From assembly GCA_002946415.1 (NCBI GenBank), contig NJPS01000019.1, positions 1-64,000 on the forward strand: 64,000 nt of DNA, read 5' to 3'. The DNA is from Rutstroemia sp. NJR-2017a BVV2. Lineage: Eukaryota > Ascomycota > Leotiomycetes > Helotiales > Rutstroemiaceae. The translations under genes and the position numbers were made by a program. Shown piece after piece: positions 1-64,000 of the stretch (the stretch's first letter is position 1; every line of letters starts with the position of its first letter). The notes beneath the pieces were generated by a model, which was not told the DNA's origin, did no database searches, and worked only from the letters and a program-made list of their open reading frames with translations.

Positions 1-205
1 TATTTATGGTACATAATAAGTGCACTCCGAAGCTCCTTTTAGTACTCTCCGGTACTCCAGCTTCGGCATATGCAGATGCATAGGTAGGCATGCAGCGACC
101 TAAAATGCATGCAGCCATTTTGATGGGGTATGCTTTATGCCTGAGGTATGATGGCCCGTGCGGTCATTGCCTGGCCGAAGCACCGATGTTCCGACATAAT
201 CCTAT
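1..205 (+). repeat. Less-mutated half of an inverted repeat pair (LTR-like)
   Basis: This segment has near-balanced base composition although everything after about 205 is AT-saturated. It aligns in inverted orientation with about 2,275-2,505, and the differences are almost all C-to-T or G-to-A in the second copy. A shared landmark is CTCCGAAGCT...CTCCGGTACTCCAG here against its mutated reverse complement at 2,440-2,480. It is probably part of a retrotransposon LTR that starts before the window. The element type is not proven. Confidence 0.55.
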
Positions 206-229
206 AAGTTATAATCTCTTTCCGATAAA

Positions 230-1860
230 TAGAAGTATTTATAATAAAGAAGAAATAAAGTAATTATAAACTAATATAATAACTATATATATAAGATACT
301 ATTATTATAATAGAAATATCTTTCGAGCTTTCTTAATAAACAGAAATTAATAACTTAATTATCTATAGAGTATTCGAAATAATATAGTATAATCCAATTA
401 TATATAAAAGATATATCTTCAATACCAGATTAGTTAATAAAGTGAAAAGCAAAACAATATCAGTTTTATATAAAAAGAGTAAGTTTATAATACAAAGATA
501 TAATAACTAAAGCAAAGAGAATATTTTTATATAAATATCTATAATATAAAGATCAAATCAATATCTACTAGAAATATTAATTTCTATATTCCAAGTATAA
601 AAGATAAAAGTAAATATATACGATATTATATAAGTATATCTATAATCGACTACCGAACTAGTCTATATAATTATTACTAGATTATCAAGATAAATCGAAT
701 ACTAGTATCTTAAAGAAATAATAATAATTATTTATAAACCCTTATATAGTATAGCAGAAGTAGATATATATTAGTAAATTATATATTATATATACTACTA
801 TAAGAAGTTCGATATAGAAATATTCTTATATAATCTATATCTCTTAATCACTACTATATAGAATATATTTATAATAATTACTTTATAAATCGATAATATA
901 TTTATTCTAGGAAATAAAGTATTTTATAATAAAGAAGTATAAAAATTAAAGAAAGCTAGTTTTCTCGCAAAGCTAATAAAAGTATTTATATCTATAAGCT
1001 TTCTAACCTTTAATAGATATTATTTAATTTAAGAAGATAATAAGTTATTGATTATATAGAAAAGACAAAACCAGAAAATCAAGATAATTAAACTAGTATC
1101 TAAATAATATATAAATAACTATTATAAGTAATATACTAGAGATACTTATCTTTTAAGTATATACTAATCAGAAGCTAGCTTCGACCTTTTGGTTATAGCT
1201 CAATATTAGGAATCTATAAATAATAATATATAAATACTTAATAAATATCTCTAATAGCAAATAGATAATCCAGAAAAAGAATTATATTATATATTACTAA
1301 ATCTGAGTTATACTAAACTTTTTATATATATTAATAGTTTGTTTGCTAATAATAAAGACTTTAGTTTATAAATAGAATTTGTTATTTTTATAGTAATCAA
1401 AGAATATATAACCGAAATATTCAAGATAAAAAGTAACTTTATATATTGGAATAATACTAAAAACAAATATATTATTAGAAGTATCCTTATTTCCGAGATC
1501 TATATAATGATTATTTATATCGATATAGCTATTATTATAAACTAAATACTTGATATAATCCTAAAATAGTTATATTTACTAATACTACCAATTATAGTAT
1601 ATACCGATTTATATAGTTTATATAACTATTTAGTTAAGTTTAGGATAACTAAAGAGAAGTATTTAATAATCGATATTATAATATTATAATAATTATATAA
1701 ATAGTAAGAGCTAACTAAAATATAATAGATCAAAGAAGATAATAATCTAGTTAATATTATAATAAAAACAATTTTAAATAAAATACTCGAAAAGATACTA
1801 AATAATAATAAACTTATTATATATATAAAAGAATAGATAGTCCGAAAAAAGAAATAATAT
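230..1860 (+). pseudogene. RIP-decayed Copia-type reverse transcriptase/RNase H remnant
   Basis: Reading the + strand through many TAG/TAA codons gives a coherent Copia-like tract. A KPLYSIAE-type reverse-transcriptase motif lies near 725-760. A primer-region motif resembling QxDDxLILG follows near 880-915. An RNase H section with a YINSLFANNKD-like segment lies around 1,330-1,360, and a TRSVLASEIYGM-like segment around 1,470-1,510. The C-terminal end fades near 1,855. No open frame survives. It belongs to a different Copia family from the element at 17.6-27.1 kb. Confidence 0.6.
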
Positions 1861-2274
1861 CGAAGAAAGAGAATTCCTTATATTTTTCTTTATTTCCTTG
1901 AATTTATTTATTTTTAGTTAGGATAATATCGAAGATTTTAAAATTTAAGTTTTCGTTTCTATAGTAATACTATATAAAATCAATATTTTTAAGAATATCT
2001 TTGAAGATAGATATAAGTAATAAAGGATATATAAAAAGGAAGAATAGAATTTTAAGAATCGATATTCGATATATATTATATATAAAGAAGCTAAAAAAAT
2101 AAAAATATATAAAAAGCTCTTTAGTTTTATAACAATAGTAACTATTATTTCAATAATTTTGGGCGCAACTGGTTGTAGGTATAATAGGAGAGCAGAAGGG
2201 ATCGAAAATAAATTTATAACTAAAACCTACTTACCTAAACAATATTGGTATAGTATATTATATATATATATGAT

Positions 2275-2505
2275 ATACTCAGGCCGAAAAAGAAAAAGTT
2301 GTCAATATCGGAATATCGGTACTTCGACCAAGTAATAGCTATATAGACTATTATATTTTAGATATAAAAGTATACTTTATCAAAATAACTATATATATTT
2401 TAGATCGCTATATATCTATCTCTATATCTATTTATACCGAAACTGGAGTATCGGAGAATATTAAAAGAAGCTTCGGAGTATACTTATTATATATTATAAA
2501 TAAGC
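2275..2505 (-). repeat. RIP-mutated inverted copy of the 1-205 repeat
   Basis: The reverse complement of this stretch matches positions 1-205 with transitions in the RIP direction. Beyond the match, at 2,161-2,215, lies a short segment of higher GC (GGGCGCAACTGG...) that may be the junction of a minus-oriented LTR with its internal region. I could not define the LTR ends. Confidence 0.5.
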
Positions 2506-3214
2506 TATTGTATAGCTAGTTAGTTATAGAAGAATAAGACGATTTTACCTATTGATATAAGCTAGCTATTATATACTTAGTCTAGTATCCCGGGTAAATG
2601 TTGGTATAAGTTTATATAACCTTATTGGATCTTCCCCTTTTTAAATATATTACTTTTATTAGAAGGTCCAACCAACAAATTAAGAATTCGAAAACTTCTA
2701 TAATTAATTTATTAGTAGTTAGAAGTAGTTACTATAAATATAAGTTTTCTAGAAATTCCAGAATTATTTTTTTAATCTAATTAAATATATATTAATATCT
2801 TAGATTCTTATTAAATAAAGTTTATTTATATATAGAAAAATAGTTAAGAATTATTACTTTTTATAAAGAAACTTTGAACAACTTATTATTGGATAATTTA
2901 TTAACTATATTTGTTATCTTCAAAATTTATAAATATATAAAGAATATTATTGAATTATATATTATAATATATTGAGAAACTAATAATATCGATCTTTATC
3001 GAAAATAGATAATAAATAAAAATATAAAGTTATTATCTTTAATAATTAGAAATAGAATACTAGTTAATTTTTATTATTTAAACTAATTAGATTATTCTTT
3101 TAATTATTATAAAAGATCTTTATTATATAACTTCAATTTAATATATTTGGTAATAAATTATTTAAGTTTATTAAAATAATTTCTAGATCTTTTATCTATA
3201 ACTTAAAAAGTAAT
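2506..3214. other. AT-rich gene-free DNA, unassigned
   Basis: This is saturated AT-rich DNA with no open frame and no domain I can recognise. It separates the LTR-like repeat from the minus-oriented Gypsy fragment that begins near 3,215. Confidence 0.5.
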
Positions 3215-3794
3215 AATATTAGATTCGGAGTTCTATATCTTTTATTAAAAAAGGATTTTATTCTGATCTTTACTATTATTATTATTATCTATATTAGTTC
3301 TTTTTTAAATATCGATATATTATCTAGAAAGTAGAATATTACTAATAATAAAATAGATATTAATTGAATATTTAGAAGATATTTTATTTATTATTATTAT
3401 TATTACTAAATAGAAGATATATTGTAAAAGTTATTAATAATTACTATATATTAAAAATCCCTCGAAATAGATTTACTTTTATTATTTAGTAATCAGAATA
3501 ATTAAAAACAAAAAAGAATAAATTAACTAATATTATTTAGATAATTATTAGTAAGTTAGTAGAATTATAAATTATTAATAATATAATAAATTTTTAATAA
3601 TAGAATAGATTTAGTTTTAGAATTAATAATTAAAGAACTAAGAGAATTTAAGAATTTGAAGAATTTAAATATAGGAAGTTAGTTTAGATTAGTTAAATAT
3701 TATAATAGTTTAGATTGGGAATTTGATTAAATAAAGAATATAATTATATATATTTTAGATAAGAAGTATAACTAAGTATATAAGATTCATTACA
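3215..3794 (-). mobile_element. Truncated Gypsy-2-type element: 5' LTR plus start of internal region
   Basis: Positions 3,215-3,794 align with 28,965-29,553. Both hold the same AT-rich leader, with an ATTATTATTATTATTA run, followed by the LTR. The LTR is 3,592-3,794 on the minus strand (about 203 bp against 214 bp in Gypsy-2). Its end near GATTCATTACA corresponds to the TGTAAT start on the minus strand. Homology stops abruptly near 3,215, so the rest of this copy is missing. Confidence 0.65.
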
Positions 3795-4013
3795 AATTCC
3801 AATATATAATTTATATTTATATACTAAAAGAAATAAATTTGTTAAAAAATATAATTTTATAAATTATTTATTCTCTTTATAATATATTGGAATTAGAAAA
3901 TTATTAGTTTGATATATATTATAATTATTATATATAGATAAACTAAAACTATATATCTCGATTTTTAATATTTATTTATTATATAAAAACAAAAATAGAT
4001 TCGATATTATAAA
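3795..4013. repeat. AT-rich spacer with a 13-bp inverted repeat
   Basis: AATTCCAATATAT at 3,795-3,807 is repeated in perfect reverse complement at 3,882-3,894, giving a possible 100-bp hairpin directly beside the Gypsy LTR. The rest is featureless AT-rich DNA. ATAAA at 4,009-4,013 is the left target duplication of Gypsy-1. Confidence 0.45.
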
Positions 4014-4199
4014 TATAACAATCTGTATAAAAAGTTACTTAGTAACCTTAGGCTGCTATAAGCTAGAGTTAGCTAGCTAGATATATAATTTATATATAAT
4101 CCCTTTTTTGTATATAAGTTCCTTGAGCTCTTCAACTCTCTTAGTTCTTTAGTTCTTAATTCTAAGATATATTCGATTCTTTCGAGATATATTGTTATA
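4014..4199 (+). repeat. Gypsy-1 5' LTR
   Basis: This 186-bp repeat is the direct partner of 10,256-10,441. Differences between the two copies are mostly C/T and G/A, which fits RIP rather than ordinary drift. Confidence 0.9.
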
Positions 4200-4259
4200 T
4201 TATTAAGAACTTATCTAACTATATCAGCTATACCTAATAGCCTTTAATAATATTAGTCT

Positions 4260-5810
4260 TATTTACCTCCTTGCCGGAATATCGATCCAGAGTAGTAAGA
4301 GAAGACCCAATTCCAAGTACGAAGCTCGATATAGAGTACTCTTTATTATTTACAATTATTTACAAATCCTCTCTACTATCTTATTATATACCGAATACCT
4401 CCCCCTTATCTAGCCAAATAAAGCAAAGTACCTCTCAACCTCTTACTAGGAGAATCAAGAGTATATAGCTCTATATCTGACAATTCGGAGACTTAAAGAA
4501 GAGAGTAATTTACCTTACTAATAATATCTCTCTTTGCTAATATCTCCCAAAAATCAAAAATACTAGGTAAATCGTTAGTATACTTCGATTACAATAAGGT
4601 TACCGACCTCCTTATCTCCAAGCCTCTAACTTAAGATAATTAAGAGCTCTTCAGGTAAATAAGAGAATAGATTACTAACCTCAAGAGATAGCTTCAGAAT
4701 ATCTAAATACAACAGTTTATTGAGCGGGAAGCAATATAGGTATACCTATAGTTCTTATAAGTACAATTCGATTATATAACCGCAAATAACCTGTAAGTAG
4801 CCTATAGCAATCCGCAACAGGCCAATCAGTTACTATAATATTTCTCAACTACAAAATCTATAGAATCAAGATCGTAGAGCTATCTACCTAAAGTTACTAA
4901 TATAACTAATAAGCTAAATAATAGCTAATAATTCAGAATATCCTTATAGTAAGCTATTATCACTGATTACTTGGAAGTATATACCAAAACTTTGAGTTTA
5001 TAGAAACTCAAATACTAATATATACTAGATCAATTAGAAGATACTACTTTAGACTATATAGAAAGTCTTTATCTCCAGTAGTTGCTATATTTTAGTACCA
5101 AAGAGATTATTATATAGATTATAGATTTCTTAACTAATTTTGCAAAGTATGAATATACTAGAGATCAGTTTAGAGTTTTGTATATATAAGAAGGAATACT
5201 ATTCAAAGAGTTCTATAGAGAATTTTGCCTCTTTATATCACTAGTGCGAAAGACTAATATAGAGGATTTATAGAATAACTTGGCTATAAAAGTTATCCTA
5301 TTTTATAGATATATATACTCTATAGCTCTTCTAAATAGTCGCTTTCTAAATAAGGATATTCGATTATACTACTATATCGATATAACTAAAGCTAGTATCA
5401 AAACTATCAATGCGATCTACTACTCTTACGATAAAGATACTTCTCGAAAGAGATAAAACACTACTTACTTAAATAGCAAGCAAGAACTTGTATAACAAGC
5501 AAAGCTTATTCCTACTATAATCAACCTAGTATATACTTATATAAATACCTTATTGCTATCCCAAACCCTTTATCACTTCATACTTGATTATACTACCTAT
5601 ATATAGCTATTAGCTGCTAATAAGGGTATTAACCTCTTCTATACAAATATAGATTGGGCTAGATCTCAAACCCTCTATATCGTCAATATAGTGGAATATT
5701 GGGAAGAAAGTAACAAAGAAGAAGTTCTCTTAGATACCTCTAAGGATCAAGATTCTATTATATAAACAAAGGCTATAGTTCAGGCTATTTATAAGGAAAT
5801 AGATTAAGCA
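4260..5810 (+). pseudogene. Gypsy-1 gag region remnant
   Basis: This lies between the 5' LTR and the protease and is the expected place for the capsid-like gag. It keeps a higher codon-like GC than its flanks, and fragments such as the 65-codon frame at 4,271-4,468 remain. No zinc knuckle survived that I can identify. Many stops. Confidence 0.55.
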
Positions 5811-5924
5811 AAAAACATTATTTAGTAAAAAACTCCTTTCTAGGCAAGTTAAGAGATATGAGATATTTGGACTTGATAAAACTAATAAGTAGAGAATATA
5901 TAATAATATTCTGTATCTTAGCTA

Positions 5925-6060
5925 AGAATAGACTCTTCTTTCTAATCAAAGCTCTTATTGACTCAAAAGCAAATAGTTTTGTATTCATCGATACTACTTT
6001 CCTTAAATATCTATCTCCTTTCTTTAAACCTATTTTATATTTATTAAAAATACTCTTATA
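5925..6060 (+). pseudogene. Gypsy-1 retropepsin-like protease remnant
   Basis: A plus-strand stretch (frame 5,858-6,061) reads ALIDSKANSFVFIDT. This is the aspartic-protease motif ALIDSGAxxxFI with Gly changed to Lys, consistent with GGA-to-AAA mutation. The catalytic Asp is still visible. The reverse-strand frame over the same bases is a shadow. Confidence 0.7.
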
Positions 6061-7179
6061 GGTCAAAGGCTATAATGGTATTAAAGATTCCAAAATTATA
6101 TATTATACTTTACTTAATCTTACAGTCGATAGCTATATCTAATTATTTATCCCTTTTTTAATCACTTACTTAGATATATAAGTAGTGATCCTAGATTGTT
6201 ACTAGCTAGCAGAAAACTATATTCTTATTGATTATACTAAGGGAAGACTATACTAACCCAAGGATATCCCTTATACTATAATATATATATATAATATTTG
6301 TATCTAGTTCTGAGGAGATCAAATAGTTAATCGATATTATTAAGCCGATATAGAGTATAGAGATCGATAACTCGATAACTATTAGCAAAAGAAATAACTA
6401 ACTGATCTAAGTCTCTCATTATTGGATAACTCAAACTCCCTATTAGTAGCAATACTAATACAATTTGCTTTATCTAGCAAATTAAATCCTATTCTAAGCT
6501 CAAGTATACCAACTTATAAAATTGCAATCTTGAAGAAGATCTTAAAGAATAAAACAATAAACTTAGTTGTATAAATCAATAAACTAGATATCATCTATAT
6601 TATCAATAGATTATCTTGGTAAAATACCTAAGCTAAAGAGATTAAGATTATAGAGAAGAAACTGAAGAGAAAAGATAATCTGCCTCTATCTATCTCTAAG
6701 AGATTACCCAAACCTCTTTAGTAGCCTTAAGCAGAATATAAGCCTGCTATTATTGAGATTAAGTCTATTAGTAGTATAGCCTTGAACCTAATCTGCAAGA
6801 AATATAGCGACTACAAGCTCTTCTCAGTTACTCTCCAAGAGATCAACTCTCTGATTAACCAATAATAAACTTATCAAGACTAATATTCTTAAATAGATAA
6901 TCTTATTATCTAATTACTTAAATCTATAGATCGATATACTACTATATAGTCGATTCTGTCAATAGATACCAAGACCAAGCTACCGATTCCAGATAAGTAT
7001 ATAGATTATATTTATATATTCTCTAAAAGAGAATCCGACCTACTACCTCCTTACCGACAATATAACTACAAGATTGAGTTTGAGAATAATAATACAAATA
7101 TATTGAAATATAACCTACTCTACAAGATATTGGTTGAGGAGCTCGAAACAGTAAAGAAGTATTTGATCAATAATCTATT

Positions 7180-7770
7180 TAAAGGCTTTATTGAACCTAG
7201 TTAAGTACCCTTCACTATCTCTATCTTATTTGTGAAGAAGCCTAATAATAGTTTACATTTTTGTATCGATTTTCGTATCTTTAATACTCTTATTTATAAA
7301 GATCGTTATTCCTTATCTTTGATTAACGAAATCCTTATATAACTAACTAAAGCTAAAGTATTTACTAAGCTCGATATCTGATAAGTCTTTTATTGTATTT
7401 GTATAGATCCTAATTCTAAAGAATATACTATTTTTTGGATATAGTATAGAATCTACAAATATAAAGTTATATCTTTTGGACTAACTAATAGTCCTACAAT
7501 ATACTAGTATTATATAAATGATATTCTATTCAACTACTTAGATATATTCTATATAGCTTACTTAGATAATATTCTCATTTACTCTAAGGATAAACTCGAG
7601 TATACTATATAAGTATATTTAATATTCTAATAACTTCAAGATACCGGCTTCCAAACTAACTTTAAGAAATGCAAATTCGATATCAAATATACCAAATACT
7701 TAAGTTTCATCATATCGACTAATAGTATTGAGGTTAACTCTAAGAAGGTATCTATTATATAATAATAGTA
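7180..7770 (+). pseudogene. Gypsy-1 reverse transcriptase remnant
   Basis: Recognisable blocks in order: FVKKPNNSLHFCIDFR (near 7,220-7,275), a KDRYSLSLINEIL block (7,300-7,335), TKLDI (near 7,360), the FGLTNSPTIYQ block (near 7,470-7,505) and the active-site YLDNILIYS (near 7,560-7,590), where the YxDD box has become YLDN. Stops replace Gln and Trp codons. Confidence 0.85.
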
Positions 7771-7959
7771 ATACCTTTCTATAATTAAAAGTATTCAATT
7801 CTTCTTAGACTTCTATAACTTCTATAGATATTTTATCTACAACTTTGGAGTAATTGCCAAACCCTTGATCAACCTAACTAAAACTGGAATATACTTCGAC
7901 TTCGATATTACCTATTAGCAGATATTTAATATACTTAAGAAGATCTTAATAATTATACC

Positions 7960-8350
7960 TCTACTATAGTACTATAATCACAACCTCCTCTATATATTCG
8001 AGACTGATATATTAGATAGTATAATAGTAAATATATTCTTACAAAAGTATAGAAATAACTAGTTATCTATCGCTTTCTACTTCAAGATTATATAGGCTAT
8101 AGAGCTTAACTATAAGATATACAATAAAGAAATACTTGCAATCGTTAAATTGTTTATATACTAGTATATCGAGTTTACCAGTACTCTCTATCAGATCTAA
8201 GTATTTACTAACTATAAAGTATTGGAATACTTTATAATAACTAAAACTCTTAATATAAAGCAAACTTGATAAACAGAACTATTAATAGATTATTACTTCC
8301 TAATTATATACTGCCCTAGCAAGAAGAACCCTCTAGCAGATATACTAATA
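7960..8350 (+). pseudogene. Gypsy-1 RNase H remnant
   Basis: Blocks typical of Ty3/Gypsy RNase H follow the RT: an ELNYKIYNKEILAIV segment (near 8,105-8,150), a VFTNYKVLEYF segment (near 8,200-8,235) and a closing KKNPLADIL (near 8,320-8,345). Several catalytic acidic positions are altered and the frame is interrupted. Confidence 0.75.
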
Positions 8351-8689
8351 TATAAAGTTGATAAACTCGACTTTCAGAATAGAATAAAGAAAAAGTATTA
8401 TAATCAATAGCTACTTAAAGATATATAGATCGTCCCCAAGATCCTAGCTTTATATATTCGAACCTATTTCGACTATAAGGATATTAGCTTACTTGAGTTG
8501 AATACTATATCAAACTTCTGGGATCTCATCATATATATTCTATAAACTAACTGTAATCAGAAAAGTTTGTAGCTACTATATTTCCAAATACTTAAAAATG
8601 ATTCGACTCTTGAATTGAGAAATAGATTATTACTCTATTATAGATAACTAATTATGCTCGATATAGGTAACCTCTGTATATTGCTTATT

Positions 8690-9560
8690 CAAGAAGTATA
8701 TAATATAGTATCGATAGTTTATCCAGGTATTAAGAAAACCTTCCTATTGCTCTCAAACCAGTACTACTAGCATGATATCTCTATAGATATCACTAACTAT
8801 ATATACAACTATTATATCTGTTACCGTAGCTCTATTCCAAGAGATAAGATCTCTAGCCTATTATATCCCTTATCTATTTCGATATATATATAGGAGTATA
8901 TTATAATAGACTACTATAGCTTTAACAAAGATAAGTACAAATATAATAATATTCTGGTAATTATCGACCGACTAAGTCAGCAAGCTATTATAATTCTATA
9001 CTATAAAATAATTATTATATAAGAACAAACCAAACTCTACTTTATATATATCTATAAATATTATAGAGCTCTAACTATTATACTTTCTAATCGAAGTCTG
9101 TAATTTATCTTATCTTTCTAGTAAAAGTTCAATAATATCCTAAATACTAAAGTAAAGCTCTTAATTATAGATCATTTACAAACTAATAACCAAACTGAGA
9201 TTTACAACTAGTATTTGTAGTAGAGATTAAGATCCTTTATCAGCTACTATCAAGATAACTGGTCCAAGTTCTTGTTTATAATAGATTATATATAACTGAT
9301 ATTATTATATATCTCTCTAGAAGATCTACTATCTTTCGAAGTACTTTATAGATATATTCCTAGAGCTTTATAGAACTGGAAAGCTGAACCTCGACCTATT
9401 ATAGAAAACCTCAACCTATAGGAAGTATATATATATATCTATAGGAATTGTGAAATACTGGAATATATCTGTAAATCAATCCAAAAAGCTCAAGTATATA
9501 TAATAGAATCTATAAACAAATATAAGAGACCTATAGACTTCGATATAAGCAATTATATCT
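8690..9560 (+). pseudogene. Gypsy-1 integrase remnant
   Basis: This lies downstream of RNase H. The tract from about 8,890 to 9,330 reads as a retroviral-type integrase core, with an IIDYYSFNKDKYKYNNILVI segment and IDRLS following, and the conserved Asp positions partly visible. Frame broken. Confidence 0.65.
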
Positions 9561-9769
9561 AATTGGATATATAGTATTTACTGATTTAATATCTATCGAA
9601 GAAGCTTAACTATCCTATAGATAGATACTTCAAAGTGCTTAAGAAGATCAGTTACTTTTACTATTTGGAGCTTTTGGATATTATATAGATCTATAATATC
9701 TTCCTTACTAATAAACTATATAAAGTAGCTAACAACCTCTTACTTATATAATATAATGATTTTCCATTG

Positions 9770-10000
9770 CTGATCAATATTACCGATACTGACGAATATA
9801 TCGTAGAGCAGATCCTAGTATACAAGCTAATATACAAATCACTGGTATATTATATCTAATAGCAAAATTACAATATTGATCTAATCTAGTACTTGGTTTC
9901 CGATCTTAAGACTTTACTATTACTTTTATATGATTTCTACTTGACCAATCCTATATTACCTAGTCCATCTATACTACTTCTTGAATAGCTATATTTATAT
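9770..10000 (+). pseudogene. Gypsy-1 chromodomain remnant
   Basis: Near 9,790-9,990 the plus strand reads DEYIVEQILVYKLIYKSLVY, then an aromatic/Leu-rich tail ending in a PSPS segment. This resembles the E-V-E-x-I-L...Y-x-V-x-W chromodomain pattern at the integrase C-terminus of fungal chromoviruses. The diagnostic Trp has become a stop. Confidence 0.55.
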
Positions 10001-10255
10001 CAAGAGAGCGAAGAGGACTATAACTACTTTAAAAGTAACTACCTTATAGTACCGATATAGAAGAAATACTTCTTTTTGTTACTTACTTAATAACTAAAAT
10101 ACTTGTTCTCAGCTCCAAATCCATTATATACTATTTATTTAACTTTACTTCTTATACTTATTTAGCTATAAGATATATAAGTTATTAACTAATAGAACTA
10201 TTAGATATAACTATAAGAAGATACAAGAGTATATCTTATTTAAAGGAGGAGGTAG

Positions 10256-10441
10256 TATAACAATCTATATGAAAAGTTGCTTAGTAACCTTAGACTGCTA
10301 TAAACTAGAGTTAGCTAGCTAGATATATAATTCGTATATAACCCCTTTTTTGTATATAAGCTCCTCGAGCTCTTCAGCTCTCTTAGTTTTTTAGTTCTTA
10401 ATTCTAAAGTATATTCGATTCTTTCGAGATATATTATCACA
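10256..10441 (+). repeat. Gypsy-1 3' LTR
   Basis: This 186-bp LTR is preceded by a polypurine tract and followed by the ATAAA target duplication. It retains slightly more C than the 5' LTR. Confidence 0.9.
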
Positions 10442-11836
10442 ATAAAGTTATAAATTAATAATATTCTCTTTCTAATAAATAAACTCTTTATAAATTAAAA
10501 AGAATAATAATTTTAAAAAGTAGAATTTCTTATATAATTTAGCAAAATATTTATAAGAGATATATTTATCAAATTTAATAACTAACTAATTTCTTTAATT
10601 AATAATAAAATTATATTGATATAAAAAAATCAATATAGAAATTTATAAATAGTTAAAAAAGAGAAAATAGATATTATTATTATAAAACAAAAATTATAAA
10701 GAATATATTAATTAAAGAATAATATATTTTAATATATATAAAGATAATCTATATTTTAATTATAATATATAATTTTGTTAAAATAGTTACTTTATAATAT
10801 TAGTTACTTTTTATTTATTTGAATTATTATATTTAATTATTTAATTTATTAATAATTAATAATAATAGATTATAATAAAGAAAATCAAATTAATCTTATA
10901 ATCTAAATAATTCGATTATAATCTTATTTAAATATATATAAAGCTAGATATATCTATAATATTTTTTAAACTATATTAGTTATAAAATTAATTAATAGAT
11001 AATAATATATAGTAATAATATTACAAATATATCGATTAAATAAAATAAAGGAAAATATAATAATTTAATATATATTTAATCTAGATTCCAAAAGATTTCT
11101 ATTTAATATAAATATTATAAAAAATATAGTTAATTATTTTATTATTTTTAAAAGAGAAAGATATATTAGAAAATATTAAATTAAATAATTTATAAAGTAA
11201 TATATAGAACTTAAAATATACTTTAATTAAATTTATAATTATAAAAAAGTTCTTAATAAAGATTTAATATTTATTTCTAAATAATTTAAATTATTTAAAT
11301 TGATAAAAGATAAATATAAAGTTATAAATAAAAATATCTAGAATTTCAACGAAATAGAATTAATAATAAATATAATTTATTTTTATATAGTTATTATAAA
11401 GATTAAATAAATAGAAAAAGTAAAAAATATTTAATTTAGAAATCGAGATTAGATTATAATAATTATTATAATTAGTATAAAGAAAGAAATTATCTTTTTA
11501 TATATTTTAGTAAAGAAAGTAATTATATATATTAATTAAATAATAATAAAAGATTAGCTAAAATTATAATTAATTAAATTTATAAAAAATAAATAAATAA
11601 ATAATAAAATAAAACTAAATTAAATTAAATACTTCGATAAATATATAATTAATTAAAAACAGAGGATTTAGAGATTATTTATTTTTAATAATTATAATAG
11701 TTATATAATAATTATATTTTATAAATATTATATTAAGAATAAAATTAAAATATTTTATTTATTTCTTTATTTTTCTTATTTAATATAATTTATAAATATT
11801 AATTTATTTTAGTTATTAAAATAGATATATAGATTT
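10442..11836. other. AT-saturated DNA, no recognisable gene
   Basis: About 1.4 kb of extreme AT content between Gypsy-1 and Gypsy-2. I see no long frame and no domain. It is presumably an older, fully decayed repeat. GATTT at 11,832-11,836 is the left target duplication of Gypsy-2. Confidence 0.5.
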
Positions 11837-12050
11837 TGTAATAAATCTTTAATAATAAAATAGATTTAGTTTTAGAATTAATAACTAAAGAATTAAGAGA
11901 ATTTTAGAATTCGAAGAATTTAAATATAGGAGGTTAATTATATATAGAATATATAATATATTAATACTATAATAACTTAAATAAAAAGTTTAACTAAGTA
12001 AATCTCAAATAAAAAACTAACTCCAAGTTGTTTTTATAAAGTTCATTATA
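11837..12050 (-). repeat. Gypsy-2 3' LTR
   Basis: This is the 214-bp partner of 29,340-29,553. It starts TGTAATAAAT on the plus strand and ends GTTCATTATA. It is related to the Gypsy-1 LTR over its 3' part only. Confidence 0.85.
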
Positions 12051-12285
12051 TTATTCTCTTTTCCAAAAAAGCTTATTCTTAAATATTATTATTTTAGTTA
12101 AGAACTGATAATTAGTATTAATTAAATAAGTATATAATAAGAAATATATTAAAGAAATAAACTAAAGAATATATATTTTTAAGTTAATATTATTAAATAA
12201 TTACTATCTATATAATTATAATCTTCTTCTTTATTTTAGAATAGTTATAATTATTTAAATAGAAAAGTAAATAGATTAGGAAATA

Positions 12286-14136
12286 ACGTAGTTTACCACG
12301 ACCGTGCGCGTACCACCACCCTGCGCATTTCTTTAATTTTTGCACCACCCATCTTCAACATGTAATTACTCAATAACCAACAATGGAATCCGGGTCAAAA
12401 GAAGCTAGAATTATTCTAGCAATCGAGGCGATTAAAATGAGATACGTAAAAAGTCGTAGGGAGGCTGCTAGGATGTACAATGTGCCCGAATCAATACTAC
12501 GCGCAAGGATGGCAGGAAAAAGTGCACTCGCGGAACGCCAACAAGTACAGCAAAATTTGACCCTATCAGAAGAGGAGGTGATAGTCCGCTACATATTGGA
12601 CCTAGGTTCAAGAGGTTTACCCCCCCGGCTTAGTTCTTTACGTGCTATTGCGAACGAGATATTGCAGTTGAGGGGTTATCGCGGTATTGGCAAGAACTGG
12701 CTATATCGATTCGTACGCCGGTATAAGGAGCTTAAGATGCATAGGAATCGTATCTATGACTATTAGAGAGCCTTATGTGAAGATCCTGAGCTGATACGGA
12801 AGTGGTTTGGCATCGTACAACACTACAAGACTAAATATGGCGTCGTTGATTCGGATATCTATAATTTCGACGAAACGGGCTTTATGATAGGTATCATCAC
12901 AGCTAGTATGGTCATCAGTGGCTCAGATCGACGGTATAAGCCCAAAAGCATTCAGCCTGGCAACCGGGAATGGGTTACAGCCATTATATATGGAAGTGGT
13001 ACTGGTGTTGATATACCTCCTATGATACTGCTGCAAGGGACCTACCACCTTTCATCATGGTACGATGAGACTGAACTACCCCGCAATTGGGCTATTCGTA
13101 CGACTGAGAATGGATGGACTGATAATGAGACTGGCTTCGAGTGGCTAAAGCACTTCAATATCTATACTAAACCCAGAAGTGTTGGTGGATATCGCATCCT
13201 TATTCTTGATGGCCATGAAAGTCATCACTCCCTTGAGTTCAAGGAGTACTGCTATATCCACAATATCATATGCCTTGGATTACCAGCTCATTCTTCTCAT
13301 CTTACACAGCCATTCGATGTGGGATGTTTTGGACTACTCAAAAAGGCATATGGGTCCCAAATTGAGGGGTATATGCGTGCAAACCGTACGCATATCGGCA
13401 AGCCTGACTTCTTAAAAGCATTTAAAGAGGCCTACCATACAGCTATTACAGCTAAGAATATTAAAGCTGGGTTCTATGGTGCTGGATTAGTACCTTTAAA
13501 CCCAGATGCTGTGCTCTCTAAGATGGATGTTCGACTACATACGCCTACCCCTCCTGTAGTCGATATTGCCCAATGGACCTCCCAAACGCCACATAATCCG
13601 GCCGAAGCAGTTGCTCAATCTGCTTTGGTTAGAAGGCATTTAGCTGATTATAGAGAAGGATCTCCAACACCTCTTGTTAGGGCAGTTGCTGCTCTTGCTA
13701 AAGGTACAGAGCAACTAGCTCAAGAAATGGCCATTATCCAGTCCGAGATCCATGTATTACGAGAGGCCAATCAGATGCTTAATAGGCGCCGGAAGAAGAA
13801 GAATGTACAGCTACAGCATAGGAGGACTCTTACTGTACAGCAGGGACTAGATCTTATTTTGACAAAAGAGAAGGAGACCGAAAATCAAGCTGAAAATGCA
13901 CCCGGAAGGGGGGGGGTTCAGCCAGAAGTATCAAGTTCTAGGTGCTGTAGTAAATGTAATAAGCCCGGGCATAATATAAGAACTTGCCCGGATGCTTTAA
14001 TAGATCCTATATTACGAGATTCTGAGTAGCTTCAATTAAATTTGTACGTTGTGGTGGATTATCCATCATTTAAAATCATAAAAGGGGGTAAAAATACGCA
14101 AGATGGTGGTGCGCGCAGGGTCGTGGTAAAATACGT
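12286..14136 (+). mobile_element. pogo/Fot1-type (Tc1/mariner superfamily) DNA transposon, not RIP-decayed
   Basis: Terminal inverted repeats of about 45 bp start ACGTAGTTTACCACGACC on the left. The right end is the imperfect complement, near 14,090-14,136 (GGTGCGCGCAGGGTCGTGG...). A TA duplication flanks it at 12,284-12,285 and 14,137-14,138. The element keeps normal base composition inside AT-saturated Gypsy-2 DNA, so it inserted after RIP acted on its host. One transposase gene fills it. Confidence 0.92.
12383..14029 (+). pseudogene. pogo/Fot1-type DDE transposase with one in-frame stop
   Basis: The frame from ATG 12,383 to the stop at 14,027-14,029 spans 549 codons. It is interrupted only by TAG at 12,764-12,766, and both halves are in the same frame. 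The stop falls where Gln would fit, a CAG-to-TAG change. The N-terminus has a helix-turn-helix (residues about 10-60) and a CENP-B/Tc5-type DNA-binding region (about 60-125). The DDE_1 catalytic Asp residues are visible in YNFDETGF (near 12,867-12,890), ILDGHESHH (near 13,205-13,231) and QPFDVGCFG (near 13,309-13,335). A C-terminal CCHC knuckle (CSKCNKPGHNIRTC) lies near 13,945-13,990. Unless the stop is read through, the product is a 127-aa DNA-binding fragment. Confidence 0.9.
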
Positions 14137-14138
14137 TA

Positions 14139-17100
14139 TTGGATTCTCTAAATAGTAATTATATAATTTATATAATATTATTTTCAAATCAGAAACTTTA
14201 TATCAAATCAGATCAATATTATAATTAAATTAAGAAATATAATATTTTAGAGATCTATAATATTTTCTATAAATAAATACTTTATCAACTTTATATTTAT
14301 CGATATTTATAATATTAAATAATGATAAGAACTTATTATATTAGCTAGATAATAAGTTATTAATAGTTTTATATAATTTATCTATTAGGAATATATTATA
14401 GATATATATTATATTAGATAACTTTAAATAAAATAAATAATTTATTTTCTCGAGTATTTTGAAATATCTATTTATAAAATAATTAAGCTTTCTTAATAGT
14501 TATTATATAAAGAGATATTATATATCTAGTTATATATAATTATCTATATCGAAATTAATAGATCTTTGATATATATTAACTACTTTAGATATATAATTTT
14601 ATATTTTCTATATAATAAAATATATATATTCAAATACTTCATAGTTATAATAGATATAAATATAGATATTATCTATATTAAGATTATCAATTATAAAACA
14701 ATTTACTTATTAGTTTCAAAGAATTCTAGAAATATATCTATAAAATACTTCGAATAATAAAAGATCTCCAAATAATAAATATAGAAATATTAACTAGATA
14801 TAATCTATTATAAAGAAGTATTCTAACTAATTATTTTGATAATAACTGATAAAGAATCTTAAATACTTTTATAGATATTGATTATAAATCTCTATTTAGC
14901 TATCTATTTATAGATAATCTATAATAGAGAATTTGATATTTATATTTAAGATATTATTGAATTCTTTCTAGAAAGAGAAGATAAACTAAAAGTTATAATC
15001 TAATAATATAGTAATTAATAAATTATAATATCGATAAATATATATCAAGTATAATTTAATCTATTTATATATATCGATAATCTTATAATAAAGAATAATA
15101 ATAACTTATTTACTTAGATAATCGATAATAACTAATATATTATCGAATCTATATTTATCTTTATTGAAATTATAATAATCTATAATAATATATTTCTAAA
15201 TATATATAGAAATTAATAGAAGATATAGTAAACTAGATATCTTATCTCTTAATACTAAACTATAGTAATAAATATAATAATTATATATATAAATAGTAAT
15301 ATTACTTTGAAAACTATATTAATAATACTAGTAAATAAGTAATAAAATAATTTTTCGAATATTAAGATATATAGTTATTATAGAATTATAGATTTTGCAA
15401 ATCAAAAAAATATATAAATTAACTATATTAGAAACAATTAGATAACTTTTATAAAATAATAAATTATTTTATATAGAAAACTTGATTTAGTTGATAATCG
15501 ATATAATTTATAGAGATTATAAATTTTTCGTTTCTTAGTTTATCTATAAAATATATATAATAAAAGTTAATTGATTTAGTATATTATATAGTTCGGATAA
15601 CTAAGAATTAGTTTCGCAAAAGTAGATATATATTTAAATAGTAATTATTTGAAAATCCAATTATTCTTTTTTTAGTAACTATTATACTTTTTTCTTTTTC
15701 TTAGTTTTATTCTAAAAATCCAATTTATCTATTTTATAGATTAAAGTATTAACTAAAAAGTTTTGCTTTCTAGAACAATATATAATTAAGAAATAATAAT
15801 CAATAAATAATTCAATTTAATATATTTAACGAATATTAAGAAACTTGATTGATATAAAGTATTCTAATACTTTATAATTAATATAGATATATATTTAGTA
15901 AAAAGTATTAGTTAGTTTAATATATTAGTTTGCAAATAATTTAATAATAATTAGTATTTCTTTATTATATATCTTATAATTAAACTTTATTATTTATATA
16001 GTTTTAGAGAAATATATAATAAACAAATAATTATCTTTATATTTCTATAAAAATATATTAACTAATACTCTATCTAATATATTAGTTTCAAATATATAAA
16101 GAAATATATAATTATAGTATTTAAATAAAGAAGTAGAGATTAATATCTTTTTTAATATATTAAATATTTATTAATAGTTTTTATTAAAGTCGAAGTAAAT
16201 TCTAATCTTTATCAAATTAATTAAAGATTTTATAATCAAACCAAAATCGTAAATAAACTAATAATAAAAGTTATAGAAATCTAAGAAAGATTGAATATCT
16301 TTTATAATACTAAGATATTACTATTTTTATATAATAGTAATCTTTTCTAGATTTATTTCAATACTTTCGATAAAGATAATAAATTCTAAGTATTTTATCT
16401 ATTTAATATCGAATTCGTATTTCTTTATATTAATCTGAAAACTAATATTTTAGAGATATTATAAAACTAGCTTTATATATATTATATATTCTAGTTTGTT
16501 CTTAAAGTAAATCAAGATATTATTTAAATAAATAATATAGAATATATCTAGATAATCGAAAAATATATTATTTATATAATATTAGTAGATTATAGAATTA
16601 TTTATTAATTCGAAAGATATAATTTTATATTTATATATTCTATAATATATTCAAAAGATAATATATTTTTCTGAAATAAAGTTTATTCGAATATAATAGA
16701 AGATTTAGTAAATATCTAACTTAATAAAGATCTTTGTATTTATAATTCTAGTAAATATTTTATTAATTAAAAGTAGTAGATATCGATCTTTATAGATAAA
16801 GATATTAAGTATTTAGAAATCGATATAGAAATATAAATTATTTATAGATTTCTTAATAAAGAAGATAGAAACTATAAATAAAGTTTGATTAGATTTAATA
16901 AAATCTTTTGATAAATTTTTAATAAGATACTTTTTAACTATCTTAAGCTTTTCTAGTAATATCTTATAAAATAAATTATATTTCAATATTTTCTTATTAT
17001 TATCTTCTAAATAGATCTTATAATTATAAAGATAATAGAATAATAAAATATCTAATTCGGTTTTAGAGAAGATATAGATATAATTAGTATATTTATTAAA

Positions 17101-17594
17101 AATTAGTAACTTGATAAAATTATCTATTTATAATAATAAATATATTATAGCTTTTTGGAATTAAAAGAAGAAAAACTAAATTATAAAAACTACTTTTTAT
17201 TACTCTTTATTCTAGATATCTTGATATTAATTAATTAGATTATTTAATTTTTGTAAAGTTATAATAAATAGTTTATAATTACTATATTTTTTATAGATAA
17301 TATTTAAGATAATATCCGAGATAATATAGATTTCAATAATAAGAAACTTATATATAGTGAAAGATATCTAGAAAAGCTTTGAGAAATATTTAGAAATTAA
17401 AAAAGATAATATTTCTATTATTCTCAATTTCTTTTCTATCTTGATAATATTTAGTTTTGTTAATTTCTTATAAAATAATCTAGTATCAATTAGAACTATT
17501 TTAGTTATATTAGAATTTAATTTATTAGATAGAGTAAAATTGAAGAAGATAAAATCTAATTCTAGCTCTTTTAGATATTTTCTAATTAGTTTAT
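14139..17594 (-). pseudogene. Gypsy-2 pol remnant (RT, RNase H), 3' part
   Basis: On the minus strand, about 16,960 down to 16,600 reads as Gypsy reverse transcriptase: a KKSINNLYFYIDFQ block, IYKDRYLLLLINKI, then IKLDI. RNase H follows at about 16,000-15,950 with FNYKIYNKEIL. Lower coordinates should hold integrase, which I cannot resolve. Heavily stop-ridden. Confidence 0.7.
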
Positions 17595-17927
17595 TATTAC
17601 AGAAACTAATCAGCTGATATAGATTATAAAGGTTATTGATCTAGATTAAAGTTTTATATAGTTATAGGTTTACTTAATAAACAATCTATAGGTTTGGACT
17701 TTGGGGATTAATAATCTCCTTATATAAATCTTCGGTATTAGTAACTTTAGAATATTATTACTTAGATATTACTTTGTACTTTAGATCTCTTTTATAAAGA
17801 TTATCAACTTATAAAAAAGGTTAAAAAGATTGGTTTGAGAAGATCGGAGAATAATCACTTTATTATACAATTACTTAATATTATTCTTACTTAATTCCTT
17901 TTTGCCTAGCTATTATGATATATAATA
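17595..17927 (+). repeat. Copia-A 5' LTR
   Basis: This 333-bp LTR has partners at 26,781-27,113 and at 29,795-30,128. Shared landmarks are AAACTGATCAGCTGATATAG near the start and CTAGCTATCATAATATATAA near the end. TG...CA ends have mutated to TA...TA. Confidence 0.9.
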
Positions 17928-18059
17928 GTTATAAACCCGGTATAATATATAATTCTTCTATATAACTATCTATTAGTTTATTTAATAGCTATCTTTATTC
18001 TATTATTACTTTATTTATTATATTACTTTTATTATTATTATTAACTTTCGCAAGTATAT

Positions 18060-19260
18060 CGAACCTTAATATAATCGATAGTATCAAGCTTACTATCTAT
18101 ACCTAGTAACCTATATAGTATTTGGAATTCAAGTAATAATATTTAGTTAAGGATATCTGGTATCTTATTAATTCTAATCTTATTTCTGATTTTATATATC
18201 TTAAAATAATTAGTATAGATCAGAATAATATTCTCGACTAACTTGCTATTTCTATATTATCTCCACCCACTTTCGATAAACTTAGAGTATAGTATAATAC
18301 TGAACTCTATAAGAAATATTATATCAACCTCAATAACTTCAAATCTATAATAATATCTAATATTTAGATAACTAGTACCAAGAGTATAGATAGAAATAAT
18401 ATCTCTGGTTCTTCTAATCTAAGTAGTTAGTAATCTTTATAAATAGCTTTATTTGTTTAGAAACTAAAGTACTTAGTACTATCAATTATTGATAATATTA
18501 AGGATATCTTCAAGTTTCTCGAAAGAGAATATAGAGATTATAAAGCTGAATAAGATATAATATATAAGATATATAAAAAGATCTATATATAGATCTTATC
18601 AATAATCGATATAACTTATCTTATTGATATCTCTCAACAAATATTAATTATCAATAAAATCATCTTATATAATATAATTCTCTCTCTTAAGTAATATCTT
18701 ATATCTACTAATTTATCTATTATACTCGACCTTCAATATAAATATAGAGATATACTTCAATAAATATAATAAAGTTGTACTATATCTTTAGCTTAGTTTA
18801 AGAAATGGATTATTATCTATATTAAGACTAAAAGTTATAAGCTTCTCGAGATTTAGGGAATCCTTATAGTTATTATCTTCCTCGAAATAATCAAAGAAAA
18901 GATTTATTCTATTTAAGCTGAAAACCAGTTAATTGAGATGGAAATAAACTAGTAATTTAGTTTATTATACAAAACTCTTGATAACTATATTAATATTATT
19001 AATAGATTTATTGAAATGAGATCTCACAATACTAAAAACAAAGATATATATATAACCAATATATCTATAAATAACAATATATCTATAGAAGTAGTATCTA
19101 ACAATCAACAATTATTAGAACTATCTACTGGAGATAGCCAAGACCAACAAAATAAGAATAACAAAACTAAATTATTTTATTCTTATTATCTTACTATTTG
19201 GTTTGAGGAAACTAAAAATCGATATAACTAGAAGCTAGAAAACTATATCAATCTGAACAA
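18060..19260 (+). pseudogene. Copia-A gag-like region
   Basis: Plus-strand coding remnants include a 71-codon frame at 19,016-19,231. They match a second diverged copy at 30.25-31.43 kb almost colinearly, so this was real coding DNA in the ancestor. No zinc knuckle is certain. Confidence 0.5.
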
Positions 19261-19879
19261 TCTACTATAAAGTAAACTTCTGAAAAATATCTTTACAAAT
19301 ATCGAGATCAAATAAATAAAAAAACAGATCAATAATCTAAGATAGAAAGATCTATAGAAACTACTTACTAATAAAGAAATCGAATTACCAAATAAAAAAA
19401 CTTTTATAAATACTTAATTATCTTTCTTTAACAAAATCATTAATATAATTATTTTACTTATTCTTATATAGATCAATAATCCTAGTATATTTTCTATTCT
19501 GGTTATTACTGAAAAATATTATCTAACAAACTTAACTCTTCTCGATAATTGTAGTATAGTATATTTGGTTAATAATATTTCACTTCTTAATAACAACAAA
19601 ATCACAAATACTAATAATAATAATATTGTCGAATATAGTATTTCGTTATTCCAAATTATTAGATATAATATTTGTATAATTAAGAAAATTCTCAATAAAG
19701 AAAATAATCCCAAAACTGAAGATTTTATATTAACTAATATAGTAGTTATTCCTGGATTTTATATAAATATTATCTCTGAATTGTATTTACAGAGATCAGA
19801 TTTATAGATATATAGTTTTGATAATATATTAAAATATAGTCTAATAGAGAAAAGTATAATCGTTACTACTTTCTCTTAT

Positions 19880-21060
19880 ATATATAACTTAATCTTCTTG
19901 AAATTCAAAAAGATTTCTTCTTATCCAACCATTATATATTCTATCTCTATAAGTTATACTATAATAATATATTCAATTATAAGTTATAAGATCAGAAAAT
20001 ATTATAGCCAATCCCGAGATCCTATATTAATATAGTCGGATTCAACTTAAATATAATATAACTATATAGAATATTTTGGCAAAGTTACTTTAGAGAAATT
20101 AGTAGATAAAGTAAAAGAAGTAAGAATTAAAAGAGTTCTTTAAATTAATTGTAAAAACTACTTTCTAGTATATATCAAATAGGTTATTAACTATTAGCTT
20201 AGAGATCGGTAATCTAGATAATTTTTTTATAAGATTATATAAGATCTTTTCGACTTTCCGAAAATATTTAATAATTATATATAACTCTTAGTAATCAAGA
20301 AGGTATATAATGGGAAAATCTTTAGATTTCTACTAATCCAGAAAACTTACTTGGAAGTATTCTATACTATTATCACTTTTAAGATATAGATAAAATATTA
20401 ATATAACTTATCTATATATATTATCAAACAAGATAATAATATTTTAGTAATTAAAATTAAAAGCTATATCGGCTTTGAGATCTAGACTAAATAAGAAAGG
20501 ATTAAAATAGAGCTATTATTAGCAAATACCTATTAATTAAATAGTATTGTAGAAAGAATAGAATAAAAGATTATTACCAAATCAATTAAGATATAAACCT
20601 AAATAAACTTCTTTCCTAATCATTAGCTTAAGATTGTAGCTATAGTAATATATTTCTATAATATCAACTTATTGGAAATAAGAGACTTTAGAACCCCAAA
20701 TAAGGTTCTCGATTTGTAGTTCTAGCAATACTTTAGATAATATAATCTAATACTAATTACTAAAATCTATATAGATCTATAATTGGATTAAAGTGGAATA
20801 TACCGATTCAGATACTATATTTATCCTCTTGATAAAAATAGAAAGTTAGATATAAATAAGAAATTATATAAAGTGAATTCTCGAGCTTACCTAGAATATC
20901 TAATAAGTTATATATCTAGTATACTGATCTATAGAATTTAGATTCTTATATTCAAATAGATTATCATTATTCGAAATATTAGATTTAATAAGAATATCCT
21001 ATATTCTAAAGAAACTAAGTTTAAAGAAGCTACTTCTAAGAAATATTTATAAGAAATATC
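19880..21060 (+). pseudogene. Copia-A integrase remnant
   Basis: This region lies between gag and RT. The end of the Copia integrase module is clear near 20,860-21,020: KLYKVNSRAYLEYLISY, then IYRIQI, then IRFNKNI-like sequence. This is the block that follows the integrase core in fungal Copia elements. Catalytic Asp/Glu residues could not be assigned. Confidence 0.65.
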
Positions 21061-22029
21061 TTGGTTATTAGATACTTATATAATCGAAAACCCTAATAAA
21101 TCAATTCTCGAAAGTAATAATATAACTAATCTTATAGTTACTACTAAGAAGATTATTTTGCAACTTATCAACTAATAGGAAATCTATAAATAGAACTCGG
21201 AGGTGAATAATAATCCTAACGAAGATAATAATAAGAATCTTCTTAGTAGTCCATAATCTAAAGATAGTAGTTTATATCTCAAAGGAAATAATAAAAGTCT
21301 AGATAAATATCAATCTGAAGATCAGTTCTCAGATCAGATAATCAGTAATATTATAATTTAATCTAATATCAATAAAAAGTTAACTAACCTTTATAATACT
21401 CTATTAGTAGTTAGAATAGATAACTAAATACTAGATAATTCTGTATTAACTAATAAATCAGAAATTAGAATATCAACTAAGTTCAGAAGTAAAATAGATT
21501 TCAAATATTATAATATTATCGATATTCTATATAGAGAATATAAAGATAGTTTAGATAATAAATCCTCTTAACTAATATACTTTATAATTGAAGATACTCT
21601 ATATAATCTTATATATATTATATATAATAGTAATGATTTGTATAAACAAAAAGAGATTAAAATAGTTCAATCCAATAACCCTTTACTATTAAACAAAAAA
21701 GATCAACTACTTAAAAAATTAAGATTCGTTATTGAAATCCTTATAAGAAGATTAAATAGACTTAAAAAAGCTTTTCTAAAAGTCAGATTATTTGCTTATA
21801 GAGTAGATAGATTTATCTCTAAATTCGAAATATATAGACAAAAATATTACTATTAGAGATATAATAGAAAGATTATTAATATATTTATTAAGATAATTAT
21901 TACTTAACTATCTAAGAAAGATATTGAGAAACTTAATAAGTTTTATAATATATTCTGGTCTAATCAGCTGAATATAGATAAAGATAAAGAGAATAGAAAT
22001 TTTATAATATTCTATAATATAGTAGTTAT

Positions 22030-23710
22030 TACAATTACAAATAAATAAAAGAAACCTATATCGGAATCGATATAGTTATCCAAAATCTATATTAGCTAAA
22101 TCTAAAAACTTCTGAAGTACTATTATAACTTTAATAACTATCTTCTGAGAATTGTTTTCAAAGTAGATTATAACTAGAAGATTGGTAATCTGAAGATATA
22201 AAATATATAGAAAGAGATACCAACTAGTATAACTAATACTAAACCGATCTCTCTCGAGTAGATATTTACTTACAAAATAGACTAAGATAGATATATAATA
22301 TATTATAAATCGTATCTTATAGTTAAAAGTAACCTTTAGATCAAGAATATAATTAAATCAACCTATATAATAATACTTGCTTCCTATTCTTTTCGAATTA
22401 TTATAGCTATTATTACTAAGCTCGATCTAGAGATTAAGTAATATAATATAATAAATACTTTTGTAAATATATTAAAAGATTCAAATAGTAAACTAGTTAT
22501 ATATTATCTTCTTGATAGATATAAGATAGAAAACAAGATTGTAATTATCGATTATATATTCTATAATCTCTAAGATTCCCCAGCGATCTAGTTTAAAGAT
22601 TTTACTAATATACTTAGAGGATTTGAAATGAAACTATATTCTAATAAACTCTATATCTTTATTAGTAATAATTACAAAATATTAATACTGTTTTTTATCG
22701 ATAATATTCAGGTTATTTATAATAAGTTCTATATAGCTAAAGCTGAGAAGATTATTGATAGAATCCGATCTATATATAAACTATATAAAATAGATAATAT
22801 AGAATAGTTCTTAGATATATATATTATTAAAGATTATATCCAAAAGAAACTATAGTTTGTATATAATATCTATATTGAGAAAATCGCTTGGAAATTTGAC
22901 TTTGCTAGTAATAAAGTAATAAATACTTTACTTCCTATTATAGAGTTTAAGAAAAATAATAATATAATAGTTAGATCTAAGATTAAAGAATATTAGAAGA
23001 AGATTGGATCGATTTTGTATATTATAATAACTTTATATATAGATATCGCTTTTGTTATTTCTCAGTTAAGTTATTTTCTAACCAATCCCTTAGAGGAATA
23101 TATTATAGCTACTAATTATTATATTCGGTATCTATAAAGTATAAAATATCTTACTATCAAGTATAATACAGATTTATCAGTATAACTACTTATTACTTCA
23201 GATACTTTCTTTATAGATAATAATAAAACAAGATAATTATTCTAAAGATATATTATATCTTTATATAGTAAATTAATTATCTGGAAAGTATTCAAATAAG
23301 ATATAGTTATTATTTCCACTACTAAAGTAGAGCTTCTAAATATAGAATATATAGTAAAAGAAATAATAGTAATAAAAAGATTATTTAAAGAACTCGAATA
23401 AGTTATCTCAAAACCTATAATAATCTATTATGATAATATTCAGATAATCTAATTAGTAGTTAATAAGAACAAGTGAATTTCTACTAAGCTATATTATATT
23501 AATATCCAGAATATATAGTTTCGATAGAAGTATATAAAAGAATTATTTGATATTATATATCTCCCTATATAGGATATATCTATAGATAGATTTATCAAGA
23601 ACCTTATATACCAGTAGTTTGAATACTTCTATACTTATCTAAATTTATAGGATATAAAGAATAAGATTGAGAAGATTGTTAAAATAGTTAAAACTTTATA
23701 AAATATATTT
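22030..23710 (+). pseudogene. Copia-A reverse transcriptase/RNase H remnant
   Basis: A long plus-strand reading with Gln/Trp-to-stop changes shows Copia RT blocks. LEWIFTYKID lies near 22,245-22,280 and ASYSFRIIIAIITK near 22,380-22,420. FIDNIQVIYNKF (the YVDD box region) lies near 22,695-22,735. RNase H follows with TKVELLNIEYIVKE near 23,325-23,365, ending with a KEL...IYLPIQDISIDRFIK segment near 23,540-23,600. Confidence 0.8.
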
Positions 23711-26700
23711 TCATTTATTATATTCTATTATTAATATTAATAAGGTTCCTAAGATTATCAATATCATCTTACTAATTATATTATCAATATTGTTTTTAGT
23801 ATAAGGATAAGTAGAATATAGAAATAATATTCAGAAAGATAATTCGATATAAACTAACTATAATAATCGACTAGCCGAATTCACTTAAAACTGATAAATA
23901 TTACTAAGATTATCAGCTAGGATAGAGAAGTGAATAACTGATACTAATAGAGATATCTTTAAGATAAATAACCGATACTAAACTAATCTCTAAGATAGAT
24001 CTTTAGATAACCTCGAGACTAGTATTTGATATTATAGTTATTAGTCAGATAACAATCTAATCGGTATAAAATAAGCGATCTTTATAGTTATAACTATATA
24101 GATATATTGATAACAATATATAATTTGCTAAATATATCGGTATTTTTATATAGATAACTAATCTTTATAAATATCTATTTAGTAGTACTGAGATTAGTTA
24201 TTTATTATATTTATTTACTTTACTTTTATAATACTTTTATATACTTTTTCATAATCATTTTACAAAAGCAATAATAATTTAAACTTAATATATCTATTTC
24301 AACTACTTAACAAAAACCGAAGTTATCTATAAAAACTATTTACAAAAGGTCTTTATACTATTTTTAATTAATCTCTCTATATTTCAATCTATTATCTAAA
24401 CAATATATTGCTAAATAGAAAACCTTATTATAATCTTTATCCTGATTCTGGAATTGCTAAACAAGCTAAGTCAAAATCTTAGTAGTATTACTAGAAGATA
24501 TATAAGAACTAGTTGATTTATATAAAGATTGGATAATAGAATAGTAAGATAAACCAATATCCGATTAGCGAGAAGTAGAAGAAGAACTAGAAAGAAGAGA
24601 AAAGAAGAAAATAATAAGTTTCTTATAGAATAAAAAACAAATCAAAGAAGACTTTTGAAGTTGTTTATATTTAGAATAACAAAGAGAAGTATCTAAGGTT
24701 CCAAAAGCAGGTAAATATATATAACTATTACAAAAAGCAAAACTGGGATAATTATAAAAAGGAGTTTTAAACTAGAAATAATTCGATATAGAAGGTATCT
24801 TACTATAAATAAGATAATAAGAGCTTTGAGAATAAGTCTTAATAAGATCTCTATTAATAAAAATATCATTATTATCTTTATTATTATTATTATTAATCTC
24901 ACTACTATCCAACTTAGCTATAGTTGTGCCCAAATTAGCTATAATCTATTTCAACTAATAAACTATATTCTTCGAAGTAGTAAGAATATAAATACTATAT
25001 AAAATTATATAATACTTTTTATAGTTATTAATATTACTATATTTCTATTAATGAATAACTGAACTAGTAAGTTCCGAACTATTTATTATAGCCTTCACTT
25101 TGTATTTAGTAACTAGTAGAATATTATTCTCAAACTCAAACTTTTGAGAGAACAAAGTAGAAGTTTGTTATAAAGCTATTAATTAGAATAACAATTAGCG
25201 ATTTTTATAATATAAGGTTGGAGAATTGAACTAAGCTCCAAGATAAGGAACCAGAAATATATTATAACTATTAAAGTTAGAGTAGCTATTTTGATCGAAG
25301 TAAGGATCTTATAGAGAACTTACTATATCAAGTATTTGATTCTTACTATATCTAGATAAAAAACCTATAAGTTATTGATAGTACTATTAGGTAAAGTCTT
25401 CATAATAGTTACTCAACTATAGAAAACTTGATAATAACTTTATAAAAGGTAATATAGATATATTATAAGGAGAACCTTATATTATAATAGATAATATATT
25501 TGATAAATATCTTTATTATTGATTAACTAATATAAAATTCGAAAATACTACTTATAGAGAGATAACTATAGAGAATACTAATTATAGCAAATTGTTTGCG
25601 AGGTTGAGCTCGATACTATTTTGTGGAGATTGCAATTAAAAATAGATATAAGAATATAATTAATATCTAGAGAGTAAACGATAAGATCAAAGATGAAATT
25701 GAAAAGAAAACTTATTTTACTTAGACTAGAAGTAATTATATCAATAGTAGTGCAATTATCAATAACAGAACCCACTTCAGATTGATCGGTAGAAGGAGAT
25801 TCTTAATCGATAGAAACTTGATATCCAGTATAGGAAGATTATAGCTTGGATTCTCGAGAAAGTGAAGAATTAATAAGAAGAATTATATCAATAATATATT
25901 CTTTACCACCTTGCTTGCAAAATATATATTGAGTATGAAAATTCTCAATATATTTTGTAGGAGAAGGCTTAGGAGAGTTTTATATAAAATATTTCTTAGA
26001 AGATTGGTAACTATATTTACTAGACTGATTATCAGATATAGTAAAGACTTGAAAATAAATAAATCAAACTATAGAAAATAGTAGATTTCAAATGAAATAA
26101 GTAAAAAAGAAATAGAATATATTAGCTATATTATAATTATAGTAGTATACAAATAAGAATTATATATATAATTATAAGGATTACTTTATATCTGCTACTA
26201 TAGAAACGAATTACTATATATTAATATATATTTAGACGACAACAAAGTACTGATACTACAATTTATAATTTTAATCTTTATCGATTTATATTTACCAGAT
26301 CGATTATATATTTCTGGCCGAAATCGCAAAGTTTTTGATACTTTTTTCTAGTATCTTCTCTACAAAAATCAGGTATTATTTGCTGATATATAGGAATATA
26401 CTACTATTATTACTTGATATCAAATAGATACTATACTAGAGAGTATACTACTAGGTAATCCTATTGATGGAAGTTAAGAAAATTTTGTAAGAAAAACAAA
26501 TTTTATCTAATTACAAGATAATAATTAAGGAGAATATTGATCTTATAAGTAAATATCTATAGAGCAGAAGTTAACAATATAAATATTATAATATATATTC
26601 CTGTTAAACTAATATACCTTATATAGAAATAATACTCTAATCTATTTCTCTATATTTAGTCTGAAATAATCAGATAAATTCAATCTTTATTTCGTTTATC

Positions 26701-26780
26701 ATATATATATTAGGATATTCCTGGTATAGCTTTATAATTATTCCCTTTATTTCATAGTTCAAAGCTTAAACTAGAGAGTA
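23711..26780 (+). other. Extra 3-kb segment between Copia-A RNase H and 3' LTR
   Basis: This segment is AT-rich with no intact gene. From about 24,370 to 26,100 the plus strand is denser in purine-rich, codon-like sequence than the rest (for example a charged RSRRTRKKREKKK-like stretch near 24,570-24,610). That suggests a decayed extra frame or a nested insertion. I cannot assign a family. Confidence 0.35.
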
Positions 26781-27113
26781 TATTATAGAAACTGATTAGC
26801 TGATATAGACTATAAAGATCATTGATCTAGATTAGAGTTTTATATAACTACAAGTTTACTTAGTAAATAATCTATAGGCTTGGACTTTGGAGATTAATAA
26901 TCTCTTTATATAAATCTTTGATATTAGTAACTTTAGAATATTATTATTTAGATATTACTTTATATTTTAGATCTCTTTTATGAAGATTATCAACTTATAA
27001 AAGAGGTTGAGAAGATTAGTTTGAGAAGATCGGAGAATGATTACTTTATTATATAATTACCTAATATTATTCTCACCTAATTTCTTTTTATCTAGCTATC
27101 ATAATATATAATA
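26781..27113 (+). repeat. Copia-A 3' LTR
   Basis: This 333-bp LTR is followed by the TTTAT duplication at 27,114-27,118, after which Gypsy-2 resumes. Confidence 0.9.
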
Positions 27114-27118
27114 TTTAT

Positions 27119-29339
27119 AAAGTAAAGTAATTTTGTTAATAGTTTTAGTTTAGATTAGAGAATATTTCTTTTTTCAAAATATATCTAGTTATTTATCTCT
27201 TCAATTAATATCAACTTGATAAAAGTAGTTAACTAGAAATTTATTATTATTCAATTATACTTTGAAGTTAATAGAATAACTAAAAATATAAAATAGATTA
27301 GTTAGTTACTTAAATTGGTAATAAGTATAATCTAGAAATATATAATATTTAACAAACTATTATTATCTTAGAATAATATACTAAAATCCAAAATAAATAA
27401 TTAAAAAGAAAGTAAACAATTATATATAGCTATCGATTATAAAGTTAATTAAAGTATAATATATAATCTTCTAGCTTTTGGTATTATTATAACTTTTGAT
27501 CTATAAGAAGGATTTCAAATATTTAAAAATAGATTTTAAAATAGAAAAAAGATATTTAAGGAAAAATATATTAATAAATATAAAGCTATTTGTTTCTGAA
27601 TTAATAAAAGCTTTAAATTGGAAAAAGAGATTATTCTTTATTAAAATATATAGAAATATTATATACTTTTCTTTTATTAAAGTAATAAAATCCAAATATC
27701 TTATATTTCTTAATCTATCTAGAAAGAAGTTTTTTACTAGATAATATCTTTTATTTAATTTATCTTTTTATAAACTATATAAATAATTACTTCTATTTCA
27801 ACTAAAATAGGATCTTTTTAAATATTTATAAAGGTTTCTTAATCTTTGTTTATCTCTGAATATTCAATTATATTTATAATATAAAGAATATAAAATCTAG
27901 TTTGATCTCTACTATAATTATCTAAAAAAATAAAGTAATATTATATACTACTTTATTAAAAAATAGATATATTATAATAAGAGATAAAGTACTATAAAAT
28001 ATTAATAAATATAAAAGTACTAAGATATAGATTTGTAGATATATATATATATAAAGTATTAGATTATTTTATTTAGATAATTAACTTATTCTTATTTATA
28101 ATATAGAATCTATTTTGCAATCTATAAATAGAGTTACTAATAGAAGTATTAGAATATATAATATTAATAGTTTTGATTTCTGTTTTATTTACTTCGAACT
28201 ATTAATAGATTTATATATTACTTTCAAAAGATTAGTTAATTATATATTCTATATCTATAATATATTAATAGAACTTAATAACTTTAATAATCAGATTCTA
28301 ATAAAGAATATATTTATTTATAATATCTATAATAATAATAAATAGTATAAACTATTAGTAGAATTTAGTAAAACTTAAATTATCTATATAAAATATATAA
28401 TACTTATTAATAATATATTATACTTTTATTAGATCGATCAAGAAAGTTACTACTAATTCGATAAATTATATAACTATTAAAAAAGGAAATTACTATAAAT
28501 ATAATTTTTCAAGATATATTAATATTATATCTTATATCTACTTTAGAATATATTATTATTGAAAGCTTTTAGTTAACAATATATATTGATAAATCTCAAG
28601 TTATTTTAGTATAAATACTTTTTATAAACTTGATCTAATATTTATATTATTATTTAGTTTATTATATAAATCTGTTATTTTAGGATAATAAAGAACTAAG
28701 TTAATCGATATAGATAAATTATAAATTTATATATAAAGTTACTATTATATTTTATATATATTTACTATATATAGGATATCTTAAAAGAAATATATATATT
28801 CTTTTATTAGAAATACTAATATAATCTACTTAATTGATAGTTAAATATTTCTTAATCTATTGATTTCTCTAAAGAATTCTTATAATTATTCTATAAAGAA
28901 AGTATTTTGCTTTTCTAATATTAATATATTTGTTTAGTTATTAGTACTTTTGTTAGTAGTTCGGGGAATAATAATATTAGATATTAAGTTTTGTATTTTT
29001 TATTAAAAGAAGATTCTATTCTAATCTTTATTATTATTATTATTATTTATATTAGTTCTTTCTTAGATATCGATATACTATTTAGAAGATAGAGTACTAT
29101 TAATAATAGAATAGATATTAATTGAATATTTAAAGAATATTCTATTTATTATTATTATTATTACTAAATAGAAAATATATTATAAAGGTTATTAGTAATT
29201 ATTATATATCGAGAATTTCTCGGAATAAATCTATTTTTACTATTTAATAATCAAAATAATTAGAGATAAAAAAGGATAAATAATTGATATTATTTAGATA
29301 GTTATTAATATAGCTAGTAGAGTTATAAATTGTTAATAA
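27119..29339 (-). pseudogene. Gypsy-2 gag/protease remnant, 5' part
   Basis: The minus-strand frame at 27,695-27,501 holds AFINSETNSFIFIN, the same retropepsin motif as in Gypsy-1 with Asp and Gly replaced. It lies in the same context as 5,818-6,066. The region from 27.8 to 29.3 kb is the leader and gag zone. Its part nearest the LTR (28,965-29,339) is repeated at 3,215-3,591. Confidence 0.65.
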
Positions 29340-29553
29340 TATAATAAATTTTCAATAATAGAATAGATTTAGTTTTAGAATTAATAACTAAAAAACTAAA
29401 AGAATTCTAAAACTCGAAGAGTTTAAATATAGAAAATTGATTATATATAGAATATATAATATACTAATACTATAATAGTTTAAGTAAAGAGTTTAACTAA
29501 ATAAGCTTTAGATAAGGAATTAGCTCTAAACTATTTTTGTAAAGTTTATTATA
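29340..29553 (-). repeat. Gypsy-2 5' LTR
   Basis: This 214-bp LTR on the minus strand is flanked on its right by GATTT at 29,554-29,558, matching the left duplication at 11,832-11,836. Confidence 0.85.
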
Positions 29554-29794
29554 GATTTCAAATTAATAAATTAATAAAAGTAAATCAAATATATATTATA
29601 AAGAAGAATTTCTTAATTTTATTTTGAAAAACTTTTCTATAAATAATTATAAATAAAAATATTAAAATATAATTTAGAATAATTAAATTAATCTTTTTTA
29701 AATTTTAAAAAGTTATTTCTAAATTAAATATCTAATTATAAATTTGTTTCTCTAATAATTTATTATTATTTTCTTGAATTTTTTAAATATTATA

Positions 29795-32700
29795 TATTAT
29801 AAAAACTGATCAATTAATATAGATTATAAAGATTACTAATTTATATTAAAATTTCTCTATTATTATAGATTTACTTAATAAACAATTTATAAAATTGAAC
29901 TTTAGGAATCAATAATTTCTTTATATAAATCTTTGATATTAATAATCTCAAAATATTATTATTTAAATATTACTTTATATTTTAGATCTCTTTTACAAAG
30001 ATTATTAATTTATAAAAGAAGTTAAGAAGATTAATTTAAGAAAATCAGATAATTATTATTTTATTATATAATAATTTAATATTATTCTTACTTAATTCCT
30101 TTTTATCTAGTTATCATAATATAAAATAGTTATAAACTCGATATAATATATAATTCTTTTATATAACTATCTATTAGTTTATTTGATAACTATCTTTATT
30201 TGTTTATAATTACTTTACTTTTCATATTATTTTTACTATTATAATTAATCTTTACAAATATATCGAACTTCAATATAATTAGTAATATTAAGTTTATTAT
30301 CTATATCTAGTAGTTTATATAGTATTTAGAATTTAAATAATAATATCTAATTAAAGATATCTAATATCTTATTAATCTTAACTTTATTTTTGATTTCGTA
30401 TATCTTAAAGTAATTAGTATAAATCAGAATAATATTCTTGATTAATTTATTACTTCTATATTATCTTTATCTACTTTCGATAAATTTAGAATATAATATA
30501 ATATTGAACTTTATAAAAAATACTATATCGATTTCGATAATTTCAAATCTATAATAGTATTTAATATTTAAATAATTGGTATTAAGAATATAAATAGAAA
30601 TGATATTTCTAATTCTTCTAATTTATATAATTAATAACTTTTATAAATAACTTTATCTATTTAGAAACTAAAATATCTAGTATTATTAACTATTAATAAT
30701 ATTAAGAATATCTTCAAGTTTCTCGAAAAAGAATATAGAAATTATAAAACTAAATAGGAAATAATATATAAGATATATAAAGAAAACTATATATAGATCT
30801 TATTAATAATTGATATAGTTTATTTTATTGATATCTTTCAATAAATATTAATAACTAATAAAATTATCTTATATAGTATAATTCTCTTTCTTAAATAATA
30901 TCTTATATTTATTAATTTATCTATTATATTTGGTCTTTAATATAAATATAAAGATATATTTTAATAAATATAATAAGATTATATTATATCTATAATTTAA
31001 TTCAAAAATTGAATTATCATTTATATCAAAATTAAAAGTTATAGATTTCTCGAAATTTAAAGAATCTTTATAATTATTACTTTCCTTGAAATAATCAAAG
31101 AAAAGATCTATTTTAATTAAATTGAAAACCAATTAATTAAGATAGAAATAAACTAATAATTTGGTTTTCTATATAAAATTCTTGATAATTATATTAATAT
31201 TATTAGTAGACTTATTGAAATAAGATCTTATAATATTAAAAACAAAGATATATATATAACCAATATATCTATAGATAATAATATATTTATAAAAGTAATA
31301 TCTAATAATTAGCAATTATTGGAATTATCTACTAGAAGTAGTTAAAGCTAATAAAACAAAAATAATAAAATTAAATTATTTTATCTTTATTATTTTATTA
31401 CTTAGTTCGAGGAAACTAAAAATCGATATAATTAGAAATTAGAAAACTATATTAATCTGAATAATCTATTATAAAGTAAATCTTTGAAAAATATCTTTAT
31501 AAATATTAAAATCAAATAGATAAAAAAACAAATCAATAATCCAAAATAGAAGAATCTAAAAAAACTATTTATCAATAAAGAAATTAAATTATCAAATAAA
31601 AAATCTTTTATAAATACTTAATTATTTTTCTCTAGTAAAGTTATTAATATAATTATTTTATTTATTCTTATATAGACTAATAATTTTAGTATATTCTCTA
31701 TCTCGGTTATTACCAAAAAGTATTATCTAACAAATTTAATATTTCTCAATAATTATAATATAATATATTTAATTAATAATATTTCATTTCTTGATAATAG
31801 CAAAATTACAAATACTAATAATAATAATATTATCGAATATAGTATTTTATTGCTCCAAATTATTAGATATAATATTTATATAATTAAGAAAATTCTCAAT
31901 AAAGTAAATAGTTTAAAAACTGAAAACTTTATATTAATTAATATAGTAATTATTTCTAGATTTTATATAAATATCATTTCTAAATTATATTTACAGAAAT
32001 CAGATTTGTAGATATATAGTTTTAATAATATATTAAGATATAGTCTAATAGAGAAAAGTATAATTATTATTATTCTTCTTTATATATATAATCTAGTTTT
32101 TTTGTAATTCAAGAAAGTTTCTTCTTATCTAACTATTATATACTCTATTTCTGAAAGTTATATTATAATAATATATCTAATTAGAAACTATAAAATCAGA
32201 AAATATTATAATCGATTTCGAGATTCTATATTAGTATAATCGGATTCAGCTTAAATATAATATAATTATATAGAATATTTTAGTAAAGTCACTTTGGAAA
32301 AATTAATAGATAAAATAAAAAGAATAAGAATTAAAGAAATCTCTCGAATTAATTATAAAAACTACTTTCTAATATATACTAAATAAGTTATTAACTATTA
32401 GTCTAAAGATTAATAACTTAAACAACTTTTTTATAAAATTATATAAAATCTTTTCAACTTTGTAAAAATATTTAATAATTATATATAACTTTTAGTAATT
32501 AAGAAGATATATAATAAGAAAATCTTTAGATTTCTATTAATTCAGAAAACTTATTTAGAAATATTCTATATTATTACTATCTTTGAAATATAAATAAAAT
32601 ATTAATATAATTTATTTATATATATTATTAAATAAGATAATAATATTTTAGTAATTAGAATCAAAAATTATACTAGTTTTGAGATCTAAACTAAATAAGA

Positions 32701-34518
32701 AGAAATTAAAATAAAGTTATTATTAGTAAATATCTATTAATTAAATAATATTATAAAAAGAATAGAATAAGAGATTATTATCAAATCAATTAAGATATAA
32801 ATCTAAGTAAACTTTTCTACTAACTTTTAACTTAAGATTATAACTATAGTAATATATCTCTATAATATTAGTTTATTGGAAATAAGAGATTTTAGAATTT
32901 CAAATAAGATTCTCAATTTGTAGTTTCAATAATATTTTAAATAGTATAATTCTATATTAATTACTAAAATCTATATAGATCTATAATCAGATTAGAATAG
33001 AATATACTAATTTAGATATTATATTTACTTTCTTGATAAAGATAGAAAATTGGATATAAATAAGAAATTATATAAAGTGAATTCTCGAACTTATTTAAGA
33101 TATCTAATAAATTATATATTTAGTATACTGATTTACAAAATCTAAATTTCTATATTTAAACAAATTATTATTACTTAAAATATTAGATTCAACAAAAATA
33201 TTTTCTATTCTAAAGAAGTTAAATCTAAGAAAGCTATTTTTAAGAAATATTTAAAAGAAATATCTTAGTTATTAAATACTTATATAATCGAAAATCCTAA
33301 TAAATCAATTCTCGAAAATAATAATATAATTAATTTTATAGTTATTATTAAGAAGATTACTTTATAATTTATTGATTAATAGAGAACTTATAAACAAAAC
33401 TTAAAAATAAATAATAATTCTAACAAAAGTAATAATAAAAGTTCTTTTAGTAATCTATAATCTGAAGATAATAATTTATATCTTAAAAAAAGTAATAAAA
33501 ATCTAGATAAATACCAATTTGAAAATTAGTTCTTAGATTAGATAATTAATAATATTATAACTTAATCTAATATCAGAAAAAAGTTAACTAATCTTTATAA
33601 TATCCTATTGATAGTTAAGATAGATAACTAAATACTAGATAATTCTATATTAACTAATAAGTTAGAAATTAGAATACTAATTAAATTTGGAAGTAAGATA
33701 GATTTCAAATATTATAATATTATTAATATTCTATATAGAGAATACAAAGATAGTTTAGATAATAAATTCTTCTAACTAATATATTTTATAATTAAAGATA
33801 CTTTATATAATTCTATATATATTATATATAATAGTAATAGTTTATATAAATAGAAAGAGATTAAGATAGTTTAATCTAATAATTCTTTATTATTAGATAA
33901 AAAAAGTCAATTATTTAAGAAATTAAGATTTGCTATTAAAATCTCTATAAGAAGATCGAATATATCTAAAAAAGATCTTTTAGAAATCAGATTATTTGTT
34001 TATAAAGTAGATAAATTTATTTCTAAATTCGAAATATATAAATAAAGATATTACTATTAAAGATATAATAAAAAGATTATTAATATATTTATTAGAATAA
34101 TTATTATTTAACTATCTAAAAGAAGTATTAAGAAGTTTAATAAATTTTATAATATATTCTAGCTTAATTAGTTAAATATAGATAAAAACGAAAAAAGCAG
34201 AAATTTTGTAATATTCTATAATATAGTAGTTATTATAATTATAAATAAATAAAAGAAATCTATATCGAATATAATATAGTTATCTAAACTCTATATTAGC
34301 TAAATCTAAAAGCTTTCAAAATACTATTATAACTTTGATAACTATTTTCTAGAAATTATTTTCAAAGTAGATTATAATTAAGAGATTGATAATCTGAAGA
34401 TATAAAATATATAAAAAGAGATATTAACTAATATAGTTAATACTAAACCGATTCCTTTTAAATAAATATTTATTTATAAAATAAATCAAGATAGATATAT
34501 AATATATTATAGATTATA
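29795..34518 (+). mobile_element. Copia-A copy 2, 3'-truncated at the compartment boundary
   Basis: The 5' LTR is 29,795-30,128, followed by gag, integrase and the start of RT. These are colinear with 17,595-22,305 of copy 1 (for example 33,060-33,160 against 20,860-20,960). Similarity continues to about 34,518 and stops within a few bases, where balanced-composition DNA begins. The missing 3' half is not in this window. Confidence 0.85.
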
Positions 34519-34872
34519 AAATAAAGCGAGTTCGAGGTGTTTCGGCCGCTACATTCAGCGAGCTTCGTCGCTGTTTTACGCAGCCTCAGCACGCGCTAAC
34601 GACATCGTTCACGTGCATCAGCGCGAACTCCACCTCACCAAAATTCATGGCCCTCATCTATCCCTTCCTGTTTCCCGTTTCCAACATCACCATTCTAAGT
34701 AAGAGAGAGCCAAAAATGGCTGTACTCAAGTTATTTAAACTATGGCCTTCCCATTTCTCTTTTTCTCAACACCTTTTCACCTCACCTAGCAATATACCTT
34801 CTTCATTCATATTCGAACATTTTTCAATTTACCTTTTTCCTCTCCCTTTCAAATCTTCTTCAACCATTGATT
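34519..34872 (+). promoter_or_regulatory. Left boundary segment and 5' region of the DUF3435 recombinase gene
   Basis: AT-saturated Copia sequence ends at about 34,518, and DNA of normal composition starts with AAATAAAGCGAGTTCGAGG. A TTTAAA motif at 34,733-34,738 and a pyrimidine-rich stretch (34,745-34,860, many CTTTTTC/TTCTTC runs), usual in filamentous fungal promoters, precede the ATG. If the Starship reading is right, this segment holds the element's 5' terminus. Confidence 0.5.
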
Positions 34873-37384
34873 ATGGCTAATACTTCGAAAAAGCGCCGTT
34901 TTTGTGCCGATGCCCCCGAGAATATTAATCTCCAACAATTCCTTCTACGACGTAGTAATCTTCAGCAACGGCCCAAGAAAACCAAGCTTACACCAGAGGA
35001 CTACGAAATCAATATTCAAAAGCTGAATGGAAATGGTCCTCTTGCATCAAAAGATGCAGATGCCACGAAGGAAAACATCACTGGTATATGCCGCAAATGG
35101 AAAAAGTAAGAAAACCATCGCCTTGCCTTGATCTTCACCTTGCAGAGCTCATATAATATCAGGTTCTGCGAATTCCGAAACGAGCAATACTGGCGGGCAG
35201 CTATTCAAAAATGCAACAAAGGGATTACTATGATGTTCCTCCGGTATATCTGTGAGAATTATAGGGTGCGCACATTCAGTTCTGTACATCAGTATCTGCT
35301 TCAGTTCAAACAGCTCTACAACCGAATCAACGGACGGCATATGGATACGAATGATGCGAAGGAAGTTTTCAAGGTATGATAGTATACTTTGTCGCTATTT
35401 CTCCGAGACAGATTGCTGATCACACGACTGCAGTATCTCGACACGATCTTGGCGAAGGAGTTCACTTTAAGACGAGAAAAGACAGCTAAGCCAGTGCTAG
35501 GAGCGGATGACCTTATCCTCCTCCTTACCCATCACTGGGCCCGGGACACATCTATATTTCCAACCGAAGATCAGCGTTTGGCACTTGCGACAATCATGCT
35601 CCTCCTTATCTATACTGGCTGTCGACCTGCCGAGCTGGTTGATGCAGGCAAGGTGAAAAGTGCTATCGATCGCGATCAAACATATGAAGATGACAATTGG
35701 GATGAAGAATATGAGGGCTTGGATGAGACGAAAGATGATGATCCTACATATAAGAATCCAGAGCCTTGGGTCGATCCAAAGGTCTCCGATTGCGATAATA
35801 AAGATGATGAGGAGGAGGTTCTTACACGGGAATACAAAGCTCTCTGTTATGAAGATATCCGTCTTTGGATTGTCCGAAATCCTACCCCTGGAGAACGCGA
35901 CCTCCTTGGAATGGAGATCACTCTTACTCATCATAAAGGAGCTGACAGGAAACCCAAACCGTATGTTCCTGAGTCGAAGTGTTTTGATCATGCTGACATG
36001 ATGTTCGTAGGACGACCTTCCTTTTTCACGAAGAAACTTTGCCAATTCTTTGTCCTGTTAGCCATATCTTAGCCATTGCCATCAGGGATAATGCTATCAA
36101 GGTAGACGGATTTACTCACGCCGAACCCTTTTTTGTCAGCAATCTACAAGATCCTACCAAAGCAGTTCTAGTACACTGGAAACCGGAGAAACTCAAGATA
36201 CCGATCTTTCGGCAGGCGATATGGACATTTGATGGTCTATCAACATCAGCACACAAGGCTCTCCGTTACTCGACCTTTGCCTATTATCTTGACCGTCTCG
36301 GCTGGGCTGCTGGATTTGCACAGAAGCTCACTAGCTACTGTTTCCGTCGAGGCACTGGAAATGCTGTAGACGGTACGAGATTCCCGTACATATGTTGGAT
36401 TCTTGCTGATATTTTCTAGGGGCAGCTTCAACCGCTGTACGTGACCAGGTGATGAGGCATAACCCCCAGACAGGAGTCTTTTGTGGATCCTATATTAACG
36501 AAAAGGTTCGATTTATCGTTCAAGATGCGGTGTTGGACCAGCCAACAAATATCGGATTTCTCCGTGCCTTTACACATATGAGTCTTACCTGCGACCCGCG
36601 TGCCCCGATCGATGTGCCGGAAGAGGTTTTGAAGGCTCTCCCTCCGGATCCAGAGATACTGGAACTTACAAGAGAACGCGAGGAATACAAAAGACAATAT
36701 GGATCCTACCGTCGAGCCCCGCCTGCCATCCGGAAAGAATGTGAACAACTCCGGCGGCAGATTGATTCGTTACAAAAACAACGCGATCGAGCTATCAAGA
36801 TCGAGTTCCGGCGAGATTATTTCGATCGTATCCATGATGAAGAATTAGAGAGGCAACTCAAAAAGGTCCCTACAAACGAATACATTGAACCTATTGTCCA
36901 TCACCAGCTTCCCGAACGAACTCGACTCCAGGAGGTGCTTTGTGATCTCTCGAGGGACCTGAGCCCAAGCGATATTGTCAGCCGCCGGATCCGTGCTATT
37001 GACTTAATGATCGCACTCTCCTATCGACAAGAACAAGAAGTTCCGCATAGCAACCGCTCAAGTCGAAGGTCTTCCGAGTCTCCCAAGGATGAGCCTCCCA
37101 AGGATCAATCTTTGTACGAAGACCCTTTTCCTCTCGTTTGTAAAAAGACCCAATGCATTATCTGTATCGGAGACGATCGAAGTACATATGAGTATCGGAC
37201 ACGGACTTACGCTACCCCGCATAAAATGATGAACCATGTGGATAGCCATTTGAAAGAGGTTCCGAAATCCCAGAGAATCTCCTGTACTCATCCTGTTTGC
37301 CAATCTGAAGGGCTTGTTCTCCAACATTTACAGCATTTCAAGAATCATGTGCAAACCGTGCATGGTATCAGCCTTCGACTGTAA
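34873..37384 (+). CDS. DUF3435 tyrosine recombinase, candidate Starship captain (intact)
   Basis: I model five exons: 34,873-35,105, 35,163-35,373, 35,434-35,960, 36,011-36,372 and 36,420-37,384. All introns are GT-AG and the frame closes to 765 aa. The family (Pfam DUF3435, often mislabelled FluG-domain) comprises the tyrosine recombinases that mobilise Starship elements. Active-site candidates are Arg212 in TGCRPAEL, Lys316 in THHKG, Arg436/437 in YCFRRGTGN, His458 in MRHNP and Tyr469 in GSYINEK. The C-terminus carries two Cys/His clusters (CIIC...HxxxH and CTHPVC...HxxxxVH). An acidic, low-complexity insert lies at residues about 235-280. The ATG chosen is in MANTSKKRR. The gene is first after the boundary and points inward. 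It shares its C-terminal half with 59,271-60,467. Confidence 0.88.
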
Positions 37385-37780
37385 TGATTGATGTTACTTT
37401 GCACATTATCCTCTATCTTACTACAATGTAATAAACTATCCCAGCAACATCAATAGCCTCGAATCCTTCCACTACAATACAGATGGTAGTAGAAATGAAT
37501 AAAGTTTCCTAGGGGCCCATTGAGATATCGTATCGGTTTTCCATTATGGTTTTATATTTCCGAAGAGATATGAAATTTGAAACGTTACAGCAAAGCCTCC
37601 TGGGTCGACGGTAGTCTAGTATTCAGTGGGGCGTACTCGAGAACCAGTCTCCGAGGAAGGTCAGGGAGTAGCGCGACTAGTGTTACGCATGCTTGTCTTC
37701 TGTGTCACGTGGCAGTGGTCAGGTTCTCGAATACTAATAGGCCGGTAAGACTATGAGTATTATCCTAACCAAGACCTAGG
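37385..37780. other. Intergenic, no feature recognised
   Basis: This is the 3' flank of the recombinase gene. No frame or repeat that I can support. AATAAA-like polyadenylation context occurs at about 37,428-37,435 (GTAATAAACT). Confidence 0.4.
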
Positions 37781-38140
37781 AATTACAGTATGCAATAATC
37801 CACCAGAACTCACCCTGCCACGAGCAAGCTTGAGTAGAATATACGCTGCTAGAACAGGGCATGGAGATTTCGCAGCATATCACAAGAGGCTTCATCATGC
37901 GGACGCTTTTCTGAGCTGTAGCTGTGGCCGTCCCAAGAGCCAGCTGCATCTCTTCTACTGCACCAGAGCAAAGAGGAGTAATAGACAAGATCATAAGGCT
38001 AATATCGCATACTTTCTAGGAAGTACAAAGGGTACAATGGAGCTAGCAAAATGGCTTGAAGACACAAAGTTCTTTGAGATTATCTGTCCCTCTAGGCCAG
38101 CAACTCGGTAAATACCGATCTGAATACTCTGAACAAGAAA
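37781..38140 (+). pseudogene. Non-LTR retrotransposon (LINE) C-terminal fragment
   Basis: The plus strand reads ARTGHGDFAAYHKRLHHADA, then SCSCGRPKSQLHLFYC. This is the RTGHG...F...CxCG...HxxxxC pattern at the C-terminus of fungal LINE RNase H/pol proteins. It ends near 38,111. Upstream pol domains are absent, as expected for a 5'-truncated or broken LINE. Confidence 0.7.
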
Positions 38141-38284
38141 TTATAACAATTAGGCATAGCCGCCATATATAGAGAGACAACCATTGGGTAGCTCTTGTTA
38201 TTATGTACTTAGATTATGTAGAAAATGCTGGTGTCTTTCAGCCCAGCACGTCCTACTAGGGTCACGTGCCGTGCTGCACGCGCC

Positions 38285-38327
38285 CGCCGCACGAAAAAAT
38301 AACAATCAATCAATCAATCAATCAAGG
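38285..38327. repeat. A-rich stretch plus (ATCA)n microsatellite
   Basis: ACGAAAAAATAAC is followed by five tandem ATCA-type units (38,303-38,325) downstream of the LINE fragment. This may be the repetitive 3' tail of that element. Confidence 0.6.
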
Positions 38328-38592
38328 TCCCCTGATTGTCATGTGATTAGGTTCATAACACTAATCTATGAAATAAACCGAGGGGTAAAAACACCGGTTA
38401 ACTTTTCCATCCATCACCTGGTATCCTATAAACATAGATCCTAGAACAAGCAGTGCTCAGAGGAAGCACTTCTTGCCCACAGCTTCGGCGTTGGTGATTC
38501 CGGCTAGTCCCTCAGCCCTTATTAGTGCTGCGAATGATAAGGAGGGATAGAGCTTAAGGCTGTTATGTAGGCGAAGAAACCTGATGGGTCGA

Positions 38593-39035
38593 TTAAGTGG
38601 ATAAAAAGTAGGGCCGAGACTTGGCACTAGCTGCTATAAAGCCTGGGAGAATGTTAGGATGATTGATAGGTGTAGGAGAAGATCCTACATAGTTCGCACG
38701 GTCATATACGCGGTCACTTTCTAATGCTGTTAGACTCCTGCCTTGCTGAGTAAAGGGTGGTAGTCGTCTACGTTCCCGAAAAGATTGGCTCAAGGATGAA
38801 TCGATAGTATTGTTGAAATGCGAAGTATAGGAGGGTGAAGGAAATATAGTCGATGCGTTGGTGGGTTGATGCCTATAGGAAGAAGAGTTGATCTGGATAT
38901 CAAGATCGGGATTTCGCTCCAAGGAGTCACGCGCCGCAGTAATGGAACGGAGATCAAATGATCTTTCTTCATATAGAGCTGAAGATACTGACGATGCAAT
39001 AACAGAAGAGCTAGGATCCGCAGAACAAACGGACT
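38593..39035 (-). pseudogene. Out-of-frame Ser/Pro-rich tail of HMG/SAM copy A
   Basis: This 148-codon open stretch begins SVCSADPSS and matches the C-terminal part of copy B (62,690-63,050), including SSPYRHQ-like, FPSPSYTSH and RRRLPP segments. It is disconnected from the HMG box by the deletion next to 39,040-39,060. It has no start of its own. Confidence 0.7.
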
Positions 39036-39964
39036 TCAATCCAGGAAGAAAATGAGTCGTTGGAGTCCTTGTCTGGCTTCTAACCTAGAATGTTTGCCTT
39101 TTGCACCTGTTACCCAATATCAACAAAACACCTACAACAAGCGGCTAGTCAACGAACCACCATGTAGTGCAGTGTGTTTCACCTTGAACTCCCTGAGGTA
39201 CTTTTGATATACGTCGTACTTAGGAGATTTTTTATACTCTGCTAATTCCGTGTAATACCCCTCTTTTATAGTGTTGGCCTGGTGTTGATAGGTTTCTCGA
39301 GCTTCTCTCGGTAAAGCTTGCCACCGTTCCCCATTAATTCTTGCAATCTCAGTGAAAGACAACTGTTGGTCCTTTAGAGACTCCCTCATATCTGCCTTCT
39401 GTCAATTTCACTACATGTATATATAGGTAGGAAAAGCTACTAACGGCTAGAGAATATCACATAGGCGGATGGAGGTCGCACCGGTGTATACTTGTCCATC
39501 TGAGTAAGGTTAATAGTGCTTCAAAAAATTGCATCTGCTGTGAAAGGGCATGGAAATGGCACCTCTAGACCATACTGACTTTAGGATGGCGCTTATACTT
39601 ACGTTTCGTACAAGCGACTGGAAGACGGTAAATGTGGGCTCGACCGCGCGATTCGACAATGGCCCGTTGAAGTTTCTGTTGATATGTCAAAGTTAGCATG
39701 GTAAAGTTGTTATAAATCCTATGGTAGAGATGGAAATTAAGATTGTAATAGATTGCAAATACCTTTCGATGACCAATCTTGACGTTAAGGGAGCGTCTAC
39801 GGTATATGTAAATTCTCTTCCTGCTTAGGCAATGCCATGGCGACTCACAAATCCGATTCTGTAATATCTAATACCGTCGTCCACGTATCAAAGCCTTCGG
39901 CGATGAGGACTTCCAGGTATTCTGACAACCCTAATCGCTTTAACTCTTCCTCCATGTCGGTCAT
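39036..39964 (-). CDS. SAM + HMG-box protein, copy A with truncated C-terminus
   Basis: Exons on the minus strand are 39,964-39,849, 39,796-39,763, 39,675-39,580, 39,499-39,445, 39,391-39,161 and 39,106-39,036, giving 200 aa. A SAM domain (residues about 1-60, LGLSEYLEVLIAEGFDTW) is followed by a basic KRKYKRHPK linker and an HMG box (about 85-165, with PPSAYVIFS and ERWQALPREARETY). HMG boxes bind the DNA minor groove and SAM domains mediate oligomerisation. The target is unknown. Relative to copy B (61,588-63,106), about 165 bp are missing in the last exon. This shifts the frame and ends the protein after HSRLEARQGLQRLIFFLD. The lost Ser/Pro-rich tail is still readable at 39,036-38,593 in another frame. 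It may encode a shortened protein or be a pseudogene. Confidence 0.75.
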
Positions 39965-40829
39965 GTAGGTTAAGCAATGGTCTGCGAACAATAAAACGTT
40001 CTGTATAGTAGATGCGGAGTATCACAGTCGAAGGTAAGTATAGTAGAGGAATGGCCAGCTGATAGGCAGAGCCACTATGATAGGCTAACCTAGCAATCAG
40101 TCATGAACGCGCAACAGAAGGAATGGGGGCAGACTCTAGGGTCAAGAATTAGCGGGGGGTATTCGGGACTTCGAATACGGCACCAGTTGGAAAATAAGAC
40201 GACAAGCACTATAAGCAATCAAACAAAATCAGATAGGTGCTAGGGAGAAGGAATATATCACAAAGCGTTGGTAGAAATAATTAGAAGGAAGAGAAAGATA
40301 TCTGGGATGCTGCTAGAATGGATGATAAATGGGAAAACTGCACAAGAGCGCTTGTTGATCATACTAAAGTATGCGCACGTAGCAGTGATACAGGAGCGAG
40401 CGAGCGGTCAGCCTTGAGAATGGAGGCAAGGAAACAGCAGATGTTTTTAGCGACAAGTGCATGGGTAGGGTCGACGTAAAGATCGCCGATGAACTGACGA
40501 ATAGAGGGTGGCTCAACGTCTGATTGGCCCCATGCGAACCTCAAGCTAGGTTGGAGGGAAGTGAATGGAAGAAGATTAGAGATATTCTGCCGAAACGCGT
40601 ACATCCCGACCTTCGTATAGGTTGACATAAATGCCACGAGATCGAGATTGAGATCGAGATCTCAAATAGAAGACGGGCTCCATATTTAGCAGGAGATCGA
40701 TTCCCTTCGACATTTTCGAGAACACGTGTGGCGCAGTCATGATCCATGTGTGGCGGAAATTCGGCTACGGCAACGGTAGAGGACGTTTAGCTCCGGTAGA
40801 TGATGGCATGACAAGATATCTCAAAATGA

Positions 40830-41618
40830 CGAGAATAACCACATTTGCCTTCTTGAATGCACGTCCAGAAAATGAACAATTAATCAGACAACGGGTAGGC
40901 TTCTCCGCAGGAAACGGAGAGCCACTCGGCGGAGCCGGAGCTCACTCCAGATCTCGATATGCCACAAGTGAGCCCTAAAAATATGAACCCCTAAAATAGT
41001 TTACCTCCAATTTTCTACTATTGCATCTTCGATTCTTCGGAGGCCAACTCCGAATATCTTGTAAACGGTTCTCATTGGATGAGGCCCAATGAGGCCTGTG
41101 TCCACCTCCTGTTCGATGCTTCTTAATCATCAATTCTATCAATAAGTTATGATGAATGGATGTATTTCTAATTTCTTTGTTTTCACCACTTCGTACGCCC
41201 TTCAACGGCTTCAATTAGGCTGTCGATCTACATCACTGGACCGAAGTCGGTCTACCTACCTGCCCACCTACTTCTTCCAACGCATATTAACTACCATCAC
41301 CATCTCCAGGCATCTATCGACTCATCCTCGCGGTACTTTATCCTTCCGTAAGATATAACACGATTCAAAGGCACATCAACAACACCTACCATACTAACAA
41401 TGTCATTACGAACACTCCGTCCCTATAACATACAGGATAACGATGCAATAACAAATAGCACGAATCAATTAGGCACCCAGAAAACATCCACGAGCTCCCA
41501 GCCACGCGTCGTTCCGCAGAACGAAGTACAAACACCCGCTCGAGGTACGAGAATGAGAAGGAAGCCGGAGCATGTTATACAAAATGCATGTTTGAATTGC
41601 AAAAGACGTCGAGCCAAG
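40830..41618 (+). repeat. Direct repeat copy 1 (promoter and first exon of Zn2Cys6 gene)
   Basis: This is the same sequence as 52,964-53,912 in direct orientation, sharing CTTCTTGAATGCACGTCCAG, the CGGAGCCGGAGCTCACTCCAG block and the exon 1 start. Relative to copy 2 it lacks about 140 bp after position 40,975 and about 50 bp near 41,090. Confidence 0.85.
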
Positions 41619-43648
41619 GTAAGTAAGTCCATGATCATAGTTCGGAAAGATTAGCAGTTGTTTCTAAGTATCGTGTGTCTGGTAGCTTAAGTTGTTTTAG
41701 TGTGATGGCAATAAACCTTGCGGAAGATGTATCGATAACCCATGCGACCAGGAGTGTTCCTATCAGCCTCATAGCAAACATGGCAAGACGGAATTAGTCG
41801 AAAGCTTGAAATCGCATGATTCCTGGAAACGCAATGCTGAGCGTGTATTTCAGGCTATCGAAGCAAACGAAAATACCTCCGTGATCATAGAACGAATACA
41901 AAACCACGAATCGGTCGAGAGCATCGCACAATGGTTGCAAGCAGCTAATAGTAACTCCGAAGGCCCTTCACCGATAAGTTCTTCCCGCTGTATAATAGTA
42001 GGTTCTGATAACGAAATGGATGATTGCGCATCCCCGGGATTTCGATGGTCATCGGTGACAGCGAATGAAAACATTGTACAGCACCTGCTGACTCTGTATT
42101 TCACCTGGATCCATCCGGTTTATATGCTGTTTGATGAGCAACTGTTTGTGCATAGTTATCAACAAAGATCCGAGGTATTCTGCTCATCCCTCTTAGTCAA
42201 TGCCATCTGCGCTATGGCTTGTTATTACCACACGGCTATGGATACCGACACCACAGACTTTGACCTACTGGGAAGAGATTTCAGTGATGCTGTCAGACAC
42301 GAGTTGGATCACGAAGATGAAAGCCTTTTGAGTGTCCAAACTTTCGCGGTAATGTTCTTGGTAGGCTGTGCACAAGGCAAAGGGCTGCATGCTTCCAAAT
42401 ACTTGCTAGTCGCCAACAGCTTAATAGCAAGTCTAGAATACATTAAAGACGACAGCTACCAAAGGGTTTGGAGGATTACCGCTCGAGGTGTTAACTGCCT
42501 GAACATGTAAGTTTTGTCTCTCAGTGTTCGGCTTTCTACCATCGGCATAGTTGACAAGTGTAGTGAGTGGGCACAAATGACCTTTCAGGTACCACTGATC
42601 GTCAACATAAACCCTCCTAGTAATTATAATCTAGACGACGAGGAGCGCGACATGCAAATTGATAAGATAAGGTAGGCATCCTACCGCAATCCGTTAGTCA
42701 ATAAGGCAGAGATATATTGACATCCAAGCCTCACTGCTACAATCCACAAAGAGAAGGCAAAACTTCTCGATATTATTTATGATGTTGAGGTTTTGTTGTA
42801 TAGCTCAGGTGGCCCACCGATATCTGCGCAGGATATACTGAATATATATAGCAGATTCATAACCTGGCGTGGAGATCTACCGTGTGCAATCGGCAACACC
42901 AGCAATAAGTCCACTGAGCTGTTGCCGCATGCACTTTCAATGCTGTAAGGATAACCAAAAGCTTGTACACACAGTTCTTACTGATTGGCTTCTCAGAATC
43001 TTGTACCATACTGCTGTCGCTCAACTTCTTCGTCCACTCCTTGACTTTAAAGGATTTCCCATATATCTAGTGGATCATGTCGTGTGGCAGCATACGCAAT
43101 ATGGCCTTTTCCTCCTTGAAGAGTACTATCATACGCCAGATATTTGCCGATACCAACCTGTTGTGCAGATGTTTGCTATTTTACATTTGACAGATATGGT
43201 TGCGCGATTCTTTCCTAATGTACCCCATAATCACGGGAAAGATGGTCCAGCTGCTGTTCGACTAGCTATTGACGCATTGGCGAAGTCTCGTCCTGGATTT
43301 CCTGTGGCCCGAACTTTCTTGGAATTCATACACAAAACCGCAAAGGATACCATTATTCCCCTACCGAACGATTTAAAAGAGTCCTTCCATTGTTCACACT
43401 TTAGCAGATCGAGATTTCTTTTAGACGACACCATTGATGCCTGTACGAGAACGACGTACACACAACCAGTCTATAGTATCCAGATGAGATTTTCTCTCAC
43501 GATTTCTTCGGATTGGGTAGCAACATGTGCCGTATTTGGATTTCGACACCCCGGTCCCGACGCTGTCGGCCTGCGGCAGCTGTCTGCTGAAGAGCAAGGT
43601 GCGCAAAACCTTATGCAGATCACGAATCTGCTCAATAAGGATGGATAG
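41400..43648 (+). CDS. Zn2Cys6 transcription factor (666 aa)
   Basis: Five exons join in frame: 41,400-41,618, 41,701-42,506, 42,564-42,671, 42,729-42,944 and 42,997-43,648. The binuclear zinc cluster is split by intron 1: Cys64, 67, 74, 80, 83 and 92 (C-X2-C-X6-C-X5-C-X2-C-X8-C) with an extra Cys88. The middle and C-terminal parts follow the fungal-specific transcription factor layout: a PVYMLFDEQLF-like segment (about 165-180), ITARGVNCLN, then EWAQMTFQVP after intron 2, then YHTAVAQLLRPLL after intron 4. Such proteins bind CGG-type sites in the nucleus as dimers. The target pathway is unknown. The lead exon and promoter are duplicated at 52.96-53.91 kb. The NLR gene lies convergent to it, 1.3 kb downstream. 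Confidence 0.85.
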
Positions 43649-44929
43649 ATTGAATTGAGACACAACTAGTTCATTGACTGTGAAGTTGCATAATATCGAC
43701 TGTTGTGGACATGGTATAGCAGTGATGGCTCTGGTATTGGATTCCTGTTCTTCGGCAATCTTCCTATTTCTGATTGAATAGGTGAGCCTTCAATGGTTTG
43801 TTGAAGAATCAAACATTGTTAGTCATTTAGTCGGACTATGATATGCGAACGACAAAATGGCGGCAAACACTTCTGTGCTGTGCGATGGTCCGAGAGGCAA
43901 GAGGTTTCGAATTATTTAGCGATAACGGAGAAAGATCGCGATTATGGCCAATATTTGCACAATGGAGGTCGATATCCTTCAATGTGCCCTGTTGTCGCGA
44001 CTGCGCCGAGTTCAAGCAATTATTCGCAATAACACACCATTATTATTCCCTTATTCTTGTCGCTAAGCGTGGGAATAGCTGGCCCTTTGCATCATGGTGT
44101 ATTCGTGGTCTTGGAGATCGAGTTGTCGATTGCATATAGCAGATATCGGCGAAGACAGGCAAGGTCAAAATGTACACGAAGCACTCGCTCCATTTAGCTT
44201 GCCGGACAGTGTCTCCGAACCATTCACGGCTGCGATGGAAAGATGAAAGGTCGGAGGATCAATGGCTTGGCGATAAAAATTGATATAAATCTCTCTGGTT
44301 GATCTTGCTTTCGATATTTTTCGAATCTCATCCTAAATTTCAAAGAAAAAGATTAGCATACCTACATGTTCGGTCATGTAGATATCGGATTCATAGTCTT
44401 CGAGTATAATAGATTTGTGTTTGAGATTAATGGAGGTGTTCTTCAGACACGCAGTCGCTAACGAAATCGACTTCACCTCAAACTCACTTTGAAAGTTTCA
44501 GCTCCGCTCGCTAGACCGGGATACCTATGAGCGCTTTACTAAAAAGAGCCTAGACTTTGCATAAACGTTATGGGCAAGTAGCTTCTACAATACCCCTTGA
44601 GTTACTCTGTACCTTACGCGCTCTCACTTTACAACATACCAATATAAGTATAATCGCTGCTTAGTAGTAGGTGTCCCTACTACGTAGCTAGGAAGAGTAA
44701 AAGTGAGGCTTTTAGAATATTCTAGGCTAATTTACCTAATCAATATATAAAGTTCACTTTCCCCAAGTTCCTCTCTGTCAAAGTTATTAAAATAATATGA
44801 AGTCTATAAAAGCTTTCCGTGAAAGGGGATGGAAATGTTCTGTTCTACTTGTCTTATGTATAAGCTCTTAACCTAATTATATATGGAGGGAAAGCTATTT
44901 TGCAAGCAATTATAACTATCATTTTAGGA
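43649..44929. other. Intergenic between convergent Zn2Cys6 and NLR genes
   Basis: No coding frame here is convincing. Frames of 64-98 codons at 43,838-44,139 lack family resemblance. A short hairpin, AGTAGTAGG...CCTACTACG, lies at 44,663-44,683. AT content rises from about 44,640 to 44,900. Confidence 0.4.
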
Positions 44930-47900
44930 TTAGGTTTGCTGTGAAAGGTCAGAAAGCCAGTCCTCCGATATTACACGGCTTGGATGCCCCTTCGGAAACT
45001 TGGATCGCATAATCCTAACCACCTGTTCGAGCAGCGCAACCGCCTCCTTGACCTGCCCATTTGCCTTGTACGCACGGGCGAGTACTTGTTGCGATGTTAG
45101 CCGACTCGGGTGATCCTCGGCCTGTATGGTCTCTCGGATCTTAACCACCTGCTCGAGCAGCGCAACCGCCTCCTTGATCTGCCCATTTGCCTGGTACGCC
45201 ATAGCGAGTGCGTCTTGTGAGTTCAGCCGATCCGGGTTATCCTCAGCTAGCGTAGTCTCTCGGATCTTGACTACCTGCTGTAGCAATGCAACTGCCTCCT
45301 TGACCTGCCCATTTACCCGGTACGCACGAGCGAGTGCCTGTTGTGATGCTAGCCGATGTGGGTGATCCTCGGCCTGTATGGCCTCTCGGATCTTGACCAC
45401 CTGCTCGAGCAGCGCAACCGCCTCCTTGGCCTGCCCATTTACCTCGTACGTACAAGCGAGTACGTATTGTGATGCTAGCCGATGTGGGTGATCCTCGGCC
45501 TGTATGGCCTCTCGGATCTTGACCACCTGCTCGAGCAGCACGACTGCCTCCTTGACCTGCCCATTTGCCCGGTACGCAATAGCGAGTTCGTGTTGTGAGT
45601 TCAGCCGGTCCGGGTTATCCTCAGCTAGCGTAGTCTCTCGGATCTTGACCACCTGCTGTAGCAGTATGACTGCCTCCTTGACCTGCCTATTTGCCCGGTA
45701 CGCAATAGAGAGTTCGTATTGTGAGTTCAGCCGATCCGGGTGATCCTCAGCTAGTGTAGTCTCTCGGATCTTGACCACCTGCTGTAGTAGCACAACTGCC
45801 TCCTTGACCTGCCCATTTGCCTGGCACGCACGGGCGAGTGCATGTTGCGATGCGAGCCGATCCGGGTGGTCCTCAGCCAACGTGATCTCTTGGATCTTGA
45901 CTATTTTCTGGAGCAGCGCGACTGCTATCTTGTTCTTTCCTATATTTAACAGACTCCCTGCCTGGAGATCAAATAGCGGGAGAAACTCTTTGGACGGTTC
46001 TTCAGGGTGCTTGCTAAGTTTGCTAAACATGTCTTCTAGAAGATGGCTAAGCCTTGTGTCTTGTCGCATGTTTAACAATATCCAGCCACATCGGAGAAGA
46101 ATTGGGATAACAATAGATTCATGTCCAAATAAGAACACTCTTCCAATCTTGATATCTAGATAAGACTGTATATGCGGTAAAAGACGTCTCTCTTGAGTTT
46201 GCCACATTATAGGGTTTGGTCCAGAAAGTGTAAGAACGCATCCAGCAGCTATCCAAGTTACACCTTGTTGTTCCGGGTCTTGTCGGTCTTTGGCCCAGGC
46301 GTGTGCTAATGGGTGCATGGATAATTCCACTAAACCATCTACACCGTGCCGCATAACCAAGGAAAGTGATATTAGTTGAGAGCTGGCCTCAATGAGACGA
46401 AAAGGATCCCATTCGTCGCCCTCTGCTCCTAGAAAGCCAGGTAATCGCAAAACGTGATTTCGAGATATAGCATCTATCTCATTGGTCTCTTTACGGCTCG
46501 TGCGGAGAACTTTTCTACCACCATCCCATGCGCTTTGAAAGATCTTAAGAGGAAGGACAGCGGAATCTAACATTGATAGGATTGCAAGCAAATCAAGAGC
46601 ATCTTTTGCAGCTTCGCTTTTCGACTGCTCTAGCACCTCTGCTGATGCTTCAAAGGTTGCGTAAACATCGTGATATCTCGATTGTGCTTGCTTGGGCCGG
46701 AACTGCATAAGCCGCTTCCGCTGTCGTTGATAGACCTGGGGATATTGGTGCAATTGACAGCGGCCTTTAGCAATATATGCGCCAGCTTGGGTCAGTGCAA
46801 GCGTATGCGATCCTAGAAGTTGGACAACTATCTCAGCCTGATCGTTGTAAGACCGCCACGATTCTTTGGGGATATGCGCTGCCTTGAGGAGAAGCTCCTT
46901 GGAATCCTCATTTCCAAGACCTTCTAATGCTTCGAATTGCTCTGGGCTATACTCCTTGCATTCAGAAACACGAGAGGTCATGAGAATAGCGCCGTGAGTT
47001 CCGGATGGAAAATAAATCTGATAATCGAAGTTCGGATCATCGGCGTTATCAAGAATCAAGAGCCAGGGTTGTTTGATACTGGCGAGAACGTAAAGAGCAT
47101 CGGAAACGCTCTCGACTGAGCGTCTGAGCAACTTTGCAATAGTGATAAAGTCACTCTCAGCAGTAGAGGCCTTGCTGACATTGACCCAGAATACCCCCCA
47201 GAACCTATAATTATAAGTTAAGATAATAATTTCAGAGGTATAGATATATCATACTCTTCTCGCATTTGACTTGCAACTTGTAAACAAATCTCGCTCTTCC
47301 CTTGTCCTCCTAGCCCAGTGATAACGAACCTCTTTTGTTCATCAGAGGCAGCCGGACCACAATGCAAAGCTTTCTGTATTCGAGATATAAGTTCAGTACG
47401 TCCGGTGAATAGATTGTTAGTAGCGCGAGGTATTTTCCACTGCATATTTCCATGATATGTAATGCCAATGTCTAGAGTAGATAGATAGATTAGCATTTCT
47501 CTTCGAATCGGGAGAGAGTTCTTTGAATGATTAGATTGGTTGTTCTCAGAAGACTAAATGACCTAGGGTACTACATACTCTTAGTTGAAGCAAATCTGTT
47601 TTCGACAGCACTAGGGGTATTTTCAACAAGATCTTTCAACCGAAAAAGCACCTTCACATAGCTCTCATCAGATTGACTCGAGAATTTAACCAAGTCGGAG
47701 TGATCTCTATCGAGTGGCTCTTCTTTATGGAAATTATCTCCAAGGTCAATTCGACAAGCTGAATCTCGTGTAACCATATAGCAAAATAACCCATCCTTCG
47801 ATATCTGTCCATTCTCCATCACCTGTCAGAGGATATCAGCAGCCATTTCTCGTCAGCGAAAGTTAAACATACTCGAACCATTTTGGTCATTCTCTGCTCG

Positions 47901-48997
47901 TAGAAAGATATGATTTGGAATGCTTGTTCTTGGCAACATTGCATGAATTTTTGTCCGAGCTCTCTTAAGAACGGTGTTGGCTCTGATTCGTTATCGAGAT
48001 GAAGATCATGGATCAATTGTTGATTGAGTTGTCCATTTACGATCTCTCGCAGAGATTCATTTTTGAGGCCTAAGTTAGGCACCCCGAAAAATATCAAGGC
48101 ATAAGATGATCTGAAGAAATCATTATTATGAGGTTGAGCGCGGCCCCTTAAGGCCAAATATAATGCCTAAAAGTTTAATCATCAGTTTCAAGGCTGAAGA
48201 GAGCAAATAGATGAAGCAGACCTCTTTAACCAGTAAACCTCCAAGGCTATGAGCCACGAATATAATCGGTCTTTGGCTTGTCTGCAATTCCACTATTAGC
48301 ATGCGTATATATGTAGACGACGCTAATGAGAACCTTTGTATCCGCTCGAAATGCTCTAACAGTACTAAGAAAACTCTTTGCCAAGTCAGGGATGGAATGC
48401 TTAGCATTCGCATTCTTAATTGAGGTATCGTATCCATAGACCAAAATCCGAGCGGATGGTATATCTTTAGGAAGAAAATCACGTATCCAAACATGATCTT
48501 TATCTTTTGCTTTGAACGAGCCGATCGAATGATTACCAAGGCCTGGAACGGCAATGATGCTATTGTATGTTAATCATTATTGCTCTTCCAAAGTAACTCC
48601 TCTGTACTTACTCGATAGATGCTTCGTCACTATCAAAAAGAGGGGTAATCCCAATAAAAGTTTCATCAACGGTGTAAAGAAAGCTCTCTGGATCTGGAAT
48701 TTCGAACGAATTAACTGTTGCTGTAAACGCAGAAGAAGATGAACGTGCGAGAGTAAGATGATAGTGAGACTGATGCGCTGGCAGCCATTTTCTAAGCTCG
48801 TCTATTAAAGATTCTTTCGTTGTCTGAAACGGGATTCCTTGGATGCGACGACATTTGAGCTTTTGCAACGGCGGATTGGTTTTATTGGTTTTACTGGTCT
48901 TCGTGCGTCGCCACAGCATACTACCCACAACCAATGCGATAGCCACGATGATAGGAATCATTGGACTCGAAGGGGCTTCAATCAATCCAACTTTCAT
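44930..48997 (-). CDS. NLR-type protein: TM anchor, SesB-like alpha/beta hydrolase, NB-ARC, TPR (1233 aa)
   Basis: Seven minus-strand exons close in frame: 48,997-48,612, 48,559-48,334, 48,281-48,222, 48,166-47,873, 47,822-47,579, 47,471-47,255 and 47,204-44,930. Residues 13-28 form one hydrophobic helix. Residues about 130-300 are an alpha/beta hydrolase: VPGLGNHSIGS oxyanion loop region, then nucleophile Ser216 in AHSLGG. Downstream is an NB-ARC with P-loop GLGGQGKS (456-463), Walker B WLLILDNADD (about 522-531) and an ILMTSR sensor segment. The C-terminus has seven nearly identical 42-aa TPR units plus a degenerate one. Fungal proteins of this build (hydrolase-NB-ARC-TPR) act in non-self recognition and regulated cell death. 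That role is inferred here. It is transcribed divergently from the decayed gene at 49,360. Confidence 0.9.
45015..45905 (-). repeat. Seven tandem 126-bp repeats coding TPR units of the NLR
   Basis: Each 126-bp unit encodes a 42-aa module around KIRETTLAEDHPDRL..., ending VKEAVALLEQVV. Units differ at few positions, concentrated at residues just after the LxSQ motif and within the RET/REA segment. High identity between units is typical of fungal NLR repeat domains that vary in copy number. Confidence 0.9.
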
Positions 48998-49359
48998 AAA
49001 TGTCAGGGCCGTGTTGGAAGTTTTTGATTGTATGATTTAGTGACGAAGGAAAATGTTGTGATGGATTAAACAACAATATGGTCCTGACTCCTGCGGAGCC
49101 TCACCGAGTTGAACTGGAGGGGGAAGAATAGAGTTAATTGGACGTGCGGATAAAAGCATAATTTCAGCTGTTGTGAGGCGCAGCGCTGCTTACCCTGTGT
49201 GAGCATACAAGCTTTTCCATGAATATCGATCAAAAATATTTTCAAGTTAACTTACAGTAAAATTACACAACAATCATCGCAAAACAGTATTTAAATTTAT
49301 ATCCTGGCAACATTCGAAAAAGACTACAATTGCTCCGATAAAAACATCTGTGATTTTCG
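48998..49359. promoter_or_regulatory. Divergent intergenic promoter region
   Basis: This 362-bp region lies between the NLR start (minus) and the 49,360 frame (plus). TATTTAAATTTATATC at 49,289-49,304 could serve as a TATA-like element for the plus-strand gene. No operator can be named. Confidence 0.35.
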
Positions 49360-49879
49360 ATGGAAGTACCGCCATTCGCGAAAGCCGATCAACTCAACGA
49401 TGAGCTTGACGATAATCTGCAATTAATTCCACCTGGCATTACATTTCCTGGATTTTGCAATTTTATCGCGCCCTTGGAAACCCTTCTCGATACTGATGTC
49501 TCTGGGCGATATGCCTATGGCGAGATTCGGCTTACGAGGCTGAACTTATACTCCAAAATCTTCCTGAAGAAGTTCAGTTTCCATCGGATACGTGCGCAAT
49601 ACTCCGACTATTTGCTTCATTCTATGGGCCTCTTCTTTTCGTGTTGGCAGGGTTTCTGTGGTGCTGAGTGCGATGCAGGTTACTATGGCAGCCGGATCTT
49701 GTGTCGCCACTAGACAGTGGGAAGCCTATTGGCACTTTTGTCAGTGGTTTAGTATCATTTGTCTTCTCATGGTAGCAGTGCTGGTCTTATGGCTGAGTTT
49801 GTTGTTTTGGTATAAATTTACAAAGGAATGGATTTATGCGATCGGTGAGCATCGGAGAAGGAAAGGTTGTATGTTCTGA
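49360..49879 (+). pseudogene. Uncharacterised fungal membrane protein, frameshifted
   Basis: The first frame (49,360-49,620) runs from MEVPPFAKADQL to a GEIRLTRLNLYSKIFL segment and AQYSDYLLH. The continuation is found in two other frames: FYGPLLFVLAG (about 49,620-49,653) and then VSVVLSAMQV through to a second hydrophobic helix and KFTKEWIYAI (49,653-49,879). Joined, they resemble a widespread fungal hypothetical family with an RLTRLN motif and two transmembrane helices, often near NLR-like genes. Two shifts within about 40 bp and no suitable introns make a pseudogene most likely. A sequencing error is the alternative. Confidence 0.6.
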
Positions 49880-50715
49880 TTGCTGTGCTGAAGGTGCTTA
49901 GTTTCGGGGCCTACGCCGATGATTTTATGGTTATTGAGAAGTATGAATTGGAAGGGGATTAACTGATCGCATATTTAAACCCCGATATACCGATCGTCAA
50001 GAACGCCACCAACGTTGTGCTCCAAGCCTCATGTCTGTTCACAGCCTGTAAATGGTTAGAACTTTTATGGTCAAAAAAGCGCACGTAGACTTTCTTTCGC
50101 GCTATACCAAAATACGAAGGATGGGTTGTGCGCGGGCCTGCTATACATTGAGGCACGGCGTAGACTTGTTTTTTCCCATCCCGCGGTCGGATTAGGATCA
50201 CATTTGAGTTATGTGCGAAGAACGCGCGCGGCGATTCCAACCCCGTTTTTAGCCAAGCCAGAACTCGTCGCGGTGGATTGATATTCCATGGGCAAAGTAT
50301 CGTGGTTGGGAATTGATGGGGGTGTGCCAAGAGTTTGTGGCTGGGTTCCGTGCGTTGCGGAGGAAGGGAGCGACTTAGGTCTTATGGCACTATTCTTTAT
50401 TTTTCGGGTTGGTAGTTGCGAGTTGCATTTTTAGGTTGGGAGGGATTTTATTTGAGATTAGGGAAGAAATAATAAATTGTAATACGTACACAATCCATGT
50501 GAGAAAGTAATCCATCCCGTAGAATAGGAACCACGATTCTTGGTATAATATGATATGTTATTTGTAGGAGATGAGGTAGAATTCATAGGTGTAGTTGGAG
50601 TTTTTGTGTTCTAGGATGCTGGGAACGAAAACATGCACAGTAGCCGGTCTGATGCAACTGATTTCCTGTACGATTACTAGCAAGCATTGTGTAAAATATT
50701 ATCATAAGAATTCGT
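49880..50715. other. Intergenic, no supported gene
   Basis: A 123-codon minus-strand frame (50,330-49,959) exists but has no recognisable family, no intron structure and no homologue in the window. I do not call it. Confidence 0.4.
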
Positions 50716-51961
50716 TCACTCTCCTGGTGTAGAAATCCGGTCATTCGAGGTCACCGTGATCTCCGTCTCCTTCAAGATATGTTTCTGACTTTCGGTATCC
50801 ACATCCTTATCAGAGTTGTCCCCTAATTGCTGAAAAGTATCCATCTTGATATTCGTACGCTTTGATATGTTCAATCTGTTGGCCGAAGAAGGTTTGTTTG
50901 AGTTGCCGGCGGTGCTAAAGTTGAAGCAGGGAAGGGAGAGAAGAGGGCGCAGAGCAGGGAGCGAGCCGGCAAAGATACCCATGCCTTCTTCGATTATAGA
51001 CCAGAGGCCGATTTTACCAGTGGCAAACATGAATTCCGCGGGGTCGCTGTAGAGACTTAAGTAACGAAGTCGGACTATTGTTGCGCAGCTTGCACTGGAA
51101 GGTGTTAGTCAGCTGTATAGCTAATCTTGTAGCATCGGTAAAACAAGGTAAGGTTATTCTAACTCTCAGGGTAAGAAATATAATATACTTACAATGCAGC
51201 CAGTCCAAGAATACAAGCCACCGAGGCCTTCACCCTGCTCTTCATCTTGATATTCCATAACAGGACCGCAGGCAGAATTGCCAAAGACCAGTCGGTCGCA
51301 ATCTCAATAGCAGAGAAGAAGAGGCTAACATCGCTATTCAGTTGGAGATTGCATGAACCGGTCGTAGTTTCACCCCATAACGTAGTGATCGGATGGCAGA
51401 TATTGGCGACACCAATTATAAAGACGATAGCGGACATGGCAGTGGCGGCTATAATTCCCCAGATAGTCCATACATAACGACGGCGTGAGTCGGCAATACG
51501 GAGCAGAGTTACAGCGATGCTGCACTTGATGGTAACTGCAGCGGAGGCATAGAAGAACTCGGCGATGAAGAAGAGCTTTTGACCATAATTAGTTTCGGGT
51601 GTACCAGAATCTCAATCCACGAGGGCGACAATAAGCACCTTGATTCCTTTCATTTTATCAGAGGCTGAGAGAGTGGCAGCAAGCTGCCCGCTTCCGTAAA
51701 AGCAGCAGACAATACATAGGCTACATGTGACTGTGAAGAGCAGCTGCAATGATATTAGTACTTTAGTTTGTTTTTGGTTTTGGGTGAAGGAGGAATCGTG
51801 TGCACACGTACGAGACCTATGAACATCACAATGTCATCCACACCCCAAATTTTCTTCCATCTTCGCACTCCTGCCCGTGCAATGAACACCAGCCAACTTA
51901 TAACTAACAGCAGGATTGAAGTATATAAAAGGGCCACGGCGTCCCCTTGCGGTGGGGTCAT
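50716..51961 (-). CDS. Pth11/rhodopsin-like seven-TM protein (338 aa)
   Basis: Four minus-strand exons join in frame: 51,961-51,812, 51,743-51,639, 51,575-51,193 and 51,094-50,716. Hydrophobic helices start with LLYTSILLLVISWLVFIARA (residues about 11-30) and continue with AEFFYASAAVTIKCSIAV, an ATMSAIVFIIGVANI helix, an IATDWSLAILPAVLLW helix and a final one near CILGLAAF. The WGVDD segment after helix 1 and the ATDWxLAxLPxxLLW motif are typical of the fungal rhodopsin/Pth11-related domain. The C-terminus is a polar cytoplasmic tail. It probably sits in the plasma membrane. A signalling role is known only for some relatives. Stops inside the intron-free reading disappear with canonical splicing. 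Confidence 0.82.
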
Positions 51962-52963
51962 GATTACAGCAGTGTAGGGCTGTAGTTGATTGTTACGAGA
52001 GTCAAATTACTCACGTGAAATAGGATGGTGGATGAAGAAGATAAAAGAAAAGGAACAGTAATTTCCTCTTTAATAGTACTCCATCTTCCCCCTTCGTACC
52101 CAGGCTCGAGCCACGTCCAAAGTACTGTAGCTAGACACCCTGGATTTCCAGGAGTTTTTGAGGAGAAGCACAGACATGAAATCCATACATCCGTACAGTA
52201 AATATTACTGTACCCGGTGGTCTGGGCATGTCAGACATGGAGTGCCCAGTACGACGGGATGGTTTGACAGCACGCGAGCAAGGGGAGGGGAAAGCTTCCG
52301 GACTTCGCTAATCACGCGAGGTACGAAAAAAGCTGAACGCCAAAGATTTTCAACCTTTAGTAAAATCAATATCAAAACAACTATTCTATAGTCGGATGAA
52401 ACATAGGTAATACCAAGGCGGCATCGGAAGACTTGGGGTTACCCGCATAGCCAATGAAACTTTTGATCCAATATATATGGTTGAGCACGAGCCAAAAAAG
52501 AAAGAAGGTTAGATGTTTTAGAGATACTTCCGAGCGGGGCAGGCAAAGGCTCTAGGGTCTTCCGAGAAAAGGAATAGAGGTCGATCAATACTGATTCCTA
52601 TCAAGAACATACAGTTCCAATTATTCCATAAATAGATACGCTTAAGCCCAGAACATCTAATGGAATACATACGAAATACTACCATCGTACGTGCTCGTTC
52701 GTAATGGTTACTAATTAATCACGTGTATTGTTATTGAACAATAATATGGTGTTGTTATGGTGGGTGATTTATTTTGATCTCATTTGTTATGTGGGTGCGA
52801 GATTGTCTTTCACACAAGACAATCTTAAAGAAATCCATAACTTCCTATAAGAGTTGAATTTCCCGTAGTGTAAGGTTACAGAGCACAACACCGTCTTCGT
52901 ATACTTTGGTAGTTGATGCGGTCGTCGCTAGCAAGTACTTGGAGCATTATCTAGGGAGAATAA
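51962..52963. other. Intergenic, no gene recognised
   Basis: One kilobase upstream of the Pth11-like gene. Small frames only, and no repeat that matches elsewhere in the window. Confidence 0.4.
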
Positions 52964-53912
52964 TTGCATTTGCCTTCTTGAATGCACGTCCAGAAAATGA
53001 AAAATTGGTCAGACAATGGTAGGCTTATCGGAGGAGACGGAGAGGCTGCCAAAGGAGAGCTACTCGGCGGAGCCGGAGCTCACTCCAGATCTCGATTCGG
53101 CATAAGTGAGTCCGATACTTTACCGCCGTCACTTTTCCATGCTTGCGTTTACCAAATTTTGATGGAAGCTTTTAACATTTTCTTTCGCATAACATACTCC
53201 ATTAGGAAAAGCAACAACAAAAAATCTGCTTCTATAATTGATGTTTCCCACTCGACGAACACCTAAAATAGTTTACCCCAATCTTCTACCATCGCATCTT
53301 CGATTCTTCGGAGGTCAACTCCGAACATCTTGTAAACGGTTCTCATTGGACGAGGTTCTATGAGGGCCTTGTCCCAACAAGAACATGATCGCTCACGTTC
53401 GGAGGCACGACCTTTATGCCACCTCTTCCTGTTCGATACTTCTTAATCGATCAATTCCATCAATAAGTTATGATGGATGTACTTCTAATTTCTTTGTTTG
53501 CACATACCTCTTCGTAGGCCTTTGAACGGCTTCAATTAGGCTGTCGATCTACACCACTGAACCGAAGTCAGTCTACCTGCCTGCCCACCTACTTCTTCCA
53601 ACGCATATTAACTACCATCACCATCTCCAGGCATCTATCAACTTATCCTCAAGACACTTTATTCTTCCATAGGATATAATATGATTTATATACATATCAA
53701 TAACGCCTACTCATACTAACAATGTCATTACGAACACTCCGTCCGTATAAAATATAGGGAGATAACGATACAACAACAAGTAGTACAAATCAAATGGGCA
53801 CACTCGAGACATCCAAGAGCTCCCAGCTATGCCCTTCGTTGAATAAATTACAGAACCCCACCAGAGGTACAAAAGGGAGGAGGAAGCCGGAACATGTAAT
53901 ACAAAATGCGTG
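52964..53912 (+). pseudogene. Direct repeat copy 2: promoter and truncated exon 1 of the Zn2Cys6 gene
   Basis: This matches 40,830-41,600. The coding start (53,722, MSLRTLRPY-like) is followed by a premature stop (TAG in AAATATAGG near 53,754). The copy breaks off at about 53,912, inside the zinc cluster after the codons for QNACL. Compared with copy 1 it contains about 140 bp more at 53,112-53,262. No regulator can be made from it. Confidence 0.82.
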
Positions 53913-54365
53913 TTTGTCTGTGGCTATTTACTAGGATATTTTCAGCCACTGAAGCAGCAGGACGCTTCTCGAAATCAAATTGGAATCCGCCACAGAAACC
54001 AAGAGGCTAGTCTAATCACATGGAGTTGTTATTGGGGCTTGACAGTTGTGGCGTCAAGATCAAAGAACCAATGGAGACTTGGGTTTCACAACTTACGAAG
54101 ACTCAGATGAGGTCATTTCTACCTGTTTGCATTGATAGTAGGGGCAAACTACATGCCAGCATATCAAAAACACAGCAAATTGTAAATATTATACTTCTTG
54201 GTTTAACGCCACTGGGTCAAGAATCTGGCTGCGTCACTATCCATCGTGTAATATCTTCGCTACTTTTACTCTATATAGAGGTGCAAGTGCTCTTCTTCCT
54301 TACTCTCTCCATCTGTACATCTAGATTCAAATCAAATTTCAAACCACAATCAAAAGTCTTTCAAA
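53913..54365. other. Junction DNA and 5' region of the four-TM gene
   Basis: Sequence after the break in the duplicated exon has no match in the window. A CT-rich run (54,290-54,320) precedes the ATG at 54,366, as in many fungal promoters. Confidence 0.4.
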
Positions 54366-55080
54366 ATGGCAGGCTTCTTAGCCAGGTTCCACAACTCGAA
54401 ATTCTACCCCCTCTTTCAACGAATCCTCCGCACCCTACAATTCCTATCGGCCCTCTCGTCTCTTATCGTTTTCTCTATCCGCGTCCAAAAGATTCTTAAA
54501 CTCTATCGCAGTATTTCCCGCGCAGAGGGAGCCATTGAAGGTATCCTCGCTGCAGCTGTTGCTTACACTCTTGCAATTATGGCCTTGACACTATGTATGC
54601 GAAATGGCGGGCCGAGATTCCTTCGTTGGGTCCTAGTTGTGCTCGACATAGCGTTTGTGGGAGCTTTCATTGCCGTGGCTGTGTTGACGAGCCCGAAGGG
54701 TGGGAAGGCTGGACCTTGCTATGGCCAGAGGAAGATGATTGCAGCGCAGAATAATTTTGCCACCGACCCAGGATGTCAATTACCTTTGGGAACTTTCATC
54801 ACGGCTATTGTTAGCACGTAAGTTACATCTGGCACAGTCTTTTGGTTAATAAAAGTTAATGACAATCATAGTATTCTTCATGCTTTGACTGCCGCGTTCC
54901 AGGATATTCGTCAGCGTCACAGAGAGCACAAGGCTGTTAAGGAGGAATATCATAATAGGTATGTTACAACCTCATCTTGTAACTGATATCATCGTAATAA
55001 TAATTCAAAGCAGGGACTATGCCAGCGGCAGAAACTCGACCAATCTCACCAACTATAACCAAAATCGTTCCGCTGTTTAA
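54366..55080 (+). CDS. Four-TM integral membrane protein, MARVEL-like (201 aa)
   Basis: Three exons join in frame: 54,366-54,817, 54,872-54,958 and 55,014-55,080. Four hydrophobic helices are predicted near residues 22-40, 57-80, 87-110 and 138-158, with a short basic loop after helix 1 (RVQKILKLYR). A Gly/Cys-rich external loop (SPKGGKAGPCYGQ ... DPGC) precedes the last helix. The polar C-terminus ends in an Asn-rich tail. Topology and length match fungal MARVEL-domain proteins. The family match is by pattern and the function is unknown. It is convergent with the WD40 gene. Confidence 0.75.
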
Positions 55081-55289
55081 GAACTTGTTTATTACATCTC
55101 GGCTTGACAGCTAGTTATTACGTGGAAGCGATGATTAGGACGTTGGGTTTATATTGCTGAACTTCAAAGTGGGAACCGAGTTCTGTAAATGCAATCACCA
55201 TTGTATTGAGATAATAACTAGTATTCAGAATTACTATTTGAGTTGAGCACGAAGCTCCATATACTAAGGAAATACATCTTGCTTATATA

Positions 55290-55370
55290 GACCTTCGTTT
55301 CCCTGGTCTCAGAGGGTCTCAAGGGGTCTCAACACTGATATCCTCTGAGACCTACTGAGACCCTTGGGTC
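55290..55370. terminator. GGTCTCA inverted repeat between convergent genes
   Basis: The plus strand contains GGTCTCAGAGGGTCTCAAGGG, then GTCTCA, and about 25 bp later TGAGACC...TGAGACCC. These can fold into a stem with alternative registers. It lies between the 3' ends of the four-TM gene (55,080) and the WD40 gene (55,472), so a 3'-end or transcription-arrest role is possible but untested. Confidence 0.35.
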
Positions 55371-55471
55371 ATATGATCCTGAACCCGGGGTTCTCCTGTG
55401 GTTGCCTTAGCAATCTCTGAGCCTAAGGTCCCCCTAGTCACATGCCTATGGAGTGCCGTAACATATAAGAG

Positions 55472-57019
55472 CTAAGTGCTATTCTTCTTCGTCATTGGCA
55501 CATCCCAAATCCTCACAGCATCACTATCTATACTAGCAAACCAAATTTTCTCTCGTCCGGGATCTTCCCAAAATGTCATCGAATAGCTCCCATGTACAAG
55601 TGGATTCTCAAGGTCCTCATCTACCGTCTTGTCCTCCCTCTCCTTAAATTCTTCTCCAACAATAGGGTCAACAATAGGGTCAACACTAGGCCTGGCAAAC
55701 CTCCATTTCTGCCAAGTCCCCAAATCGTAAGTTTCGATCCCGCCGTCACCTGAAGTCAGGACCACAACCTTCTTCCCCCCATCCAAAAACCGAACCGTGT
55801 TGCATTCGAGATAGCTTCTTATAAGCCTTTTATATTCCTCTGTCACTGGACACTCATCTGTGCTCAGGATTCGTTCCTGAATGATTTCCTTCTTGTCAAC
55901 ATCATACAGAATAAATCTTCCAGGAGCAGACCCATGTCCTTCACCTACAGCAACAATATTGCTATCAGGAGCCCAACTCAAAGCGCGCATCCAGCAACCA
56001 CGTGTGTGTGGTTTATTATGCACCAGCGTAGTGCCATCGATCAACGAGTAGATGTAGAGAGAGCCATCGCCGCAAGTGCCTGCGAATCTTTTGGAGTCGG
56101 GAGAGAAACCTCCGGTCCAATTCTGACCAGTGGTATTAAATCTGCCTTTCTGTAGGCCTGTAGTTGAGTTCCAGATACGTATACTTTGGTCCCAGGCAAC
56201 AGTGCCGATCAAGGTCTTGTCTGGACTGTAACCGGTCCACATTATTGCATCGCTGTGTCCAGATAGAGTGAGGGTATCTTCATGGGTGGACATAGAGTAG
56301 ATTTTGATGTCCCATACATCACTGCCGTTGGAATCGGGTCGTCGACCAGGTAGATAGATCATGTGAGATCCAGTTGGACTGAAGATTTCAGACTGGAAAG
56401 ACCTCTGAAGTCGACCACTGAGAGATATTTGGTTGGCGACGTTGTGAGTCTTGACAATGCGCGTTATGACCGGCCCGATGGCTGACGTTACGCTTTCCTG
56501 TTCTGAAGTTGAAAGCTCAAGACGGGGTTGAGTCTGAAGCAGACTTTTGGCAACAGTCTCAGTAGCTTGACTTGCGATCTTCAAGATGACGCTTGCCTCC
56601 ATCATAGGATTGTTTTGCTGCTCATCGAGATTCCAAATCAAGATTGTTGGCTCTATGGGATGGGGGCCTGCGCGCCCGCGATCACCTTGCGCTGAAGAAA
56701 CCAAGATCTTCGGGTTGCCTGGCCGAAAGGCTAGAGCATCGACATTGGATATATGACCTTTGCAGACGAGGACCGGAGAGAAGTTGACAGTATCGTAGAT
56801 ATGGATGTCCTCTTCGACTGCGATTGCTATGAGGCTTCCATCGCAATTGACAGATACTCCGTGTGGTGCCTTGGGAAATTGGATCTTGTATTGTTCGCTA
56901 CCCCAAGTACGAAAGCCATCGGGAGCATACTTCACAGTTTCCGCAGAGGGGTTCGTGAAGTCTTTTTGGACGCTGTAGCGCCAGTCCTTGTAAAATTGTG
57001 TGCTGGAATACTGAAGCAT
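55472..57019 (-). CDS. WD40-repeat protein (515 aa)
   Basis: A single-exon minus-strand frame starts MLQYSSTQFYKDW. Several WD40 units are visible: GVSVNCDGSLIAIAVEEDIHIYD (about 53-76), GHISNVDALAFRPGNPKIL (about 88-106) ending in TILIWNLD, LSGHSDAIMW...DQSIRIWN (about 250-285), then TGGFSPDSKRFAG and ALSWAPDSNIVAVG units, closing with AVRIWDVP near the end. This fits a beta-propeller scaffold. No catalytic domain is visible and the partner is unknown. It is intact and the start is the first ATG after the upstream stop. Confidence 0.85.
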   Translation of the reverse strand: MLQYSSTQFYKDWRYSVQKDFTNPSAETVKYAPDGFRTWGSEQYKIQFPKAPHGVSVNCDGSLIAIAVEEDIHIYDTVNFSPVLVCKGHISNVDALAFRPGNPKILVSSAQGDRGRAGPHPIEPTILIWNLDEQQNNPMMEASVILKIASQATETVAKSLLQTQPRLELSTSEQESVTSAIGPVITRIVKTHNVANQISLSGRLQRSFQSEIFSPTGSHMIYLPGRRPDSNGSDVWDIKIYSMSTHEDTLTLSGHSDAIMWTGYSPDKTLIGTVAWDQSIRIWNSTTGLQKGRFNTTGQNWTGGFSPDSKRFAGTCGDGSLYIYSLIDGTTLVHNKPHTRGCWMRALSWAPDSNIVAVGEGHGSAPGRFILYDVDKKEIIQERILSTDECPVTEEYKRLIRSYLECNTVRFLDGGKKVVVLTSGDGGIETYDLGTWQKWRFARPSVDPIVDPIVGEEFKEREDKTVDEDLENPLVHGSYSMTFWEDPGREKIWFASIDSDAVRIWDVPMTKKNST

Positions 57020-57099
57020 CTTGGACTATGGGATGGAATAAAGGTTATTGATGCTCGAGAATTAATCCATGTTTATATACATTGATCTTGAAAATGCTC

Positions 57100-57560
57100 C
57101 ACTGGTGCCTAGAGTTGCCTCATAGTTGGAACGTTATGTCATAGGAGATTTACGCTAAAAGAAAATTTCCCGAAGCATATTGTGGAAATCAAGACCTTCC
57201 AAATGAGATTGAAACGCTGTATATACCTTCAAGAGCATGGTGGTCCATCACATAGCAATAAGTCGACCAACCAACATTGTGCTTGTCTCAAAAGATATGC
57301 ACATCTCTCTAAATTGGTTCACCCTGCTCAATCACCAGATCTAAATCATAGTGAGGCAATTTGGAATAAAGCAACGTTTATATGGTGGGAGATGGAGAAC
57401 AGTAGCGGAATTCAAAGTAGCAATTCAGCAAGAATGAGATCGAGTAACGATCGCACAAATTCGTAAACGGATCAGAGAGAGATGCCTTGGCATTGTAAGA
57501 AAGTAATTGAGCTTGAAGGAACAAGAGTCAGAAGCTCTGTATAGTAGAATATAAAACAAT
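57100..57560 (+). pseudogene. Tc1/mariner transposase C-terminal fragment
   Basis: The plus strand reads LQEHGGPSHSNK (about 57,228-57,264), then LVHPAQSPDLNHSEAIWN (about 57,312-57,366). It matches the DDE motif region QEDGAPSH...PAQSPDLNPIEAIWN of Tc1-like transposases. The second catalytic Asp has become His; the final Glu is kept. Sequence after 57,400 shifts frame but still suggests the terminal RIRERCLGI block near 57,470. N-terminal half absent. Confidence 0.7.
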
Positions 57561-57829
57561 CGTCCTGTAAATACACCGATTTTAATATTGGTGGCCTCTG
57601 CGGAGTCAATTCCTGCACCTAGTGTGGCGGAAGATCCAGTCTTACATAAGCCTGGATAACGGCCTTGAGGCTGCTGGAACGGGTATTACCCGGGTAAACT
57701 GAATTAATCAATTAATTAATCATTTCCTCGGCCTTTCTTATCGCGTCTTCAATTCTCCCTTCACGCTTTAAGATCGCGCCGCCCTCCTTCCGTCATTTCG
57801 CTAGGCTTCATAATATACCTACTCTATTA

Positions 57830-59268
57830 TGGACGCTACTGAAGAAGCAGAGATAATCAACAGCCATCCTATCAAAGAAGGATTAGTTGCTTTTCGTCAT
57901 CAGTTTGAATCATCTCGCGCTATTGAGGATATCCTTTCTGCAGAATCTGCCTCAGGTCAGTATCACTATCCAGCAACTAATTTATTTTGCTAACGTATAC
58001 ATAAGAAGATCTGGTTCTTGATCTTATTGGGGCCTTGCAGAACTTCCCGGCCGCTCGTATTCTACGTTCGCCGATCGATCGCAAAACTCATCTACGTACA
58101 GATCTATTCAGCCTTGGATCTAAAGTTAGCTCTAGAGATTTCGACATCAAATCAACAATCCCTTTGGTGGAGCTAGTTGTTAATAACGTACCTAACATGG
58201 AGATATGGTATACTATATTCAACCTTATCCTAACCACCAGCCCGAAACGAGTAACGCCACCGACTACCTTCGAAAAAGCCGTTTTCGATACGCCGCTTCG
58301 ATCCAGCTCGGCTTCTCAGACAGGAGTTGAACAGATACACAACGAAGTTGATCAGCGAATACTCGAGGAGCTTACCGGGCGAATCTATTATGATATCGGA
58401 GGCTTCTACGAACGATACTTCGAGGAAAAGGTATAGTCAAACAAAGCTAATAATATCTGTAAACAATCGATAATACAATATACTGATAGGCACTGGAACA
58501 ATTGGCCGGAGCCTTCACTTCAAAATCCATTTTTTGAGTAGTTTACGAAATTCCAGGATACTATTCTCAGCGGACTGGGCTGCAGGTATTACATATCGGC
58601 GAACAAAGTATTGAGGGGCTCAGAGACGGATCGCAAGCTTGACATTTTTCTCGCCTCTACCGATACTGTTCTACTGAACGGTAAGCACGACTGGTTAAAT
58701 GTACTTGTCATTGGGGAACACAAACAAAATCCTGATAAGGATAGCTCTACAAAAACATTGGTACAGTTGGCAGGGTATACACGTGAGGTATTCGGAAGTC
58801 AACCGGAGCGGCGATTCGTCCCTGGTTTTACGATCTGCGGAAGCATGATACGACTCTGGGTATTCGACAGATCTGGCTCGTATAACTCCGAGAAGTTCGA
58901 TATATACAAAGAGCCTGAGCGATTTATTAGGGTTATTGCTGGGTATGCATTGATGACGGACGCCGAGTTGGGGTTGAATATATTCGTTAAGCACGATGGC
59001 AACAGCAAGTACATCATAGCACAAGATGTGAAAATTTCTTTGGAGGACAAGCCAATCATCTCGACAAAAGCGATAGTGTGCCGTAGAACAATATGTTATC
59101 GAGGAAGGAGGAGCGACTCCACGGAATAGGAGTATATGGTCAAGTTTGCTTGGCCGTCTGATAAAAGGCAGCGGGAGGGAGAACTGTTGAAGTTGGCCAA
59201 AGAGAGGGGAGTCACAGGTATTACTACGTGGTTCAATCATGAGCAGATTGTTATTGACGGCGACCCGG
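57830..59268 (+). pseudogene. FunK1-type protein kinase pseudogene, truncated
   Basis: Reading starts at ATG 57,830 (MDATEEAEIINSHPIKEGL). A GT-AG intron of about 50 nt near 57,956-58,007 joins to EDLVLDLIGALQNFPAARIL. The following segment runs to YERYFEEK at 58,431. Then PFFE-stop-FTKFQD (TAG at 58,539-58,541) and STE-stop-EYMVKFAWP (TAG at 59,127-59,129) both replace an expected Trp. VLVIGEHKQNP, the FVPGFTICGSMIRLWVFDRSG block and the ITTWFNHEQI end are characteristic of FunK1 (fungal-type kinase). The kinase catalytic loop is missing because sequence changes at about 59,268 into DUF3435 DNA. Confidence 0.82.
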
Positions 59269-60467
59269 ACACATTGGAAGCCAGAAAAGCTCAAGGTACC
59301 CATTTTTCGGCAGGCAGTATGGACATTTGATGGTTTGTCAACATCAAAACACAAAGCTCTCCGTTACTCAACCTTTGCCTACTACCTCGACCGTCTTGGC
59401 TGGGCTGCCGGATTTGCACAGAAGCTGACTAGCTACTGTTTCCGTCGAGGTACTGGGAATGCTGTAGACGGTAAGAGCATTCTGAGAATACTTTATGTTC
59501 TTGCTGACGTCTTATAGGAGCTGCTACAACCGCCGTACGTGATCAGGTGATGAGGCATAATCCTCAGACAGGAGTCTTCTGTGGATCCTATATCAACGAA
59601 AAGGTCCGCTTTATCGTCCAAGATGCGGTGTTAGACCAGCCAACTGACATCGGATTTCTCTGTGCATTTTCACATATGAGTCTCACTTGTGATCCACGTG
59701 CCCCGATCGATGTGCCTGAAGAGATTCGGAAAGCCCTTCCCCCGGATCCAGAGATAATGGAACTTACAAGAGAACGCGAGGAATACAAAAGGCAATATGG
59801 ATCCTACAGCCGAGCTCCACCTGAGATCCGCAAAGAATATGAACAACTCCGCCGGCAGATTGATTCCCTCCAGAAACAACATGATCGGGCAGTCAAGATA
59901 GAATTCCGGCGAGATTACTTTGAGCGCATTCATGACGAAGAATTAGAGAGGCAACTAAAAAAGGTTCCTACAAACGAGTATATCGAACCTATTGTTTGTC
60001 ATCAGCTTCCAGAACGAACTCGACTCCAACAGGCGCTGTGTAATCTTTCGAGGGATATGAATCAAAGCGATATCGTCAGCCGTCGGATCTGTGCCATTGA
60101 TTTAATGGTAGCACTCTCCTGTCGACAAGAACAAGAAACTCAGTATAGCAACCGTTCGAGCAGGGCATCTTCGGAATCTTCCGAGGAGCAGTCTTTGTGC
60201 GAGGACCCTTTTCCCCTTCTTTGTAAGAAGACTCAATGCATTATATGTATCGGAGATGGCCGAAACACTTATGAGTACCGAACAAGAACTTACGCTACTC
60301 CCCACAAAATGATGAACCATATGGAAAGCCATCTAAAAGATGTTCCGGAGTCTCAGAGGCTATCCTGTACTCATCCTGTTTGCCGATCTGAAGGTCTCGT
60401 TCTCAAACACTTGCAGCACTTCAAAAATCATGTGCAGACTGTGCACGGAATCAGCCTTCGATCTTGA
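59269..60467 (+). pseudogene. C-terminal half of a second DUF3435 recombinase
   Basis: From 59,270 the sequence follows 36,170-37,384 closely. It runs from WKPEKLKVPIFRQ through YCFRRGTGNAVD, an intron (about 59,473-59,517) at the same place, then MRHNPQTGVF, GSYINEK and both C-terminal Cys/His clusters. It ends at 60,467 with SLRS. The N-terminal half, with the first catalytic Arg and Lys, is absent. Upstream FunK1 sequence enters in a different frame (it continues as LEARKAQG... and stops), so no fusion protein is expected. The 306-codon frame at 59,547-60,467 is open and could still be expressed as a fragment. Confidence 0.85.
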
Positions 60468-61039
60468 TGGTATTGAAAAGGGTGCTGAGTGATGGCAGTG
60501 AAATAGGGACTGAAACTGAGTGCGGATGAGTTTTGGTTTACCTGATTTTAAATATGATACGCTCTTCGGAAAGAAACACAGCTTTCTTGATGTGTTAATT
60601 CAGCTCCATTATTAATACTATATAATTTATAAACGCCTCTTTGCAGTGTTGTAAAGCCACCAGGCTGTACAGTGTTCTACCACATGCACGAACCGGCAGT
60701 CAATCTGGATTAGTGGTGTGATGTTCCCTAAGACCATAGCGATAGATCAATTTCTGGCCAGCTACCTTTCCGAACTACTTGTAGTCCGTATCTGCAAAAG
60801 TAGCTTTGGTGGCGAGCAGTTCCGAATCTGCTAAGCCCTGTGCTAATTAGCTATACTGCCGAATTAAGTCATGAGGTTTGCTTTTAGGTGGGGTGATCTT
60901 TCCTGGCCTAAGATCCTCAACCTTCCCCAATAGGAAAAAAGCGTAAGCTAAAACTTGATCGCTGATCCATTTCGGAGATAGAATGATCCGTTCCGCCCTA
61001 AATATACACTAGGCTTATATCCGTTCATACCCAATACTA
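60468..61039. other. Intergenic, no feature recognised
   Basis: About 570 bp between the recombinase fragment and the HMG/SAM duplication. It does not match the corresponding interval behind the first recombinase (37.4-38.3 kb). Confidence 0.4.
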
Positions 61040-63400
61040 AACTCAGAGCCCGTCTTCTATTTGAGATCTCGATCTCCTTCTCGATCTTATGGCATACATG
61101 TCAACTTATAAGAAGGTCGGATGTACCTGTTTCGGCAGAATGCCGCCAAATCCTATTCCCATCCACTTCCCGCGCCTCCCAGCTTGAGGCTTGCATGGGG
61201 CCAACCAGACGCTGAACCGCCTTCTACTCTTCAGTTTATCGGCGATCTGTGTGTCGATCCTGCCTGTGCTTGTCCCTGAAAACGTCTGCTGTTTCCTAGC
61301 TTCCATTCTCAAGGCTTACCGCTCGCTCGCTCGCTCCTATAGTCAACTGGTACGTACGCATACTTTAGTATGCTCAACAAGCGCTCTTGCGCAGTTTTCC
61401 CACTTATCATCCATTCAGCGGCCTCCCAGATATCTTTCTTTCCTTCTGATTATTTCTTCTAACGCTTCGAATGCCCCAGAGTCTTTTCTCCCTGCTTCTC
61501 ATCCCTTTTGTTGCTACGTTCATGACTGGTCACTCGACATCTACTATGCAGAACGTTTTATTGTTCGCAGGCCATTGCTTACCCTACATGACCGACTTGG
61601 AGGAAGAATTAAAGCGATTAGGGCTGTCGGAATACCTGGACGTTCTCGTTGCCGAAGGCTTTGATATATGGAAGACGGTATTAGATATTACAGAATCGGA
61701 TTTGTGAGTCGCCATGGCATTGCCTAAGCAGGAAGAGAATTTACATGTACCGTAGAAGCTCCCTTAACGTCAAGATTGGTCATCGAAAGGTATTTCCAAT
61801 CTATTACAGTCTTAGACTTTCTATCTTCATTCTAGGGTTTATAACAACTTGATCATGCTAACTTAGATATATCAACAGACACTTCGGCGGGCCATTGCCG
61901 AATCGTGCGGTCAGGCCCACATTTACCACCTTCCAGTCGCTCGTACGAAACGAAAGTATAAGCGCCATCCTAAAGTCAGTATAGTCCAAAGGCGCCGTTT
62001 CCATACCTATTCACGGGCAGATTAAACATTTGAAGCACTAGTAACCTTACTCAGACGGACAAGCATGCACCGGAGCGACCTCCATCTGCCTATGTGATAT
62101 TCTCTAACCGTTAGTAGCTATTCCTACCTATATATACGTGTAGTGAAATTGACAGGAGGCAGGTGTGAGGGAGTCTCTAAAGGACCAACAGTTGTCTTTC
62201 GCTGAGATTGCAAGAACTGTTGGGGAACGATGGCAAGTTCTACCGAGAGAAGCTCGAGAAGCCTACCAACACCAGGCCAACACTGGAAAAGAGGGGTATT
62301 GCGCGGAATTAACAGAGTACCAAAAATCTCCTGAGTACGGCGTATACCAAAAGTACCTCAGGGAGTTTAGGGCGAAACACACTATGCCACATAGTAGTTC
62401 GTTGACGAGCCGCTTATTATGGGTGTTTTACTGATATTGGGTAACAGGTGCAGAAGGCAAACATTCTAGGTTAAAAGCCCAGACAAGGATTTCAATGCCA
62501 AGCAGCACTTATGAGTACGGCGAGCATCCGTCAAACAGAGAAGTCAGCTCAGCTGAACCGAATTCTTTTACAGCGCAGAATGATCGACCAGAACTAAGCC
62601 AAACCGTGAGTTACCCGCGGCTTCCCGGGTATTTGTGCCCGTCAAAATCAATACCTCCAGCGACTCATTCTCTTCCTGGATTGAAGTCCGTTTGTTCAGC
62701 AGATCCTAGCTCTCCTGTATTTGCATCGTCAGTTTCTGCAGTTTCTGCAGTTCTGCATCAAGAAGGATCATCTGATCTCTGTCCCATTACTGCGGCGTAT
62801 GACTGCTTGGAGCGAAATTTGGACCTTGATATCCCGATCAGCTCTTCTCCCTATAGGCATCAATCGATAAACGCATCTACTATGTTTCCTTCACCCTCCT
62901 ATACTTCGCATTACAACAATCCTATCGATTCACCCTCGAGTCGATCGTTTCGGAAGCGTAGACGACTACCACCCCTTACTCGGCAAGGTAGGAGTCTGGC
63001 ATTGGAGGGTGACCGCGTATATAACCGTGCCAATCATCCAGAGTTCTCCCAGGATTTACAGCAGCCGGTGCTAAGTCCCGAACCTACTTCTTCTCTGCTT
63101 GATTGACCACTCAGGTTTCTCTGCCTACATAACAGCCTCAAGAACTCCGACCCTCCTCATCATTCGCAGCACTAATAAAAGCCGAGGAACTGGCCAGAAT
63201 CACCGACGCCAAAGCTGTGGGCAAGAAGAGCTCCCTCTGAGCTCTGGTTGTTCAAGGATCTGTGCGCAGGATGTTTGGCGGTGGATGGAAAAGTTATGGG
63301 GTGTTTTACCCCTCGGTTGGTTTCATTGGTCAGCTCATATATATGGTGCCATCGTTGAGAGAAGGGAACAAAGGCGCGGTAGTGGTCACTCACTCGAGGG
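61040..63400 (+). repeat. Inverted duplication unit B carrying the HMG/SAM gene
   Basis: This is the partner of 38,340-40,680 in opposite orientation. It includes the upstream leader (61,047-61,587), which in copy A keeps a 92-codon frame but is frame-broken here, and the downstream flank around 63,180-63,330. Confidence 0.85.
61588..63106 (+). CDS. SAM + HMG-box protein, copy B, full length (396 aa)
   Basis: Six exons join in frame: 61,588-61,703, 61,756-61,789, 61,879-61,974, 62,055-62,109, 62,163-62,393 and 62,448-63,106. The SAM domain (residues about 1-60, LGLSEYLDVLVAEGFDIW) is followed by KRKYKRHPK and an HMG box (PERPPSAYVIFSNRVRESL, then GERWQVLPREAREAYQHQA, and KYLREFRAKH). A 220-residue Ser/Pro-rich tail holds a basic SFRKRRRLPP patch that may be a nuclear signal. 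The SAM-HMG build is a known fungal regulator-type architecture, distinct from the mating-type HMG protein. Start ATG is in MTDLEEELKRLG, conserved in both copies. It lies 1.1 kb behind a DUF3435 gene fragment, as copy A lies behind the intact recombinase. Confidence 0.83.
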
Positions 63401-63469
63401 CAAACAAGCCTACAGGCCTGGATTCCAGAAGACGGAGAACTATTCGGACTAAACAGTTACATGGAGGCT

Positions 63470-64000
63470 AGTAGCCCTGCTGCGATAGGTTTGAAGCAAT
63501 ATCCTTCAGTTTCCCAAATGTATATCCTACAATGATAATGCCAGCCAAGTCCTCCTTCGAAGTTGTTGATGCCACAAATGTGCGAATCCTTCTTCCGGTA
63601 GATGGTGACGCTGAACATCGAAGTTGTCCTTTTGAAGGTCTATCTCTTGAGGATCTCTAATAGTCTGTGATAAAGAATGCCAACTCTCTGCAACCATGCC
63701 ACTGTATTTCAGATAGGCAGTCCTAACAAATCCAGCTTGAACCGTCACAAGTGTAATGTTGCGTTTGCCCAGTAATGATAGGATGCTTACTCCGGATTCG
63801 CTGTAGTCTGCTGCAAGATCATCGAACGACATTCCAGCGGCATATTTAAGCGCATCCAAGCTAGGGTCATAATCCAGTTGTTGAAATTGTAATAGCCATT
63901 GTAAGGGTCTGGAAAAGTAAGGCGGGAAAGAATTGAAGATCTGGGGGAAGTTCCTGTGGACCTTTGTTCAGGGTTGTGAAGGGTAGATTGTTCCAATTTC
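63470..64000 (-). pseudogene. Fungal-specific transcription factor fragment, cut at window edge
   Basis: The minus-strand frame from the edge to 63,527 contains AESWHSLSQTIRDPQEIDLQ and LWHQQLRRRTWLALSL, then a stop. This is the central fungal_trans domain pattern of Zn2Cys6 regulators, where the next residue is normally Trp (LWD). The stop TAG at 63,529-63,527 is therefore a TGG-to-TAG change, after which DIHLGN still follows the family. The zinc cluster would lie to the right of the window. The 3' part is missing at the junction with the HMG/SAM duplication. Confidence 0.7.

Follow-up and report, generated by a model that had tools for sequence, protein, structure and literature searches.

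The left end of a probable Starship transposon at a TTATA target in a RIP-mutated retroelement of Rutstroemia sp. NJR-2017a BVV2

Our analysis of one genome, that of Rutstroemia sp. NJR-2017a BVV2 (Helotiales, Rutstroemiaceae; 43.4 Mb in 79 contigs), indicated that position 34519 of the window, the 64,000-base stretch analysed here (positions 1-64000 of the 67,522-base contig C11), is very probably (about 0.93) the left terminus of a Starship that measures 70.9 kb or more and inserted into an already RIP-mutated LTR retroelement. The initial annotation had proposed a Starship 5' end with a captain at this place, and this proposal was borne out by the continuation of the retroelement on contig C69, by TTATA repeats at the two junctions and by paralogous empty sites. 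Several hallmarks of Starships were found: a captain placed first and reading inward, short direct repeats, empty sites (here paralogous), large size and variable cargo. The element belongs to a known Starship kind, and the new details are its TTAT(N7)A target and a variable dinucleotide at its left end. Coordinates of the features are given in Table 1.

The change in composition at about 34,518 is as sharp as first described, with GC rising from 13% (13 of 100 bases in 34419-34518) to 53% (53 of 100 in 34519-34618) between neighbouring 100-bp bins. The interrupted retroelement copy to the left has a GC content of 0.142 and a composite RIP index of 0.47, and its alignment with the longer copy in the same window, which has LTR-like ends at 17595-17935 and 26781-27121, ends at 22310/34514. 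To the right of the junction, the composite RIP index was negative in all four stretches measured.

Beyond C11, full-length copies of the captain unit were found on C17 (96%), C59 (95%), C23 (81%) and C50 (80%). The five copies lie at five different sites and have one common left boundary, and the recurrence of this boundary in four further full-length copies elsewhere in the genome means that the junction is not due to chance. In all five, the conserved sequence starts with ATAAAGCGAG, preceded by TTATA and two variable bases, and the left flanks read ATTATA (three copies) or TTTATA (two copies), i.e., WTTAT. The left-end motif was present at six places in the genome at up to three mismatches; the sixth (C47:223682-225099; L008/L019) is a degraded left arm with its terminal 63 bp inverted relative to the remainder. 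Terminal inverted repeats are frequent, though not universal, in Starships, and the imperfect subterminal inverted match detected here (GTTT..CGGCCGC) was weak, its score being reached by 13 of 1000 shuffles. The captain copies all face contig ends, as a subtelomeric repeat might, but telomere arrays were absent at the captain-adjacent ends of C11, C17 and C23; this arrangement is better explained by contigs breaking off within a long repeated element.

The initial annotation had held that a retroelement without continuation anywhere would speak against its reading; the missing 3' half is present on C69. When the longer retroelement copy was used as a query around the break, 31 matches were obtained, among which C69:30286-32074 begins at query position 214, equivalent to 22313 in the window. 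From C69:32077 the 3' half extends towards lower coordinates, the order at this junction being GC-rich DNA ending in GCACCGCGACTGAGA, then TTATA, then the retroelement. A short direct repeat common to both junctions, as had been anticipated, is therefore present in the form of TTATA. When the C11 and C69 flanks were joined over one TTATA, they aligned without internal gap to ten uninterrupted paralogous retroelement copies, in which the landing motif is TTATA (seven copies), TCGTA (two) or TTGTA (one). These empty insertion sites are paralogous, that is, other repeat copies in the same genome, and not allelic sites in another strain. The TCGTA and TTGTA variants would be consistent with RIP having made the TTATA landing motif before the insertion.

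The right terminus is also recurrent. The terminal 1.4 kb of the C69 right end was found again on C68 (91%) and, in two pieces each, on C47 (84 and 87%) and C30 (81 and 85%), and these three right ends stop within 3 bp of one place. A shorter relative is present on C61, with short matches on C17, C43, C5 and C56; none of the 12 matches in this search lay on C11. A second, independent pair of ends was identified in C23 and C30, whose flanks belong to the same C50 repeat, the C23 left flank ending at 3595 and the C30 right flank beginning at 3591; this pair again has a 5-bp duplication of TTATA and has two paralogous empty sites. Comparison of right flanks with the continuations of known sites gave 0.86 for C69 with C11 and 0.83 for C30 with C23, versus at most 0.64 for the other combinations.

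Mates were thus found for two of the four testable left ends (C11 and C23). Uninterrupted paralogues are present for the C59 and C50 sites as well, and no mate beginning at the break was detected among 40 scored of 123 candidates for C59 and 40 scored of 106 for C50. The C17 left flank lies in no followable repeat family and matches the C47 right flank at only 65%. The C68 and C47 right flanks reached at most 0.58 with the continuations of all four known sites; neither right end fits any of these sites. Counting the five left ends together with the C68 and C47 right ends, of which one could be the mate of C17, the genome contains six or more insertion sites of the family.

Two alternatives to this reading were weighed. 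The first accepts the element and assigns the C69 right end to a different insertion, in which case the element's own right end and its size would be open. The two retroelement halves are different parts and not mutually comparable, and the ends of C11 and C69 showed no overlap, nor did any contig match both tails, so that the middle of the element is unseen. However, of the 31 retroelement matches, three at 83-86% begin inside the query (at 214 on C69, and at 563 and 956), and C69 alone does so at the break; we estimate the chance of an unrelated truncated copy starting there to be of the order of 1%. Furthermore, the joint of C11 and C69 restores the paralogues with exactly one TTATA. We therefore consider a different origin of this right end highly improbable. 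As separate observations, part of the C11 tail has a relative on C67 and the last 557 bp of C69 one on C41, and matches of equal score and spacing in C71/C56, C71/C2 and C37/C8 hint at duplicated or redundantly assembled contigs.

The second alternative, likewise highly improbable, takes the DNA to the right for ordinary host DNA and places at the junction either a solo DUF3435 gene or a Crypton-like element of about 3 kb that holds only a captain: similarity between C11 and the other full copies does stop 55-287 bp past the gene in all four pairs (37439-37671), and solo DUF3435 genes are reported, in the excerpts of PMC12134995, to be commoner than captains of complete elements, yet the retroelement 3' half is absent at 37.4-37.7 kb and instead lies on C69 beside a recurrent terminus that is backed by 37.9 kb of other DNA, and cargo blocks are common to, and shuffled between, the copies, the C69 arm included. 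The right end thus stands on another contig, behind cargo. Cryptons, by comparison, are short recombinase-only elements without cargo, and membership in that group was rejected.

Table 1. Features of the inserted element and its target in the window (C11:1-64000)
Feature	Position	Strand	Details
Paralogous empty site in the longer retroelement copy (17577-27121)	22310..22314	+	TCGTA, versus TTATA in the interrupted copy
5' part of RIP-mutated LTR retroelement copy, interrupted by the insertion	29778..34518	+	29778-34514 aligns at 84% with 17577-22310 of the longer copy
Left copy of the 5-bp target-site duplication TTATA	34514..34518	+	Right copy C69:32073-32077
Variable dinucleotide	34519..34520	+	AA here; CC, CC, GA and CT in the other four copies
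Conserved left terminus, ATAAAGCGAGTTCGAGGTGTTTCGGCCGCTA	34521..34551	+	30 of 31 columns identical across five copies
Captain, DUF3435 tyrosine recombinase (predicted), 765 aa	34873..37384	+	Pfam, conserved residues, fold of the C17 copy
Captain exons	34873-35105, 35163-35373, 35434-35960, 36011-36372, 36420-37384		Limits set by eye; introns GT-AG
Left-arm cargo	37385..64000 (on to contig end 67522)	.	Right-end search without match on the contig
Repeat unit	38368..40680	.	Inverted copy 61046-63326, pieces 78.6, 88.5 and 83.8%
Cargo block	41701..43645	+	Homologous to C23 and C50 elements, 85%
Cargo TPR protein, NLR-like	44933..47553	-	STAND/AAA matches below cut-off in the next ORF
Cargo, fungal rhodopsin-domain ORFs	50719..51611	-	Pfam
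Cargo, WD40-repeat ORF	55475..57025	-	Pfam
Older remnant: fungal protein-kinase ORF, then truncated DUF3435 (59269-60464)	58542..60464	+	83% to captain

The captain is the first gene of the element; it starts 354 bp from 34519 and reads inward, as described in the initial annotation, with the boundary now defined by five copies. The claim that the DUF3435 protein is intact was upheld: the five exons splice to an open frame without stop, and PF11917 was detected on three captain ORFs at 41, 82.2 and 72.8 bits, against a cut-off of 25.8. The residues R212, K316, R436, R437, H458 and Y469 stand at the positions first assigned to them, and in a 99-sequence alignment (the captain and 98 homologues of at least 600 aa among the matches listed) the identical residue was present in 96, 98, 97, 97, 92 and 95 sequences, respectively. 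The C17 protein, 97% identical to the captain, was modelled with a Cre-like fold, with pLDDT below 50 in the stretch around the putative nucleophile; no solved structure was related to the captain by sequence. The captain would appear to be a Cre-like tyrosine recombinase with its catalytic residues in place. Three intact captains differ pairwise by dS of 0.12-0.15, indicating that none of these copies arose from another by recent duplication.

Close relatives of the captain include sscle_07g060440 from Sclerotinia sclerotiorum, which matches at 90% over 100% of the captain, and DID88_000600 from Monilinia fructigena, at 82% over 96%. These DUF3435 proteins, compared with the captain as proteins only, formed a clade with it (100/100) in a 29-protein tree, followed by Pseudogymnoascus (100/99). 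The tree, built from the captain and 28 homologues hand-picked for spread from 120 listed of 156 found, places the captain among DUF3435 proteins of Helotiales, with family-labelled reference captains outside the set. The branching near the captain follows host taxonomy, and there is thus no sign in these 29 proteins of recent transfer between distant hosts.

The two arms of the element measure 33,004 bp on C11 (34519-67522) and 37,859 bp on C69 (32078-69936), giving 70.9 kb plus the gap. The C23 and C30 arms (13,721 and 57,052 bp) come to 70.8 kb by the same reckoning, the gap again excluded. Both sums lie within the range of about 20-700 kb given for Starships in the excerpts of PMC12153272. 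All DNA to the right of the captain had been taken for cargo, and this stands in that no right end was found on C11. It does not hold for one part, an older DUF3435-bearing remnant in the window, whose truncated second DUF3435 gene was absent from the first account. A single annotated protein of Rutstroemia sp. NJR-2017a WRK4 contains both the kinase and the DUF3435 parts of this remnant, indicating that the arrangement is common to isolates. Another DUF3435 remnant, at C30:12045, was considered as its counterpart and rejected, there being no DNA match and 41% protein identity to the captain. The 2.3-kb unit that recurs in inverted order has one copy behind the captain and the other behind the DUF3435 remnant, with parts on C20 and C50, and may be part of an older left arm.

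In the left arm, Pfam families were assigned to the longer ORFs only, unspliced. The cargo block at 41701 includes an ORF (41806-42510) with a fungal transcription-factor domain just above the cut-off (23.3 versus 23 bits), followed by an ORF without a family, and a DDE_3 fragment below the cut-off was also present in this arm. The TPR part of the NLR-like gene contains 126-bp tandem repeats, 77-84% alike (45012-45925). Pfam gave no family in all seven right-arm ORFs tried and in three of three further window ORFs. The gene nearest the right end (L030:3442-5513) points inward and matches proteins with PF24626, with relatives in Stromatinia cepivora (81%), another Rutstroemia isolate (81%) and M. 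fructigena (73%), where it is named a chromo domain protein; M. fructigena thus has relatives of both the captain and the right-end gene.

The cargo differs between the copies and is shuffled. In the C23 element, the captain is immediately followed by block 50389-53916 (97 and 92%), then by the transcription-factor block and then by a block of the C69 arm (87%, same orientation), which is inverted in the C50 element (93%). The C69-arm block ties C69 to the element family independently of the retroelement. The captains of the C11 and C23 elements are only 81% identical, and the disparity with the 97 and 92% of block 50389-53916 suggests cargo exchange or uneven RIP.

All nine flanks, standing for at most seven sites, are AT-rich (GC 0.10-0.24), and the composite RIP index was positive in eight; the C68 flank (-0.18) counts against a strict RIP rule. 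Six target sites could be compared: C11/C69, C23/C30, C47, C68, and paralogues standing for C59 and C50. To the right of TTATA they share only an A at position 12, giving TTAT(N7)A in six of six, a position that the Hephaestus motif TTAC(N7)A had singled out beforehand. An A follows at this distance in 43.5% of 749 TTATA sites in the local AT-rich background, so that six of six has p = 0.0068, two of the six being paralogues. TTAT(N7)A is matched as well by the left joint of the element itself, TTATANNATAAA.

In the excerpts of PMC12153272, TTAC(N7)A is the canonical target of the Hephaestus family, and TTACA(N5)AAT that of Nebuchadnezzar in A. fumigatus. Our element resembles Hephaestus in having its captain first at the 5' end, short direct repeats, cargo and a size in the same range, and differs from this target at one position, with T for C at position 4 in all six sites. 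A similar difference separates it from the Phoenix family, for which direct repeats ATTAC, TTTAC and TTTACT appear in the excerpts of PMC12257634: the five left flanks have T where these repeats have C. These likenesses concern target and repeat sequence and general layout, and captain clade was not part of the comparison. TTATA was found in none of eight papers searched. Likewise, no paper naming Starship and Rutstroemia together was found in that search, which did not take in most subscription papers or the large 2024 Starship catalogue, and none on Sclerotinia or Monilinia treated this element, by title or abstract start.

A single C-to-T change separates TTAT(N7)A from the published TTAC(N7)A, and TTAT(N7)A is possibly a product of RIP. 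With both strands counted, the density of TTATA(N6)A is 13.9 per kb in the RIP-mutated flank and 0.97 in balanced DNA; TTACA(N6)A is about as dense in the two (0.58 and 0.60 per kb). Motif density alone may explain the preference for AT-rich landing sites.

The dinucleotide next to the left TTATA is variable among the copies, and the 22 columns that follow it (from ATAAAG) are identical in all five. It differs from the target bases at all four testable left ends: from the copy's own right flank in C11 (AA versus TC) and C23 (GA versus TA), and from the paralogous empty site in C59 (CC versus GA) and C50 (CT versus AT). At all four right ends, nothing stands between ACTGAGA and TTATA. Most simply, the crossover would extend over some 7 bp and include two mismatches, at which the left end kept the bases of the incoming circle. 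The captain would recombine the two TTATA-bearing ends, yielding a circle and a resealed donor site, and the circle would then recombine with a TTATA having A at position 12. Less surely, strand exchange may span about 7 bp, TTATA and two bases, and the element may have brought the two unmatched left-end bases with it from its previous site, as Tn916/Tn1549-type elements do. The Int of Tn1549 recombines across non-homologous bases, according to the excerpts of PMC5871717; these transposons are bacterial and conjugative, and with five of seven bases that would be shared here, the likeness is an analogy only. Under random resolution of mismatches, we calculate a probability of 1 in 16 that both pairs show this one outcome at each of their ends, so that either resolution is biased or there is another explanation.

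An alternative for the dinucleotide is that it lies in a spacer unread by the recombinase and has changed by ordinary mutation; against this, C11 is separated from C17 and C59 by two adjacent transversions, beside 22 columns invariant in all five copies. A broader proposal would be that the captain moved from TTAC(N7)A to its RIP product TTAT(N7)A, the host defence thereby making landing sites in RIP-ruined repeats, and that the dinucleotide is a Tn916-like coupling sequence recording the previous site. We regard this combination as speculative and rather unlikely to hold in full.

Proving the ends of a Starship is difficult when only one genome is available. In this case the interrupted repeat doubles as an empty-site control, and both ends, the duplication and the target are thereby known to the base. 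The variable dinucleotide provides a handle on strand exchange by the captain, and if the combined proposal were true, the history of jumps would be readable from sequence in the two bases beside TTATA. A target that is possibly a product of RIP also suggests a testable link between genome defence and the sites where Starships settle.
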